Translations under genes and position numbers: made by a program
DNA from: Hyphomicrobiales bacterium
GTDB taxonomy: Bacteria > Pseudomonadota > Alphaproteobacteria > Rhizobiales > Beijerinckiaceae
Direction of reading: 5' to 3'
Assembly (NCBI GenBank): GCA_930633525.1
Contig: CAKNFP010000001.1
Span: 1,714,001 to 1,778,000 of the forward strand
DNA: 64,000 nucleotides
Shown: positions 1 through 64,000 of the stretch, piece after piece
How the letters are laid out: every line of letters starts with the position of its first letter
Numbering within the stretch: position 1 is the stretch's first letter
Notes under the pieces: generated by a model
What the model saw: the letters and a program-made list of their open reading frames with translations, nothing else
The model's database searches: none
Told to the model about the DNA's origin: nothing

Positions 1-1209
1 CTTGATACGCTCGCCCGCCATGTCGAGCCAGTTGTGGAGATGGGCGTTGTCCGGGATGAGTTCCTTCACCTTGGCGTCCGTCTTGGCGATATCCTCCGGA
101 TCGCCCGAGAGCGCCGCCCAGCGGAACGGGCCGATGCCCCGGCAGAACAGCGGCCGGATATAGGCCGGCACGAAGCCTGGGAAGTCGAAGGCGTTGCTGA
201 CGCCTTCCTCCAGCGCCATCTGGCGGATGTTGTTGCCGTAATCGACGGTTGGGATGCCGGCGTGGAAGAAGTCGAGCATCGCCTTCACATGCACCGCCAT
301 CGAGGCCTTGGCGGCCTTGGCCACACCCTTCGGGTCGGACTGCCGGCGCTCTTCCCACTCAGCCAGCGTCCAGCCGGCCGGCAGATAACCGTTGACCGGA
401 TCGTGGGCGGAGGTCTGGTCGGTCACCGCATCGGGCTTGATGCCGCGCTTGACCATCTCGGGCAGGATTTCGGCGGCATTGCCAAGGAGCGCCACCGAGA
501 CCGGCTTCTTCTCGGCGCAGGACTTCTCGATGATCGCCAGTGCCTCATCCAGCGTATCGGCCTTCAAGTCGACATAGCCCGTGCGCAGGCGGAAATCGAT
601 GCGGCTCGGCTGGCATTCGATCGCCAGGCACGAGGCGCCGGCCATGGTCGCCGCGAGCGGCTGCGCGCCGCCCATGCCCCCGAGACCGGCGGTGAGGATC
701 CACTTGCCGGCGAGACTGCCGCCGAAATGCTGGCGGCCCATCTCCACGAAGGTCTCGTAGGTGCCCTGCAAGATGCCCTGGGCGCCGATGTAGATCCACG
801 AACCCGCAGTCATCTGGCCGTACATGGCCAGACCCTTCTTGTCGAGTTCGTTGAAATGGTCCCAGGTCGCCCAGTGCGGCACGAGGTTCGAATTGGCGAT
901 CAGGACGCGCGGCGCATCCTTATGGGTGCGGAACACGCCGACCGGCTTGCCGGACTGGACAAGCAGGGTCTGGTCGTCCTCGAGCCGGCGCAGCGCGGCA
1001 ACGATGCGGTCGAAGCTCTCCCAGTCGCGCGCGGCGCGGCCGATGCCGCCATAGACGACGAGCTCCTGCGGCTTCTCGGCGACATCGGGATCGAGGTTGT
1101 TCATCAGCATGCGCAAAGGGGCCTCGGTCAGCCAGCTCTTGGCGCTGATCTCGGGGCCGCGCGGGGCGCGGATGACGCGGGCATTATCGATGCGGGTCTG
1201 TGACGTCAT
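1..1209 (-). CDS. hutU: Urocanate hydratase (urocanase), C-terminus cut by window edge
   Basis: Second step of histidine breakdown: hydrates urocanate to imidazolonepropionate using tightly bound NAD, in the cytosol. Read leftward from the ATG at 1209, the protein starts [18 protein letters not shown] and contains the urocanase stretches [17 protein letters not shown] and [15 protein letters not shown], then [13 protein letters not shown] (the Rossmann-type NAD site). About 403 of the usual 550-560 residues lie inside the window. It is the last visible gene of the leftward hut operon, 13 bases after the hutG stop. The family assignment is secure; the missing end cannot be judged. Confidence 0.97.
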
Positions 1210-1222
1210 GGGAGCGGTCCTC

Positions 1223-2047
1223 TCACGAACGCGCGAAGGCGAGTAAGGATGTCAGCAATTGGGTGAGGAAGGCGCGCATGGGCGCCGCATAGGCGGGGTC
1301 ATAGGGCGACGGCCAGTTAGTCTCGTCCACCGTGGCGGGCTCGCGCATATAGCCCCGGCAGCCGAGCTCCATCTGGACGGCATGCACGCCCGCTGCGGGG
1401 CGACCGTGGTGACGGGTGATCCAGCCACCCTTGAAGCGTCCGTTGACGACGCTGGTCTGGCCGGTGGCTGCGCAAGCATCGGCGACGAGCTGTTGCAGGG
1501 CCGGGTCGCAGCTCTTGCCGCTATTGGTGCCGATGTTGAACTGAGGAAGCTCTCCATCGAACAGCCGGGGGATAGTCGAGCGGATGGAGTGGCAGTCGTA
1601 GAGCGCCACCTTAGGATGGGCCTCCCGCAGACGCTTAAGCTCGGCGGCGAGAGCCGCCTGATAGGGCTCGAAATAGGCCGTGCGGCGGGCCGCGATGTCG
1701 GCGGCCGTCGGCTCGGCGCCGGGCCTGTACAGGGGCTCGCCGTCGAAGCTCGTCGTCGGGCAGAGTTCCGTCGTCGCCTGCCCGGGATAGAGCGAGGCGC
1801 CGCTCGGATCGCGGTTGACGTCGATCACCGTGCGCGAGATCGCGGTGTGGACGATCGTCGCGTCGAGATCGGCGGCGAAGTCATAAAGCTTGTCGATCCA
1901 CCAGTCGGCATCCTTGCGGGCCAGCCATGGCGAGACGAGGCTGCTCTCGATATCGGCCGGGATCTCCGTGCCGGTATGGGGCAGGCTGACGAGGAGCGGC
2001 GCGTTGCCGCGCCGCACCGTCAGCCAAGGGTAGGAGGCCTCCGTCAT
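1223..2047 (-). CDS. hutG: N-formylglutamate deformylase
   Basis: A 274-residue protein of the N-formylglutamate amidohydrolase family, which hydrolyses N-formylglutamate to glutamate and formate, the last step of the route that HutF opens. Visible family features are [13 protein letters not shown] near the N-terminus, [17 protein letters not shown] around residue 75, the metal-site [10 protein letters not shown] and a late [11 protein letters not shown]. It starts two bases after the hutH stop, so the genes are translationally close. Having both hutF and hutG fits the five-step histidine pathway rather than the single-step formiminoglutamase route. Confidence 0.95.
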
Positions 2048-2049
2048 GC

Positions 2050-3582
2050 TCAGCCCTCCAGGCCGGGCAAGGCGTGATCTGCGGCCTTGATGACCTCGCC
2101 GGCGGCGATGAGCGCGTTCGCGGCTGTCATGTCCGGGTGGAAATAGCGATCATCGACGAGCGTCGGCACGTCGCGGCGCAGCCGCGTGCGCACGGCTTCG
2201 AGCGCCGCGCTCGACGCCAGCGGCTTGTGGAAGTCGCAACCCTGCGCGGCCGCCAGCAGCTCGATGCCGAGCACGCCGGTGAGGTTGCCGGCCATGCGCA
2301 GCAGGCGGCGGGCGCCATGGGCGGCCATGGAGACATGGTCTTCCTGATTGGCCGAGGTCGGGATGGAGTCCACGCTCGCGGGGAAGGCGCTCTGCTTGTT
2401 CTCCGAGACGAGCGCGGCGGCCGTTACCTGCGGGATCATGAAGCCGGAGTTGAGGCCAGGCTTCGGGGTAAGGAAGGCAGGCAGGCGTGACAACGCGGGG
2501 TCCGTCAGCAACGTGATGCGACGCTCCGACAAGGAACCGATCTCGCAGATGGCCATGGCGATCATGTCCGCCGCGAAGGCCACGGGCTCGGCATGGAAGT
2601 TGCCGCCGGAGATCACTTCGCCGTCCTCGGCGAAGACGAGCGGATTGTCCGAGACGCCGTTCGCCTCGATGGTCAGCGTGGTGGCCGCCTGGCGCAAAAG
2701 ATCGAGGCAGGCGCCCATCACCTGCGGCTGGCAGCGCAGGCAATAGGGGTCCTGCACGCGGTCGTCGCCGGTCAGATGCGACTGGCGGATGGCGCTGCCC
2801 GCCATGAGGCTGAGCAGCACGGCGCCCACCTCGCGCTGGCCGGCATGGCCGCGCAGGTCGTGGATACGCCGATCGAAGGGGGCGTCCGAGCCGCGGGCCG
2901 CGTCGGTCGACAGGGCGCCTGTGATCAGCGCGGTCTGGAAAAGGCGCTCGGCCTCGAACAGGCCGGCCAACGCATTGGCGGTCGAGAACTGGGTGCCGTT
3001 GAGCAGGGCGAGGCCTTCCTTGGCGCCGAGCGTCAGCGGCTTCAGGCCGGCCTGCTCCAGTGCCTTGGCGGCGGGCAGACGCACGCCGTCGACGAAGGCC
3101 TCGCCGACGCCGATCATCACTGTCGTCATATGGGCGAGGGGAGCGAGGTCGCCCGAGGCGCCGACGGAACCTTGCGCGGGCACGATCGGGGTGATGCCCT
3201 TGTCGAGGAAGGCGAGCAGCATATCGATAGTTTCGAGCTTCACGCCCGAGGCGCCGCGGGCGAGGCTCGCAAGCTTCAGCGCCATCATCAGCCGCGCCAC
3301 CGGCACCGGCATCGGCTCACCGACGCCGGCGGCGTGGGAGAGCACGATGTTGCGCTGCAGGGTTTCCAGCTCGTCGAGGCCGATCTGGATCGAGGCGAGT
3401 TTCCCGAAGCCGGTGTTGATGCCGTAGATCGGCTCTCCCTTGGCGACGATGGTGGCAACGGCCTCCGCGGAACGGGCGATGGCAGGGCGCACGCCCGGGT
3501 CGAGTGCAACGCGCGCACCACGATAAATGGCGCGCCAGGCGTCCAGCGGGATCTGGCCGGGCTCAAGTGTGATCGAAGTCAT
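2050..3582 (-). CDS. hutH: Histidine ammonia-lyase
   Basis: First enzyme of histidine catabolism, removing ammonia to give urocanate. The start at 3582 gives 510 residues, the usual length; an upstream in-frame ATG would add 58 residues that lie inside hutI and look unnatural. The motif [14 protein letters not shown] near residue 140 contains the Ala-Ser-Gly that cyclises into the MIO prosthetic group. [10 protein letters not shown] and [13 protein letters not shown] are further family blocks. Its ATG overlaps the hutI TGA (ATGA), indicating coupled translation. Confidence 0.97.
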
Positions 3583-4826
3583 TGTCCTCTCCATACGCGC
3601 GCATGGAGCGGGCTGAACCCCATGCGATAAACGAGTTCGGCGGGACGCTCGATGTCCCATATAGCGAGGTCGCACTGCTTGCCGACCTCGATGGTGCCAA
3701 TGTGGTCCTGACGGCCGAGAGCTCTGGCTGCTTCGCGCGTTACACCGAGGAGGCATTCGTCGACGGTCATGCGCATCAGGGTCGCGGCCATGTTCATGGC
3801 GAGCAGCAGCGAGGTCAGCGGTGAGGTGCCGGGATTGCAGTCGGTCGCGACCGCCATCGGCGTGCCGTGCCGGCGGAAGGATGAGATCGGTGGCTTGTGC
3901 GTCTCACGCAGGAAATAGAAGGCGCCGGGCAGGATGACCGCGACCGTGCCTGCGGCCGCCATAGCGGCTGCGCCCTCATCGCTCGCATATTCGAGATGAT
4001 CGGCGGACAGCGCGCCAAGCCGCGCGGCAAGTGCTGCGCCGCCGAGATCCGAGAGCTGGTCGGCGTGGATCTTCACAGGCAAGCCAAGCGCCGCGGCGGC
4101 CTTGAAGAAGCGCTCGCACTGGGCGGGCGAGAAGGCGATGCCCTCGCAGAACGCATCAACCGCGTCCGCCAGCTTCTCATCAGCGACGCGCGGGAGGATG
4201 TCCTGGATCAGCACATCGATGAAGCGGTCCTGGTCGTCGAACTCGCGCGGAAGCGCATGGGCGCCGAGAAATGTCGTCACGATGTTAGCGCGCCGCAGCC
4301 CGCCGAGACGCCGCGCGGCCCGCAGCTGCTTCAGCTCCGCATCAGTCGAGAGGCCGTAGCCGGACTTGACCTCGACGGTGGTGACGCCATCCGCCATCAG
4401 GCGGTCGAGACGCGCCAGGCTCGCCGCAACCAGCATGTCCTCGCTCGCCGTGCGGGTCGCCGTCACGGTGGAATTGATGCCACCGCCCGCCCGCGAGATC
4501 TCCTCGTAGCTCGCGCCCGCAAGGCGCAGCTCGAATTCATGGCTGCGGTCGCCGCCGAAGACGAGATGGGTGTGGCAGTCGATCAACCCCGGCGTGATCC
4601 AACGGCCTTCGCAGTCAATGCGCTCCGCGTCGGGGAGCGCGGGCAGATCAGCAGCATCGCCGACATGGATGATTCGCCCGCCCTCGGCGGCGATGGCAGC
4701 GCCCTCGATAATGCCGAGGCCTTCGCTGTTGGGAGCCATCGTTGCAATGCGCGCGTTCAACCAGATGCGAGGGCTCGCCTGGGAGGAGGGAGGAGCTGCG
4801 TCAATGGCCGTTGTTTCGCCTGCCAT
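3579..4826 (-). CDS. hutI: Imidazolonepropionase
   Basis: Amidohydrolase that opens the imidazolone ring to give N-formiminoglutamate. Length 415 residues, normal for HutI. Metal and substrate motifs seen: [20 protein letters not shown] near residue 80, EVKSGYGLS, the late histidine in [13 protein letters not shown], and [12 protein letters not shown]. It is the first gene of the leftward hutI-hutH-hutG-hutU unit, and its promoter must lie in the 107-base gap shared with hutF, which contains the presumed HutC operators. Confidence 0.96.
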
Positions 4827-4860
4827 GGTTTTTCACCCTCTGCTGGTCTGGCGGAAGTTG

Positions 4861-4905
4861 GGCTAAAATGCCTATACATATTCTTTGTATAGACATATAA
4901 GATGG
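4861..4905. promoter_or_regulatory. Probable HutC operators between hutI and hutF
   Basis: The gap between the divergent hut units contains a perfect inverted repeat, CTATACA (4872-4878) and TGTATAG (4886-4892), with seven bases between. Overlapping it is a second imperfect palindrome, CTTTGTATAGACATATAAG (4883-4901), which resembles known HutC sites of the CTTGTAT-ATACAAG kind. The region is AT-rich compared with its surroundings. HutC repressors release DNA on binding urocanate, so one site cluster would control both directions. Assignment is by position and motif resemblance. Confidence 0.7.
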
Positions 4906-4933
4906 TGTCAAGCGCAGTCGATGGGAGAGTGAC

Positions 4934-6304
4934 ATGGTTCTGTGGTTTCAATCGGCCCTGACGGCGGACGGCTGGCAGGACGGTGTTCGCCTCCGCATTG
5001 AGGCGGGGCGGATCGCCGCATTGGAGACCGGCGTCACCGCCGAGCCCGGTGACGAGCGTCATGCCATTGGCCTGCCAGGTCTGCCTAACCTGCATAGCCA
5101 CGCGTTCCAGCGCGGCATGGCGGGCCTTGCTGAGGTGCGCGGCGAAAGCCGCGACAGTTTCTGGAGTTGGCGGCAGGTGATGTACCGCTTCCTCGATCGG
5201 CTGACGCCCGAGGATGTGGAGGCCATCGCGGCGCTCGCCTATGCCGAGATGTTGGAGGCGGGCTTCACCCGCGTCGGAGAATTCCACTATCTGCATCACG
5301 ACTGTGATGGCGCTGCCTATGCCGATATCGGCGAGCTCAGCGCACGGATCGCCGCCGCCGCCGATGCAACCGGCATCGGCCTGACATTGCTGCCGGTGTT
5401 CTATGCCCATGCCGGTTTCGGTGGGCAGGCGCCGGCCGAGGGGCAGCGCCGCTTCATCAACTCGCTCGACCAATTCGGGCTGTTGATGGAGCGCGCGCGG
5501 GCAAGCATCAGGGATCTGCCCGCCGCCAATCTGGGCGTCGCTCCGCACAGTCTTCGGGCTGTCACGGCGGATGAATTGGTGAAAGTCCTTCAACTGGCGC
5601 CGGAAGGGCCGCTGCACATCCATGTCGCCGAACAGGTGAAGGAGGTCGAGGACAGTGTCGCCTTCAGCGGCAAGCGGCCGGTGGAATGGCTCATCGAGGC
5701 GATGGCCGCGAACGGCACCCCGCTCGACCGCCGCTGGTGCCTGATTCACGCCACGCATATGACCGAGGCTGAGACCGCGGCGCTCGCAGCCAGCGGCGCG
5801 ACCGCCGGGCTCTGTCCGTTGACCGAGGCCAATCTGGGCGACGGAATCTTTCCGGCCGATCGTTTTGTCGGCGCGGGCGGCTGTTATGGTGTCGGCACTG
5901 ATTCCAACATCCTGATCGATGTGCCCGGGGAACTTGCGATGCTCGAATACAGCCAGCGGCTGGCGCTGCGCAGCCGCAATGTGATGGCCGCCGGGGCGAA
6001 CAGGTCGACCGGGCGCAGCCTGTTCGATGCGGCGCGCCGGGGCGGAGCGCGGGCGCTGGGCGTGGCGGCGGCGGATCTTGCGGTCGGCGCGCCGGCCGAC
6101 ATCGTCTCCCTCGAGGCGGCAGCCTTCGCGGACGGGCAGCGCGAAGACCGCTTCATCGACAGCTGGATATTTGCCGCGCGCCGTCCCATTGTGGACTGCG
6201 TCTGGCGCCATGGTCGGCCGGTGGTCAAGGCTGGGCGCCACGTGGCGCGTGATGTCATCGCGGCGCGCTACCAGGCGACGCTCGCCAAGGTGCTGGCTGA
6301 ATGA
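4934..6304 (+). CDS. hutF: Formimidoylglutamate deiminase
   Basis: Amidohydrolase of 456 residues that converts N-formimino-glutamate to N-formyl-glutamate and ammonia, feeding HutG. The metal-binding LHSHAFQRGMAGL lies near residue 55, HIHVAEQVKEVEDS near 235, a histidine in LIHATHMTEAE near 275, and GVGTDSNILIDVPGE near 320. Divergent from hutI, and its stop overlaps the hutC start (ATGA). Other amidohydrolases such as guanine deaminase are similar, but the hut context and motifs fix the call. Confidence 0.95.
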   Translation: MVLWFQSALTADGWQDGVRLRIEAGRIAALETGVTAEPGDERHAIGLPGLPNLHSHAFQRGMAGLAEVRGESRDSFWSWRQVMYRFLDRLTPEDVEAIAALAYAEMLEAGFTRVGEFHYLHHDCDGAAYADIGELSARIAAAADATGIGLTLLPVFYAHAGFGGQAPAEGQRRFINSLDQFGLLMERARASIRDLPAANLGVAPHSLRAVTADELVKVLQLAPEGPLHIHVAEQVKEVEDSVAFSGKRPVEWLIEAMAANGTPLDRRWCLIHATHMTEAETAALAASGATAGLCPLTEANLGDGIFPADRFVGAGGCYGVGTDSNILIDVPGELAMLEYSQRLALRSRNVMAAGANRSTGRSLFDAARRGGARALGVAAADLAVGAPADIVSLEAAAFADGQREDRFIDSWIFAARRPIVDCVWRHGRPVVKAGRHVARDVIAARYQATLAKVLAE

Positions 6305-7059
6305 ATGATGCTGTCGCGCCCGATGCCACTACGCCGCTGAAGCGCGGACAGCACGATTCGATTCACCAGCGCATCAGGGCCGATATCGAAGGCAATATCG
6401 TGTCCGGCGCCTGGCCGCCGGGCTACCGCATTCCCTTCGAGCACGAGCTGATGCTGGAATACGGCTGCTCGCGCATGACCGTGAACAAGGTGATGTCGCG
6501 GCTGGCCGAAATCGGCCTGATCGAGCGGCGCCGCCGCGCCGGGTCCTTCGTGGCGCGTCCGCAGGTCCAGTCGGCCGTGCTCGAGATCCCGGACATCAAG
6601 GCCGAGATCATCAGGCGCGGGCAGAGCTATCGCTACGAGCTGCTTTCAAGCCGCCGCCGGCGCGCCACGCGCGAGGATCGCGAGCTTCTGGTCGTCGAGG
6701 CCGGGACGGACGTTCTCGTGCTGACCTGCCGCCACGTGGCGGCAGGCGTGCCCTTCGCCTTCGAGGAACGACGTCTCAATCTCGCCGCCGTGCCCTTGGC
6801 GGCCGAGGTCGATTTCGCGCAGGAACCGCCCGGCACATGGCTGCTCGGCCACGTGCCCTGGACGCAGGCCGAGCACCGCATCCGCTCGCTCAATGCGGGC
6901 GAAGCCTATGCCGCGCCGCTCGAAATATCGCCGGAGACGGCCTGCCTCGTGGTCGAGCGCCGCACCTGGCGCGGGGGTGAATCGATCACGCATGCCCGGC
7001 AGATTTTTCCCGGCAGCCTCTACTATATGTCGGCGACCTTCGCGCCGGCGCAGGAATAG
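6301..7059 (+). CDS. hutC: Histidine-utilisation repressor, GntR/HutC family
   Basis: A 252-residue regulator with an N-terminal winged helix-turn-helix (about residues 18-85: SIHQRIRADIEGNIVSGAWP, then YGCSRMTVNKVMSRLAEIG) and a C-terminal UTRA ligand domain (about 100-245). In known HutC proteins the ligand is urocanate, which lifts repression. It shares a transcript with hutF through a 4-base overlap, so it probably represses its own synthesis through the operators between hutI and hutF. Confidence 0.93.
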   Translation: MNDAVAPDATTPLKRGQHDSIHQRIRADIEGNIVSGAWPPGYRIPFEHELMLEYGCSRMTVNKVMSRLAEIGLIERRRRAGSFVARPQVQSAVLEIPDIKAEIIRRGQSYRYELLSSRRRRATREDRELLVVEAGTDVLVLTCRHVAAGVPFAFEERRLNLAAVPLAAEVDFAQEPPGTWLLGHVPWTQAEHRIRSLNAGEAYAAPLEISPETACLVVERRTWRGGESITHARQIFPGSLYYMSATFAPAQE

Positions 7060-7138
7060 GGTTAGGGAACATTTTCCCGTCATGCCGGGCTCGTCCCGGC
7101 CATCCCGATGAGGTGAGGCGCTGCGGCCGCCGCTTCTC

Positions 7139-7187
7139 ACCTCTCCCCGGCAGGGAGAGGTCGGACGCCCAGCGTCCGGGTGAGGGG
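7139..7187. repeat. Interspersed palindromic repeat, copy 1
   Basis: A 49-base unit reading ACCTCTCCCCGGCAGGGAGA and continuing through GGACGCCCAGCGTCCGGGTG. It holds two nested hairpins, CTCTCCC with GGGAGAG and GGACGC with GCGTCC. A nearly identical copy lies at 7288-7336. Such units are common between genes in rhizobial genomes and can act at RNA level as hairpins. Confidence 0.75.
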
Positions 7188-7210
7188 AAGCGTGCCGGCG
7201 CCGGTTGTGG

Positions 7211-7247
7211 ACCCTCACCCTGTCCCTCTCCCACTCGGGAGAAGGAA
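7211..7247. repeat. Diverged inverted copy of the same repeat
   Basis: Between the two direct copies the sequence ACCCTCACCCTGTCCCTCTC followed by GGGAGAAGGAA resembles the reverse complement of the unit (CCTCACCC...CTCTCCC...GGGAGAGG). It is shorter and lacks the GGACGC hairpin. Confidence 0.5.
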
Positions 7248-7287
7248 CGCCAGCGATTCGCCTCGCAGCCCCTATCAGGTGCTTGTT

Positions 7288-7336
7288 ACCTCTCCCCGGC
7301 GGGGAGAGGTCGGACGCCCAGCGTCCGGGTGAGGGG
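7288..7336. repeat. Interspersed palindromic repeat, copy 2
   Basis: Differs from copy 1 at one base (GGCGGGG against GGCAGGG), in the same orientation. It ends 24 bases beyond the zwf stop, so on the zwf transcript it would fold into hairpins just after the coding region and may serve as a 3' stabiliser or terminator. Confidence 0.75.
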
Positions 7337-7359
7337 GCGCCTCAGGCGAAGGCGAAGAG

Positions 7360-8838
7360 CTAAACCCCGTCCTCGTACCAGGTGCGGCCGTCGCGTTCGA
7401 TCAGGGCGATGGCGGCTGACGGCCCCCAGGTGCCGGCGGTGTAGGGCTTCGGCCCCTCGGTGGTGTTGCGCCAGGCGTCGATGATCGGGTCGACCCAGGT
7501 CCAGGCGGCTTCCACCTCGTCGCGGCGCATGAACAGCGTCTGGTTGCCGCGCACGACATCGAGGATCAGACGCTCGTAAGCATCCGGATTGCGCGCGCCG
7601 AAGGCCTCCGCGAAGGTCATGTCGAGCGGCACGTGCTGTAGCCGCATGCCGCCGGGGCCGGGATCCTTGATCATCAGCCACAGCTTCACGCCCTCGTCGG
7701 GCTGCAGGCGGATGACGAGGCGGTTGCTCTCGATGTCTCCGGCATCGCTGCCGAACATCGAATGCGGGATCTTGCGGAAGGTGACGACGATCTCGGACAC
7801 GCGGCCTGCGAGCCGCTTGCCGGTGCGCAGATAGAAGGGCACGCCCGCCCAGCGCCAGTTGGCGATCTCGGCCTTGAGCGCGACGAAGGTCGCCGTGCGG
7901 CTCGATGGCGCGCCGAGCTCTTCCAGAAAGCCCGGCACGGCCCCGCCTGCCGAGGCACCGGCCCGGTACTGGCCACGGACGGTGAGGGCGGCCGCGTTGG
8001 TGTCATCGATCGGGACGAGCGACTTCAGCACCTTGAGCTTCTCGTCGCGCACGGAATCGGCGGCGATCGAGGTGGGCGGCTCCATGGCAACGAGGCAGAG
8101 CAGTTGCAGGATGTGATTCTGCACCATGTCACGCATCGCGCCGGCTGTCTCATAATAGCCCGCCCGGCCTTCGAGCCCGAGCGACTCGGCGACGGTGATC
8201 TGCACATGATCGATATGGGCGGCGTTCCACACCGGCTCGAACAGCGTATTGGCGAAGCGAAGCGCCATCAGGTTCTGCACCGTCTCCTTACCGAGGTAAT
8301 GGTCGATGCGGTAGACGCTCTCCTCGGGGAAGACCTTGCCGACGGCGTCGTTGACGGCCCGCGCCGATTCCAGATCCTTGCCGATCGGCTTTTCCACCAC
8401 CACGCGGGTACGCTCGTCCACGAAACCATGACTGCCGATGCGCTCGCAGATCGGCCCGAAGAGATCCGGCCCGGTCGCGAGATAGAAGACGCGGATATGG
8501 CCGTTGTCCCCCGACAGGCGTTCACCAAGCTTGTCCCAGCCACGATCAGACCCCGCCTCGGTGCTGACATAGGACAGGCGGCGGAGAAAGCGGCCGAGCG
8601 GTTCCTCCTGCAGTTCATGCGCCGGCACGTGGTCGGCGATCGCCTTGCGGGCAAAGGCCTGAAACTCCCCATCACTTAAATCGCGCCGCGACGTGCCGAT
8701 GATGACGGCATCATCCGGGAGCTGTCCCGCGAGATCACGATGGAAGAGGGCGGGCAGGAGTTTGCGCTGGGCGAGATCGCCCGTTGCGCCGAAGATGACG
8801 AGGGTGAATGGCGGTACGGGGATCACGCGACTGGCCAT
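7360..8838 (-). CDS. zwf: Glucose-6-phosphate 1-dehydrogenase
   Basis: Oxidises glucose-6-phosphate to 6-phosphogluconolactone with NAD(P), entering the Entner-Doudoroff and pentose phosphate routes. 492 residues, typical. The nucleotide-binding loop VIFGATGDLAQRKLLPALF sits at about residue 12, VVEKPIGKDLESA near 145, and the active-site RIDHYLGKETVQN near 180. The usual partners pgl and edd are not beside it; eda lies 5 kb away on the other strand. Confidence 0.97.
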   Translation of the reverse strand: MASRVIPVPPFTLVIFGATGDLAQRKLLPALFHRDLAGQLPDDAVIIGTSRRDLSDGEFQAFARKAIADHVPAHELQEEPLGRFLRRLSYVSTEAGSDRGWDKLGERLSGDNGHIRVFYLATGPDLFGPICERIGSHGFVDERTRVVVEKPIGKDLESARAVNDAVGKVFPEESVYRIDHYLGKETVQNLMALRFANTLFEPVWNAAHIDHVQITVAESLGLEGRAGYYETAGAMRDMVQNHILQLLCLVAMEPPTSIAADSVRDEKLKVLKSLVPIDDTNAAALTVRGQYRAGASAGGAVPGFLEELGAPSSRTATFVALKAEIANWRWAGVPFYLRTGKRLAGRVSEIVVTFRKIPHSMFGSDAGDIESNRLVIRLQPDEGVKLWLMIKDPGPGGMRLQHVPLDMTFAEAFGARNPDAYERLILDVVRGNQTLFMRRDEVEAAWTWVDPIIDAWRNTTEGPKPYTAGTWGPSAAIALIERDGRTWYEDGV

Positions 8839-8916
8839 GCGGATATTTTCTCCTCACATACTCCGGCGGCAGCGCCGTGCTCGTTCAGACAACATTGCAT
8901 CGCAGAGGCCCTTCGG

Positions 8917-11900
8917 TCACGCCGCCTTCTTGCGCTCGGCGATCCTTGCCAGATCGCGCATGATGACGGTCGTTCCCTTGAGGCGATGGACCGGTGTCGC
9001 GAAATCGTCGATGAAGACGATGCGCATGTCCGGCCGTACCTTGGCGAGGGAGCCTTGTTCCGCGACATAGGCGACGAGCCCTTCGGGATTGGCGAAGGCG
9101 TTGTCGCGGAAGGAGACGATGACGCCCTTCGGCCCCGCCTCGACCTTCTCCACATTGGCCCGGCGGCACAAGGCCTTGATCGAGACGATCTTGAGAAGCT
9201 GCTCGACTTCCTCGGGAAGCTTGCCGAAGCGGTCGATGAGCTCGGCGCCGAAGCCCTCGATCTCGGCGTCGGTATCCAGTGTGGAGAGCCGCCGGTAGAG
9301 TTCGAGCCGCACGTCGAGATCCGGCACGAAGCTGTCGGGGATCATGACGGGCGTGCCGATGGTGATCGTCGGCGACCAGGCTTCTTCCTCAGCCTCCTCG
9401 ACGCCGGCCTTGAGCTGGGCGACCGCCTCTTCCAGCATCTGCTGGTAGAGCTCGTAGCCAACTTCCTTGATATGGCCCGACTGCTCCTCACCGAGGAGAT
9501 TGCCGGCGCCGCGGATATCGAGGTCGTGGCTGGCGAGCTGGAAGCCCGCTCCCAGCGTGTCGAGCGACTGCAACACCTTGAGGCGTCTCTCGGCACTCTG
9601 GGTCAGCCGCCGGTTGGCAGGCACCGTCAGCAGCGCATAGGCGCGCAGTTTCGCGCGGCCGACACGACCACGCAGCTGATAGAGTTGCGCGAGGCCGAAC
9701 ATGTCGGCGCGGTGGACGATCAGCGTGTTGGCGCGGGGGATGTCGAGGCCCGATTCGACGATGGTGGTCGACAACAGGAGATCGAACTTGCCCTCGTAGA
9801 AGGCCGTCATCACATCCTCGAGCTGGCCGGCGGCCATCTGGCCGTGCGCCACCGCCACCTTCACCTCCGGCACCTCGCGATCGAGGAAGGACTTGACCTC
9901 CGCCAGATCGTCGATGCGGGGACAGACATAGAAGGACTGGCCGCCGCGATAGCGCTCGCGCAGCAGCGCCTCGCGCACGGAGAGCGGATCGAAGGGCGAG
10001 ATGAAGGTGCGGACAGCCAGCCGATCGACCGGCGGCGTCGCGATCAGCGACAGCTCGCGGACGCCGGTCAGCGCCAGCTGCAGCGTGCGCGGGATGGGCG
10101 TCGCGGTCAGCGTCAGCACGTGGACTTCCGCGCGCAGGTCCTTCAGGCGCTCCTTGTGGCTGACGCCGAAATGCTGTTCCTCGTCCACGATGATGAGGCC
10201 AAGGTCCCTGAAGCGGATGGCCTTGCCGAGCAGCGCGTGGGTGCCGACCACGATGTCGACGGTGCCGTCGGCAAGCCCGGCCTTCACGGCCTTCAGCTCA
10301 GCCGCCGGCACGAAGCGCGAGGCTTGCGCGACCTTGATCGGCAGGCCCTGGAACCGCTCCTCGAAGGCGCGGTAATGCTGGCGCGCCAGCAGGGTCGTCG
10401 GCACGACGACCGCGACCTGCCGGCCCGAGAGCGCGACCGCGAAAGCGGCGCGCAGGGCGACTTCCGTCTTGCCGAAGCCGACGTCGCCGCAGACGAGGCG
10501 ATCCATCGGGCGGCCCGAGGACAAGTCCTCCAGCACCGCATCGATGGCGTTCTGCTGGTCCTCGGTCTCGTCATAGGGGAAGCGCGCCGCGAATTCGTCA
10601 TAGAGCCCGTGTGGCGGCACGATGCGCGGCGCTTCCTTGAGGGCACGCGCGGCGGCGACCTTGATGAGCGCGCTCGCCATCTCGCGGATGCGCTGCTTGA
10701 GCTTGGCCTTGCGCGCCTGCCAGGCGGCGCCGCCGAGCTTGTCGAGGGTGACTTCCGTATCCTCGGAGCCATAGCGCGACAGCAGGTCGATGTTCTCGAC
10801 CGGCAGATACAGCTTGTCGCCGCCGAGATAATGGAGTTCCAGGCAATCGTGCGGCGCGCCCGCGACGTCGATGGTCTGCAGGCCCACGAAGCGGCCGATG
10901 CCGTGATCGACATGGACCACGAGGTCGCCGGCCGACAGGCTCGACACCTCGGAGATGAAATCCTGCGCCCGGCGCGACTTGCGCGTCTGACGGACGAGTC
11001 GGTCGCCGAGGATGTCCTGCTCGCCGATGACCGCGAGGTCGTCGACCTCGAAGCCTGCCTCCAATCCCCAGACCGCAAGCCCCACCTCGCCGGCCGGCAG
11101 ACCGAGGGCGGCGGACAGGCGACCGACGGCCGTCGCCTTTTTCAGCCCATGGTCAGCGAGGACCGAGCCGAGCCGTTCGCGCGAGCCTTCCGACCAGGCG
11201 GCGACGACGACCTTGCGCCCCGCGCCCTGGAGATGGCGGATATGGGCAACAGCGGCCTCGAAGATATTGATGGTGCCGTCGGCGCGTTCCGGCGCAAAAT
11301 TCCGGCCGGCCTTGCCCGCCGCGTCGATGATGAGGCGTGCCTCGCTCTCGGGCTGGGCGAAAGGCGAGAACCGCACGGTCGCTCCCGCCTTGAGCCGCTC
11401 GCTCCATTCACGCTCGCCGAGATAGAGCGCCTCAGGCGGCAAGGGCTTGTAGGGGGGCGCTCCGCCCGTGGCGCCGGAAGCCGGGCTCGCGCGGCGGGCC
11501 TCATAGTAATCCTTGATTTGGGCAAGGCGCTCGCCGGCGGCGTCCTCCGCCAGGGGATCGAAGGCAAGCGGTACGCCAGGCACATAGTCGAAGAGCGTGT
11601 CCAGCCCCTCGTAGAACAGTGGGAGCCAGTGTTCGAGGCCGGGATGGCGGCGCCCCTCGCTCACCGCCTCATAGAGCGTGTCGTCGCGGGTCGCGGCGCC
11701 GAAGGCCGTGACATAGCCCTGGCGGAAGCGTCGGATAGTATCGGTGGTGATCTTCACCTCGCTCATCGGCACGAGATCGAGCGAGCGCAGCTGGTGCGTG
11801 GTGCGCTGGGTCTCCGCGTCGAAGGCGCGGATCGACTCGAGCGTATCGCCGAAGAAATCGAGGCGCAGCGGCTCCGGCAGGCCTGGCGCATAGAGATCGA

Positions 11901-12459
11901 CGATACCGCCGCGCACCGCGTATTCACCGGTGTCGCGCACGGTCGCGGTGCGCTGGAAGCCGTTGACCTCCAGCCACTGCACGAGGGCGTCCATGTCGAC
12001 CGTATTGCCTGGAGCCGCCGAGAGGCTGTCGCGGGCCATCAGTGAGACAGGCGGCACGCGCTGCAACAGGGCATTGACGGTGGTGAGCAGAAGCCGCGGC
12101 TTCTCCGACGACGTGCGAGAGGAGGCAAGCCGGGCCAGGGCCATCATGCGACGCGCCGTGATCGCCGCGGTGGGCGAGACACGGTCATAGGGCTGGCAGT
12201 CCCAGGCCGGCAGGCTGAGCACTTCCAGTTCCGGCGCGATGAAGCCGATCGCCGCCTCGATCGCCGCCAACCTGCGGTCATCGCGCAGCACGTAGACGAG
12301 CGCGGCGGCCTTGTCCTCACGCGCCAGAGCCCGCGCCAGATCTGCAATGACGAGCCCGTCCTGCCCGTCGGCAACGCTGGTGAGCAACGGGCTGTCGCCC
12401 CGCCGAAGGGCATCAACGGCGCGTTGGAGCGGATTCATCGGATCGACCTGTTCAGACAA
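8917..12459 (-). CDS. mfd: Transcription-repair coupling factor
   Basis: Large DNA translocase (1180 residues) that dislodges RNA polymerase stalled at lesions and recruits UvrA. Domain order as expected: UvrB-like N-terminal region, the CarD/RID polymerase-interaction domain around 500-570 (GDLVVHVDHGIGRFVGLQ), superfamily 2 helicase with Walker A GDVGFGKTEVALRAAF near 655 and the DEEQHFGV box near 760, TATPIPRTLQLAL, RGRVGRAKLRAYALL, and the C-terminal TRCF domain. No sdhE or recG partner gene is visible nearby. Confidence 0.97.
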   Translation of the reverse strand: MSEQVDPMNPLQRAVDALRRGDSPLLTSVADGQDGLVIADLARALAREDKAAALVYVLRDDRRLAAIEAAIGFIAPELEVLSLPAWDCQPYDRVSPTAAITARRMMALARLASSRTSSEKPRLLLTTVNALLQRVPPVSLMARDSLSAAPGNTVDMDALVQWLEVNGFQRTATVRDTGEYAVRGGIVDLYAPGLPEPLRLDFFGDTLESIRAFDAETQRTTHQLRSLDLVPMSEVKITTDTIRRFRQGYVTAFGAATRDDTLYEAVSEGRRHPGLEHWLPLFYEGLDTLFDYVPGVPLAFDPLAEDAAGERLAQIKDYYEARRASPASGATGGAPPYKPLPPEALYLGEREWSERLKAGATVRFSPFAQPESEARLIIDAAGKAGRNFAPERADGTINIFEAAVAHIRHLQGAGRKVVVAAWSEGSRERLGSVLADHGLKKATAVGRLSAALGLPAGEVGLAVWGLEAGFEVDDLAVIGEQDILGDRLVRQTRKSRRAQDFISEVSSLSAGDLVVHVDHGIGRFVGLQTIDVAGAPHDCLELHYLGGDKLYLPVENIDLLSRYGSEDTEVTLDKLGGAAWQARKAKLKQRIREMASALIKVAAARALKEAPRIVPPHGLYDEFAARFPYDETEDQQNAIDAVLEDLSSGRPMDRLVCGDVGFGKTEVALRAAFAVALSGRQVAVVVPTTLLARQHYRAFEERFQGLPIKVAQASRFVPAAELKAVKAGLADGTVDIVVGTHALLGKAIRFRDLGLIIVDEEQHFGVSHKERLKDLRAEVHVLTLTATPIPRTLQLALTGVRELSLIATPPVDRLAVRTFISPFDPLSVREALLRERYRGGQSFYVCPRIDDLAEVKSFLDREVPEVKVAVAHGQMAAGQLEDVMTAFYEGKFDLLLSTTIVESGLDIPRANTLIVHRADMFGLAQLYQLRGRVGRAKLRAYALLTVPANRRLTQSAERRLKVLQSLDTLGAGFQLASHDLDIRGAGNLLGEEQSGHIKEVGYELYQQMLEEAVAQLKAGVEEAEEEAWSPTITIGTPVMIPDSFVPDLDVRLELYRRLSTLDTDAEIEGFGAELIDRFGKLPEEVEQLLKIVSIKALCRRANVEKVEAGPKGVIVSFRDNAFANPEGLVAYVAEQGSLAKVRPDMRIVFIDDFATPVHRLKGTTVIMRDLARIAERKKAA

Positions 12460-12585
12460 AAGCGGAGGCTTGACGTGCGAGCGTTCGTCGCGGACTGGGA
12501 CGTATAAGCCCGCAATTGCGGCTACTCAACGACTCATGTCCGTCCGAATGCTTTTTGAAGCGGGATCGGCGGTCGGGACTCGCCC

Positions 12586-13602
12586 TCATGGCGTCGGGCG
12601 TTCCGCGCCGGCGCGGCATTGCCGGAATGCGCCACTCAGTTGCTGCCTCTCCTGGGGCAGGAGGCTGTTGGAGCCCATCTTCTCCCACATGTCGAGGCGT
12701 GTGATGGCGTCGCTGGCGCAGTTGCAATAGCGGGCGCAGGTGGCGGCATCGCTGCCGTTGTCGACGCAGGTCTTGGCGCAACTCCGCTGGAAGGGTGTAG
12801 TGCGCGCCGGCTGCACCACCTGCACGAAGGCCCAGAGCACGCCGAGCAGGACAAGCTGATGGGTGAGATAAATGGCGAGGCTGTGTCGGCCGGCGAAGAC
12901 GAGCCCTCGGCCTATGGGGCCGGGAACGTTATGCCGCGACCAGGCCGGCAGGGTTGCGCGTTGCAGGAGGAACCTGGCGATCGCAATACCAGCGAGCACG
13001 CACCCGAACCACGGCAGGAGCGGGATATAGTCGTTGGTCGTGGGAACGCGCGTCGCAAGGCCAAGCCAGAGCCAACCAGGAGCGTTGAAGAAGGAGGAGG
13101 ACGCGATCCCGGGCAGCGCGAAAACGATCGCCGCAGCGATCGCTGTCACGAACCAGGGCAACCGGACGAACGCAAGACCCAGTACACTCGTCAAGGCAAT
13201 GGCGTGAAGGATGCCGAAGAAGATGAAACTGTCAGGGAAAAGGAAGTAGGAACCCAGCGTGACCGCCGCCGCCGCCAGGACGAGAAGGCCGAGGCGGCGC
13301 AGAAATGGACGCCAGCGGATGCCGTCTCCATGGGCAAGGACCAGCCCGATACCGACGAGGCCGAGGAAGGACCCGGCGATCATCTGAGCGAAAATCCGCC
13401 ATCCCGGCGCCGTCGACACCTCCGTCTCGATGAGGCCGAAGAAGCTCAGATCCCAGCTGAAATGGTAGATGACCATCGCAACGATGGCGAGGCCGCGCGC
13501 GACATCCACCAGCGGGAGGCGGGGACGTTGCAGCCTTACAGGCTGGGCTGGTGAAGTCTGGGGCAAGTCCACGGGACGCTCTTGATCAATGCTGCCAAGC
13601 AA
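12586..13602 (-). CDS. DUF1624 (heparan-alpha-glucosaminide acetyltransferase-like) membrane protein with Cys-rich tail
   Basis: A 338-residue polytopic membrane protein. The N-terminal two thirds match the DUF1624/HGSNAT catalytic family: LVDVARGLAIVAMVIYHFSW, with the conserved arginine and histidine, then a series of hydrophobic segments ending in HSLAIYLTHQLVLLGVLW. After the last membrane segment comes a soluble tail of about 60 residues with six cysteines (SCAKTCVDNG, CARYCNCASD, FRQCRAG). The family is thought to acetylate sugars across a membrane; the substrate here is unknown. It is preceded by GATC-rich tandem repeats. Confidence 0.8.
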   Translation of the reverse strand: MLGSIDQERPVDLPQTSPAQPVRLQRPRLPLVDVARGLAIVAMVIYHFSWDLSFFGLIETEVSTAPGWRIFAQMIAGSFLGLVGIGLVLAHGDGIRWRPFLRRLGLLVLAAAAVTLGSYFLFPDSFIFFGILHAIALTSVLGLAFVRLPWFVTAIAAAIVFALPGIASSSFFNAPGWLWLGLATRVPTTNDYIPLLPWFGCVLAGIAIARFLLQRATLPAWSRHNVPGPIGRGLVFAGRHSLAIYLTHQLVLLGVLWAFVQVVQPARTTPFQRSCAKTCVDNGSDAATCARYCNCASDAITRLDMWEKMGSNSLLPQERQQLSGAFRQCRAGAERPTP

Positions 13603-13696
13603 AACGTACAGGCAAGATCAGTGATGTGACAGAGTTGGGATGATTCTGACACAGCCCGTCCCCCTCGGTTCCCCATTTCAGGGATCGCGCGTCACG

Positions 13697-13763
13697 GATC
13701 AGCGCCAAGGGATCAGCGCCAAGGGATCCGGGCAAGGGATCCGGGCAAGGGATCCGGGCAAGG
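13697..13763. repeat. GATC-headed tandem repeat
   Basis: Two 14-base units GATCAGCGCCAAGG (13697-13724) are followed by three 13-base units GATCCGGGCAAGG (13725-13763) and a partial further GATCGCC. It lies between the divergent acyltransferase-like gene and eda. No function can be assigned; the copy number may vary between strains. Confidence 0.9.
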
Positions 13764-13891
13764 GATCGCCCTTGGATCGCCCCCATCACATAAGGCATAG
13801 TGACTGACGGCGCCATCGGTCGTTATGGTCCATCGCTTGCCACGGGCCTCACGGCCGTGGCCGTTTCGAACGCGTGAATGGGAATGGACTG

Positions 13892-14533
13892 ATGCAAGGT
13901 TATGTAGAGCGTATCCGGCGGTGCGGCGTAGTGCCTGTCGTCACGGTTCCCGATATCGAAGCCGCAGTCCCTCTCACGCAGGCTCTGGCTGATGGCGGCA
14001 TCGACGTCGTCGAACTGACGCTGCGTACGGCTGCCGGCCTCAAGGCTGTCGAGGCGGTGGCCAGCAAATGCCCCGATGTGCTCGTCATTGCCGGCACGCT
14101 GACGTTGCCGGAGCATTTCGCGGCGGTGAAGAACGCGGGCGCCACCGTGGCGGTCAGTCCCGGTTTCAATGAAGCGCTCCATCATGCCGCTGTTGCCGCC
14201 GATCTGCCGTGGCTGCCTGGCGTCGCAACGGCGTCCGAGCTGATGAGCGCCATGGCGCTCGGCCGCTCATTGGTAAAGTTCTTCCCCGCCGGTCTTGCCG
14301 GAGGGGTCAAGATGCTGAAGGCGCTTTCGGGGCCCTTCCCCGATGCCACCTTTTGTCCGACAGGCGGCGTCGATCCGGACAATCTGAAAGATTATCTTAC
14401 CTTGCCGCAGGTCGTCTGCGTCGGCGGTTCATGGCTCGTTCCGCTAACGGCTGTCACGGAGCGCAACTGGGGACAGATTCGTACGCTCGCCCAGGAGGCG
14501 CGCGATCGCGTGGACGCCTTACGCGGTAACTGA
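13892..14533 (+). CDS. eda: 2-dehydro-3-deoxy-phosphogluconate (KDPG) aldolase
   Basis: Class I aldolase of the Entner-Doudoroff pathway, splitting KDPG into pyruvate and glyceraldehyde-3-phosphate. 213 residues from the ATG at 13892, chosen because a GGGA lies eight bases upstream; a GTG 18 bases earlier has no such site. Seen: catalytic glutamate in VVELTLRTAAGL, the Schiff-base lysine in SLVKFFPAG, and the phosphate-binding FCPTGGVDPDNL and VGGSWL. It stands alone, followed by a terminator. Confidence 0.93.
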   Translation: MQGYVERIRRCGVVPVVTVPDIEAAVPLTQALADGGIDVVELTLRTAAGLKAVEAVASKCPDVLVIAGTLTLPEHFAAVKNAGATVAVSPGFNEALHHAAVAADLPWLPGVATASELMSAMALGRSLVKFFPAGLAGGVKMLKALSGPFPDATFCPTGGVDPDNLKDYLTLPQVVCVGGSWLVPLTAVTERNWGQIRTLAQEARDRVDALRGN

Positions 14534-14562
14534 GTGATGGCGCCGCGCCACGCCTAACATTC

Positions 14563-14606
14563 GGGGGCGCAACGGAAAGTTGTGCTCCCACTGTTGTTTT
14601 TTCTTT
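14563..14606 (+). terminator. Intrinsic terminator after eda
   Basis: Hairpin with arms GGGGGCGCAAC (14563-14573) and GTTGTGCTCCC (14579-14589), a five-base loop and two G-U pairs, followed within eight bases by a T-rich run (GTTTTTTCTTTT). Confidence 0.8.
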
Positions 14607-14739
14607 TCCCGGCGCAATAAGATCTTAAGATAACTCCATGGCGGGCGGGCCAAGCGCATGCCTTTCTGACTTTGCCGCCTAGGACGCGATGTTATTCTCG
14701 CACTTGTAAATTGACATTTGTGATTCGGCTGGTGGTTCA

Positions 14740-15366
14740 ATGTCCAACGATTTTGAAACAAGTTTAATTGGTCCGAAAATCGGACAACAGAAAGCAGATG
14801 AGGCAGTTTCCGGCCTCTCCTCAACCGACGTTGCCGAGGGAGAACCCGCACTCGATCTCGTTGAAGTGGTCGGGCGTATTAAATGGTTCGACGTTTCCAA
14901 GGGGTTTGGCTTCATCGTGCCGGACAACGGGATGCCGGACGTGCTTCTGCACGTATCTTGCCTTCGCCGTGACGGATACGAGACGGCCAACGAAGGGGCT
15001 CGTGTGGTCTGCGAAGCGGTGCAGCGCGCACGGGGCCTTCAAGCCTTCCGCATTGTCTCCATGGACGAAACCTCGGCGATCCATCCCTCGGAACTTCCTG
15101 CGCGCACCCGTGTGACTGTGGTTCCAACGAGTGGGCTCGAGCAGGTCGAGGTCAAATGGTTCAACCGCCTGCGTGGCTTCGGCTTCGTGACGCGTGGCGA
15201 GGGAACGCCCGACATCTTCGTCCATATGGAAACGCTGCGCCGCTATGGCCTGATGGAGCTGAAACCGGGGCAAATGGTGCTTGTGCGCTTCGGTAATGGT
15301 CCAAAAGGGCTGATGGCCGCGGAGGTTCGGCCCTTGGATGGCGGCACAGCGCCAGCGTCTCATTAG
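14740..15366 (+). CDS. Two-domain cold-shock protein (CspA family)
   Basis: A 208-residue protein with two cold-shock domains. The first (about 45-110) has GRIKWFDVSKGFGFIVPDNG and PDVLLHVSCL; the second (about 138-203) has VEVKWFNRLRGFGFVTRGEG and PDIFVHMETLRRYG. Both keep the RNP1-like aromatic residues that bind single-stranded nucleic acid. Double-CSD proteins of this length are common in Hyphomicrobiales and usually precede a DUF192 gene, as here. The long AT-rich leader (about 14607-14739) may carry post-transcriptional control. Confidence 0.92.
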   Translation: MSNDFETSLIGPKIGQQKADEAVSGLSSTDVAEGEPALDLVEVVGRIKWFDVSKGFGFIVPDNGMPDVLLHVSCLRRDGYETANEGARVVCEAVQRARGLQAFRIVSMDETSAIHPSELPARTRVTVVPTSGLEQVEVKWFNRLRGFGFVTRGEGTPDIFVHMETLRRYGLMELKPGQMVLVRFGNGPKGLMAAEVRPLDGGTAPASH

Positions 15367-15760
15367 GTTTTCCTGGTGCGATGCAAACTTGAATCGTTTT
15401 GTTTGATTTTACGACCAAATTACTGATTTTAGTCAATTTTCCATCTTATTCTCCAGCATTGTCGTATCCTTGGCTGATGGATCGGGGCGAGTTCGTGGCG
15501 CTCCGTGGCTGGCATCTGGCTCGGGCAGGTTGATTGCCTTTCCAATTGGGGGAGCGTCCGTTCGGCTGGCACAGGCGCGAACGGCGCTCGCGTGTTGTTT
15601 CATAAAGTGAGCCAGGGCTTCACGCCGGTTTCCGGTGAGGAACCGAACCTTGGGTCACTTCCCCCAATGGATGTGATAGTGAGGCGCGATCGAAAAGACG
15701 CATCTTGTCAGCAATGGGAGCGTGAGCGACCATCGCCGCGCTTTGGCTGAAGAGGGTTTC
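15367..15760. other. Gene-free stretch before the DUF192 gene
   Basis: 394 bases without a convincing reading frame. The first 80 bases are AT-rich. The rest has normal GC but codon-unlike composition. No terminator, tRNA or repeat was recognised. Confidence 0.5.
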
Positions 15761-16273
15761 ATGGTCGTGTTCACCGGGTTGGCTGCGGCCTTCAAGCTTT
15801 TGCTGATATCGGCGCTATTGGCGCCGCTTGTCTGGATTCCGCCCGCGCAGGGGCAGCCTCATCCAGGCGATGCCATCATGCTGGTCAATGCCGAGACCGG
15901 GCTGGAGGAACTGACGATCAGCACGGCAAACGGCCGGCATGTCTTCTCCGTGGAGGTGATGCGCACCGCGGCGCAGCGTGGCCGCGGACTGATGGAACGG
16001 CGCTACCTGCCTGCCGATCGGGGCATGCTCTTCGATTTCCAGGAGGTCCAGCCGGTGACCATGTGGATGAGCAATACTTATTTGCCCCTCGACATGCTGT
16101 TCATCCGCAAGGACGGCACGATCGCGCGCATCGAGGAGCACACCGAGCCGTTCTCGGAGCGGCTCATTCCGTCAGGCGAGCCCGTCCTCGGCGTTCTCGA
16201 ACTGAATGCCGGCACGGCCGCGCGCATTGGTGCCAGACCCGGCGATCGCATCATTCACCCCATGTTCCGTTGA
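15761..16273 (+). CDS. DUF192 family exported protein
   Basis: 170 residues from the ATG at 15761, which places a hydrophobic export segment (LAAAFKLLLISALLAPLVW) at the N-terminus; a start 39 bases upstream would bury it. The mature part is a DUF192 domain: FSVEVMRTAAQRGRGLMERR, MLFDFQEVQPVTMWMSNTY, PLDMLFIRKDGTI and VLELNAGTAARIGARPGD. The function of the family is unknown; it usually lies beside cold-shock genes in this order. Confidence 0.88.
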   Translation: MVVFTGLAAAFKLLLISALLAPLVWIPPAQGQPHPGDAIMLVNAETGLEELTISTANGRHVFSVEVMRTAAQRGRGLMERRYLPADRGMLFDFQEVQPVTMWMSNTYLPLDMLFIRKDGTIARIEEHTEPFSERLIPSGEPVLGVLELNAGTAARIGARPGDRIIHPMFR

Positions 16274-16436
16274 TCTGCCTGCACGCGACGCCTGTTTTTC
16301 AGGCGGTCGAGCCGCGGGCCTTGGGGCACGCCAAAAATCTTTGAAAATCAACGCGATAAGACGCGCTTCTGAATCGCTTTATGCGATAGGTGGGGAGCTG
16401 TGTGCGGCGCTTGGGTGCGCCTTTCGGCGCCGACCA

Positions 16437-16465
16437 GAAAAAAAGCAAGGCTTTCGCCTTGCTTT
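16437..16465 (-). terminator. Strong intrinsic terminator on the minus strand
   Basis: Perfect ten-base stem AAAGCAAGGC (16442-16451) with GCCTTGCTTT (16456-16465) and a four-base loop. Read on the minus strand it is followed directly by a run of T (A-run at 16438-16444 on +). On the plus strand no T-run follows, so it ends a leftward transcript, although no annotated leftward gene of normal size precedes it. Confidence 0.85.
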
Positions 16466-16482
16466 CGAGAATGGATTTTCTT

Positions 16483-16590
16483 TTATCGCCTTGGACTAAG
16501 CGGCTGCGCGCCTTTTTTCCGAACGGCGATATTTCCTCCCGAGACCTGGACCGTATCCTGATACCAGTAAATCCCGGCCAGGACATTCAT
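16483..16590 (-). CDS. Possible 35-residue small protein, or small RNA locus
   Basis: An ATG at 16590 opens a frame of 35 residues beginning MNVLAGIYWYQDTVQ and ending KKGAQPLSPRR, with its TAA only 18 bases before the minus-strand terminator. The ribosome site is weak (GGAT about 14 bases upstream). I do not recognise the peptide. The terminator shows that something is transcribed leftward from this 500-base gap; it could equally be a non-coding RNA. Confidence 0.35.
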   Translation of the reverse strand: MNVLAGIYWYQDTVQVSGGNIAVRKKGAQPLSPRR

Positions 16591-16973
16591 CCGCCACAAT
16601 CCATAGTCGATCTAAAACGTGTTGTCATCCTTTTGAGCATAGCATGCCTGCATTTTTTGCAATTGCATGGGATGCAGTGCGAGAGGCCTTGCTGCGTAAA
16701 GCAAAACCGATGCCGAAAATGCCTTTCCATTGGGCGGAGGGAATGGACCGGGAGCTTGGCAGCCAGGTTGCCGCCGCGATGCGCGTCGGGCCGAACAATG
16801 GAGAGAAAGCCGTCAGAGCGCCGCTCGATGGGAAGGATAGGGTGCCGGATGCGCAAAGAATGGGCCGTGAATGGCAATATGCCGGGGGACTGCTTGTATT
16901 TTTGACGACAGAGGTGTTGTGTCGGTCCTCTCGAATCTCAATGATCTCCTTAGTCTCTTGATGCAAGGTCCCG
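16591..16973. other. Gene-free stretch upstream of proS
   Basis: About 380 bases with no supported gene. It presumably holds the proS promoter and the promoter of the leftward transcript that ends near 16437. Confidence 0.4.
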
Positions 16974-18296
16974 ATGCGCCTCAGCCGCTACTTCCTTCCC
17001 GTCCTGCGTGAAACGCCCAAGGAAGCGGAAATCGTTTCTCACCGCCTCATGCTGCGTGCCGGCATGATTCGTCAGGAATCGGCCGGGATCTATGCCTGGC
17101 TGCCGCTCGGGCTCAAGGTCCTGAACCGGATCTCGGCCATCGTCCGCGAGGAGCAAGATCGCGCGGGCGCGGTGGAACTTCTCATGCCGACGATCCAGTC
17201 GGCGGAGTTGTGGCGCGAATCCGGGCGTTACGATGCCTATGGCAAGGAGATGCTGCGCATCGCCGACCGCCATGAACGCGAGATGCTGTTCGGGCCCACC
17301 AACGAGGAGATGATCACCGAGATTTTCCGCGCCTCGGTGAAGTCCTACAAGGATCTTCCGCTCAATCTCTACCACATCCAGTGGAAGTTCCGGGACGAGA
17401 TTCGGCCGCGTTTTGGCACCATGCGCTCGCGTGAGTTCCTGATGAAGGATGCCTATTCCTTCGATCTGGACAAGGAAGGCGCGCGCCACTCCTACAACAA
17501 GATGTTCGTGGCTTATCTCAGGACTTTCGCGCGGCTTGGCCTTCGCGCGATCCCGATGCAGGCCGATACCGGTCCGATCGGCGGCGACCTCAGCCACGAG
17601 TTCATCATTCTGGCCGACACGGGTGAGAGCGAAGTCTTCTGCCACAAGGACTTCCTCGACTTCCCCATCCCCGGCGCCGACACGGATTTCGAGGATGTCG
17701 AGGGGCTGCAGGGAATCGTCGATTCCTGGACTTCTCTCTATGCTGCGACGTCCGAAAAGCACGACGAGGCGCGCTACGCCGCCATCGCCGACGGCGAGAA
17801 GCTTTCGGCCCGCGGCATCGAGGTGGGCCATATTTTCTACTTCGGGACGAAATACTCGGCCCCGATGGGCGCAACCGTGACCTCTCCGGATGGCAAGGAA
17901 GTGCCTGTACACATGGGTTCCTACGGCATCGGGCCGTCGCGTCTCGTCGCAGCCCTGATCGAGGCGAGCCACGACGACAAGGGCATCATCTGGCCGGATG
18001 CGGTCGCGCCCTTCGATGTCGCGCTTCTCAACCTGAAGGTTGGCGACGCGGCGACCGATGAGGCCTCGCTCAAGATCTATCAGGCGCTCAGCCTGCGCGG
18101 TCGCGACGTGCTTTACGACGACACCGATGACCGGCCGGGCGCGAAATTCGCGACGGCCGATCTGGTCGGTTTGCCTTGGCAGGTCGTCGTCGGGCCAAAG
18201 GGGCTCGCGGACGGAAAGGTGGAGGTGAAGCGGCGCGGCAGCGACCAGCGCGAGCTGCTCTCCATCGAGGAGGCCGTCACCAAAGTCGCTGGTTGA
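16974..18296 (+). CDS. proS: Prolyl-tRNA synthetase, short type without editing insert
   Basis: Charges tRNA-Pro. 440 residues, against about 570 for the E. coli type: the editing (INS) domain is absent, the normal form in alphaproteobacteria. Class II motifs are visible: motif 1 around [20 protein letters not shown], motif 2 [20 protein letters not shown], motif 3 [17 protein letters not shown], and a C-terminal anticodon-binding domain from about 340. Loss of the insert makes the separate YbaK deacylase (at 52.0 kb here) relevant for clearing Cys-tRNA-Pro. Confidence 0.97.
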
Positions 18297-18335
18297 TACC
18301 TTGTGCGTAACCGAGGAGCCGGAAACGGGCAAAGA

Positions 18336-19619
18336 ATGAGCGCAGAACCCGGGTCGGATTCGACGCGTCCCTTCGCTGTTTTCGAGTGGATGCTGGCATC
18401 GCGTTATCTCAGGGCAAGGCGGCGTGAGGGGTTTATCTCCGTCATCGCCGGCTTCTCTTTTCTAGGCATCATGCTGGGCGTGGCGACCTTGATCGTCGTC
18501 ATGTCCGTGATGAACGGCTTCCGCGAGGAGCTCCTCAGCAAGATTGTCGGCGTGAACGGCCATATCTTCGTCCAGCCGATCGAGCAGCCGCTGACTGACT
18601 ATGCCGCTGTTGCGCAGCGCATCGCCGGTGTCGAGGGGGTGACGCTCGCCGTGCCTCTCGTCGAAGGTCAGGCGCTCGCTTCCGCTTCCCAAAGTGGCAA
18701 CAATGGCGGCGCGCTCGTGCGGGGCGTACGCGAGCAGGACATCACGCGCATCCCCTTCATCGCCAATACCATCCGCGAGGGCACCCTTGCCGGTTTCGAT
18801 GAGAAGGGCGGCATCGCGATTGGCCGCCGGCTTGCGGAATTTCTCGGCGTCAGGACGGGTGACACCGTCACCATTATCTCGCCGCGTGGTTCGGCGACGC
18901 CCATGGGGGTGGCGCCGCGCATCAAGGCCTACCCCGTGGTGGCGGTCTTCGAGATCGGCATGTCGGAGTTCGACGGATCCTTCGTCTATATGCCGATGCA
19001 GGAGGCGCAGGCCTTCTTCAATCGTGACGGCGACGTGAGTCTCATAGAGGTCTTCCTGCGCAACGCTGACGATGTCGACGCGGCGCGTGACCGGATCGAC
19101 GCGGCGGCCGGGCGTCCGATCATGATGAGCGATTGGCGCCAGCGCAACCGCACGTTCTTCTCGGCGCTCGAGGTCGAGCGCAATGTCATGTTCCTCATCC
19201 TCACGCTCATCGTGCTGGTGGCGGCGCTCAACATCATCTCCGGCCTCATCATGCTGGTGAAGGACAAGAGCGAGGACATCGCCATCCTGCGGACGATGGG
19301 GGCGACGCGCGGCGCCGTCATGCGGGTCTTCCTGATAACCGGCGCCTCGATCGGCATCGTGGGCACGATCGCGGGCTTTTTCCTCGGCCTGCTCATCACG
19401 CTCAACGTGGAGCGGATCCGGGCTTTCATGTCCTGGCTCACCAACACCAACCTCTTCCCCGCGGAGCTCTACTTCCTCAGCCGCCTGCCGGCCGTGATCG
19501 AGCCCGGCGAGGTCGTTACGGTGGTGACGATGGCGATCGTGCTGTCACTCATTGCCACGCTCTATCCAAGCTGGCGGGCCGCGCGGCTCGATCCTGTCGA
19601 AGCCTTGCGTTACGGGTGA
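18336..19619 (+). CDS. lolC: Lipoprotein-releasing ABC transporter permease LolC/LolE
   Basis: Inner-membrane permease that extracts lipoproteins from the membrane and hands them to LolA. 427 residues from the ATG at 18336; a GTG 33 bases upstream is a possible alternative. One membrane segment near the N-terminus ([22 protein letters not shown] written in part), a large periplasmic MacB-like domain (about 55-265), then three more segments ([19 protein letters not shown] onward) with the FtsX-type [15 protein letters not shown]. It sits between proS and lolD, the usual alphaproteobacterial order. Confidence 0.93.
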
Positions 19620-19623
19620 ATGG

Positions 19624-20322
19624 ATGAGTACTGCTGCGCCTCCGCCTCCCGCCCTGTTCCTGTCCCGCGTGGAGCGGCGTTACATCCAAGGATCGGCGAC
19701 GCTCGATATTCTGCGCGGCGCTGATTTCGCGGTCTGGCCGGGCGAGATCGTGGCATTGGTCGCTCCTTCCGGTACGGGCAAGTCCACGCTCCTCCACGTC
19801 GCGGGCTTGCTTGAACGGCCGGATGCCGGCGAGGTCTACATCGGCGCCAAGCCGACCGTGGAGTTGGATGATAGCGAGCGCACGCGGCTCAGGCGCGTCG
19901 ATATCGGTTTCGTCTATCAGTTCCACCACCTCCTGCCGGAGTTCTCGGCCCTCGAGAACGTCGTGCTGCCGCAGCTCATCCGCGGACTCGACCGCAAGGT
20001 GGCGGAGCAGCGTGCCACCGATCTCCTTACCTTTCTCGGAATCGGACAGCGCCTGAAGCATCGTCCGGCCGAACTATCCGGCGGGGAACAGCAACGTGTC
20101 GCGATCGCGCGCGCCGTGGCGAACGGCCCGCGTGTCCTCCTGGCCGATGAGCCGACGGGCAATCTCGACCCCAGCACCGCCGATCACGTCTTCCACACGT
20201 TGATTGCCCTGGTGCGCGCGTCGCGCGTCGGCGCCGTCATAGCGACGCATAATCTCGACCTCGCCCGGCGGATGGATCGTCGGGTCACGATCCATGACGG
20301 CCTTGTCGTGCAGATGGATTGA
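19624..20322 (+). CDS. lolD: Lipoprotein-releasing ABC transporter ATPase
   Basis: ATPase partner of LolC, four bases downstream of it. 232 residues from the ATG at 19624. Walker [16 protein letters not shown] near residue 45 (alanine where most members have glycine), Q-loop [16 protein letters not shown], signature [14 protein letters not shown] near 150, Walker [14 protein letters not shown], and the switch histidine in [12 protein letters not shown]. In many relatives dnaE follows; here it does not. Confidence 0.94.
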
Positions 20323-20731
20323 ACGCTACGGCGTCCAGAGAATACACTGGTGGATGTCATCCAGCGTTGCGCGACCCGTCAATGCCATTTCTTCTCGTAA
20401 TTGGGTAACGGGGCGGCGTACGAGTGGCTCGCGTAGGATCAGATCGTTCGATCGGATCGGCAAAGCCTGCGTTGCCAGGGAAAGTGGAGACGCCGAGGGA
20501 TATTTGATCCAGGCGAAGGGGAGGCGTATCATCTGTCTAATCGTCGCTGTGGTGAGACGGAGCCTCGCTCCCCGGCGTCGGACGTTCAGGCAAGAGCGCC
20601 CGCTCGCCAGATCGAGGCTGCACTGATCGGACAGGCACGAAGGCCATTCTTGAGCCGGCCGTCAGGCCTGAGATCGATTTCACCGTTTCGCTCCAGCGGC
20701 CCTGCGGACTGTTCGTTCGGGAGTGGGCGAG
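20323..20731. other. Gap after lolD without a supported gene
   Basis: About 400 bases. A leftward 68-codon frame at 20326-20532 ends LREEMALTGRATLDDIHQ and recalls the tail of DUF421 membrane proteins, but nothing upstream supports a whole gene. It may be a gene remnant. Confidence 0.3.
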
Positions 20732-21595
20732 ATGACGATACGTAATCCGGTCGAGTGGATGTGGTCTCAGTTGAACCAGACCGCGCAGGTGGCGGGTGGG
20801 TTTGGCAATGCCATCTATCACCCGGGAGATGCCGTCCGTGCGCGTCGGCTCCATGTGAACCGCATCGGTTTCAGCGATCTCCGCGAGGCTCTGCGTCGAG
20901 GATGGCAGGATTTCATCAGCTATCGCTCGGATGTGCTGTTCGTGGTCCTGATCTACCCGATTGCAGGCCTCGTATTGAGCCAGTTGGCGGTTGGCCGCTC
21001 GATGCTCCATCTCATCTTCCCGCTCGCTTCCGGCTTCGCTCTGCTTGGCCCGTTCGCCGCAACAGGGATCTACGAGGTTAGCCGGCGCCGCGAACTGGGA
21101 CAGCAAAGTTCCTGGTTCGAGGCCTTCAAGGTCTTTTCCTCACCGGCATTCGGCTCGGTCGCGATGCTCGGCTTCGTCATGATCTTGTTCTTCCTGCTCT
21201 GGCTGCTCGTCGCGATGGTCATCTACCATTTCACGCTCGGGCCGGCCTATCCCACCTCCATCGACCAGTTCATCGCTGATGTTCTCGGCACACCGGCTGG
21301 CTGGGCGCTCATCCTGATCGGGGGCGGGGTCGGCTTCCTCTTTGCGCTTGTGATTTTGATGACCGGTAGCATTTCCTTCCCACTCTTGATCGATAGGCAT
21401 GCCGGCATCGTCGCGGCCGTGGCGACATCCATACGCGCCTTCACGATCAATCCCGTGCCGATGCTGACCTGGGGGGCGATCGTCGCCGGTGCGCTCGTTA
21501 TCGGCACGGTGCCGCTTCTTGTGGGATTGATTGTCGTGATGCCGGTCCTCGGCCACGCCACGTGGCATCTTTACCGACGCCTCACGGCGCCGTGA
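20732..21595 (+). CDS. DUF2189 family integral membrane protein
   Basis: 287 residues. A soluble N-terminus of about 65 residues containing VNRIGFSDLREALRRGWQDF is followed by about six hydrophobic segments, among them VLFVVLIYPIAGLVLSQLAV and GSVAMLGFVMILFFLLWLLV, and the family phrases GPFAATGIYEVSRRRELG and SFPLLIDRHAGIVAAVATS. This matches DUF2189, often annotated as cytochrome c oxidase subunit I-like without evidence. Function unknown; a single transcription unit by position. Confidence 0.85.
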   Translation: MTIRNPVEWMWSQLNQTAQVAGGFGNAIYHPGDAVRARRLHVNRIGFSDLREALRRGWQDFISYRSDVLFVVLIYPIAGLVLSQLAVGRSMLHLIFPLASGFALLGPFAATGIYEVSRRRELGQQSSWFEAFKVFSSPAFGSVAMLGFVMILFFLLWLLVAMVIYHFTLGPAYPTSIDQFIADVLGTPAGWALILIGGGVGFLFALVILMTGSISFPLLIDRHAGIVAAVATSIRAFTINPVPMLTWGAIVAGALVIGTVPLLVGLIVVMPVLGHATWHLYRRLTAP

Positions 21596-21792
21596 ATGAT
21601 CACGTGAGGGCGAAGGCGGCATCCCGACGGGATGCGGTTAGCTTTTGGGTAACTATGATAAGGCGAAGAAGCGCCTTTTCGGTCCTATATGCGTCCATAG
21701 CCCGACTTCTCTCTCTGGTTGCAATTTATCATGCGGAACAACCATTTCTCCGGCTCGTTCTGCTGATGCAATTGTGCACAGGAGTTGTTGCT

Positions 21793-22245
21793 ATGAAGTC
21801 ATTTCTTATTATGGGTGTTGCCGCTGGCCTCATGGCTGGCATCGCCGGGGCGTCCGCCCAAACATACGTGACCACGGCCCCGGTCGTGGCCACGACGCCT
21901 GCTGTTGCCGTCACAGGCTTCGGGACCACCCTCGTCGAGGGCGTTCTTCCCACCGTCGCCAGTGGCATCAAGGTCTTGCCGGGCAGCATTGTGCCGACTT
22001 ATGTCCCGCTGACCCATACCGTCAGCGCCATTCCGGCGACTGGCTATGTGGCCTTTGCCCCCGGTATCGGGCATCTCGAATGGATGCCGACGGGTACGGG
22101 CTTCATGCGCCTCGGGGTGCGTGGGTGGAGCAGCCACGTGATCATGCCGGCCCTCGCGAGCTATTCCTATTTCATCTCGCCTGACCGGAAGATGGTTTTT
22201 GTGAACCCGCTGACCCGTCAGGTCTTGCGTATCGTCACGCTCTGA
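21793..22245 (+). CDS. Small secreted hypothetical protein
   Basis: 150 residues with a clear signal peptide (MKSFLIMGVAAGLMAGIAG, cleavage probably after ASA before QTYVTT). A GGAG lies eight bases before the ATG at 21793; an open frame continues upstream but codes nothing protein-like. The mature part is rich in Val, Thr and Pro (TTAPVVATTPAVAVTGFG) and ends SPDRKMVFVNPLTRQVLRIV. I do not recognise a family; it resembles small exported proteins with a short beta-rich C-terminus. Confidence 0.7.
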   Translation: MKSFLIMGVAAGLMAGIAGASAQTYVTTAPVVATTPAVAVTGFGTTLVEGVLPTVASGIKVLPGSIVPTYVPLTHTVSAIPATGYVAFAPGIGHLEWMPTGTGFMRLGVRGWSSHVIMPALASYSYFISPDRKMVFVNPLTRQVLRIVTL

Positions 22246-22328
22246 CCAGCGAGAGAGGCCTTCGCCTGCCGCGTCACGCTCAGGCAGTGACAGAACCAGC
22301 GACGGGCCCCACGAATCAAAACGGCGCG

Positions 22329-22342
22329 CCCCCCCCCCCCCC
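22329..22342. repeat. Homopolymer tract of 14 C
   Basis: Fourteen uninterrupted C on the plus strand, 20 bases beyond the stop of the small leftward membrane protein gene. Such tracts slip during replication and are also a sequencing-error hotspot. Confidence 0.9.
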
Positions 22343-22361
22343 GCCGTTCTTACGAAAACGA

Positions 22362-22490
22362 TCAGAAATGGCTGAACATAAACACGCCGATCAAGACGAA
22401 TGAGACCAGGATCGTGGTGATGAAAAGGCTTACCGGCATGCCGGATTCTTCGGGCGTGCCGACCGAGCCATGGGGATCTGAGGTGGCCAT
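22362..22490 (-). CDS. Single-span membrane small protein, 42 residues
   Basis: From the ATG at 22490 the frame reads MATSDPHGSVGTPEESG, then a hydrophobic helix PVSLFITTILVSFVLIGVFM, ending FSHF and TGA. A GGAG lies five bases before the start. The polar N-terminus plus one membrane helix looks like a genuine small membrane protein, perhaps an accessory subunit of a membrane complex, but I do not recognise the family and no neighbour points to a partner. Confidence 0.7.
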   Translation of the reverse strand: MATSDPHGSVGTPEESGMPVSLFITTILVSFVLIGVFMFSHF

Positions 22491-22698
22491 GAGGTCTCCA
22501 TATAGAAATGACGGCAGGCGCCGTAAGGATTTTCAAGGCGCACTATGGCGAAGGCCGGCCGTCTCGGCAATCGCCAAGATCGGTAACGAACGGAATGCTC
22601 GCTACGATTGGACTTCGTCGGCGGGAAAGATGTCGCTCAGCATGACCAGCGCCGCAGGAGGTTCCGCTCCGCACAGTGCCAATGCTCCCCATGGCAGA

Positions 22699-22725
22699 CC
22701 GCCCGCGCTTGTCAGGCGCGGGCGG
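22699..22725. terminator. GC hairpin after the porin gene
   Basis: Perfect stem CCGCCCGCGC / GCGCGGGCGG with a seven-base loop, 32 bases beyond the porin stop. There is no T-run on the minus strand, so termination efficiency is uncertain. Confidence 0.5.
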
Positions 22726-22756
22726 CTGTAGCTGGCTTTTCGCGGAAAGGCTCCAG

Positions 22757-23662
22757 TCAGAACCGGTAGTTCATCCCGGCGCGGATCATCTGGACGGCGG
22801 ATGAATTGCGGGCGCCGAAAGCAACGCCTGGGGTTGCAGGATCGAGGGTTGCCGCGGCGACGTTGCGCCCTCTCATTTGCACGTGAAGGAATTCCCCCTT
22901 CACGGTGATCTCGTCCGTGACGGCGTATTCGGCACCCGCTCCAAGAGCCCAGCCGTAACGGTACCCTGACCCGCTTTTTCCCACCGCGCCGAAGAGGCCG
23001 GCGGTGGGTGCAGGTGCCGCGGCGGCGGTCTCGGCCATGGCCGGATCGACGGCAGGGTCGGCAACTGGCGCAACACTGGCTCCGGTCACGGAGAGAAAGC
23101 CCTGTGAGCGTTGGCTGGCGCGGGCAACAGCGAGGCCGCCGGTACCATAGACCATGAACCGGTCGGCGACCGCCCAGCCGACGCGCGGGCGCAACGTCGC
23201 CATCCAATGCAGCGACTGACTGCTGCGTACCGCCGCGTCGACCGTTTCCCCGATTTCCCCATTGACCAGGCGGGCAGAGGCCAGCGCGCCGTGTCGCATC
23301 CTGAGGGCGTTGAAATCAGCTTCGATGCCCAGCACGATCGAGCCAATCTGATAGTTGTAGCCAACTTGCGCGCCGCCGGTGAAGCTGCCGCGCTCGCGCC
23401 GTGCCGCACCAAGCCCGGTCACGAATGCAGGATCTGCGGCTATCGCGTCCTGCCGCCCGGCCCAGCCGACTTTCGTGCGCAGCCGTCCCATGGCATAGCC
23501 CGCATTCACGCCCGCATAGGGGCCGGTCCATGTGAAGACAGGCGGGATGGGCACGGGTGGCGGGGGCGCGCGGTATTTCGCAAGATCTGCCGCCGACGCA
23601 TTCGCCGGGACCCCGATTATGCCCAGGAGTGCCAACCCTATCGTGAAATGCCTTATATGCAT
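22757..23662 (-). CDS. Outer-membrane beta-barrel protein, Omp25/31 porin-like
   Basis: 301 residues from the ATG at 23662, preceded by GCGAGA eight bases upstream. Signal peptide HFTIGLALLGIIGVPANASA, then AADLAKYRAPPPPVPIPP, FTWTGPYAGVNAGYAMG, GGAQVGYNYQIGSIVLGIEA, alternating strands, and the barrel end VQMIRAGMNYRF with C-terminal Phe. This is the typical Hyphomicrobiales small surface barrel. The stretch of about 40 residues rich in Ala and Pro around residue 200 (PAVDPAMAETAAAAPAPTAG) is longer than usual and probably a surface loop. Confidence 0.88.
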   Translation of the reverse strand: MHIRHFTIGLALLGIIGVPANASAADLAKYRAPPPPVPIPPVFTWTGPYAGVNAGYAMGRLRTKVGWAGRQDAIAADPAFVTGLGAARRERGSFTGGAQVGYNYQIGSIVLGIEADFNALRMRHGALASARLVNGEIGETVDAAVRSSQSLHWMATLRPRVGWAVADRFMVYGTGGLAVARASQRSQGFLSVTGASVAPVADPAVDPAMAETAAAAPAPTAGLFGAVGKSGSGYRYGWALGAGAEYAVTDEITVKGEFLHVQMRGRNVAAATLDPATPGVAFGARNSSAVQMIRAGMNYRF

Positions 23663-24082
23663 TGTATTTCTCGCAATTGTATTAAAATTAACGAACAATG
23701 AAGCGTTGAATGATAATAATTATCCTCTCAACGCAAAGTATCGAGCGCATGGATGAGGTGATCATTGCAATCAATGCGCGGATAGGAGGTGGTTGCGTCG
23801 CTGTATTGGCCTTATTATGCGTTTTTCGCCTTATAGTTTATGAATTACTACCGTTTTTTCTCCATCGAAGTGCGTTCGGATGGCGTATTTTTAGGTCTGA
23901 GCATTGCGGTTTGTTTCAGGGCAACTGTAGACATGCGCCCATAGGCGGCGCCGGTGTGGCATCCCATGGGTTAGCGCTTGGCATTGCATGCGTTGCACTG
24001 CTACTCTGGCGGGGAATGAGAGCGTGGCGAGGCAGCTGGTCCTCGGCCGCATGCCGCGCAAGGATTTACGGCCGTGGTGGTC
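23663..24082. other. Porin upstream region, AT-rich, no supported gene
   Basis: 420 bases. The first 100 bases are strongly AT-rich (AATGATAATAATTATCC) and should contain the porin promoter. A rightward frame from 23710 has a hydrophobic patch but loses protein character after 60 codons, so I do not call it. Confidence 0.4.
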
Positions 24083-25198
24083 ATGGATGATGCGGGCGCT
24101 GACAGCATTGCTGTTCTGGCGCTACAGGGCGACGCTGTGGGGGAACTTCCCCGACAGGTCAGGAAGCCGCGTCGGCGCGGCCGCCGCCGGCGCTGGCGCC
24201 GCAGCGGGGTGAGGGCGGCTACCTATGCCGCACTTGATCTGGGAACCAATAATTGCCGGCTGCTGGTCGCGGAGCCGACCTACAGGGGCTTTCGCGTGGT
24301 CGACGCGTTCTCACGCATCGTACGCTTGGGGGAGGGCTTGGCGCGCGAGAACCAGCTCGGCGAACCGGCGATCGCCCGTGCCATCGAAGCCCTCAAGGTT
24401 TGCCGCTCGAAGATCGATGCCAATGGCGTAGTGCGCGCGCGCCTCATTGCCACGGAAGCCTGCCGGGCGGCCGTGAATGGCGGGCTGTTCATCGAGCGGG
24501 TTGAGCGCGAGACGGGCCTCGCCCTGGAAGTGGTCGATCGGCAGACAGAGGCCTATCTCGCCGTGACGGGCTGCGCCAATCTTGCCGACCCCGAGGCCGA
24601 TGCCGTGATCGTGTTCGATATCGGTGGCGGGTCCACGGAGATCATCTGGCTCGAGGGCGCGGACCTGTCCGGCCGAAGAGAGACGGATGAGCGCGTGCGC
24701 GCCTGGGAATCCATGCCCACCGGCGTCGTGACGCTTGCCGAACAGCACGGCGGCGCGGATGTCACCCGCGAATCCTTTGAGGCCATGGTCTCCCACGTGT
24801 CGCGCCTCGTCGCCGGATTCGCGGAGCGCGCCGGTATCGCGTCCTCCAAACGCGGCTTTCATCTGCTTGGGACATCGGGGACCGTGACGACCATCGCGGG
24901 CGTCCATCTCGCCCTGCCACGCTACGATCGCCGGCGTGTGGACGGATTGTGGATGGCTGACCACGAGGTCTCCAACGTCATCGATCACCTGCTCGAAACC
25001 GGCTACGAGGAGCGGATGGCCAATCCTTGCATCGGCAGCGAGCGGGCCGATCTTGTGCTGGCGGGCTGCGCGATCCTCGAGGCCATCCGTCGTGCTTTTC
25101 CGAGCGAACGTCTCAGGATTGCCGACAGGGGCTTGCGCGAGGGCATCCTCATGACGCTTATGCGCGAGGATGGTGTTTGGCGTGGTGGATGGGGCTGA
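24083..25198 (+). CDS. Exopolyphosphatase / pppGpp phosphohydrolase family protein
   Basis: Ppx/GppA member of 371 residues with an actin-like fold. ATPase-type phosphate loop [18 protein letters not shown] near residue 50, the second glycine loop [18 protein letters not shown] near 175, and [13 protein letters not shown] near 275. The N-terminal 45 residues are Arg-rich and low in complexity, as in many alphaproteobacterial members, so the start at 24083 is uncertain. It hydrolyses inorganic polyphosphate or pppGpp in known cases; which one cannot be told here. Its stop overlaps the rlmE start (TGATG). Confidence 0.88.
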
Positions 25199-25929
25199 TG
25201 AAATCTAAGGGTTCTGGTGATGCGCCCCGCACACTCAAGGTGCGCGTCAAGACGGCGGGCAAGCGGACACTCGCCTCCCAGAAGTGGCTCGCTCGCCAGT
25301 TGAACGACCCCTATGTCGCACGCGCGAAACGCGAGGGCTATCGCTCGCGCGCCGCCTTCAAGCTCATCGAGATGGATGAGAAGTTCCATTTTCTCAAGCG
25401 CGGCCAGCGTATCGTCGACCTCGGGGCCGCACCCGGCGGCTGGTCCCAGGTCGCGGCGGCGAAGGTTGGGATCAAGGGCGACGGGGAAGGGCCGGGGCGT
25501 GTGGTCGGTATCGATCTCCTGCCGATCGATCCGCTACCGGGCATTGATTTCATAGAGCTCGATTTCCTAGCCGACGAAGCACCCGATCGCCTGATCGCCC
25601 TGTTGGGCGGGCCGGCGGATATCGTCATGTCCGACATGGCCGCCAACGCCACCGGCCATAAGAAGACTGATCATCTGAAGATCATGGGCCTCGCCGAAAC
25701 AGCGGCTGAATTCGCGCGTGAGATCCTGGCGCCGGGCGGCGTCTTCGTAGCGAAGGTGTTGCAGGGCGGCACTGAGAATGCGCTCCTGGCGGATCTGAAA
25801 CGCGACTTCCGCGATGTGCGGCATGTCAAGCCAGCGGCGAGCCGCTCCGATTCCTCTGAGCTTTATGTGCTGGCCATGGGGTTCAGAGGCCGCGGCGCTT
25901 CCGGCACCGAGGAAGCCGAGAGCCCGTAG
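25198..25929 (+). CDS. rlmE: 23S rRNA 2'-O-methyltransferase RlmE (FtsJ family)
   Basis: 243 residues. FtsJ methylates the ribose of U2552 in 23S rRNA. SAM-binding loop [18 protein letters not shown], and the catalytic K-D-K-E set is visible: Lys in [16 protein letters not shown], Asp in [19 protein letters not shown], Lys in [11 protein letters not shown], Glu in [11 protein letters not shown]. An N-terminal basic extension is normal for the alphaproteobacterial form. Coupled to ppx, a common pairing in this group. Confidence 0.94.
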
Positions 25930-25948
25930 TAGCAGCCACCCAACACGC

Positions 25949-27385
25949 TCATTCCGCCGGCTGACGCTGTTCCTCGATGCTGCCCGCTGTCGCCTTGCGG
26001 GGATCCACATGGCCTGAGACCTCGGCGCCGGCATGGGGGCTAAGGCGGAGCAGCACGAAGAGCGAACTCGCCGAGATCAGCGCGACGGTGAGAAAGGCGG
26101 GCCAGAAATCGCTGGCGACGATGCCTGTCGCGGGGTGGCGGCTGCTGACCATCTCCAGCACGAAGGCGCCGATCGCCACGCCGCAGCTGAGCGAGAGCTG
26201 CTGGGCGACGCTGGAGAAGCTCGTCGCAAGGCTCATGCTGCGTTTGGAGACATCCGAAAACATCAGCGCGTTAAGCCCTGTGAACTGTAGAGAGCGGAAA
26301 CAGCCGCCTACGAGCAGCAAGCCCAGCATGAGCAGATAGGGCATGTCCGCGGTGAAAAAGCCCTGAATGACGAGAAAGATCGAGCCTATGACCGCGTTCA
26401 CGGTCATGACGCGCCGGAAGCCGTAGCGCCGGAGAATCTGGGCCGCGAGCGTCTTCATGAAGAGTGCGCCGACGGCCGACGCGAAGGTGATCAGCCCGGA
26501 ATGAAGCGGGTCGAGCCCGAAGCCGAGTTGCAGCATCAGCGGCAGGAGGAATGGAATGGCACCGATGCCGATACGGAACAAGAAGCCGGCGAGGACGCCG
26601 ATGCGGAAGGTCGGAATACTGAGAAGCGCGAAGTCGAGCACCGGATGGGGCGTGCGCTTGGCGTGCCAGACATAGCTTGCGATGGCGAGCGCGCCGATGA
26701 TCGTGGCCCCCGCTGAAATGACCGGCGACACGAGATGGCGTCCGCCGGTGGCGAGGCCGAACATCACGAGGGACAGCCCGACCGCCGAGAGCAGGGCGCC
26801 CGTGACATCAAGCGGCGGCACATCCTCCTCGCGGATGTTCTCGAAGAACGCGGTCGCGAGGAGAATGCCGGCGATCCCGATGGGGATGTTGATGAAGAAG
26901 ATCCACTGCCAGTGGAAATAGGTGGTGATGAAGCCGCCGAGCGGCGGCCCGAACACGGGCCCCAGCATCGCCGGAATCGACAGATAGGCGAGAGCCTGAA
27001 CCATCTGGTTGCGCGGCACGCTGCGCAGCAGCACGAGCCGGCCGACCGGCACCATCATCGCGCCGCCCATGCCCTGGAAGAAGCGGGCGAGGACGAATGT
27101 TTCGAGCGAATGCGAGAAGGCGCAGCCGATCGATCCCAGCATGAAGACCGCCATGGCGAGGCGAAAGATCGTCTTGGCGCCGAAACGGTCCGCCATCCAG
27201 CCGCTGATAGGAATGAAGACGGCGAGGCTGACGAGATAGGACGTGAGCGCGAGCTTGAGCGCAATCGGATCCTCACCCAGATCAAGGGCGATCGCCGGCA
27301 GGGATGTGGCGATCACCGTCGAGTCCGTGTTCTCCATGAAGAGCGCACAGGCGACGATGAGAGGGACGAGCATCGGACGGGCCAT
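25949..27385 (-). CDS. MFS drug exporter, DHA2 (EmrB/QacA) family
   Basis: 478 residues from the ATG at 27385, with GAGG five bases upstream; an earlier in-frame start would add 39 unlikely residues. About 14 membrane segments. Family motifs: motif A GWMADRFGAKTIFRLAMAVF, motif C-like AMLGPVFGPPLGGFI, and the first-helix phrase ENTDSTVIATSLPAIALDL. Proton-driven export of toxic compounds is the expected role; the substrate is unknown. It is transcribed away from guaB and has no regulator beside it. Confidence 0.88.
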   Translation of the reverse strand: MARPMLVPLIVACALFMENTDSTVIATSLPAIALDLGEDPIALKLALTSYLVSLAVFIPISGWMADRFGAKTIFRLAMAVFMLGSIGCAFSHSLETFVLARFFQGMGGAMMVPVGRLVLLRSVPRNQMVQALAYLSIPAMLGPVFGPPLGGFITTYFHWQWIFFINIPIGIAGILLATAFFENIREEDVPPLDVTGALLSAVGLSLVMFGLATGGRHLVSPVISAGATIIGALAIASYVWHAKRTPHPVLDFALLSIPTFRIGVLAGFLFRIGIGAIPFLLPLMLQLGFGLDPLHSGLITFASAVGALFMKTLAAQILRRYGFRRVMTVNAVIGSIFLVIQGFFTADMPYLLMLGLLLVGGCFRSLQFTGLNALMFSDVSKRSMSLATSFSSVAQQLSLSCGVAIGAFVLEMVSSRHPATGIVASDFWPAFLTVALISASSLFVLLRLSPHAGAEVSGHVDPRKATAGSIEEQRQPAE

Positions 27386-29234
<1,849 letters not shown>

Positions 29235-29237
29235 CCG

Positions 29238-29660
29238 ATGACCGTGCCGATGGTGTTGCTGCCGGTCTTCGTGCAGGTCGCGCTGGCGTTCGTTCTCCTG
29301 TTGTCGCTCGCGCCGATACGCGCGGCCGCCCTCAGGTCGGGCAAGGTCGATGTCGCGGCCGTCGCGCTCGACGACCGCCAGTGGCATGGGCGGGCCCAGC
29401 AGTTCGGCAATGCCTTCAAGAACCAGTTCGAGGTGCCGGTGCTGTTCTACGCACTGGTCGCCTTCGCGCTGATCACGCGCCAGACGGATTTTCTCTTCGT
29501 GGCGTTGTCATGGGTCTTCGTCGCGAGCCGGCTGGTGCATGCTTTCATCCACGTGACGTCCAACACCATCAGCATCCGTGGACCGGCCTTCGGCTTCGGC
29601 GTGCTGGTGCTGGCGGTGATGTGGATCATCTTCGCTATGCGGATTCTCGCGAGCGCGTGA
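29238..29660 (+). CDS. MAPEG family membrane protein
   Basis: 140 residues with four hydrophobic segments. The MAPEG phrases RAQQFGNAFKNQFEVPVLFY and ASRLVHAFIHVTSNTISIRG are visible. Eukaryotic relatives are microsomal glutathione transferases; the role of bacterial ones is mostly unknown. The four-base gap to guaB and 16-base gap to the methyltransferase gene suggest a shared transcript, as in many Hyphomicrobiales. Confidence 0.85.
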   Translation: MTVPMVLLPVFVQVALAFVLLLSLAPIRAAALRSGKVDVAAVALDDRQWHGRAQQFGNAFKNQFEVPVLFYALVAFALITRQTDFLFVALSWVFVASRLVHAFIHVTSNTISIRGPAFGFGVLVLAVMWIIFAMRILASA

Positions 29661-29676
29661 CGGCAGGATTTTTCGC

Positions 29677-30981
29677 ATGACACCCGCAGCGCGTGTGGCT
29701 GGAGCCATCGAGGTTCTGGCCGATATTCTGGAGCGGCGGCGGCCCGCGCCCGATGCCCTGAAGGATTGGGGGCTGGCGCGGCGGTTCGCCGGTTCAAAGG
29801 ACCGCGCGGCCATTGCCAGCCTTGTCTACGATATTTTGCGGCGTCGCGCCTCCAGCGCCTGGGTGATGGAGGCGGAGACGGCGCGCGCGCTGACGATCGG
29901 CATGCTCGCCGTGCAGCGCGGACTGGATAGCGCGGCGATAGCGGCGCTTTTCAGCGGCGAGCGCTTCGCGCCCGAGGCACTGTCCGCTGACGAACTGGCG
30001 CATCTCGATCGTGCGGGCCGGCTCGATGAGGCCCCGCCGGCGATTGCCTGCGATTGTCCGGAATGGCTGTTGCCATCGCTCAGCACGGCCTTCGGCTCCA
30101 CCCTGCGCGATGAAATGCGGGCTCTGACGGCGCGTGCGCCGCTTGATGTCAGGGTCAATAGCCTGAAGTCGGGCAGGGGGGCATTGCGCGAGGCGCTGAT
30201 CCATCTCGACCCCCGGGATACGCCGCTCTCGCCATTCGGGCTGCGCTTCCCCGTGGGCGACGACGGACGTGGCCCCGCGCTGCAGGCGGAGCCCGAGTTT
30301 CTGGACGGCATGTTCGAGATCCAGGACGAGGGCTCTCAGCTTGTGAGCCTGCTGAGCGGCCCCGCTCAGGGATCACGCGTGGTCGATCTCTGCGCCGGCG
30401 CGGGCGGCAAGACTTTAGCCCTCGCCGCGCTCATGGAGAACACAGGCGAAATCATCGCGACCGATGTCGACGCTCGGCGCCTCGTCGCGAGTCATGCCCG
30501 GCTCCAGCGCTCCGGCGCGACGAATGTCACGGTGCGCACGCCGCGCGGCCGTTATGACCCACGGCGACCGGACCCGCTGGCGGATCTGGCCGGGACGGTC
30601 GATCTCGTCCTCGTCGATGCGCCCTGCACCGGCAGCGGCACCTGGCGGCGGAACCCGGATGCCAAGTGGCGCCTGCGGCCGGGCGGCCTGGCCGAGCGTT
30701 GCCGCGACCAGGCGGTGGTGCTCGATCGCGCCGCGGCGCTCGCCCGGCCGGGTGGGCGCATCGCCTACATCACCTGTTCGGTTTTGCCGGACGAGAACGA
30801 CGACGCCATATCGGCCTTCCAGAGCCGTCACAGCGGCTTTGCGCTTCTGCCGGCGGCGGAGGTCGCGGCGGCGGCCGGATTCGCCGAGCTGGCGCGATGG
30901 ACGACGCCGGGCGGCGGTTTGCTGCTTTCGCCCCATCGCACCGGCACGGATGCCTTCTATATCGCGGTGATGCGCCGCTAG
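29677..30981 (+). CDS. RsmB/NOL1/NOP2-type rRNA cytosine-C5 methyltransferase
   Basis: 434 residues. An N-terminal NusB-like RNA-binding region (about 1-130) and a C-terminal SAM methyltransferase domain: FEIQDEGSQLVSLL, VVDLCAGAGGKTLALAA, VDLVLVDAPCTGSGTWRRNP with one catalytic Cys, and RIAYITCSVLPDENDD with the other. It likely methylates a cytosine in 16S rRNA; which position is not certain because several paralogues exist in this group. Confidence 0.88.
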   Translation: MTPAARVAGAIEVLADILERRRPAPDALKDWGLARRFAGSKDRAAIASLVYDILRRRASSAWVMEAETARALTIGMLAVQRGLDSAAIAALFSGERFAPEALSADELAHLDRAGRLDEAPPAIACDCPEWLLPSLSTAFGSTLRDEMRALTARAPLDVRVNSLKSGRGALREALIHLDPRDTPLSPFGLRFPVGDDGRGPALQAEPEFLDGMFEIQDEGSQLVSLLSGPAQGSRVVDLCAGAGGKTLALAALMENTGEIIATDVDARRLVASHARLQRSGATNVTVRTPRGRYDPRRPDPLADLAGTVDLVLVDAPCTGSGTWRRNPDAKWRLRPGGLAERCRDQAVVLDRAAALARPGGRIAYITCSVLPDENDDAISAFQSRHSGFALLPAAEVAAAAGFAELARWTTPGGGLLLSPHRTGTDAFYIAVMRR

Positions 30982-31068
30982 GACCAATCGACCGTCAGTG
31001 ACGGGAGCGCGCCATCACGGAAGGCACACAGCTCGGAATTCACGCCTGCGGTGTAATAGCGTTTCACA

Positions 31069-32403
31069 TCAGGAGGCCGAGGGTGGGGCGGCTTTCCGCC
31101 TGTTCTTGTATCGGTAGTAGAGGCTCTTGAGCCGGCTGCGGAGCGCCAGCAGATTGCGCTCGACGGCCGATATCAGCACCGTGCCGGCGTGCTCCCCCGG
31201 GCGGGCATCAAAGCCCACATCCGCGATAGGCTGCCGATCCTTCCAGAGCGAGGCCATGAAGCCGGTGTCGTCATGGGAACAGGAATCGATGAAGGCCACC
31301 GTGGCGTCGTTCATGAGGCGCAGCGTATAGTCCTCGACCAGCAGGACACCCGGCGAGTAATCTCGCAACGCTTCGTCATAGGCGATCTTCCAGGTGAAAT
31401 AGCCGCGCCCCGATCGCGCCAGGATTTGGATGGCGGCCGCCTTCCCATCGAGCCGGAGGACTTCGATGACGACATCGCCTGTCTCGGCCATCAATGGAAA
31501 GACCGCCCGCACGAATTGCGTATCGCCCGGATCGCTCAGAACCGCCGTGCCGGCGCGGCCCTTCCAACCAGCGGCTTCCAGGGCCAGGAACTCTTCGAGG
31601 GCTTCGGTGATCTCAGCAGGCTTTGCGTGGCGGGTTGTGGTGACTTCCCCCTTCTCGCCGAGCCTGCGGCGGTATTGCCGCAGCTTCTTGCGGGTCGAGG
31701 CGGACGGCGTGAAGGCGCCCGCGTCTTCGCTGCGCGCCAGCGCGCGTCGATAGCAGGCGGACACGGCGAGCGGCGTGTGCCGCCGATTGAGCACGGCCTT
31801 GAGCCCACCCATGACGGAGTATTCATCGCCCATCAGGGAGAAGGAAAGGCGCGTCGGCAGGTCGGACGCGACGATCGCGTCGAGAATGGCCTCGATAACA
31901 GGCTCGATGCAGGTGGCGTCGATGAGCGGGGTCGAAAGGAAGGCGAAATCGTGGAAGCGCCCCTCGAGGCTCGCCGTCCAGAGCTTCGCGGCCCGGCGTT
32001 GCCGTCGCATGGCGAACGCGCCGACGAGGGCTTCCGGCGCTCGGTCCTCGCCGCGCCAGGCGAGAATGACGACAATGGCTTCCACGCCATGTTCCGCCGC
32101 GGCAGCCGTGATGAAGGCGGGATGGAGGAAGGGATTGGGCTCGGCCGCGCGAGCAGCGAGGTCGGCAAGCGCCAGGGCGTGTTCTCGCGCCGCCGGCCCG
32201 GCCAGGGCGTGGCCGTCAAGGAGTTCCACCTGCAGCGTGATCGCTGCCTGCGCCTCCGCCGGATCTGGAGTCTCCACCACATCCGCGGCGGGGCCATCCG
32301 CATCGATCGCCGGACCATGGGGCCGCATCAGAGAAGCGTCGGGCATGTCAGGATCCGCGAGGGGAGGGCGGGCGTCGCCCTTGTGAGAATATTGGCGATC
32401 CAT
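31069..32403 (-). CDS. GNAT N-acetyltransferase, CelD/BcsL-like
   Basis: 444 residues from the ATG at 32403. The C-terminal half has the acetyltransferase-6 (CelD/BioF2-like) pattern: SASTRKKLRQYRRRLGEKG, ALEEFLALEAAGWKGRAGTA, KAAAIQILARSGRGYFTWKI, YDEALRDYSPGVLLVEDYTL, FIDSCSHDD. Such proteins occur with cell-envelope polysaccharide genes, but no such genes are close. The N-terminal 60 residues are acidic and probably disordered. Divergent from guaA with 58 bases between. Confidence 0.82.
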   Translation of the reverse strand: MDRQYSHKGDARPPLADPDMPDASLMRPHGPAIDADGPAADVVETPDPAEAQAAITLQVELLDGHALAGPAAREHALALADLAARAAEPNPFLHPAFITAAAAEHGVEAIVVILAWRGEDRAPEALVGAFAMRRQRRAAKLWTASLEGRFHDFAFLSTPLIDATCIEPVIEAILDAIVASDLPTRLSFSLMGDEYSVMGGLKAVLNRRHTPLAVSACYRRALARSEDAGAFTPSASTRKKLRQYRRRLGEKGEVTTTRHAKPAEITEALEEFLALEAAGWKGRAGTAVLSDPGDTQFVRAVFPLMAETGDVVIEVLRLDGKAAAIQILARSGRGYFTWKIAYDEALRDYSPGVLLVEDYTLRLMNDATVAFIDSCSHDDTGFMASLWKDRQPIADVGFDARPGEHAGTVLISAVERNLLALRSRLKSLYYRYKNRRKAAPPSAS

Positions 32404-32461
32404 GGCCCGTGACACGTTCGAGATCCTTGCATCTTGGGAAGCTATCCCGTAGCTCAGTGCC

Positions 32462-34024
32462 ATGCACGACAGCATCCTCATCATCGACTTCGGCAGCCAG
32501 GTCACCCAGCTCATCGCGCGCCGTGTGCGCGAGGTTGGCGTCTACTCCGAAATTGTCCCCTTTAGCAAAGCAGAAGAAGCTTTCGCTTCTCTGAAGCCCA
32601 AGGGCGTTATCTTCTCCGGTGGCCCCGCTTCGGTGATGGTGGCCGGCAGCCCCCGCGCGCCCCAGGCCGTGTTTGACTCCGGCGTGCCGATTCTCGGCAT
32701 CTGTTATGGGCAGCAGACCCTGTGCCTGCAGCTCGGCGGAGAGGTCGAGGGGGGGCACGCCGCGGAGTTCGGCCGCGCCGACGTTGAAATCAAGGCCGCG
32801 AGCCCTCTGTTCGAAGGGGTGTGGGAGGTTGGCAAGCGCTATCCAGTGTGGATGAGCCATGGCGACCGCGTCACGCGCCTGCCCGAAGGGTTCAGCGTCA
32901 TCGCGACGTCCGAGAACGCGCCCTTCGCGATCGCGGCCGACGAGAGCCGGCATTACTATACCACGATGTTCCATCCCGAGGTCGTGCATACGCCGGATGG
33001 GGCAAAGCTGCTCGCCAATTTCGTCCATAAGATCGTCGGGCTGAAGTCCGATTGGACCATGTCGGCCTATCGGGCGGAGATGATCCGCAAGATCCGCGAG
33101 CAGGTCGGTGACGGGCGGGTGCTCTGCGCGCTGTCGGGCGGGGTTGATTCCTCCGTCGCCGCGGTCCTCATCCACGAGGCGATCGGAGATCAGCTCACCT
33201 GCGTCTTCGTGGACCACGGCCTGATGCGGCTCAATGAGGCGGCGGAAGTCGTCAAGATGTTCCGCGAGCATTACAATCTGCCGCTCGTGCATGTCGATGC
33301 CTCCGACCGCTTCATCGGCGAACTCGAAGGCGTTTCCGATCCGGAGACCAAGCGCAAGATTATCGGTCGTCTCTTCATCGAAGTGTTCGAGGACGAGGCC
33401 AAGAAGATCGCGGCCGACGGCAAGGGGGCGCCAAAATTCCTCGCCCAGGGCACGCTCTATCCGGACGTGATCGAAAGTGTGTCCTTCTCCGGCGGCCCCT
33501 CGGTCACCATCAAGTCCCATCACAATGTCGGCGGGCTGCCCGAGCGCATGAACATGCAGCTTGTCGAGCCCCTGCGCGAATTGTTCAAGGATGAGGTGCG
33601 TGCCCTCGGCCGAGAGCTCGGCCTGCCCGAACAGTTCATCGGACGCCATCCGTTCCCGGGCCCGGGCCTCGCTATCCGCCTTCCGGGCGGAGTGACGCGG
33701 GAGAAGCTCGATATCCTGCGCAAGGCCGATGCGATCTACCTCGAAGAGATCCGCAAGGGCGGGCTCTATGACACGATCTGGCAGGCCTTTGCCGTGCTCC
33801 TGCCGGTTCAGACCGTCGGCGTCATGGGCGACTACCGCACCTATGAGTTCGTCTGCGCACTGCGCGCGGTCACCTCCGTCGACGGCATGACGGCGGATTT
33901 CTATCCCTTCGACATGCCCTTCCTCGGCCGCGTCGCGACCCGCATCATCAACGAGGTCCGCGGCATCAACCGGGTGACCTACGACGTAACCAGCAAGCCG
34001 CCCGGGACGATTGAGTGGGAATGA
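32462..34024 (+). CDS. guaA: GMP synthase (glutamine-hydrolysing)
   Basis: 520 residues. Converts XMP to GMP. Glutamine amidotransferase domain (about 1-200) with the nucleophile Cys in [14 protein letters not shown] near residue 81 and the His/Glu of [15 protein letters not shown] pyrophosphatase domain with P-loop [16 protein letters not shown] near 225; C-terminal dimer domain ending [10 protein letters not shown]. The conserved 3' end of guaA is a documented attachment site for genomic islands, and an integrase gene begins 294 bases downstream. Confidence 0.98.
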
Positions 34025-34105
34025 TTCAGGCCCATCCGGACGCCGCCGATTTTACGCTCCAGCACGATATAAGTTACTGAAAACAAAAAAAGAATCATCC
34101 TGTTC

Positions 34106-34126
34106 CTATCGAGATCTATCGGTGGG
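34106..34126. repeat. Left outer end motif of the putative element
   Basis: CTATCGAGATCTATCG followed by GTGGG. Its mirror image, CCCACCG then CGATAGATGCCGATAG, lies at 45566-45597 (14 of 16 bases match after reverse complement). Position and pairing suggest an element-end recognition site. Confidence 0.6.
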
Positions 34127-34188
34127 CACAGATGGCGTTCGGCGGCCTCACTGACGGGCCTCACCCCCATTGATCAACCGGAAAAACG

Positions 34189-34200
34189 AAAGTACCGTCA
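34189..34200. promoter_or_regulatory. Probable integrase arm site, inverted (AAAGTACCGTCA)
   Basis: Twelve-base motif, reverse complement of the two copies that follow and of the one at 45518-45529. Four copies of a 12-mer clustered at the integrase and one distant spot is far from chance. Confidence 0.65.
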
Positions 34201-34216
34201 GGTCAACCGAGGCCAA

Positions 34217-34228
34217 TGACGGTACTTT
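34217..34228. promoter_or_regulatory. Probable integrase arm site (TGACGGTACTTT)
   Basis: Direct copy of the motif, 16 bases after the inverted one; the pair forms a dyad that could also bind a regulator of the integrase promoter. Confidence 0.65.
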
Positions 34229-34288
34229 TTTCGAACTATTACGCTGAAATATAAGCGTTTTCGACGACATCGGCCTGCAAAAACCGCG

Positions 34289-34300
34289 TGACGGTACTTT
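34289..34300. promoter_or_regulatory. Probable integrase arm site (TGACGGTACTTT) next to the integrase start
   Basis: Direct copy 18 bases before the integrase ATG, overlapping the place where its ribosome site (GAGGAGG) begins. Binding there would repress the integrase. Confidence 0.65.
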
Positions 34301-34318
34301 TCCGCGAGGAGGCCCGAA

Positions 34319-35575
34319 ATGTTGACCGATGCAGCACTCAAGTCTTTGAAACCAAAAGCCAAAATGTACAAGGTTTCCGATCGTGACGGCATGTATGTGC
34401 GCGTCGCCCCGTCGGGCGCCATCTCGTTCAGGCTCGACTATCGGCTGAACGGCAGGCGGGAGACCGTGTATCTCGGCAGATATGCCCGTGACGGAATATC
34501 ACTCGCCAGGGCTCGCGAGCTATGCATTGACGCGCGGCGAGCGATCACCGAGGGGCGGTCCCCCGCCATCGAGAAGCAGCGCGAGAAGCGCCGGATCAAG
34601 GAAGCAAAGAGTTTCGGCCAGTTCGGCGAGAAGTGGCTGACCAACGCGACCATGGCCGACAGCACGCGCGCGATGCGTCGCTCCATCTTCGAACGCGAAC
34701 TTATGCCCGTCTGGCGCAATCGTCTCCTCACGGAGATCACACCGGATGATCTACGCACTCACTGCGGCAAGATCGTCGAACGGGGTGCGCCTGCAACTGC
34801 TATCCATGTGCGGGATATCCTGAAGCAGATCTACGGCTTTGCCATTCTGCACGGCGAGAAGGTCGCCAATCCGGCCGATGACGTCGGTCCAGCCTCGATC
34901 GCTACCTTTACGCCGAATGATCGCGCGCTTTCGCCCGCAGAAATCCGCATCATGTTCAAGCAACTCGAGCATGTTGCGACGTTGCCAACGATCCGCCTGG
35001 GTATGAAGCTCTACCTGCTCACCATGGTCCGGAAGAGCGAGTTGCAGGATGCAGTTTGGGACGAGATCGATTTCGACAACGCTGTCTGGACCATCCCGAA
35101 GGAGCGCATGAAGCGGTCGAAGCCGCACAACGTCTACCTGTGCCGACAGACACTCGACATCATGATCGCGCTCAAGACCTGCTCCGGCAACTCCCGATAT
35201 CTGTTGCCGTCCCGGTACGACGCGGACGCGCCAATGTCTCGCGCGACCTTCAATCGGATCACCTACGCTGTCGTCGAGCGGGCCAAGAAGGAGGGGCTGC
35301 CACTGGAGCCATTCACGGTGCATGATCTGCGGCGTACGGGCTCGACGCTGTTAAATGAGCTGGGTTTTAACAGCGACTGGATCGAAAAGTGCCTGGCGCA
35401 TGAGGACGGGCGTTCGTCGCGCGGCGTCTATAACAAGGCCGAGTATGAGGTGCAGCGTCGGCATATGATGCAGCAGTGGGCGGATACCGTGGACGCCTGG
35501 ATCGACGGCCGGAAGTATGCCCCCACGCTTTTGCCGCAAGCTATGCCCTTGATGGAACTGGATCCCGCCCTTTGA
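34319..35575 (+). CDS. P4-type tyrosine integrase (DUF4102 domain)
   Basis: 418 residues. N-terminal DUF4102 arm-binding domain (LTDAALKSLKPKAKMYKVSD to LARARELCIDARRAI), a SAM-like core-binding domain (about 95-185), and the catalytic domain with Arg in YLLTMVRKSELQDAVWDEID, HDLRRTGSTLLNELG, His in CLAHEDGRSSRGV and nucleophile Tyr in YNKAEYEVQRRHMM. Ribosome site GAGGAGG eight bases before the ATG. All catalytic residues are present, so the enzyme may be active. Its place after guaA fits integrases that target the guaA 3' end. Confidence 0.93.
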   Translation: MLTDAALKSLKPKAKMYKVSDRDGMYVRVAPSGAISFRLDYRLNGRRETVYLGRYARDGISLARARELCIDARRAITEGRSPAIEKQREKRRIKEAKSFGQFGEKWLTNATMADSTRAMRRSIFERELMPVWRNRLLTEITPDDLRTHCGKIVERGAPATAIHVRDILKQIYGFAILHGEKVANPADDVGPASIATFTPNDRALSPAEIRIMFKQLEHVATLPTIRLGMKLYLLTMVRKSELQDAVWDEIDFDNAVWTIPKERMKRSKPHNVYLCRQTLDIMIALKTCSGNSRYLLPSRYDADAPMSRATFNRITYAVVERAKKEGLPLEPFTVHDLRRTGSTLLNELGFNSDWIEKCLAHEDGRSSRGVYNKAEYEVQRRHMMQQWADTVDAWIDGRKYAPTLLPQAMPLMELDPAL

Positions 35576-35825
35576 CCGGGCGGGATTTGCGCTTGGTTAC
35601 GTCAGGGTGCTGTGCTCGACGGATCGGGGCAGCCCGCCGTGCCATTAGCCACGCCTCGACCTCGGCCAGGTCCCAGACGATACAACGCGGCGAGAGTGCG
35701 AACCGACGGGGAAACTCGCCACGCTGCTCCATTTCATAAATAGTGCTGTCAGCCATCGGCACCATCTCCCGCAACTGCTGTCGCCGAATTGTTCTCCGAA
35801 TTTGCGTAATTTCAATCTTTGCCAT
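35541..35825 (-). CDS. AlpA-family DNA-binding regulator
   Basis: 94 residues from the ATG at 35825. An AlpA/MerR-like helix-turn-helix: LREMVPMADSTIYEMEQRGE, FPRRFALSPRCIVWDLAEVE, AWLMARRAAP, the order found in P4-type island regulators. Such proteins switch on the island integrase or excision. It is convergent with the integrase and overlaps its last 35 bases, an arrangement that lets each transcript affect the other. Confidence 0.85.
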   Translation of the reverse strand: MAKIEITQIRRTIRRQQLREMVPMADSTIYEMEQRGEFPRRFALSPRCIVWDLAEVEAWLMARRAAPIRRAQHPDVTKRKSRPVKGRDPVPSRA

Positions 35826-35998
35826 GCTCAATCTCCTGCGTTGCTGAGGCGATTGAGACTGATAGATGCTGATACTGGAAGTCCTTTTGGAATTCCGTGC
35901 GGTATTTTCGGGCTATAGCGTACACATCGGCGGGTTCGTCTTGACTGCTAGGTGCAGCATAAGGCCGGAAAGACGCGGATGGACAAGCTGAAGCGTAT

Positions 35999-36093
35999 GG
36001 GGGGCGTTACGGGGAGACGCATTCAGTAAACGCGACGCCCTGAAAATCCGGTTTCGAAAGGAGTATCGGCTCGATTCCGACCACCCGCCCCCC
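35999..36093 (+). other. tRNA-like structure or tRNA relic
   Basis: An eight-base complementary pair GGGGGGCG (35999-36006) and CGCCCCCC (36086-36093) encloses 79 bases. Inside are CTGAAAATCC (36040-36049), like an anticodon loop, and a T-arm-like hairpin TCGG-CTCGATT-CCGA (36066-36080). The T-arm does not join the acceptor-like stem directly (about five extra bases), so it is not a standard tRNA. It may be a decayed tRNA, an attachment-site relic or an unrelated RNA. Confidence 0.35.
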
Positions 36094-36208
36094 TTAAATC
36101 CGACGTTGCGGGCTAGCTGAGGTCCTCAGCGCCGTCGGCGCCGTCGATCTGTGCCTACGCAGCGGCGCGCGGCGCGTACTCAACGCCGAAAAGCGTCACT
36201 CTGAGGCG

Positions 36209-36993
36209 TTATCCGGCGTCCTCCCGGGGAGTGGCGACGGCTGCAACGACTTCCGCTTCATCCTCGATATCATCCACCGTTTCGTGGCTCCGGCCAAGGA
36301 ACAAAAAGACGACTATGGCCGTCAGCATCGTGATCGCGCTGAGCAACCACAGCAGCGTAGAGAAACCTTCGCTATATCCTTGGAGAAGAGCGACGCGTTC
36401 CATGGAGGGCAGGAGAGCCGCTGCCTCCGAAACGTCGCCAGTGACGAGCCTTTGAGCGATGGACCCCGCTTGAACACCAGCAGTCGCGTCAAGGTTGGAA
36501 CTGATAAGCACCGACAGCACCGCCGACGCCAATGCGAGCGCCACGCCCTCGCCAGCGACGCGAGACGTGCTGAAGATGCCCGTCGCCATGCCCGCCCGCT
36601 CTTTCGGCACCACGCTGACGGCAAGACCGTCCATTAGGCCCCAAGGCAAACCTATACCAACGCCTATGGTGATCAGCGGCGCGATCAGAGCCACAGGATC
36701 AGAGCCGACCGGATATCGGCCGAGCCAGTAGAGGCCAACGGCCGCGATCGCGAGTCCGGCCCCGCAGATTGTGGCCGGAGCGAGCCAGCGGGTCAGCAAC
36801 CCGGCTGCGATCGGCAAAACGAGCAAAGGGGCGGACAGCGCAATCATCATCTGGCCGGCTGCGATCTCGTCCATCCCTTCAATCCCGATGAAGCGCACCG
36901 GCATCAAAACCAGGAGCACAACGAAGGCATAGGCTGGCGCCACCGCCAGCAACTGTGCGCCGACGAAACGCGGAAAGCGAAACAGCGACAGGT
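36209..36993 (-). pseudogene. C-terminal half of an MFS exporter, cut by IS21 element
   Basis: About 260 residues of a 12-14 segment MFS protein, beginning at the left IS end and continuing in frame to ETVDDIEDEAEVVAAVATP. Seen: AGLLTRWLAPATICGAGL, GVGIGLPWGLMDGLAVSVV, PKERAGMATGIFSTSRVAGE (late DHA2 motif), and hydrophobic helices. The first half of the gene is missing because the insertion element abuts it at 36994. The few codons before it come from the element. It is not expected to function. Confidence 0.85.
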
Positions 36994-37105
36994 TGTTGAT
37001 TTCCACTGAGAGCTGACCCGGCGCAGCGCGATATTTCCATTGAGAATTGACCCATGTTTGAACCGTCCCTCGCATGTTTTCAGCGGGGGCTCTGGAGTGA
37101 TCGAC

Positions 37106-38632
37106 ATGGCATTACTGAGCGTGATCCGACGCTGGCATTTTCGAGAACATCTATCGATCCGGGAGATTTGCCGCAGGACCGGCCTTTCCCGGAATACCAT
37201 CCGCAAATACCTGCGTGCCGGCGGCGTGGAGCCGAAGTTCAACATCCCGGAGCGGCCGAGCAAGCTCGATCCGTTTGCGGATCGGTTGTCGGCCTGGCTG
37301 AAGACGGAATCCAAGAAGGGCCGCAAGCAGAAGCGGACGATGAAGCAGTTGCATGTCGATCTGGTCAGCCTTGGCTACGAGGGCTCCTACAATCGCGTGG
37401 CGGCATTTGCTCGGGAATGGCGGGACGATTGGCAGAGGGAACTGCAGACGACGGGCCGTGGGACATTTGTGCCCTTGGCGTTTGAACCTGGCGAGGCCTT
37501 CCAGTTCGACTGGTCGGAGGACTGGGCGATCATCGGCAATGAGCGCACGAAGCTGCAGATTGCTCATACGAAGCTGAGCTACAGCCGCGCTTTCATCGTC
37601 CGGGCTTATCTTCTGCAGACCCACGAGATGCTATTTGACGCGCACAATCATGCGTTCCGCGTCTTTGGCGGCATTCCCGGTCGAGGCATCTACGACAACA
37701 TGCGCACGGCGATCGACAAGGTTGGTCGTGGCAAGGAGCGCGACGTCAATGTCCGCTTCATGGCGATGGCCAGTCACTACGTGTTCGAGCCGGAATTCTG
37801 TAATCCTGCTTCCGGCTGGGAGAAGGGACAGGTCGAGAAGAATGTTCAGGATGCTCGTCATCGCTTCTTTCAACCCATCCCGCGCTTTCCATCACTGGAA
37901 GCCCTGAATGACTGGCTTGAGCTTCGATGCAAGGAGTTCTGGGCAAAGACCCCGCACGGTCAGATACGTGGCACCATTGCCGACCTCTGGGCTGAGGAGG
38001 CGCCAGCCCTTATGCCTGTTTCCCGGCCGTTCGACGGCTTTGTGGAATATACCAAGCGCGTGACACCAACCTGCCTCGTACATCTGGAGCGCAACCGCTA
38101 CAGCGTCCCGGCATCCTTTGCCAATCGACCGATAAGCCTTCGCGTCTACCCGGAACGGGTCGTAGTTGCCGCGGAAGGTCAGATCGTCTGCGAGCATCGT
38201 CGCGTCATTGATCGTTCCCATGACCGGCCGGGCCAGACCATTTACGACTGGCGGCATTATCTGGCGGTCGTGCAGCGCAAGCCCGGCGCTCTACGCAACG
38301 GCGCTCCCTTCATCGAGCTGCCGGAGGCATTCAAGAGCTTGCAGCAATATCTGCTCAAAAAGCCGGGCGGCGATCGCGAGATGGTCGACATCCTGGCTCT
38401 TGTTCTCCAGCACGACGAACAAGCAGTGCTCTCGGCCGTCGACATGGCGCTGAAGTCCGGCGTTCCAACCAAAATGCATGTGCTGAACCTGCTGCATCGC
38501 CTCGTCGACGGCAAATCCTCCACACCGCCGACCCTTGACGCACCCCAGGCGCTGACACTCACCAATGAGCCCAAGGCCAATGTCGAGCGATACGATACCT
38601 TGAGAAAGACGGAGGTTCGCCATGCGTCATAA
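37106..38632 (+). CDS. istA: IS21 transposase IstA
   Basis: 508 residues from the ATG at 37106. N-terminal helix-turn-helix [23 protein letters not shown] integrase core with [14 protein letters not shown] (first Asp), [18 protein letters not shown] (second Asp) and [16 protein letters not shown] (Glu), and a C-terminal beta-barrel region. It overlaps istB by 11 bases. No internal stops, so the element may be active. Confidence 0.95.
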
Positions 38633-39434
38633 CCCGGCAAGCGGCGCGATCGTCATCATGCTACGGCAATTGAAGATGCATGGGATGGCCCACGCCGTCG
38701 GTGATCTGACCGAGCAAGGATCGCCGGCATTCGAGGCTGCCATTCCGATCCTGTCCCAGCTTCTCAAGGCGGAAACGGCCGAACGAGAGGTCCGATCGAC
38801 CGCATATCAGTTCAAGACGGCACGCTTCCCGGCCTACCGTGATCTGAACGGCTTCGACTTCGCCAGCAGCGAGATCAACGAGGCGCTCGTGCAACAGCTT
38901 CATCGCTGCGACTTCCTCGACGACGCCAATAACATTGTCCTGGTCGGCGGTCCCGGCACGGGTAAGACGCATATCGCAACCGCGATCGGCGTCCAGGCCA
39001 TCCAGCATCATCACAAACGGGTCCGGTTCTTCTCCACCGTCGAGTTGGTCAATGCGCTGGAGCAGGAAAAAGCACAGGGCCGTTCAGGACAGATCGCCAA
39101 TCGCCTCGTCCACTCCGATCTCGTGATCCTCGACGAGCTGGGATACCTGCCGTTCAGCGCTTCAGGTGGCGCGCTGCTCTTCCATCTGCTGAGCAAACTA
39201 TACGAGCGCACCAGCATCATCATCACGACCAACCTGAGCTTCAGCGAATGGGCCAGTGTCTTCAGCGATGCCAAGATGACAACCGCGCTGCTCGATCGGC
39301 TCACCCATCATTGCCACATCCTGGAAACCGGAAACGACAGCTTCCGCTTCAAGAATAGCTCGGCGCACGATCCCAAACCAACGAAGGAGAAACGCAGGAA
39401 CTTGACCACCACGACCAACACGAACGATACCTAA
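38622..39434 (+). CDS. istB: IS21 ATPase IstB
   Basis: 270-residue AAA+ helper of IstA that selects targets and assembles the transposome. Walker [19 protein letters not shown] near residue 108, Walker [20 protein letters not shown] near 170, sensor [16 protein letters not shown], and arginine-containing [16 protein letters not shown]. The C-terminal tail is Lys/Thr-rich. Intact. Confidence 0.95.
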
Positions 39435-39488
39435 AGGCGGGTCACTTCTCGGTGGAAACGCCGGGTCAGCTCTCAGTGGAAATCAACA

Positions 39489-39948
39489 GTATGCCAAATC
39501 GCGTGATGCCGTTGGCGGATAATTCCAACTGGATTCGCAAGGTCTTTGATTGCAGGCACCGAAAAAGGAATGCTCCGTCCAGCTTTTCGGGGTGCGGCCG
39601 GATCATTGCCAAGTGGTAGCCGCAAACGAAATCATCTGCTGTCTCTGTCACGAGGGCGGGAATGCCGATGTCGTCCCAAGCCTCTGAGTCTTTCGTGATG
39701 ACGACATCATCAGCGAGCAAGCGAAACTTGCTGATCTCGGCTTTCGTCGCGGTTCCCGCCATAAACTCCATGCCGAGATGGATTTTCTCGTTGTTGTAAA
39801 CGTCCGTGTAATTGCAGAGGCGAACTGGCAGCTCCTCATCCGTCAGGACCTTATCAACGTTGCTAACGGCGTAATCCGCGACTGACCGAAGAGGCCGCAC
39901 GGTCCAATCAGGCGGAATCTCACTGTGCCAAGCGTCGATGCCACTCAT
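39489..39948 (-). pseudogene. hsdS: Type I restriction specificity subunit HsdS, truncated by IS21 element
   Basis: The first about 153 residues of an HsdS: GIDAWHSEIPPDWTVRPLRS, DVVITKDSEAWDDIGIPALV, CGYHLAMIRPHPEKLDGAFL, QSKTLRIQLELSANGITRFG, the pattern of the first target-recognition domain. The frame enters the IS at 39488 and stops seven codons later. A normal HsdS has two such domains and about 400-450 residues. Its ATG overlaps the hsdM stop (ATGA). A half HsdS can sometimes dimerise, but loss of the conserved central repeat makes that unlikely. Confidence 0.9.
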
Positions 39949-41948
39949 TCCGTCACCTCCCGCAAGAGCCGCAGGATTTCGTCCTCCGCCTTCTTCAGGT
40001 CCGCGTCGATGTCGACCAGCTTGCGAGGCGGTGTGAACTGATAGAAGTGGCGGTTGAAGTTGATCTCGTAGCCGACTTTGTCCTTGCTCCGGTCCATCCA
40101 GGCATCCGGCACATGCGGCAGAATCTCACGCGCTAAGTAAGCGCCGATATCCTCTTTCAGCGGGATGTTCTCGAAGTCGCGCAGGTCGGGATCGGCCTCG
40201 AACCCCTTGCCTTCCCTGACCCGCTCGGCATCAGAGTCCTTCTCGGTGAACACGTTGCGGAATAGCTTGACCTCGGGTGCACGCCAGCGAGAATCGCGCT
40301 TCTTCAAAAGCTTCTCGATGCTGCCCCAGACCTTGTTCCAGTCCAGTTCGGGCTCGCGCCCCAGTGCCTGGTCGATTGCCTGAATGTCGTCGAGCAGACG
40401 TGGCGCTGCGTCGAGGAAACGGGCCTTGTCCTCGACCGTCATCCGGTAGCGCAGCCGAAGGGGACGTTCGATAGTTACGCGGGTGTAGCCGAAGTCGTCG
40501 TTGTCGAAGATCTTTGACTTCGCGTTCGGAGCGAACGCGCCATACAGGCGCACGATCTCGCCGATCTGATCGGGTTCGTCCGGCCGGTCGTCGCCCTCAG
40601 GTGCCTTGCCCGCGCCAATCTTGCGACGCTTGTCGCCCTGACTGCGGCCCATCGGCATATGAATGTCGCGCGCATCCACTAGCTGGATAGTGCCCTTGCG
40701 ATACGCGGGCTTGTTGTTGGTGACGATCCAGATGTAGGTGCCGATCCCAGTGTTGTAGAACATCTGTTCCGGTAGGGCGACGATGGCCTCGAGCATGTCG
40801 CGCTCGATGATCCACTTGCGGATGTTGCTTTCGCCGCCGCCAGCCCCCCCGTTGAACAGAGGCGAACCTGAGAAAACGATGGCCGCCCGCGAACCATACT
40901 TCTGCGCCTTGGGATCGACGTCCTCGAACTTCGAGATCATGTGCTGAAGGAAGAGTAACGAGCCGTCGTTCACACGCGGTAGGCCTGCGCTCCATGGGCT
41001 GTCCTGCGGGGCCTTCTCGTGCCGCCGGACGATTTCCTTCTGCTGCCTCTTCCAGTCCACGCCGAAGGGCGGATTGGCGATGAAATAGTCGAAGGTCTGG
41101 CCTTCGAATTTGTCATCGGTGAAGCTGTCGCCGAACTGAACGTTCTCGCCTCCACCGTTGTGGTCGACCTGCTTCATCAGCATGTCGGATGCGGCCGTCG
41201 CGAAGGCGCGCTTGTTGTAGTCCTGGCCGTAGACGTAGAGCTTCGCGTCCTTGTGGTGATCGCGCATGTAGCGTTGCGCTTCGGCGAGCATGCCCCCCGT
41301 GCCGCATGCCGGGTCGAGCATGCGCATCACCGTGCCTGGCTTGCTGAGCACGTCGTCGGCATCAATGAAGAGTAGATCGACCATGAGGTGAATCACCTCA
41401 CGCGGCGTGAAGTGATCGCCCGCTGTTTCGTTGGCTAGTTCGTTGAAGCGTCGGATGAGGTTTTCGAATACGAGGCCCATCTGATCGTTCTTCACCCGGT
41501 CGGGATGAAGGTCGACCTTCAAGAACTCCTTCAGCACTAGATAAAGGATGTTCGCCTCGTTCATCTTCTCGATTTCGTTGGTGAATTCGAAATACTCGAA
41601 GATCCGGCGAACATTTGCCGAGAAGCCGCTGATGTAGGATTGGAGATGCCCCACGAGATCTGAGGTGTCGCCGATCATCGTTTCGAACGTCATTGACGAA
41701 CGGTTGTGGAATCGGTGGCCGGAAGCTTTGTTCAGCATCCTATCAAGGGCATCATCTTCCAACTTCCCGCCTTTGCGTCGCGCAAATTCCGCAAGTACTT
41801 TCTGCTTGGTGTCGGCGAGCACACAATCGAAGCGGCGCAGAACGACAAGTGGCAGCATGACGCGCTCATACTGCGGCGGGCGATAGGGCCCACGCAGGAG
41901 GTCAGCGATCTGCCAAATCAAGTTGGCCAAATCCGAGTGGGTTGCCAT
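39945..41948 (-). CDS. hsdM: Type I DNA N6-adenine methyltransferase subunit HsdM
   Basis: 667 residues. N-terminal HsdM helical domain (MATHSDLANLIWQIADLLRG), then the methylase: NELANETAGDHFTPREVIHL, SAM motif RMLDPACGTGGMLAEAQ near residue 210, catalytic NPPFGVDW near 300, and GSLLFLQHMISKFEDVDPKA. A C-terminal extension of about 180 residues is usual for this subfamily. Intact, but its HsdS partner is truncated and no hsdR gene lies in the window, so restriction is lost and methylation probably also. Confidence 0.95.
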   Translation of the reverse strand: MATHSDLANLIWQIADLLRGPYRPPQYERVMLPLVVLRRFDCVLADTKQKVLAEFARRKGGKLEDDALDRMLNKASGHRFHNRSSMTFETMIGDTSDLVGHLQSYISGFSANVRRIFEYFEFTNEIEKMNEANILYLVLKEFLKVDLHPDRVKNDQMGLVFENLIRRFNELANETAGDHFTPREVIHLMVDLLFIDADDVLSKPGTVMRMLDPACGTGGMLAEAQRYMRDHHKDAKLYVYGQDYNKRAFATAASDMLMKQVDHNGGGENVQFGDSFTDDKFEGQTFDYFIANPPFGVDWKRQQKEIVRRHEKAPQDSPWSAGLPRVNDGSLLFLQHMISKFEDVDPKAQKYGSRAAIVFSGSPLFNGGAGGGESNIRKWIIERDMLEAIVALPEQMFYNTGIGTYIWIVTNNKPAYRKGTIQLVDARDIHMPMGRSQGDKRRKIGAGKAPEGDDRPDEPDQIGEIVRLYGAFAPNAKSKIFDNDDFGYTRVTIERPLRLRYRMTVEDKARFLDAAPRLLDDIQAIDQALGREPELDWNKVWGSIEKLLKKRDSRWRAPEVKLFRNVFTEKDSDAERVREGKGFEADPDLRDFENIPLKEDIGAYLAREILPHVPDAWMDRSKDKVGYEINFNRHFYQFTPPRKLVDIDADLKKAEDEILRLLREVTE

Positions 41949-41994
41949 GTAATTCAGTCTCCTGCCGGTTCGCCCGGCCTGTTATTTTGCTTGA

Positions 41995-42198
41995 TTAGTC
42001 TTCTTGGGATGAAAGTCGGCCGGACGCTGCAGTAGAAGCTTGCTTTTTCGCTTTGGCCGTCAATCGCTCGAATTCTTCAATTGCGAGAACCACGACGACG
42101 GACCGACCATATTTTTCAATGGCAACAGGCTCCGCCCTTGCCATGTCGATCAAGCGCCCAAAGGCGTTTTTTGCGTCACGCGCCGATATGCTCTGCAT
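41995..42198 (-). CDS. Phd/YefM-type antitoxin without visible toxin
   Basis: 67 residues from the ATG at 42198: MQSISARDAKNAFGRLIDMA, REPVAIEKYGRSVVVVLA-like second strand (AEPVAIEKYGRSVVVVLAIE), then EEFERLTAKAKKQAS. This is the Phd DNA-binding fold. It lies 46 bases upstream of hsdM on the same strand with no toxin gene between or before. Phd-like genes next to type I restriction genes may act as their regulators; alternatively the toxin was lost. Confidence 0.8.
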   Translation of the reverse strand: MQSISARDAKNAFGRLIDMARAEPVAIEKYGRSVVVVLAIEEFERLTAKAKKQASTAASGRLSSQED

Positions 42199-42415
42199 GG
42201 AGAGATCCCCTTCCAAATTGGAGCCATTTTAGCCAACATTCTTGGCGATGAACAGGCACTAAATGTGCTGAGCCAGACACTCCTCGTTGAGACATTGGGA
42301 AGCCCCTCGACGGACAGGCAGATCACGGAGAATGGGGCTTTTTGCCTGCGCGTGGCACCCCTTCGGCCTTTATAGCTGTCAGAAAACAGCGTATGCTTCT
42401 GACAGGAGAGTGCAC

Positions 42416-43009
42416 ATGCGACGCTTGACCGAACAGATTATTGAGCATGCGAAACAACTGCCGGAGGGCACGCCTGTCGCAGCCAAAAGCTTGCTTTACC
42501 TTGGTACACGCGCTGCGGTGGACCAGGCCCTGTCGCGCCTTGCCGAGCGGGGGCAACTGATCCGAGCCGGACGCGGCGTGTATCTACTGCCCGTTATGAG
42601 CCGGTTCGGCGCTCGAGCGCCGTCCGTAGAGCAGGCGGTCGAGGCACTGGCCGCGCAGCGCGGCGAGGTAATCGTTTCGAGCGGAGCGGTCGCCGCCAAC
42701 AGCCTCGGCCTTACGACGCAGGTGCCGGTCCGCTCCGTCTACCTGACGTCGGGGCGCACCCGGAAGATGAGCCTCGGCAAACAGACCGTCGAGCTTCGCC
42801 ATGCTCCGCGCTGGCAACTCGCCATGGCGCATCGGCCCGCGGGACAGGCGTTGCGAGCGCTGGCCTGGCTCGGACCGGAAAGGGCTGAGACTGCGCTCCA
42901 AACCCTGAAGCGCAAGCTCCCGCCTTCTGAGTTCAGCGAACTTGTAGCGGCGGCACCCCAGCTTCCGAATTGGCTCGCACGCAGTGTAGGTAAGGTCGCG
43001 TATGGCTGA
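42416..43009 (+). CDS. AbiEi-like type IV antitoxin / DUF6088 regulator
   Basis: 197 residues from the ATG at 42416 with an AGGAG nearby upstream. N-terminal winged helix (LTEQIIEHAKQLPEGTPVAA, AAVDQALSRLAERGQLIRAG, RGVYLLP), then an AbiEi-type domain (SVEQAVEALAAQRGEVIVSS, VRSVYLTSGRTRKMSLGKQT). Antitoxins of this kind repress their own operon and counter AbiEii nucleotidyltransferase toxins. Its stop overlaps an ATG (ATGGCTGA) that opens only a stub of such a toxin, so the antitoxin is now an orphan. Confidence 0.82.
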   Translation: MRRLTEQIIEHAKQLPEGTPVAAKSLLYLGTRAAVDQALSRLAERGQLIRAGRGVYLLPVMSRFGARAPSVEQAVEALAAQRGEVIVSSGAVAANSLGLTTQVPVRSVYLTSGRTRKMSLGKQTVELRHAPRWQLAMAHRPAGQALRALAWLGPERAETALQTLKRKLPPSEFSELVAAAPQLPNWLARSVGKVAYG

Positions 43010-43070
43010 CGTCCTGCGGCTCCTTCCAGCCGAAGATCCGGCGGTAGTCATTAGGGGGGCAAAGCGCCCT
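43002..43070 (+). pseudogene. Stub of an AbiEii-type nucleotidyltransferase toxin
   Basis: From the ATG at 43002 the frame reads MADVLRLLPAEDPAVVIRG, matching the start of AbiEii/AbiGii toxins (MAD-LRL---DR), then turns into unrelated sequence and stops at 43224. Nucleotidyltransferase motifs (GGTSLSK-type and DxD) are absent, so the body of the gene has been deleted. Confidence 0.6.
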
Positions 43071-43200
43071 ACGTCATGGCACTCGTCTTCAATGAGCTTT
43101 GACGACGCGATAAAAGCGCTAGTCAGTTCATTACTCGTGGACTGGGTTTTGCGCATAAGCGCTGGACATCAAAGCAAGATACATAAGCAGGGGGCTCGAT

Positions 43201-45294
43201 ATGGAACTGATCAAATTCAAGGTTGAAAACTTCAGGTCCGTTGAAGACAGCGGATGGATCAGTGTCGAGCGTATCGGCGCCTTCATCGGCGTGAACGAAT
43301 CCGGCAAGACCAATTTATTAACGCCACTTTGGAAGCTTAATCCAGCCCAAGAGGGAGAGATTCAGCCAACGTCAGATTATCCAAAAAAGCTATTTGGAAC
43401 AATCCGCGCCAAACCCGCGAATTACTGGTTTATCACGGCGATCTTCAGGACCGGCGGTCTCGCCGACAATCTTACTGATGTCACAGGCAGGAAGAGAGAA
43501 GAGCTTGAAACGGTCCAAGTCTGGCGGAATTTCGCCGGCAACTACTACGTAAGCTTCCCAGGCTGCAAAACGCTGGACACCGTTGCGGCTACCGAGATCG
43601 AAAGTATGCTGAAGGCCACTTTGGAGGCAATCGAGACAATCGCCGCGCTCGCCAAGGAAGACGCAATACGGGCTAAGATGCTCGCCCTGTTGAACACCGA
43701 AGTTGGACAGCTGGGTGCGGCCTCCCTAAAGGCGCCGGCTCTCAAGGCGCTTATCGACCGGCTCGCCGCAGCCCAACCCGAGGAACCAGCAAAGACGAGC
43801 GTAATTTCACCGCGCTTCGCTCAGCTCATTGAAACGCTTCAGGAGCACCACAACCTCATGTCCGCACCCGCACCGGGATCGAAGGGGCACGGACTTGAAG
43901 AGGTTTTAGAAGCGCTACCCAAGTTTGTTTACTACTCGAACTACGGCAATCTCGATTCAGAGATTTATCTGCCGCACGTCGTTCAAAATCTCAAACGCGA
44001 AGACCTCGGCAGCAAAGAAGCCGCCAAGGCTCGGACACTTCGTGTGTTATTCAAGTTCGTAGGACTGTCGCCAGAAGAGATACTGGAGTTGGGTAGGGAC
44101 TTTAAGGATCCGGACAATCCGAACCGGGAGCCGACTCCGTCTGAAGCGGCAGCAATCGGCGAGAAAAAGCGCGAACGTTCTATTTTGCTTCAGTCCGCGA
44201 GCGCGCTCCTGACGAAGCGATTCCGCGAGTGGTGGAAGCAGGGCGATTACCGTTTCCGCTTTGAGGCGGACGGTAACCATTTCCGCATTTGGGTCGCCGA
44301 TGAGCGGCGCCCGGAGGAGATAGAGCTGGAGAGCCGCAGCACGGGCCTGCAGTGGTTCCTAAGCTTTTATCTCGTCTTCCTCGTGGAAAGCGAAGAAGCC
44401 CATCGCAATTCGGTTTTGCTGCTGGACGAGCCCGGCCTGTCGCTTCATCCTCTCGCACAGCGCGACTTATCGGAGTTCTTCGAAGGGCTGACCGAAACGA
44501 ACCAGATTCTCTACACGACGCATTCACCATTCTTGGTTGATGCGGACCACCTTGACCGCGCGCGGAAGGTCTATGTCGCACCCGATGGCACAACAAAGGC
44601 GACTGAAAATCTGCGCGAGGGCGCTGAAGGGCCGGGCCAGGCCGGCGCTTCGTATGCCGTCCATTCGGCGCTTAACCTCACGGTGGCAGAGAGCTTGCTG
44701 CTCGGATGCCAACCGACGCTTGTCGAGGGTGCCTCCGACCAGCACTACCTAACGGCAATCAAAACGCTGCTCATTCGTTCGGGGAAAATCACACCGAAGC
44801 GCGAGTTGGTCTTCCCTCCGTCCGGCGGCGCTAAGACAGCCCGGATGGTTGCCAGCATTCTGACCGGCCGCGACGAAGCGCTGCCGCTTGTCCTTCTCGA
44901 TAGCGATAATGCCGGCCGCAAGATGGCGAATGAACTCAAAAGCTCACTCTATCAAGATGGTCAAGACCGAGTGCTGGAGGTGCAAACTTTCGTCGGTTTC
45001 GGCGAGGCGGAGATTGAAGACCTGATACCGCCCGCCTTTTTGGCTGACATTGTCGACCGTTGGCAAAGAATGTCCGACCCGGAAGACGAATTTTCACTGG
45101 CGCTGCAAGCAGGCAAGCCGATTGTTCCACAGATCGAGGCGTGGGCCGCTAAACATGGACTCACGTTGGAGAAAGGCTGGAAAGTTGAGATCGCGAAGCG
45201 CTTTAAGCAGCTCGCCTTGACCCGTGGTATCGAAGCGTTCGATGAAGCCGTACTGGCAAAATGGGTGACTCTGTTTGAAAAGTTGGCCAGCTGA
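43201..45294 (+). CDS. OLD-family ATPase-TOPRIM nuclease (solo, class 1-like)
   Basis: 697 residues. ABC-type ATPase split by an insert: FKVENFRSVEDSGW, Walker A FIGVNESGKTNLLTPLWKL near residue 35, signature-like IELESRSTGLQWFLSFYL near 380, Walker B VLLLDEPGLSLHPLAQRD near 405, and switch histidine YTTHSPFLVDADH near 440. After about residue 505 comes a TOPRIM nuclease domain: TLVEGASDQHYL (Glu) and PLVLLDSDNAGRKMANEL (Asp-x-Asp). OLD nucleases act in phage defence; class 2 members pair with a UvrD-like helicase, absent here. All motif residues are present. It is the intact defence gene of this element. Confidence 0.88.
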   Translation: MELIKFKVENFRSVEDSGWISVERIGAFIGVNESGKTNLLTPLWKLNPAQEGEIQPTSDYPKKLFGTIRAKPANYWFITAIFRTGGLADNLTDVTGRKREELETVQVWRNFAGNYYVSFPGCKTLDTVAATEIESMLKATLEAIETIAALAKEDAIRAKMLALLNTEVGQLGAASLKAPALKALIDRLAAAQPEEPAKTSVISPRFAQLIETLQEHHNLMSAPAPGSKGHGLEEVLEALPKFVYYSNYGNLDSEIYLPHVVQNLKREDLGSKEAAKARTLRVLFKFVGLSPEEILELGRDFKDPDNPNREPTPSEAAAIGEKKRERSILLQSASALLTKRFREWWKQGDYRFRFEADGNHFRIWVADERRPEEIELESRSTGLQWFLSFYLVFLVESEEAHRNSVLLLDEPGLSLHPLAQRDLSEFFEGLTETNQILYTTHSPFLVDADHLDRARKVYVAPDGTTKATENLREGAEGPGQAGASYAVHSALNLTVAESLLLGCQPTLVEGASDQHYLTAIKTLLIRSGKITPKRELVFPPSGGAKTARMVASILTGRDEALPLVLLDSDNAGRKMANELKSSLYQDGQDRVLEVQTFVGFGEAEIEDLIPPAFLADIVDRWQRMSDPEDEFSLALQAGKPIVPQIEAWAAKHGLTLEKGWKVEIAKRFKQLALTRGIEAFDEAVLAKWVTLFEKLAS

Positions 45295-45517
45295 TCTTAT
45301 GCAATATCGGTACCGTTGTTCGTCAAGGGGGCTGCGGCTTGTGGAAATGCTACTCCCTCGCATTGATACAAATCCTCGGATTATAGCGGCTTAAAACTGA
45401 GGTTTAGTATCGATTCGGCAGAGACGCGCAGCACGTTCCGGGCTTCTTTAATCTGCAAAGCCAATCCGCCAATCCCGCGATCTGGGATCGAGGTGGGTGT
45501 ATTGATTTTGCCGGTTG

Positions 45518-45529
45518 TGACGGTACTTT
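45518..45529. promoter_or_regulatory. Distal copy of the integrase-linked motif (TGACGGTACTTT)
   Basis: Fourth copy of the 12-base motif, about 11.2 kb from the three at the integrase and 224 bases after the OLD stop. Preceded by CCGGTTG, as the inverted left copy is by CGGTTGACC on its own strand. Marks the likely right end of the element. Confidence 0.65.
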
Positions 45530-45565
45530 ATTGGAGGCAAAAGATTCGAGATTTGAGGTCTATGT

Positions 45566-45597
45566 CCCACCGCAAACCGGTCGATAGATGCCGATAG
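45566..45597. repeat. Right outer end motif of the putative element
   Basis: CCCACCG, nine bases, then CGATAGATGCCGATAG; mirror image of 34106-34126. Lies 36 bases outside the right copy of the 12-base motif, as the left pair is arranged with 62 bases. Confidence 0.55.
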
Positions 45598-45604
45598 TTC
45601 ACAG

Positions 45605-45743
45605 AATTTTTTCTGCGCTAAAATTGCCAAAGAATTTCGTAAAATCAAAAGGATAAGTTTTTGACGGCCTGCGCCTCGGCGCTGGCGGCCAAAGAAAATA
45701 TTTTCTGCAATAAAATCAATCGCTTATTGTAGAAAAAATATTT
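45605..45743. repeat. AT-rich region with related hairpins
   Basis: Three related pieces: AATTTTTTCTGCGCTAAAAT at 45605, and an imperfect palindrome of AAATATTTTCTGCAATAA (45696-45713) with TTATTGTAGAAAAAATATTT (45724-45743). The common core is TTTTCTGC/AC followed by AATAA or CTAAAA. The palindrome ends just where the trbF pseudogene loses its reading frame, so it may be a recombination or insertion scar. Confidence 0.5.
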
Positions 45744-45764
45744 GAATGGGCAATCGTTGAGCCT

Positions 45765-46164
45765 CCTGCGCCGCGATCGGTGGTCCATTCATCGGCGCGA
45801 AGCCAGTTCTGGCGGACGATGATCGGATCGGCCGGGATGGAACGGACCTGCTCGATGAAGCGGCCGAGATGCCAGGCGATCTGCGGATCGGTCGGGCGGT
45901 GGTCGGTGCGACGGTCTGGGCCTGGCCGAGCTTGTCGACCTGCACCACCCAAGGAACGACGGTTCCCTGCACGGACTGCCAGACGAGTGCAGCCGCAAAG
46001 CCACCAGCGAGAACCAGCGAGCCGAAGGCCATCAGCCGCCAGTTCTTCGCCTGCACACGGGCCGAGCCGATCCGGTCGTCCCAGACCTGCGCGGCGCGCT
46101 GATAGGGAGTCTCGGGTTGCGGTGTCTTGCCGTAATGGGCGGCGGGTCTTTTGAAGAGGTTCAT
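45765..46164 (-). pseudogene. trbF: Conjugal transfer protein TrbF, frameshifted and truncated
   Basis: The ATG at 46164 opens MNLFKRPAAHYGKTPQPETP and a membrane segment (MAFGSLVLAGGFAAALVWQS) followed by VVPWVVQVDKLGQAQTVAP. Near 45905 the reading moves to another frame, PTDPQIAWHLGRFIEQVRSI and ADPIIVRQNWLRADEWTTD, then homology ends about 45765. TrbF (VirB8-like, inner-membrane pilus scaffold) normally has about 220-240 residues. It overlaps the trbL stop (TGATG), the native gene order. Confidence 0.85.
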
Positions 46165-47446
46165 CAGCGGTCACTTTCAGAGAGGTTGATGGAAGAACCG
46201 GAGCCGTGGCTGTCGCCGGAACGGATGGCGTGGGCGGCGGCGCTGACGCCGTGGCTGACGGTCTGGTTGCGCTTCATGTGCTTGGCCTAATCCGGAGCGC
46301 TGCCGGTCGCGTCGAAGCCGGTCTTCGCGCCATCGGAGAAGCTGGACTTGAGGCTTTCAGACGAGTGAGCTGCGGCACGGCGCAAGGGAGACGTGGCGGC
46401 CGATCCTGCGGTGCGCGCGACCGCGCCCATGCCGGAGGCGACGCCGGACACGCCGGATTTACCGAGCGAGCCGAGCGAATAGGCCGAAGAGGCCGCGCCC
46501 GCCGCCATCGCACCGCCGCGAGCAGCTGCGGCCCCGCCGGAGAGCAAGGCGGAGCCACCCTTAGCGGCTATCATCGCGCCGCCGACGGCCATTGCCGCGC
46601 CGCCGGCTGCGAGGACGGTGCCGATGGCAGCGCCAGCGCCCAGCTGCGGGTCGCCGGAGACGAGGCCGTTGGCGATGCCGGGGCCGAAGATGCCGAGGGC
46701 CACAAGGGAAGGCGCGGCCAGCACGACGGCCATGCGTCATCGATGCTCGGGGTCTGCCCGCCGAAGCCCTTGGTAAATTCACTGAACAGCGTCGAGCCGA
46801 TGCCGATGATGACGGCCAGCACCAGAACCTTGATGCCCGACGAGATGACGTTGCCGAGCACCTTTTCGGCCATGAAGGCGGTTTTCCCGAAGAGGCCAAA
46901 CGGAATGAGGACAAAGCCGGCGAGCGTCGACAGTTTGAACTCGATCAGGGTGACGAAGAGCTGGATTGCCAGAATGAAGAAGGCGAGGATGACAAGCGCC
47001 CAGGCGAAGAGCAGGCACGCGATCTGGATGAAGTTCTCGAAGAAGGCGACCCAGCCCATCAGGTCGGAAATGGATTCGAGCAACGGGCGAGCGGCATCAA
47101 GGCCGGTCTGGGCGACCTTGCCGGCGCGCATCAGGTCGGCGGCCGAAAAGCCCGTGCCGCTCGCCTTGAGTCCCAATCCCGCGAAGCTGTCGAAGACGAT
47201 CTTCGCAAGGTTGTTCCAGTTGCCGATGAGATAGGCGAAGGCGCCGACGAATAGCGTCTTCTTGACGAGGCGGGCGATGATGTCGTCATCCGCGCCCCAG
47301 GACCAGAACAGCATGGCCAGCGTCACGTCGATGACGATGAGCGTCGTCGCGATGAAGGCTACTTCGCCCGACAACAAGCCGAAGCCGGAGTCGATATAGC
47401 GGGAGAAGACCCCAAGGAAATTGTCGATAACGCCAGCGCCGCCCAT
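46164..47446 (-). pseudogene. trbL: Conjugal transfer protein TrbL, frameshift plus nonsense codon
   Basis: From the ATG at 47446: MGGAGVIDNFLGVFSRYIDS, then several membrane helices (FFENFIQIACLLFAWALVIL, TLAGFVLIPFGLFGKTAFMA) to GGQTPSIDDA. Near 46735 the frame shifts and continues MAVVLAAPSLVALGIFGPG with the Gly/Ala/Ser-rich C-terminal part. At 46287-46289 a TAG interrupts where relatives have Trp (GSAPD, stop, AKHMKRNQTVSHG), and the tail runs to LSESDR. TrbL is the VirB6-like channel of the mating apparatus; this copy is dead. Confidence 0.88.
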
Positions 47447-47503
47447 GATTCATTGCCCCTCGATCTGGAGTGGCGAGGACGGCGCAAGCGCGCCAATGCG
47501 AGT

Positions 47504-47695
47504 CTATTGTGAAGCGGAAGGTGAAAGCGCGATCAGCTTCGCCTCGGACAATGCACCGGAGAGCTGGCCCAGCCAGACCATTCAGAGGAGAAAAGCCTTC
47601 AGTCCTTCATCGGTCGCATACTTGGCTAGAAGGCTGCGCACATCGTCCGTCAGATCGGGATTGGAGAAGCGTTGTACTGCCGCATAGTCGGTCAT
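47504..47695 (-). pseudogene. Fragment of an unidentified large protein with internal stop
   Basis: Leftward from 47695: MTDYAAVQRFSNPDLTDDVR, SLLAKYATDEGLKAFLL, a TGA at 47582-47584, then MVWLGQLSGALSEAKLIALS and a second stop at 47504. The text is protein-like on both sides of the stop and resembles helical-repeat segments of large NTPase-type defence proteins, but I cannot name the family with certainty. Confidence 0.5.
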
Positions 47696-47704
47696 CGAGC
47701 GGCC

Positions 47705-47891
47705 GGATGAGCACGGCGCTGATATTCTGATGCTTGTATTCGATCGAGCCGCGGGGCCGATCGATCACCGCCTACAGCGGGCGGTTATGCTCTGCCTTGC
47801 TGTAAGGCTGTCCGGCGATGTCGTCCGCGAGTATCGCGAAATAATCCGCCACGATCGCGTCGTTCTGCTCGTCGGACCAGTCACCAGCCAT
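47705..47891 (-). pseudogene. N-terminal fragment resembling DUF3883-domain proteins, with nonsense codon
   Basis: From the ATG at 47891: MAGDWSDEQNDAIVADYFAI, LADDIAGQPYSKAEHNRPL, a TAG at 47772-47774 (relatives have Gln or Leu-Gln here), then AVIDRPRGSIEYKHQNISAV, after which the homology ends. This N-terminal block is found in DUF3883-type proteins that occur in defence and plasmid regions. The remainder of the gene is gone. Confidence 0.6.
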
Positions 47892-47933
47892 AGAGGCTCC
47901 TGAGCGGGCCGGTCTCGCAGGAGAAGCCCCGGA

Positions 47934-48358
47934 TCATGCCAGCAACTGCGCCGGGACACCAAGCGCCAGTCCGGCATCGGCCAGCCTCTGGTCGAGCGTA
48001 TGTACCGTGGCGCCATGCTCCGACGCGATGGCGAGATGCAGTGCATCTCCCGCACGCAGCCCAAGCGTATGTTGATCGGCAAACTTTGCCGCCGCCCGGA
48101 ACTGCCCGCCCGTCACGGGCAGCAGGGTGAAACTTTCGGCGACCAGCTTGTTGAACATGGCAAGTGCGGCTGCGCGCTGCTCCAAGCTGATCTGTCCGGT
48201 CCGCAACTTGATTGCCATGGCGGAAGACATCTCGGTGAGGGTCCAGTCGCTGATCAGGAGTTGCGCCGGATCCTGCTCCGCCAGCCAGGCCTGAACACGC
48301 GGCGTCATCGCTTCGTTGGAGAGCGCCGCGACGATCAGCGACGTGTCGAGATACAGCA

Positions 48359-48359
<1 letters not shown>
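47934..48359 (-). CDS. VapC-like PIN-domain toxin
   Basis: 141 residues. PIN ribonuclease fold with the acidic set: [16 protein letters not shown] (first Asp), [15 protein letters not shown] (Glu), [20 protein letters not shown] (Asp), [11 protein letters not shown] (last Asp). Such toxins cut tRNA or rRNA. The start overlaps the antitoxin stop (TGATG). The reading frame is intact, unlike everything around it, so the pair may help retain the surrounding dead DNA. Confidence 0.9.
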
Positions 48360-48791
<432 letters not shown>

Positions 48792-48834
48792 ACCTGACGC
48801 GATGCTCAAACAAGCTTCCTACCAGCTCCACGAT

Positions 48835-49240
48835 CTACGCGACGATCTCCTCGGCCGGTCCGGCGTCCGAGACGGCCGCCGTCCAGGCTGCGATCCGCTT
48901 GCAGATGATGTCGTCGCGCACGGCCCAGTCCCGGGCGAACCGGGCGGCGCGCGCGGCAATCGTGCTCGGAGAGCTGCCGCCACAGACCCGTCAACACGCG
49001 GACGATCAGCGCGGAAGCTGTCATTATGCTCGTCAGGTTGGTTGAGGTGCCAGGCCCGGCTATGCCGGTCGTCGCGCTCGACCAGGCCCTCACCGGGCTC
49101 GGGCGCGTGGACCATCGCCCGATCGGTCGACATGAGATCGCCGTCCGCGTCGAGGAGCCCTGCGTCGCGGGCGAGTTCGCAGGCTTCGATCAGGCACCGG
49201 TCGATAGCCAGGATTAACCGCTCCTCGCTTCGAACCTCTA
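48835..49240 (-). pseudogene. Degraded unidentified gene
   Basis: On the minus strand the stretch reads as protein in pieces: EVRSEERLILAIDRCLIEAC, ELARDAGLLDADGDLMSTDR in one frame, then AARAARFARDWAVRDDIICK and RIAAWTAAVSDAGPAEEIVA with a stop in another. At least one frameshift separates them. I do not recognise the family. The codon-like quality of each piece is the only evidence for a former gene. Confidence 0.4.
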
Positions 49241-49417
49241 ACGGCCATCCGCTCAGCGCGCCGCGCCAGTCACGATCGGAAGCTCGGAAATGAAGCCGAT
49301 CTGGTGGATCGAAGCGGGCGGAGGATCGGCAACGTCCTCTGTGAGTGGAAAGCGCCGATCGATGCGCAGGCGCGGCTCGAAACGGGCGACCCAGTCGCGA
49401 ATCCTCGTCGTCGTCGC

Positions 49418-49619
49418 GTCGTCACGGCGGGTTACGTGCTTGCCGGCCGCAAGGTCGCTGTGACGCGCGGGACGCGGCGCGCAGGTTTTCGGCAACCGGC
49501 GCGGCTATCTGACCGTGCATCCCTCCTATCTCCTGCGGGTGCCGGATGAGGCGGCGAGGCGCGTGGCCTACGAGGCCTTCATCGCCGACCTGCGGGCCGT
49601 GCGCGATATGGTCGGCTAG
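49418..49619 (+). pseudogene. C-terminal remnant of a UdgX-like uracil-DNA glycosylase
   Basis: VVTAGYVLAGRKVAVTRGTR in one frame, then after a frameshift near 49480 QVFGNRRGYLTVHPSYLLRV, PDEAARRVAYEAFIADLRAV and a TAG. TVHPSYLLR-PDE is the conserved C-terminal block of UdgX and family 4 glycosylases. The N-terminal two thirds with the active-site motif is missing. Confidence 0.65.
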
Positions 49620-49644
49620 GGCAGGCCGTCCATAACCCGGATGC

Positions 49645-50313
49645 TCAGCCCGCGACGGAGCGGATGCGATAGGCGCAGCGGCGCGCGCCTAGAACGATAT
49701 GCTCCATTCGCTCGACCGAGCAATCCGGTCCCAGCATCTCGCGGAATATGGCGAGTTCCGCCCGGCAAAAGCCCTGGCAAGCGGATGCGGCCGCGCAGAT
49801 GGGGCAATGGTTCTCGATCAGAAGCCAGCCATCGCCGTCATCCGCTTTCCGGTACTCGGCCATATAGCCCTCCCGGGAGCGGATCTCGGCCAGCGCGGCC
49901 ATACGGGCTTCAAGGCCCTTGAACGGGCGTAACTCCGAGCGATAGGCCTGCCGCATCTCATCTTCGCGGGCATTGACCAGCCGATCGAGAGCATCGGTAC
50001 CGAGCAGATCACGGATGTTTTTCAGGAGGCCGGCGGTGAACTCGGCATGGGCGTCCGGGAACCGCGTGTGGCCGTGCGTGGTCAGCCGCCAGTATTGCGC
50101 AGGCCGCCCCACGCCGCGAACGACAGCCTCGGTTTCGACCAAACCGTCCGCCGCTAGCTTGCACAACTGCTGCCGTGCGTTTTCGCCGGTCGTGCCGAGC
50201 GCGCGCCCCAACTCCGCCGCGGTCAGGGGCCCACGGGTCTTCAGCAGCACCAGGAAGCGATCCGGGCCGGGGCGTACCTGCAATCTCTCCGAACCGATAA
50301 TGGACATGATCAA
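49645..50313 (-). CDS. Winged-helix regulator with C-terminal cysteine cluster (SufR-like)
   Basis: 222 residues (or 220 from an ATG six bases later). N-terminal winged helix: FLVLLKTRGPLTAAELGRAL, GTTGENARQQLCKLAADGLV, RGVGRPAQYWRLTTHGH. The C-terminal part has ENHCPICAAASACQGFCRAE and later RRCAYRI, the spacing of Fe-S-binding SufR/ArsR-like regulators. It may sense iron-sulfur or redox state. The target is not evident: the nearest same-strand gene is the PACE exporter upstream. This is the first intact ordinary gene after the decayed mobile segment. Confidence 0.8.
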   Translation of the reverse strand: MIMSIIGSERLQVRPGPDRFLVLLKTRGPLTAAELGRALGTTGENARQQLCKLAADGLVETEAVVRGVGRPAQYWRLTTHGHTRFPDAHAEFTAGLLKNIRDLLGTDALDRLVNAREDEMRQAYRSELRPFKGLEARMAALAEIRSREGYMAEYRKADDGDGWLLIENHCPICAAASACQGFCRAELAIFREMLGPDCSVERMEHIVLGARRCAYRIRSVAG

Positions 50314-50516
50314 GCTATCTAAGTATTCAAAGCAATAGCTTGATTTATAGCCGCGGCGACGAAGGGGCGCAACTATCCCGGAATGACCCGCTCAGGCGGG
50401 CGCGATGATAGGGTGTACTGCTCGCGCCTGGCCCTGGCGATCGTGGTCTCATTCCCGGGATGTGTCTGCGGGCGAGCTCAGATTTGTGCTTCACCGCCCG
50501 CAGCATCATCCATGCG

Positions 50517-50969
50517 TCATCTCGCGGGGGCGAGGGTCAGCCCCTGCTTCTGATCGGGGACTGGAAAGATCCGGTCATAGGCAATGTTGAACACAAAGGC
50601 GTAGACCAGATAGAACGCGACAATCGCGATATCCATCATCAAGGCCGCCCACAGGCTGATCCCGAGATACCATGCGATCATCGGGATCAGCATGATGACC
50701 AGACCGCCTTCGAACAGGAGGGCGTGGGCGACGCGGATCATCACCGTCTTGGTGGTATGTCCCCTGAAACGAACCAGGGCGTGGTCGAAACCCAGGTTGA
50801 ACAGGAAATTCCAGGTCGTGGCGACGGTCGCCGAAATCAGGCCGATGACGCCCATATGAGCAACCGGCTGGTTGAAGAGCAGGGCAGCCATCGGGGTGAA
50901 GATGGCAAGACCAATGACCTCGAACATGATCGCGTGGCGCATCCGGTCCGGGAATGTACGCATAGACAT
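50517..50969 (-). CDS. PACE-family efflux pump (AceI-like)
   Basis: 150 residues with four membrane helices made of two BTP (PACE) repeats: RMRHAIMFEVIGLAIFTPMA, TVATTWNFLFNLGFDHALVR, then RVAHALLFEGGLVIMLIPMI and MMDIAIVAFYLVYAFVFNIA. The conserved membrane glutamate and the Asn/Asp pair are present. Proteins of this family export biocides such as chlorhexidine and also short diamines. Divergent from a LysR regulator, as aceI is from aceR. Confidence 0.9.
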   Translation of the reverse strand: MSMRTFPDRMRHAIMFEVIGLAIFTPMAALLFNQPVAHMGVIGLISATVATTWNFLFNLGFDHALVRFRGHTTKTVMIRVAHALLFEGGLVIMLIPMIAWYLGISLWAALMMDIAIVAFYLVYAFVFNIAYDRIFPVPDQKQGLTLAPAR

Positions 50970-51023
50970 AATGAAACCTGTTTAGATGAATTGGCTTGAT
51001 AGCGTTAAGGCTGCTGGCTTTCT

Positions 51024-51040
51024 ATCTGGTTTTGGGAGAT
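51024..51040. promoter_or_regulatory. Candidate LysR-type binding site
   Basis: ATCTGGTTTTGGGAGAT is a dyad ATCT-N9-AGAT in the 104-base gap between the PACE exporter and the LysR gene; a wider CTATCT...AGATAG pair (51022-51054) encloses it. It fits the T-N11-A form of LysR sites. Confidence 0.5.
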
Positions 51041-51073
51041 AAAAAAGTTAGATAGCATCTGGAATTGAGATAG

Positions 51074-51967
51074 ATGGCCATTTCGATGGAGCAGCTGGAG
51101 GCCTTTGTCGTCGCTGCCGACAAGGGATCGTTCTCGGCAGCCGGGCGGGTCCTGCATAAGGCGCAATCGGCGATCAGCACCCAGGTCGCTAATCTGGAGG
51201 AGGATCTCGGGCTGGCTCTGTTCAGCCGGGTCGGTCGCAACCCGGTCCTCACCCCGGCCGGGGAACAGCTCTTGCCGGAGGCGCGGCTTATCCTCGACCG
51301 CCGCGAGCATCTGATCGGCATGGCGGCCAGCTTCGAAGCGCATGTGGAGAAGCGGCTGGTCGTCGCGATCGACGAACTCTATCCCGAATTCGCATTGGGC
51401 GAGCTGTTCGCTGACTTCGCGAACCATTTCCCGCATGTGGAGCTCGAACTGCTGTTCCCGATGATGGAGGATGTGAGCCGCCTGGTGCTGGATGGAAAAG
51501 CCGATATCGGCGTGATGTGGCGGCAGGAAGTGCTTCCCACGGAGCTCGGCTTCCACACGATCGGATGGGTGCCCCTTGCGCTCGTCTGCGGGAAAAAACA
51601 TCCACTCGCCAACGCCGTGGTCGACTGGGAGGACCTCAAACGGCATCGCCAGATCATGGTGACCGTGCGCACAGAGGGAACGGAGCGGCACAGGCTGCGC
51701 GTCGCCGCCGAGGTCTGGTGGGTCGAGAGCCACTGGGTCATCCTCCAGATCCTGAAGCAGGGCATCGGCTGGTCGCTCGTTCCTGTTCATATCCTCAAGA
51801 ACTCACCCGTCGCGCAGGATCTCGCGATGCCGGCCCTGCAGTTCGACGAGGGCATGCACCCCGTTGCACTTGAAGCGGTTTGGCATAAACAGCGTCCTGC
51901 GGGGCCGGCTGCGCGATGGTTGCGCGACCGTATAGCGACGACGAAGATCGACGCGTTTACAGGTTGA
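51074..51967 (+). CDS. LysR-family transcriptional regulator
   Basis: 297 residues. Helix-turn-helix MEQLEAFVVAADKGSFSAAG, RVLHKAQSAISTQVANLEED, LGLALFSRVGRNPVLTPAGE, and a periplasmic-binding-type effector domain (about 90-295). Divergent placement suggests it controls the PACE exporter, perhaps on sensing a biocide or polyamine. It lies 45 bases before ybaK, so read-through is possible. Confidence 0.9.
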   Translation: MAISMEQLEAFVVAADKGSFSAAGRVLHKAQSAISTQVANLEEDLGLALFSRVGRNPVLTPAGEQLLPEARLILDRREHLIGMAASFEAHVEKRLVVAIDELYPEFALGELFADFANHFPHVELELLFPMMEDVSRLVLDGKADIGVMWRQEVLPTELGFHTIGWVPLALVCGKKHPLANAVVDWEDLKRHRQIMVTVRTEGTERHRLRVAAEVWWVESHWVILQILKQGIGWSLVPVHILKNSPVAQDLAMPALQFDEGMHPVALEAVWHKQRPAGPAARWLRDRIATTKIDAFTG

Positions 51968-52012
51968 GTGCTTCCGGGCGCGGCCGGAAGCCAAGAGAAC
52001 GGGGAAGAATCG

Positions 52013-52486
52013 ATGTCGAAGGCAACGCGCGCGACGAAGGCGCTCGAGAAGGCAGGCGTCGCCTTCACGGTTCATAGCTATGACTATGACCCGGGTGCCG
52101 AGCGCGTGGGGCTCCAGGCTGCCGAGGCGATCGGCGAGGCGCCGGAGCGTGTGCTGAAGACGCTGATGGCGCTCGTGGATGGGAAACCCGTTTGCGTGAT
52201 CGTGCCATCGGATCGGGAGGTTTCGATGAAGAGGCTCGCCGCGGCCTTCGGCGGCAAGTCGGCGGAGATGATGAAGCCGGCCGATGCGGAGCGGATGACG
52301 GGCTACAAGGTCGGCGGAATCAGTCCCTTCGGACAGATGCGCAGGGTACCGACCGCCATCGAGCAGCAGTCGCTGGCGCATGCGCTTGTATATGTGAACG
52401 GCGGGCAGCGGGGCCTGCAGGTTCGCCTTGCGCCAGATGATGCGCGCGCGACGCTGGATGCAAGGGTCGTCCCTGTCATCGCCTGA
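52013..52486 (+). CDS. ybaK: Cys-tRNA(Pro) deacylase YbaK
   Basis: 157 residues from the ATG at 52013. YbaK domain: MSKATRATKALEKAGVAFTV, GEAPERVLKTLMALVDGKPV (with the catalytic lysine), MKPADAERMTGYKVGGISPF (conserved GGISPFG), QRGLQVRLAP. It clears cysteine wrongly attached to tRNA-Pro, a function matched by the editing-free ProS in this same window. Confidence 0.9.
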   Translation: MSKATRATKALEKAGVAFTVHSYDYDPGAERVGLQAAEAIGEAPERVLKTLMALVDGKPVCVIVPSDREVSMKRLAAAFGGKSAEMMKPADAERMTGYKVGGISPFGQMRRVPTAIEQQSLAHALVYVNGGQRGLQVRLAPDDARATLDARVVPVIA

Positions 52487-52669
52487 CGTGGCAGGGTCCG
52501 CCGTAATTTAGCAAGCGTTCGCTTGACAAATTATGCCGCCCATTTATCAAATTCAGCGCTTGGTCAATCAGCTTCCGGTGATCTTGCCTGCGGTGATCTT
52601 GCCTGAAGGCCGACGTCCGCCTGTGGAGATCGACCGGAGAGATGCCTGACATTCTCAAAGGAGCCTTTC

Positions 52670-53278
52670 ATGGCCTTCGAACTTCCAGCCCTCCCGTATT
52701 CGACCAACGCCCTCGCTGCCGCCGGCATGAGCCAGGAGACGCTTGAGCTTCACCACGGCAAGCACCATCAGGCCTATGTGACGGCGCTGAATGGTTTCGT
52801 GGAGAAGAACGACGACCTGAAGGGGAAGTCTCTGGAGGAGATCATCCACTTCGCCACCGGCAAGGCGGATCTGGCGCCGGTCTTCAACAACGCGGGCCAG
52901 CACTGGAACCACATCCTGTTCTGGCAGGCGCTTTCGCCCCAGGGTGGCAAGATCCCGGGCGGCCTTGAGAAGAAGCTCGTTGCCGACTTCGGCAGCGTCG
53001 ATGCCTTCAAGGAGGCTTTCAAGACGGCGGCCACCACGCAATTCGGCTCCGGCTGGGCCTGGCTTGTTCTCGGCGACGACGGCAAGCTGAAGGTCACGAA
53101 GAGCGCGAATGCCGACAATCCTCTCGCATCAGGCCAGGGCAAGGCATTGCTCGGGCTCGATGTGTGGGAGCACAGCTACTACGTCGATTTCCGCAATCGT
53201 CGTCCTGACTACACGGCCAACTTCCTCGACAAGCTGGCCAATTATGAATTCGCGGAAGCGGAGCTGAACAAGGCCTGA
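52670..53278 (+). CDS. sodB: Superoxide dismutase, Fe/Mn family (Fe-type likely)
   Basis: 202 residues, cytosolic (no signal peptide). Metal ligands: His in ETLELHHGKHHQAYVTALNG, His in GQHWNHILFWQALSPQGG, Asp and His in GLDVWEHSYYVDFRNRRPDY. FWQALSPQGG and the start AFELPALPYSTNAL favour the iron type. Strong ribosome site AAAGGAG seven bases before the ATG. Followed by a strong terminator. Confidence 0.95.
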   Translation: MAFELPALPYSTNALAAAGMSQETLELHHGKHHQAYVTALNGFVEKNDDLKGKSLEEIIHFATGKADLAPVFNNAGQHWNHILFWQALSPQGGKIPGGLEKKLVADFGSVDAFKEAFKTAATTQFGSGWAWLVLGDDGKLKVTKSANADNPLASGQGKALLGLDVWEHSYYVDFRNRRPDYTANFLDKLANYEFAEAELNKA

Positions 53279-53386
53279 CAGGTTTCCCGTCGGCTTGGTA
53301 CCGCCTCGATCGGCGGGGCGTTTCCGTCCAGGGGACTGTCCCCGCCGGAAGAGCATGGGAAGCCCGGTTTTCGCAGCCGGATGACG

Positions 53387-53417
53387 GGAGCCATGGTCGC
53401 CATGGCTCCTTTTTTTA
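53387..53417 (+). terminator. Intrinsic terminator after sodB
   Basis: Perfect ten-base stem GGAGCCATGG / CCATGGCTCC with a three-base loop, followed at once by eight T (53410-53417). Confidence 0.92.
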
Positions 53418-53614
53418 TGGCCTCGGGCGGCGAAAGTGCGCCTTGAAGCCCCATCGCACACTTTCGCTATAATCTTGCCCCTGCAAGACAGATGGGCGGC
53501 CATGCAGGCGATGCACGGCGCTGGCGGTCCGCGGCCCGCCTGTTGATCCTGCCGATGTCTCAGCCCGCCCAAAAAGGGGTTGCCAATCATATAAGTGAAT
53601 GCTTATCTATTGGC

Positions 53615-53929
53615 ATGGTCGAGAACGAGATATTCCGAGCCCTTTCCGATCCAACCCGCCGTGCGATCTTCGAGAAGCTGGCGGCGGGCGCGATGAATGC
53701 GACCTCTCTGCGCGCGGGGTTGCAGATCAGCCAGCCCGCCATGTCACAGCATCTCGCGGTTCTGCGAGGTGCGAAGCTGGTGCGGGAAGAGCGGCAAGGG
53801 CGGTTTGTGAACTATGAGGTCGATCCCGAAGGTTTGACGCTCATCGCGCAGTGGCTGGCAAAATATCGCGCTTACTGGCCCGCGCGTATTGATGCCCTGA
53901 AGGTCTTGCTGAAGGATATGGACCAATGA
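53615..53929 (+). CDS. ArsR-family winged-helix repressor
   Basis: 104 residues from the ATG at 53615; longer starts add residues without protein character. EIFRALSDPTRRAIFEKLAA, GLQISQPAMSQHLAVLRGAK, LVREERQGRFVNYEVDPEGL is the ArsR helix-turn-helix without metal cysteines, the subtype that precedes SRPBCC genes. It overlaps the next gene by four bases (ATGA), so the two form an operon that the repressor probably controls. Confidence 0.9.
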   Translation: MVENEIFRALSDPTRRAIFEKLAAGAMNATSLRAGLQISQPAMSQHLAVLRGAKLVREERQGRFVNYEVDPEGLTLIAQWLAKYRAYWPARIDALKVLLKDMDQ

Positions 53930-54285
53930 GCGGCATAAAGACGGAAGAGCAGGACAAGAGTATCGAGCTCGAATACGATATCGATGAGCCGCCGCATAAG
54001 GTGTGGCGGGCCATAACCGTTCCCGATCTCCGCGACGTCTGGCTCCCGAAAGACGCTTTGGCGGATCCGGAGGCCACTGCGCTGACGCCCGGCGAAGAGG
54101 TCAGCTACAGGATGCGTGAAAGCGTGCCGCCATTTCTTGAAAGCATGGTGACGTTTCGCATTTCACCCAATGCGGCGGGTGGAACCAGCCTGCGGATCGT
54201 GCACGAACTCACGGATGTCAGGTTAAGGCCGGCGAAAGCGGTGGCAGCGAACGACGACGTCGCGCTCATCCTGCGAGCGGCCTGA
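53926..54285 (+). CDS. SRPBCC/AHSA1-domain protein
   Basis: 119 residues. [51 protein letters not shown] is the START-like hydrophobic-cavity fold of the Aha1/YndB group. Shorter than usual (140-160): the C-terminal helix is only partly present. Paired with the ArsR repressor; ligand unknown. Confidence 0.85.
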
Positions 54286-54328
54286 CAGGCTGAAATCCCC
54301 CAATCGTCAGCACTATTGGAGTTCGCCG

Positions 54329-54952
54329 ATGCGCGAAGCGATGCAACTCGTCCCGATGGTCATAGAACAGTCGAGCAAGGGGGAACGGTCTTTCGATATC
54401 TTTTCCCGTCTTCTGCGCGAACGGATCATCTTTCTGAACGGCGAGGTCAACGATACGGTCTCCGCACTTGTTTGCGCGCAACTGTTGTTTCTTGAAGCGG
54501 AAAATCCGAAAAAGCCTATAAACCTCTATATCAATTCTCCCGGTGGCGTCGTGACCAGCGGTCTTGCGATGTATGACACCATGCGCCACATCCGCGCCCC
54601 GGTGCATACCCTGTGCATGGGGACCGCGCGCTCGATGGGATCGTTCTTGCTGATGGCGGGCGAGCCGGGCCACCGCGCCGCGCTGCCCAATGCAAGTTTG
54701 CTCGTTCATCAGCCGTTGGGCGGCTTTCAGGGACAGGCCTCGGACATTCTCATCCATGCCGAGGAGACGCGGCGCACCAAGCATCTCATGACGCGTCTCT
54801 ATGCGGAGCATTGCGGACGCAGTTACGAGGACGTCGAACGCGCGCTCGATCGCGACAACTTCATGACGGCCGAGGAGGCTCTGGCATGGGGCTTGATCGA
54901 TCGTGTCCTCCATGTGCGCGCGGAGGAGGGCGCCTCCTCGGGCGAGACATGA
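54329..54952 (+). CDS. ClpP-family serine peptidase (probable second copy)
   Basis: 207 residues. [40 protein letters not shown], the Ser of [20 protein letters not shown] near residue 100, His of [19 protein letters not shown] near 125, Asp of [20 protein letters not shown] near 175. No clpX or tig neighbours, and the nucleophile context GTARSMGS differs from the housekeeping GQAASMGS, so this is likely an accessory paralogue. Confidence 0.88.
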
Positions 54953-55030
54953 CGTCGACCGACGAGCGCCTCCCATGCTATCGGCTGCGTCATTCACGCC
55001 GTGGGAGACAACTGTGAATCTGGAGACTTG

Positions 55031-55507
55031 ATGCGCAAACGACCGTCCGCGCGCGTCCTTCTGCTGGATCAGTCGGGATGCGTTCTTCTTTTCAAATTCG
55101 TTCACAGGTCGGGGCCGCTCGCCGGTCGAAGCTACTGGGCGACGCCGGGCGGCGCGGTGGAGGAGGGCGAGACCTTCGAGGAGGCCGCGCTGCGTGAGCT
55201 GGAAGAGGAGACCGGGCTCATCAGGGATGAGATCGGCCCCGAGGTCGGTCGCCGCAGCTTCGAGCTTCAACTCGTGGATGGCGAGACGGTGTGGGCGGAG
55301 GAAAGGTTCTATGTCCTGCGGATCGCGCGGACCGCGATCTCGGATTGCGGCTGGAGCGCGATCGAGCGTGAGGTGATGGCGGAACATCATTGGTGGTCCG
55401 TCGAAGAAATCCAGACGACGTCGGAGATCATTTTTCCCGACGATCTTCTGGACCTTCTGGAAACTGCGGTCGCCGCGAAGGCGTCCGGGAGCGCATCCGG
55501 TGTCTGA
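55031..55507 (+). CDS. Nudix hydrolase
   Basis: 158 residues from the ATG at 55031. Complete Nudix box: GGAVEEGETFEEAALRELEE followed by ETGL, which fits GX5EX7REUXEEXGU. SARVLLLDQSGCVLLFKFVH precedes and EHHWWSVEEIQTTSEIIFPD follows, common in Nudix proteins of unknown substrate. Cytosolic pyrophosphatase acting on a nucleoside diphosphate derivative. Confidence 0.9.
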   Translation: MRKRPSARVLLLDQSGCVLLFKFVHRSGPLAGRSYWATPGGAVEEGETFEEAALRELEEETGLIRDEIGPEVGRRSFELQLVDGETVWAEERFYVLRIARTAISDCGWSAIEREVMAEHHWWSVEEIQTTSEIIFPDDLLDLLETAVAAKASGSASGV

Positions 55508-55576
55508 ACAAAACGCCCGCGGCCATGGACCGCGGGCGAAGGGGACGTTCCGGCGCAGATGGTGCACGTGGCATCA

Positions 55577-56286
<710 letters not shown>

Positions 56287-56994
56287 TCAGGCACGCGAGC
56301 CCGGAGCCTGATCACCGCGCTGCGCAAAGAACGCTTCAATCGTGCGGGCGGCCGTTGCCAGATGTCCACGTAGTACCTCGACCGCCGTCGCGACATCGCG
56401 GCGGCGCGCCGCCGCGACCATGGCGCGGTGGTCGTCCTGGGACATGTGGGCGCGCCCCTTGGCCGCCAGATGGAAGCGCAGATAGCGATCGAAAGAAGCC
56501 AGCTGGCTTTCCGTAAGTGCGATCAGCTTGGGATGGCCGGCTGCGCCATAGAGCGTCATGTGGAAGCGGCGATTGAGCTCACCCATGCGCCCGGGCTCGT
56601 TGGCCGTATCCATGTCGACGATCAGATCCTCCGCCAGGGTGAAGTCCTCATCGCGCAGATGGGGAATGGAAAGGCTGAGCGCCGCCGGCTCGAGCGCCAT
56701 GCGGATCGCATAGGTATCCGCGGCATCCGCTGCCGATATCTCCGTTACAACGGCGCCCTTGTGGGGCACGAAATCGAGGAGGGCCTGCGCCTCAAGCTGC
56801 CGCAACGCCTCGCGCACCGGCATGCGGCTGACGCCGAAAGCCGCCGCGAGATCCTCCTGCCTGAGCGGCGTGCCGCCGGGCAGGCGTCCGGACAGGATGG
56901 CGCCGCGCAAGGTGGCTTCCACAAAGGCGGTCGCGGTGCGATGGCGCGTCCCGCTCGCTGCGATGAGGTCGGCTATGGGCTGGAGAGCTGACAT
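56287..56994 (-). CDS. GntR-family regulator, FadR/VanR subtype
   Basis: 235 residues from the ATG at 56994. Winged helix GAILSGRLPGGTPLRQEDLA, AAFGVSRMPVREALRQLEAQ, and an all-helical FCD effector domain with the metal-site histidines in LNRRFHMTLYGAAGHPKL and the late RGHLATAARTIEAFF. Divergent from the BenE-type transporter, which it likely controls through the palindrome at 57013. Confidence 0.9.
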   Translation of the reverse strand: MSALQPIADLIAASGTRHRTATAFVEATLRGAILSGRLPGGTPLRQEDLAAAFGVSRMPVREALRQLEAQALLDFVPHKGAVVTEISAADAADTYAIRMALEPAALSLSIPHLRDEDFTLAEDLIVDMDTANEPGRMGELNRRFHMTLYGAAGHPKLIALTESQLASFDRYLRFHLAAKGRAHMSQDDHRAMVAAARRRDVATAVEVLRGHLATAARTIEAFFAQRGDQAPGSRA

Positions 56995-57012
56995 CCAATA
57001 TCCATTTGTCGA

Positions 57013-57022
57013 TTGGATCCAA
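57013..57022. promoter_or_regulatory. Candidate GntR operator TTGGATCCAA
   Basis: Perfect ten-base palindrome between the GntR gene and the transporter, lying within a wider ATTTG...CAAAT pair (57004-57024). GntR/FCD regulators often bind TTG-GATC-CAA-like or TTGTATACAA-like palindromes. Confidence 0.65.
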
Positions 57023-57093
57023 ATATGGCATATGACAGAAGCTTTGTCATTATCGACATCAGCCGTGCGGACCGTTCCAGCGGGCATATTCCC

Positions 57094-58329
57094 ATGCATG
57101 ATCAGGCGAAACATTCCCCGGAAGAGGTGCGGCGCGCGGTTGTCGCAGCCACCGCTCCGCCTCCAGACCACGGGCTGATTCAGCCGATTTCAGCTGGAGC
57201 GCTAGCCGCGGTCGTTGGTTTCGCCAGCGCCTTCACCATCGTTCTGCAGGGTTTGGCCGGGGTTGGTGCCACGCCCGAGCAGGCCGCCTCCGGCCTGCTC
57301 GGGCTCTGTGTCGGGCAGGGACTCCTGGCCGTCACCTTCGGTCTGATCAGCCGTAAGCCCATCAGCTTTGCCTGGTCGACACCGGGGGCAGCACTTCTCA
57401 TGGGGGCGGGTGTTCCGCAGGGCGGCTTCGGCGTCGCCGTCGCGGCCTTCCTGGTGACAGGCCTGCTCATCGTGATCGCAGGCATCTGGCGACCGCTCGG
57501 CCGGGCCGTGTCCGCCATTCCGCTGCCGCTCGCGAATGCGATGCTCGCCGGGGTTCTGCTTGAGCTTTGCCTGGCGCCTTTCCGTGCCATCGCGGCAGCC
57601 CCGCTCCTCGCCCTGCCCATTGTCCTGGCATGGGCATTTGGCTGGACTTTCGCGCGGCGCTTCGCTGTGCCCATCGCCGTTGCGATGACGGGGCTCATCG
57701 TGGCGCTTGCGACACCCATACCGGCGGAGGCCTGGGCGCATCTATGGCCGCAGCCCGTTTTCGTCATGCCGGTCTGGGATTTCGTGCCGGTGGTTGGGCT
57801 CGCCATCCCGCTGTTCATCGTCACCATGGCCTCGCAGAACGTCCCCGGCCTCGCTGTGCTACGCAGCAACGGCTATGACATCGCGGTTCGGCCGGTTTTC
57901 ATTGCAACAGGCATGGCGAGCTGGGCCGTTGCCTTTTTCGGCGGTCATGGCCTCAATCTCTCGGCCATTACGGCTGCGCTATGCGCGGGACCCGAGGCGG
58001 GCGCGAACCCGGCACGGCGCTATATCGCCAGTGTCACAACGGGCCTGGTCTATATTCCACTCGGGCTCGGCGTCGGCTTTGCCGCTGCCTTCATTGCGGC
58101 GTCGCCACCGCTTCTGATCCAGGCGGTGGCTGGTCTTGCCTTGCTGACCAGTCTAGCGGGGGCACTGGCCGGAGCTCTCTCCCGGGACTCGGGGCGATTG
58201 CCGGCGCTCGTGACATTCGTGACGACAGCCTCCGGCATCAGCATTTTCGGTATCGGCGCCGCGTTCTGGGGCCTCGTGGCGGGCGGCCTGATGTTGATGC
58301 TGGAACGGCGGGAACATAAGGCTGTTTAG
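57094..58329 (+). CDS. BenE-type benzoate/proton symporter
   Basis: 411 residues from the ATG at 57094; an earlier ATG (57025) would add 23 residues and lies directly against the presumed operator. Eleven to twelve membrane segments. BenE phrases: ISAGALAAVVGFASAFTIVL, FAWSTPGAALLMGAG, VPVVGLAIPLFIVTMASQNV, PGLAVLRSNGY, GGHGLNLSAITAALCAGPEA. Family members import benzoate or related aromatic acids; no ben or cat catabolic genes lie here. Confidence 0.9.
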   Translation: MHDQAKHSPEEVRRAVVAATAPPPDHGLIQPISAGALAAVVGFASAFTIVLQGLAGVGATPEQAASGLLGLCVGQGLLAVTFGLISRKPISFAWSTPGAALLMGAGVPQGGFGVAVAAFLVTGLLIVIAGIWRPLGRAVSAIPLPLANAMLAGVLLELCLAPFRAIAAAPLLALPIVLAWAFGWTFARRFAVPIAVAMTGLIVALATPIPAEAWAHLWPQPVFVMPVWDFVPVVGLAIPLFIVTMASQNVPGLAVLRSNGYDIAVRPVFIATGMASWAVAFFGGHGLNLSAITAALCAGPEAGANPARRYIASVTTGLVYIPLGLGVGFAAAFIAASPPLLIQAVAGLALLTSLAGALAGALSRDSGRLPALVTFVTTASGISIFGIGAAFWGLVAGGLMLMLERREHKAV

Positions 58330-58659
58330 CGCCGTCGCGACTGGCGTGGAGCGGTTGTCAGCGTAGGGGCGAGGCAAGGGATCGCCTCTCGGCGAGCCGC
58401 CGGTACCCTTGCCATAAGATTACAGCCGTATTTCAAAAGCTTAAGTTGATGAAGGCCGCGACATTGGCATGATGCGTAGCGCGGGAGGGAGGGCCCGCCG
58501 CCCCGGCCGCAGCTGGTGCCTGGTCTCACGATTCGCGCCACACAGGATCGCCGCCCCCGGCGGTCGTGCGAGCGTCGTTCGAGATCATGCCCTGAGCGAT
58601 TCGCAAGATGACCGCGCGGCCGGGGCGTCAATTGTCAGATGCCGACCGCTTGAACAGCA
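58330..58659. other. Gap between convergent transporter genes
   Basis: 330 bases without a supported gene. Only weak short frames are present. Confidence 0.4.
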
Positions 58660-58679
58660 ACGGGGCCCGGAGGCCCCGT
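58660..58679. terminator. GC-rich hairpin after the amino-acid binding protein gene
   Basis: ACGGGGCC (58660-58667) and GGCCCCGT (58672-58679) with a four-base loop, 38 bases beyond the leftward stop at 58717. The following bases on the minus strand are only moderately T-rich. Confidence 0.6.
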
Positions 58680-58716
58680 CGTGGTCTATACTGCACCGTA
58701 TTGGTCTTTGCTGGCG

Positions 58717-59796
58717 TCAGCGCATCGGCGGGGCATAGAGAATGCCGCCCATGCTCCAGAGCTGGTTGAGGCCGCGCGGAATGCCGAGCTTCGATTGCAC
58801 ACCGAGATTACGCTCGTACATCTCGGCATAATTGCCGGAAGCCTTGACCGCCTGCTGGGCCCAGCCGTCGCCAAGTCCAAGCATCTTGCCGAGCCCGCCT
58901 TCGGCACCCATGAAGCGGCGCACGTCAGGCTTGGTGGACCCTTGCGCCTCGGTGAGATTGATGCTGGAAATCCCCAACTCCTCGGCGTTGACGAGGGCAA
59001 AATTCACCCACTGCACGATGTTCGACCAAGCCACGTCATCGCTGCGCGTGACCGGGCCTAGAGGCTCCTTGGAGATCACGTCCGGCAAAACGACGGCTTC
59101 CCCCGGCTTGGCAAGCTTCAGCCGTTCGGCATAGAGGGCCGACTGGTCGCGGGTCAGCACGTTGCATTGCCCGGCCTCGAACGCCTTGAGGGCTTCGGCG
59201 GCGCTCGGGAAGCTCAACTCCTCGTAGGTTATGGAATTGGCGCGGAAATAGTCCCCGAGATTGAGCTGAGTCGTGGTTCCCGCTTCCACGCAAACCTTTG
59301 CCTTATCCAGCTCGAGCGCTGAGGACACATCGAGATTGCGCGCCACCATGAAGCCCTGGCCATCGTGGTAGGTTATACCCGCGAAGGTGAGGCCGAGGCC
59401 GGCTTCACGCTCGAGCGTCCAGGTCGAGTTGCGTGAAAGAAGGTCGACACGGCCGTCCTTCAGCGCCTTGAAGCGCTCGCTGGCCGAAAGAGGTACGAAG
59501 GTGACCTTGGCGCGATCGTCAAAGATGGCTCCGGCGACCGCGCGGCAGAAGTCGACGTCGAAGCCCGACCATTGGCCCTGGGCGTCCTTTTCCGAAAAGC
59601 CGAAAAGGCCCTCGCTGACGCCGCATTGCAGTTGCCCGCGCTGCTTGACGGTGTCGAGCGTCGCGGCTGAGGCGACCGGGGCCAGAAGGCATGCCGCGGC
59701 GACGCCGGCCGCTGCCGCGAGGGCGCGGCGCATGCGCCTCTTCGCTATCCGCGTGGTTTCATGGAACCCGGCGCGGGATTGGGCCGCTTGCAGCAT
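58717..59796 (-). CDS. General L-amino-acid ABC transporter binding protein (AapJ/BztA type)
   Basis: 359 residues with AGGAG nine bases before the ATG at 59796. Signal peptide RRALAAAAGVAAACLLAPVA, then ATLDTVKQRGQLQCGVSEGL, the AapJ-type opening, WSGFDVDFCRAVAGAIFDD, DLLSRNSTWTLEREAGLGLT, and the closing GNYAEMYERNLGVQSKLGIP. It captures amino acids in the periplasm for an AapQMP-type transporter, but the permease and ATPase genes are not beside it. Confidence 0.92.
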   Translation of the reverse strand: MLQAAQSRAGFHETTRIAKRRMRRALAAAAGVAAACLLAPVASAATLDTVKQRGQLQCGVSEGLFGFSEKDAQGQWSGFDVDFCRAVAGAIFDDRAKVTFVPLSASERFKALKDGRVDLLSRNSTWTLEREAGLGLTFAGITYHDGQGFMVARNLDVSSALELDKAKVCVEAGTTTQLNLGDYFRANSITYEELSFPSAAEALKAFEAGQCNVLTRDQSALYAERLKLAKPGEAVVLPDVISKEPLGPVTRSDDVAWSNIVQWVNFALVNAEELGISSINLTEAQGSTKPDVRRFMGAEGGLGKMLGLGDGWAQQAVKASGNYAEMYERNLGVQSKLGIPRGLNQLWSMGGILYAPPMR

Positions 59797-59884
59797 GGTC
59801 TTCGTTCTCCTGGTCGCCCGTCTGTGGTCATTCGAGAGCCCGGCGCGTGTTGCGCCGGGTAGTCTTTGTCGTAGCCGCCGCGAA

Positions 59885-60538
59885 TCAGATCGTGGCGCCG
59901 TGGCGGATGATCACCTTCGTGCCGACAGGGACCCGCTCGTAAAGATCGATGATGTCACCATTGGCCAGGCGGAAGCATCCCGAAGAAATCGCATGGCCGA
60001 TCGTTTCGGGCTGATTGGTGCCGTGAATGCGGAACACCGTCGAGCCGAGGTAGAGCGCGCGCGAGCCCATGGGATTGCCGGGGCCTCCCGCCATGAAACG
60101 GGGCAGGTAAGGCTGGCGGGCGATCATTTCCGGCGGCGGACGCCAGTCCGGCCATTCCGCCTTGCGGCTGACATTGACGAGACCCGACCACTGGAACCCC
60201 TCGCGGCCGACGCCGATGCCGTAACGGAGCGCCCGGTTGTTGCCCTGCACGAGATAGACAAAGCGCTCCGAGGTATGGATGACAAGCGTTCCGGGCTTCT
60301 CGGTGCTGCGGAAGAAGACCATCTGGCGCGCATAGGGGCCGTCATTGATCACGACCTCTTCGGTCGAGACGCGGCCGGGCTCATCGCCGATGTCGAGGGT
60401 TTCCTTGCCCGGGATGCGTGGCGCGTTTTGAGCGAGGGCAGCCCCTGCGACAAGAGCCGAGAGGGACAGCCCGGCGAGAACGGTGAGGGCCGCTCTCGCC
60501 GTGGACCGCAGAGCGGACACGTGTTTGTCCTTGAGCAT
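59885..60538 (-). CDS. L,D-transpeptidase (YkuD domain)
   Basis: 217 residues from the ATG at 60538. Signal peptide (STARAALTVLAGLSLSALVA, GAALAQ). YkuD domain from about residue 85: TLVIHTSERFVYLVQGNNRA, YGIGVGREGFQWSGLVNVSR, FRIHGTNQPETIGHAISSGC with the catalytic His and the Cys of SSGCFRLAN. Periplasmic enzyme that forms 3-3 cross-links in peptidoglycan or links lipoproteins or barrels to it. Confidence 0.93.
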   Translation of the reverse strand: MLKDKHVSALRSTARAALTVLAGLSLSALVAGAALAQNAPRIPGKETLDIGDEPGRVSTEEVVINDGPYARQMVFFRSTEKPGTLVIHTSERFVYLVQGNNRALRYGIGVGREGFQWSGLVNVSRKAEWPDWRPPPEMIARQPYLPRFMAGGPGNPMGSRALYLGSTVFRIHGTNQPETIGHAISSGCFRLANGDIIDLYERVPVGTKVIIRHGATI

Positions 60539-60572
60539 TCTGTACTCCACTTGGTACCTGCTGCGACCGTTG

Positions 60573-61151
60573 TCAGTTGCCGCAGCGCGCGAAAATGAAG
60601 GTGCCGTAGCGGCGATTCGCGTCCGGATCGACGAAGCGCATGACGAGCAGCTCGCCATTGTAGGAGAGCACTTCGCGATCCTGCGGATGGCCGGCCGGAG
60701 CCTCGAAGCCAATGTAGGTCTTGCCGTCAGGACCGCGCTTGAGCGCCAGCTCATAGAGCTGTGCGTCGTCAGCGACATGCATCATCACACCATTGGTCGG
60801 GCCTTTGGTGATGACATAAGGCTGGCCGCATTGTGAGCGAGCCTGAGCCTCTGTGCGCTTGCGATCCTTCTCATCGTGGAACGAGGCGATGCCCCAGCGC
60901 CCGACAAGCTGGTCGCGGGTGATCGCAAGCCCCGTTGTCGCCGATTGGCTCATGCTCTGCCGCTCTTCAGGCATGATGGCGCAACCGGCCAGCGTGAGGC
61001 CGCTCAGAATCAGGGCTGCGATGGTGGCTGTGCCAGAGCGCGGGCGCCGCAAGGCTTGAGCGGACAAGTCTTGAGCCGACAAGGCTTGGGAGGGCTTGTC
61101 CGGTTGAGCCACCATGATGGCTCGGCCGCCAATAGAATCTAGCCCGTGCAT
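60573..61151 (-). CDS. Lipoprotein of unknown function
   Basis: 192 residues from the ATG at 61151, preceded by GGGAGG five bases away. A long N-terminus (about 40 residues) precedes the export segment ATIAALILSGLTLAGCAIMP, whose LAGC is a lipobox, so the mature lipoprotein is about 132 residues. A start nearer the lipobox is possible. QLVGRWGIASFHDEKDRKRT, SQCGQPYVITKGPTNGVMMH and TYIGFEAPAGHPQDREVLSY suggest a small beta-barrel fold found in Hyphomicrobiales. It lies 34 bases before the transpeptidase gene, so the two may be co-transcribed. Confidence 0.8.
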   Translation of the reverse strand: MHGLDSIGGRAIMVAQPDKPSQALSAQDLSAQALRRPRSGTATIAALILSGLTLAGCAIMPEERQSMSQSATTGLAITRDQLVGRWGIASFHDEKDRKRTEAQARSQCGQPYVITKGPTNGVMMHVADDAQLYELALKRGPDGKTYIGFEAPAGHPQDREVLSYNGELLVMRFVDPDANRRYGTFIFARCGN

Positions 61152-61351
61152 CGTTCCTCCCACCTCTCAGCACTGTAGCGTCAGCATTGCTTTTGCTGTG
61201 CAATCCTGACGTCTAGCATAAGCTATAGTATGAGAAGGTGATGACGGAAAGAGCAAGACGCACTGCGGCGCGGTCTTGCCACGCGGCCGGTGGCCTTCGT
61301 CTGGAAGGGCGCGGCGGAGCCGGGAGCCCCTCCGCCTCGCCATGAATATCC

Positions 61352-63208
61352 CTAATGTTCTCTGAATGCGCCGGACATTGCGTCAGTGAGGGGTCTCATG
61401 AGGTAGCTCATGACGGTTCGCTCGCCGGTATTGAAGATGATTTCGGCGGGCATTCCGGGTCTGAGGCGTCCCTTGAGTTCGGGGGGGATATCGGTATCGG
61501 CGACGGAGATGAGGGCGAGGTAGTAGGGCTCGCGGGTTTGCTCGTCGACGAGGCGGTCGCGGGAGACGTTGCGCAGGGTGCCGAGGATGAGGGGTGTGGT
61601 GCGCGAGTGGAAGGCCGGGAAGCGGACTTCCGTTGAGGTTTCGGTCCTGAGGTTGTCGATGTCGGTGACCTGGACGCGGGCCTCGATGACGAGCTCGTCG
61701 TCCTGGGGGACGATTTCGACGAGGGTATCGCCGGGGCGCGCGACGGCGCCGACGGTGAAGATGCGCTGGTTGATGTTCTGGGCCTCGCCGCCGCGCGGCG
61801 CGCGGATTTCGGTACGGCGCAGGACATCCTCGGTGACGTTGAGCTTCTCGCGCATGTCGCCGAGCTTCTGGCGGACATCGAGGAGCTGGGCGCCGACCTC
61901 CTCGATGAATTTCTGGCGGGTCTGGGTCGCCTGCAGGTTCATCTCGCCGATGTTGTTCTGGGCCTTGGCGGCATCGGCGAGGTTGCGGCCGACGACGCCG
62001 TCGAGGCGGGCCTTCTCGCGCTCCAGCGCCGACTGGCGGGTCTTCGGGACGAGGCCCTTGAGGGCGAGTTCGCGGATGCCGACGAGTTCGTCGTTGATGA
62101 AGTAGAGCTGCTGCTCGGCGGATTTGCGTTCGCGGTCGAGGCCGTCGATCTCGGCCTTGAGCTGGTCGACGCGGCCGTTGATGATATTGAGCTGGCCGGT
62201 GATGGAGGCGCGGCGGTCGGTGAACTGGGCGGTCTCGTCGGTGATGACGCGCTTGACCACCGGGTCGTCGGGATGGCTGGCGAGGAGGGGAGGGAAGGTG
62301 ATCTTCGGAGCGTCGTCGCGCTCGGCGACGAGGCGGGCCTCGAGCGCCAGGCCGGCATAGACCTGGTTGCGGACCGCGTCGCGGTTGGCGAGCGCTGTGG
62401 TGTCCTCGAGGCGGAACAGGAGGTCGCCCTCCTCGACCTTCTGGCCTTCGCGGACCTTGATCTCCTTGATGATGCCGCCTTCCAGATGCTGCACGACCTG
62501 GCGCTTGCTCTCCACGGAGATGACGCCCGGCGCCACGACGCCGGCGTCGATATTGGCGAGCGCCGCCCAGCCGCCCATGACACCGAAGGTGAAGATGATG
62601 ATGGCATAGCCGGTCAGCGCGATGCGGCGGAAGTCGCTGTCGGGCTTGCCGGGGGAGCTGGTGCCGCCGTTGCCGCCTTCCGCCTTGTCGCGCTTGCCCC
62701 TGCCCAGGCTGAGGGCGGCATCGAGGGCCTTTTCGAGGAAGGGCAGCCTGCGCCCGGCCTTGTCCGGCTGGGCGTTGGCGAGGGCGCCGGCTCCACCCTG
62801 TCCGGGGTTGCCTTGTCCTGGATTACCTTGGATGGCCTCATGCGCCGGCACCTTCACCGGGGTGATGGCGGCGAAGGGGACCGAGCCGCTGGCACCGGAA
62901 CCGCTCGTCTGTGGATCCCTTGCCAATCCCCCTTCTGGCGCGTGGCTGGCGGCGGGTTGCGCGCCGGCCGCAAGGGGAGGGGCCGGCTGGCTCATCGCGG
63001 GCTGGCTCATCATGGGCTGGTTCATCGCTGGCTGGCTTGCAGCCTGGCCCGGCGGAATGGGCTTGCCGAAGGTCAGCGGCCGTGGAAAGCGGGCGCTCTC
63101 GCTGTCGGCGCCGGCCGGGACGCCGCCGGGGGCGGGCTGATGGGGAGCCTGCCCTGTCTGGGCATTGACCGGCTGGGCATTCACCGGGGGGATCTTCTGC
63201 TCGGACAT
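61352..63208 (-). CDS. Type I secretion membrane-fusion protein (HlyD/PrtE family) with long N-terminal extension
   Basis: 618 residues from the ATG at 63208; the family usually has 430-480. The first about 200 residues are low complexity (Pro, Gln, Ala, Gly; repeats of NAQP, MSQPA and GNPGQ) and cytosolic. One membrane helix, ALTGYAIIIFTFGVMGGWAA, leads to SVESKRQVVQHLEGGIIKEI, VREGQKVEEGDLLFRLEDT, a long coiled coil (about 300-460), and the late beta-domain GTLRNVSRDRLVDEQTREPY to RPGMPAEIIFNTGERTVMSY. Links the inner-membrane ATPase to a TolC-type outer channel. Confidence 0.92.
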   Translation of the reverse strand: MSEQKIPPVNAQPVNAQTGQAPHQPAPGGVPAGADSESARFPRPLTFGKPIPPGQAASQPAMNQPMMSQPAMSQPAPPLAAGAQPAASHAPEGGLARDPQTSGSGASGSVPFAAITPVKVPAHEAIQGNPGQGNPGQGGAGALANAQPDKAGRRLPFLEKALDAALSLGRGKRDKAEGGNGGTSSPGKPDSDFRRIALTGYAIIIFTFGVMGGWAALANIDAGVVAPGVISVESKRQVVQHLEGGIIKEIKVREGQKVEEGDLLFRLEDTTALANRDAVRNQVYAGLALEARLVAERDDAPKITFPPLLASHPDDPVVKRVITDETAQFTDRRASITGQLNIINGRVDQLKAEIDGLDRERKSAEQQLYFINDELVGIRELALKGLVPKTRQSALEREKARLDGVVGRNLADAAKAQNNIGEMNLQATQTRQKFIEEVGAQLLDVRQKLGDMREKLNVTEDVLRRTEIRAPRGGEAQNINQRIFTVGAVARPGDTLVEIVPQDDELVIEARVQVTDIDNLRTETSTEVRFPAFHSRTTPLILGTLRNVSRDRLVDEQTREPYYLALISVADTDIPPELKGRLRPGMPAEIIFNTGERTVMSYLMRPLTDAMSGAFREH

Positions 63209-63452
63209 CAACCACGCTCCAGCGTCACACACAGGCTCCGGCCGGGAGACAGCGCCGGAGAAACAACAGGGACCACAGCTGTACGGACCACGATGGCGGC
63301 CGGGACAGCGATCAAATAGACACCGGCGCCGCCGCTCGCCAGAGGAAGCCCGCCGGCTCCGATCACATCGGTGTTAGTCTCGGGCATCCGCTACCGGCTT
63401 TCGGCTTCGACGACCGGCTTCGGCATCGATGCGGTATCGCCGTTCTGTCGTC

Positions 63453-64000
63453 TCAGCCCGGCGCGGCCGCCGCGGCGATGCCGGGCTGGCCGGGAGCCGC
63501 CGTCATCGGTCCTGCGCCCTGCGGCCCGACGATGCGCGGCCCGAGTACCTTGGCCAGCACCTCGTCGCGCGGCCCGAAGGCCTGCACGCCGCCTTCCGCC
63601 AGCACCAGGATGGCATCGCACAAGGCCAGCGAATTGGTCTTGTGGCTGATCAGGATGACCGTGCATCCGGCCATCTTCAACTGCCGGATCGCCGCCATCA
63701 GCGCCTGCTCGCCGGCCGCGTCGAGGCTCGCGTTCGGCTCGTCCAGCACCAGGATCGGCGGCGAACCGTAAAGCGCCCGCGCCAGACCGACGCGCTGGCG
63801 CTGGCCGCCCGACAGGGCCTGCCCACCTTCGCCGATCTGCGTGTTGTAGCCATCCGGCAGCCGCTGGATCATCTCATGCACGCCGGCCAGCTGCGCCGCC
63901 CCCACGATTCCCGCCTCGTCCATGTCGCCGAAGCGCGCGATGTTCTCGGCGATCGAGCCGGAGAACAGCTCCACGTCCTGCGGCAGATAGCCGAGGAAGC
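63453..64000 (-). CDS. Type I secretion ABC transporter ATPase (PrtD-like), N-terminus outside window
   Basis: The last about 182 residues of an exporter ATPase: FLGYLPQDVELFSGSIAENI, RFGDMDEAGIVGAAQLAGVH, GYNTQIGEGGQALSGGQRQR (signature), PPILVLDEPNASLDAAGEQA (Walker B), TVILISHKTNSLALCDAILV (switch His), and a Gly/Ala/Pro-rich tail. LPQ-VELF-GSIAENI is the PrtD/HasD type. It is upstream of the HlyD-like gene on the same strand with 244 bases between. Confidence 0.93.
   Translation of the reverse strand, partial: FLGYLPQDVELFSGSIAENIARFGDMDEAGIVGAAQLAGVHEMIQRLPDGYNTQIGEGGQALSGGQRQRVGLARALYGSPPILVLDEPNASLDAAGEQALMAAIRQLKMAGCTVILISHKTNSLALCDAILVLAEGGVQAFGPRDEVLAKVLGPRIVGPQGAGPMTAAPGQPGIAAAAAPG

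Follow-up and report, generated by a model that had tools for sequence, protein, structure and literature searches.

A tyrosine recombinase gene (int) lies directly downstream of the 3′ end of guaA in the 64,000-nucleotide stretch of alphaproteobacterial DNA analysed here (the window), which raises the question of where the DNA acquired at this site begins and ends and by which events it was assembled. The first-pass annotation proposed a guaA-linked integrative element of approximately 11.5 kb (34106–45597) with integrase arm sites in mirrored order at its ends. That this DNA is delimited by two attachment ends belonging to a tyrosine-recombinase system that targets guaA is well supported, but the limits have to be moved outwards to approximately 34013 and 45751, the conserved right end continuing to a core at 45744–45751 (Table 1). 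The element belongs to a widespread family of islands at the guaA end, of which it is a decayed representative. A tRNA was rejected as the integration target, since ARAGORN finds none in the window; no RNA family reaches the gathering score there either.

Table 1. Features of the guaA locus (positions in the window)
Feature	Position	Strand	Evidence or remark
guaA (GMP synthase), integration target at 3′ end	32462–34024	+	ORF
attL core GAGTGGGA	34013–34020	+	Inside guaA 3′ end; 17 of 22 aligned right ends finish with the identical 8 bases
CTATCGnnnnCTATCG direct repeats, 10-bp period	34106–34121	+	Conservation 0.958 in 79 loci, 55 of which have the exact pair
Arm site TGACGGTACTTT	34189–34200	−	Conservation 0.969
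Arm site TGACGGTACTTT	34217–34228	+	Conservation 0.989
Arm site TGACGGTACTTT	34289–34300	+	Starts 30 bases before int; conservation 0.973
Tyrosine recombinase int	34319–35575	+	Pfam: Arm-DNA-bind_3, Phage_int_M, Phage_integrase
AlpA-family regulator, probable excisionase	35541–35831	−	PF05930, E 3.8e-13
MFS transporter fragment	36209–37072	−	Runs into IS end; MFS_1 model positions 198–343 of 347 only
IS21-family element (istA, istB)	36994–39488	+	30-bp perfect inverted repeats
HsdS fragment, cut by IS	39466–39948	−	PADLOC Specificity_I, positions 8–152 of 435; no Pfam match
HsdM, type I methyltransferase	39945–41948	−	Pfam and PADLOC, 829 bits
AbiEi-type regulator (DUF6088)	42287–43009	+	Pfam and PADLOC
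OLD-like ATPase/nuclease, probable defence gene	43201–45294	+	Pfam AAA_15, AAA_21; best PADLOC model Old, 79 bits
attR unit	45518–45751	+	Arm site, CGATAG repeats, TGACGG half site, core; attR model R1 144 bits, the window being itself one row of alignment A1
Arm site TGACGGTACTTT	45518–45529	+	Exact match
Mirrored CTATCG repeats	45582–45597	−	Exact match
attR core GAATGGGC (candidate)	45744–45751	+	Shares 6 of 8 bases with attL; by eye, GGGC is compatible with trbF too
5′ part of trbF, and trbL with a frameshift, from an older conjugative element	45752–47446	−	VirB8/TrbF and TrbL families; 73–78% nucleotide identity to trb of other elements
PIN toxin and Phd/YefM antitoxin pair	47934–48733	−	Pfam
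Chromosome collinear with same-genus genomes	49407–64000	.	From 49407 with G002, from 49648 with G003

Repeat motifs in the window

The 12-base motif TGACGGTACTTT is found exactly in the 64-kb window at 34189 (−), 34217 (+), 34289 (+), and 45518 (+), just as first described, and these four are the only exact copies in the 7.16-Mb genome. From base composition (GC taken as 0.64), approximately 0.003 exact copies are expected per 64 kb. With up to two mismatches allowed, shuffled sequences give 1.16 matches on average, and four or more in 2 of 100 shuffles; the four in the window are all exact. The outer motif CTATCGnnATCTATCG occurs without mismatch at 34106–34121 (+) and 45582–45597 (−), where approximately 0.00015 copies are expected from base composition; with two mismatches, three of the shuffles gave two matches. 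The outer motif was thus correctly placed at both ends, but the GTGGG reported beside it touches the CTATCG repeat at the left end only (34122–34126), the right-end CCCAC (45566–45570) standing 11 bases off. Because it is separated on the right and is not kept among the other aligned right ends, GTGGG beside the repeat is probably incidental and was rejected as a motif component. The element ends are not among the repeat families listed by a general repeat search of the window.

The left attachment end

A tblastn search (E 1e-3) of one species-level collection gave 519 stretches encoding relatives of Int, of which 80 were kept. guaA ends 290–345 bases before int in 79 of these 80 loci, the remaining one being cut short, and guaA homologues are 74–97% identical in 19 of the 21 genomes searched at E 1e-100. 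In the 79 loci used for the conservation count (L046 was too short), no 12-bp window between guaA and int is better conserved than the arm motifs (0.97–0.99). The three arm copies together with the CTATCG repeats reach 0.96–0.99 versus a mean of 0.668 elsewhere in this interval, the best non-motif window among 180 being at 0.861. At the nucleotide level, the attL–int–alpA block is 87–96% identical in 22 loci (L005–L026), whereas guaA beyond the genus is at most 81% identical among the matches listed; therefore, as judged from these identities, the block has moved recently.

Lambda-like integrases bind arm sites with an N-terminal arm domain and cut the core with a catalytic domain, assisted by an AlpA-type directionality factor. 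In the window, the reading frames of int and of the adjoining alpA (PF05930) are open. By the lambda-like model, the arm domain of Int would bind TGACGGTACTTT, with AlpA serving as the directionality factor, and the CTATCGnnnnCTATCG/CTATCG repeats would probably be AlpA/excisionase sites. The assignment of arm sites to attL and attR has held up: the guaA-linked recombinase has an arm-binding domain, and an attR model built from right ends also picks the left end, in mirror orientation, at 17.4 bits. This supports the view that the mirrored motif clusters behave as attL and attR.

The right attachment end in other genomes

The right end was characterised by an exact 12-mer search, with the core sought only 190–260 bases behind the motif. 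From 25 right-end motifs in 20 fetched loci, alignment A1 was composed of the window and 22 right ends, with L089 (no core), L096 (missed by the pattern, its core being found later), and L102 (degenerate core) left out. In these 22 right ends from 16 other genomes, a guaA-type core ends 222–234 bases after the motif start. The core is GAGTGGGA in 17 of them, at least one CGATAG is present in all 22, and 11 contain the exact repeat pair. That the 12-mer does not vary in A1 follows from its use to find the other 22 rows. In a check less tied to the motif, 13 of 19 model-found right ends have it with at most two mismatches at 223–235 bases; the other six lack a good copy (three or more mismatches), three of them being also out of register.

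The window fits this pattern, its core ending 234 bases after the motif start, i.e., within the family register. When cores were tested at both ends, the left GAGTGGGA proved exact, and the right GAATGGGC, with 6 of 8 bases matching, degenerate but in register. A search confirmed that the guaA 3′ end has no plain second copy around 45.6 kb, the matches obtained (one with three mismatches at 47447 on the other strand, and one at 13632) both being within chance; for the core, which had been called unknown, GAATGGGC is now a candidate.

In a survey of 53 genomes, 49 of them chosen for holding int, the attR model reaches right-end strength (at least 28 bits) in 44, including 27 of the 36 outside model building. 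A right-end match is absent from the other nine; these include G007, G020, G034, G036, and G046, which are among the 49 genomes matched by the model at any strength but have only a weak mirror match at attL.

The shared motifs might instead be regulatory operators, for example for autoregulation by AlpA or Int, with the right copy an unrelated operator; three copies just upstream of int could indeed regulate this gene too. However, right ends far from int keep the guaA-type core 222–234 bases after the motif: among the matches listed (49 of the 80 int loci entered), 16 of the 22 aligned right ends are on the int contig, 22–102 kb from int, and six are on other contigs. Moreover, of the 20 right-end loci that were fetched, only two show an integrase gene (L100, 45%; L102, 75%). 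An operator-only reading is therefore disfavoured and regarded as very improbable.

Among 99 family genomes, attR is found in 22, int in 21, and both in 13 (Fisher p 7e-6, relatedness ignored). No attR match is seen in 8 of the 21 int-bearing genomes, and no close int in 9 of the 22 with attR; such mismatches are ascribed to divergence, split contigs, or loss. A right-end motif without the integrase, which the first-pass annotation had named as evidence against its proposal, is thus encountered in part, in 9 of the 99 (attR model; int at E 1e-60). Of these nine, seven have only distant recombinases (26–36% identity) and two have none at 1e-6. Since the site lies downstream of guaA on the same strand in seven of the nine, they are read here as putative scars or int-less arrays of the same guaA system.

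Genes between the ends

The IS21-family element has a truncated gene on either side (MFS and hsdS) and shows no target duplication; its copies in the best 20 plasmid records listed are 86–91% identical. No relaxase or transfer family was detected by Pfam among the 10 proteins scanned between 34319 and 45294. Judged from these 10 proteins, the unit does not hold the relaxase and full type IV secretion genes that define an ICE inside its att sites, and it possesses int, unlike a CIME or an int-less cassette. Mobility of the window element is doubtful.

DNA beyond the right core

The element is not a clean, self-contained insertion next to chromosomal DNA. By homology, the right core is followed immediately by a broken trbF gene from an older conjugative element at guaA, continuing into trbL, and synteny is regained only from 49.4–49.6 kb. 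A boundary placed elsewhere by comparison of occupied and empty loci, which the first-pass annotation had named as further evidence against its proposal, is likewise seen in part: synteny delimits the whole variable region at 49.4–49.6 kb, while the att structure ends the element at 45751.

TrbL was searched for in 23 of the 53 genomes; 20 gave matches, 19 of them (window included) on the int contig, and where there were several, the copy between int and attR was used. Of the 18 other guaA loci that have TrbL and int on a single contig, 17 show them antiparallel, as does the window remnant; the ICE of G002 has trb in the opposite orientation. Inversion of the trb segment as the cause of its orientation was dropped, because the antiparallel arrangement is the usual layout.

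In BLAST, trb homology starts 3–17 bases beyond the window core (six alignments, three at 45754 and three at 45768); by eye, it begins at GGGC of the core itself. The GAAT of the right core differs both from the element family (GAGT) and from all six trbF relatives read, and one of the six (L150) has no GGG at the core place. Since GAAT matches neither side and L150 is without GGG, a pseudo-core in trbF is only partly borne out. The junction could also be an ordinary illegitimate deletion that ended by chance at the core without integrase action, as the imperfect right core, the start of BLAST homology past it, the relative without GGG, and the decayed trb region with its frameshifted trbL would allow. 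However, the change-over falls near the place predicted by the register, which is unlikely for a random deletion, and GIsul2 Int is described as able to use a TGGG site (PMC9376610); a chance deletion is considered unlikely.

Origin of the window element

The preferred account, judged moderately probable, sees the element as the decayed remnant of a guaA ICE into which a defence-gene cassette was inserted off target, within trbF, and from which DNA beside IS21 was then lost. The original ICE at guaA would have possessed int and alpA, together with a trb operon in antiparallel orientation. Its trbF would have received, at a pseudo-core containing GGG, a cassette made up of hsdMS, the AbiEi-type gene, and the OLD-like gene and ending in what is here termed a ‘type B’ right end. 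Through a deletion linked to IS21, the int–alpA side would then have become joined to the cassette, with the MFS gene and hsdS being cut, and the remaining ICE parts would have decayed. The proposed cassette has no visible left core within the unit, and its missing left border in trbF is assigned to the IS21 deletion. Excision of the remnant would be possible only if exchange between GAGTGGGA and GAATGGGC were tolerated.

A one-step insertion fits almost as well as this composite history. An int-bearing island of approximately 11.7 kb (int, alpA, defence cargo, and type B end) may have inserted whole at the trbF pseudo-core of a resident guaA ICE, the DNA from guaA to that site being removed later by recombination between two left cores. 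The intact Int and attL of the window are consistent with this, as are the short int-to-attR spans among the matches listed (approximately 14.5 kb in G005, 16.9 kb in G023, 21.8 kb in G006, and 25.5 kb in G052), with G005 and G023 having no TrbL match in the genome at E 1e-20. However, trbL lies inside the short G006 span, so that a short span can result from the shrinkage of an ICE. The integrase would have had to act twice, with guaA being restored, and IS21 without target duplication between two truncated genes already indicates an internal deletion. Insertion of a single island is held to be somewhat unlikely.

A possible class of int-less cassettes at guaA

It is tentatively proposed, as a possibility short of probable, that int-less cassettes, several with anti-phage defence genes, share a common type B right end and guaA-type core, move from one alphaproteobacterial genus to another, and accumulate behind a single guaA integrase in a slow-integron-like array at guaA. 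One and the same 9.5-kb cassette, with IetAS and TmtA genes, is found between att cores in two genera (L094 and L101, 89.7% identical, the L101 module being matched to L094 by DNA only); the shared stretch begins approximately 100 bases left of the core, so that its left border does not coincide sharply with the core. Four right ends stand behind guaA in a genome that has no close int. That all cassettes are defence cassettes is not supported: defence matches were found in two of the four distinct int-less modules examined, IetAS–TmtA in L094 (PADLOC) and AbiE in L104 (Pfam). The L088 module gave no PADLOC match (five proteins at 1e-6), and that of L103, scanned with Pfam only, consists largely of short-chain dehydrogenases plus an AraC regulator.

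These findings suggest that genes, defence genes included, may join guaA arrays as int-less cassettes, and off-target GGG sites may allow such cassettes to break resident ICEs. The att sites now described for the guaA integrase (arms, repeats, and core) are testable and make the ends of such islands callable by machine.

Relation to known systems

CIMEs and accretion are known from int-less modules that are bounded by att sites and stand in tandem with an int-bearing element. Unlike CIMEs, the modules at guaA have one conserved right end across genera. The int-less cassettes sharing the right end of the window are the newer part of the present picture; the element itself is of a known kind, represented by GIsul2 and the guaA ICEs.

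In the published description, GIsul2 Int has been demonstrated by experiment to use GAGTGGGA at guaA as its core, to excise the int-less DNA lying between attLR and attR, and, rarely, to act on a site reduced to TGGG (PMC9376610). The window element resembles GIsul2, as described there, in the guaA 3′-end target, the left core GAGTGGGA, and the order of int followed by alpA; in GIsul2, too, as judged from the published description, att cores flank an int-less unit that the same Int excises (PMC9376610). In contrast to GIsul2 with its CR2–sul2 cargo, the window element is alphaproteobacterial and has defence-type cargo (PMC9376610). The arm motifs and the conserved right end of approximately 230 bp were worked out in the present analysis and go beyond the GIsul2 description.

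The guaA ICEs of Mesorhizobium and IntG of the tripartite ICEs, as far as their descriptions go, share with the window integration at guaA, trb-type conjugation genes, and alphaproteobacterial hosts; unlike them, the window keeps only trbF–trbL remnants, and these lie outside attR (PMC8627217, PMC9973854).

Conserved sites between guaA and the integrase

The 12-mer arm motif TGACGGTACTTT is exact at 34189 (−), 34217 (+), 34289 (+) and 45518 (+), just as the first-pass annotation had it, and an exact search of the 7.16-Mb genome revealed no copies elsewhere. The CTATCG repeat pair CTATCGnnATCTATCG is found at 34106 (+) and, inverted, at 45582-45597 (−). Base composition would predict about 0.003 exact copies of the former and 0.00015 of the latter per window. 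GTGGG, earlier placed beside the repeat at both ends, adjoins it only at the left one; it does not do so at the right end, nor do other right ends keep it.

A tblastn search of genome contigs (E 1e-3) with int, the guaA-adjoining tyrosine recombinase, gave 519 encoding stretches, of which 80 were kept. The distance from the end of guaA to int is 290-345 bases in 79 of them; in the remaining locus the contig ends short. Three arm copies occupy nearly fixed sites in most loci, at about −130 (minus), −102 (plus) and −30 (plus). Over the 79 loci, conservation reaches 0.97-0.99 in the arm motif columns and 0.958 in the CTATCG repeats, as compared with 0.668 for the rest and at most 0.861 for the best other 12-bp window. 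At least two exact arm copies are present in 72/79 loci (all three in 46) and the exact repeat pair in 55. From 34025 to at most 36095, nucleotide identity to loci L005-L026 is 87-96%, whereas the guaA matches listed from beyond the genus reach no more than 81% identity with the gene in the window; sequence comparison thus argues that the attL-int-alpA head has moved between hosts recently.

Features of the unit and its flanks
Feature	Position	Remark
guaA	32462-34024	upstream of int
Tyrosine recombinase (int)	after guaA	418 aa; Arm-DNA-bind_3 domain
alpA	after guaA, beside int	AlpA domain match
MFS fragment	between ends	cut at IS
IS21-family element	36994-39488	perfect 30-bp end repeats
HsdS fragment	between ends	cut at IS
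HsdM	between ends	
AbiEi-type regulator	between ends	
OLD-like ATPase/nuclease	between ends	
trbL	after trbF	frameshifted
PIN-domain toxin and Phd/YefM antitoxin pair	47934-48733	between trb remnant and chromosome

The right end

Further copies of the 12-mer were sought in the genomes of 49 of the 80 int loci and, among the matches listed, many had an extra copy with the orientation of the two plus copies upstream of int. Twenty stretches holding 25 extra copies were fetched; 22 of these copies, drawn from 16 genomes, are followed by a guaA-type core whose end is 222-234 bases from the start of the motif and which reads GAGTGGGA in 17. All 22 right ends bear at least one CGATAG (an exact pair in 11); 16 share a contig with int, at a distance of 22-102 kb, and six are on other contigs. 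The window's right end has the same layout, so the core site, previously left unknown, now has a right-hand candidate, GAATGGGC at 45744-45751, ending 234 bases from the motif start.

Invariance of the 12-mer in this alignment is uninformative because its rows were found by the 12-mer. When right ends were taken from matches to the attR model instead, a 12-mer with at most two mismatches stood at 223-235 bases in 13 of 19, and not in the other six. The model, built from 23 rows including the window itself, scores 144 bits at 45518-45750 and reaches at least 28 bits in 44 of 53 genomes, and in 27 of the 36 outside the training set; five of the 53 show only a left-end mirror match and four none at all. 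It also matches the window's left end in mirror orientation (17 bits), in keeping with the mirrored order of motifs noted before. The att identity of the two ends is well supported, and the element once put at about 11.5 kb becomes a unit of 11.7 kb.

Cassettes without an integrase

At least two groups of right ends can be told apart. The window's group, here called type B, came out as a single cluster in a quick tree lacking support values. In L088, L094, L101, L103 and L104, two successive right ends stand 5-11 kb apart with no int match between them. A 9.5-kb int-less cassette between att cores is 89.7% identical in L094 (3116-14291) and L101 (748-10526), loci from genomes of two genera (int contigs named Rhizobium sp. 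CFBP 8762 and Martelella lutilitoris), and is preceded by differing right-end types. The L094 copy, when scanned, contained the defence genes IetA, IetS and TmtA; defence genes occur in some int-less cassettes, not all. L097 and L104 share an AbiE stretch that carries a type B end (91.7% identity over 2.2 kb). guaA ICEs and islands have already been described; in the literature searched, mostly outside subscription journals, no description of int-less guaA cassette arrays in Alphaproteobacteria was found.

Two loci show other arrangements. In L102 (3076-4560), the core of a type B right end is degenerate, and this end abuts the start of a second guaA-type integrase, which has diverged (75%). 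In L100 (3268-4773), a more distant integrase (45%) starts behind the right end, possibly as a second element in tandem.

Among 99 genomes of the window's family, the attR model (E 1e-3) matched in 22, int (1e-60) in 21 and both in 13 (Fisher p 7e-6, relatedness ignored). Within the genus (four genomes), both occur in the window's own genome and G002; neither was found in G003. In G001, int is diverged (75% identity) and the attR model gave no match. Nine family genomes bear attR without a close int; at 1e-6, seven of them have distant recombinases (26-36% identity) and two none. In seven of the nine, an attR match occurs downstream of guaA and on its strand; two gave no guaA match at E 1e-100. 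Such sites are read as scars or int-less arrays. G070, a genome that lacks a close integrase, carries four successive attR-model matches 62-106 kb downstream of guaA (C1 2456097-2564259), a row read as an int-less array or a fossil. In G003, the 9 kb of C1 directly downstream of guaA, including an MFS gene, match neither the window nor the fetched flank of G002; the hotspot thus varies even without an island.

Cargo and right flank

The IS21-family element is flanked by a cut gene on each side, MFS and hsdS, which makes an adjacent deletion likely; no target duplication was seen at 36994-39488.

The sequence directly beyond the right core is trbF. Against six trbF relatives, three BLAST alignments start at 45754 and three at 45768; read by eye, similarity extends back to GGGC (e.g., GCGGGCATAGTCGTTGAG in relatives, GAATGGGCAATCGTTGAG in the window). 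GGG occupies the corresponding place in five of the six copies read, L150 lacking it, and GAAT is in none of the six. The collinear chromosome resumes at 49407 against G002 and at 49648 against G003. TrbL is antiparallel to int, 7-24 kb away, in 17 of 18 other guaA loci with both on one contig, the exception being G002 (parallel, 41 kb). Since the window's TrbL remnant is likewise antiparallel, at 13 kb, the trb remnant is best read from its arrangement as a piece of a former guaA ICE. Two more trbL copies lie in the window's genome (C1 near 590897 and 3239315), and other conjugative elements may thus reside there and might serve as helpers.

Proposed history and comparison with GIsul2

In lambda-type integrases, the N-terminal domain binds arm sites and the catalytic domain cuts the core. 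The directionality factor is likely AlpA, whose sites would probably be the CTATCG repeats with their 10-bp period. From this knowledge and the behaviour of GIsul2 we infer the following order of events: a guaA ICE already in place would have received, by recombination at a GGG site in its trbF, a cassette bounded on the right by a type B end; an IS21-linked deletion would afterwards have left the present 11.7-kb unit. GIsul2 resembles this unit in its guaA core, which is the same, and in having alpA beside int; in published work, its integrase and att sites proved necessary by experiment, a unit lacking int is excised by the system, and rare events made use of a site reduced to TGGG (PMC9376610).
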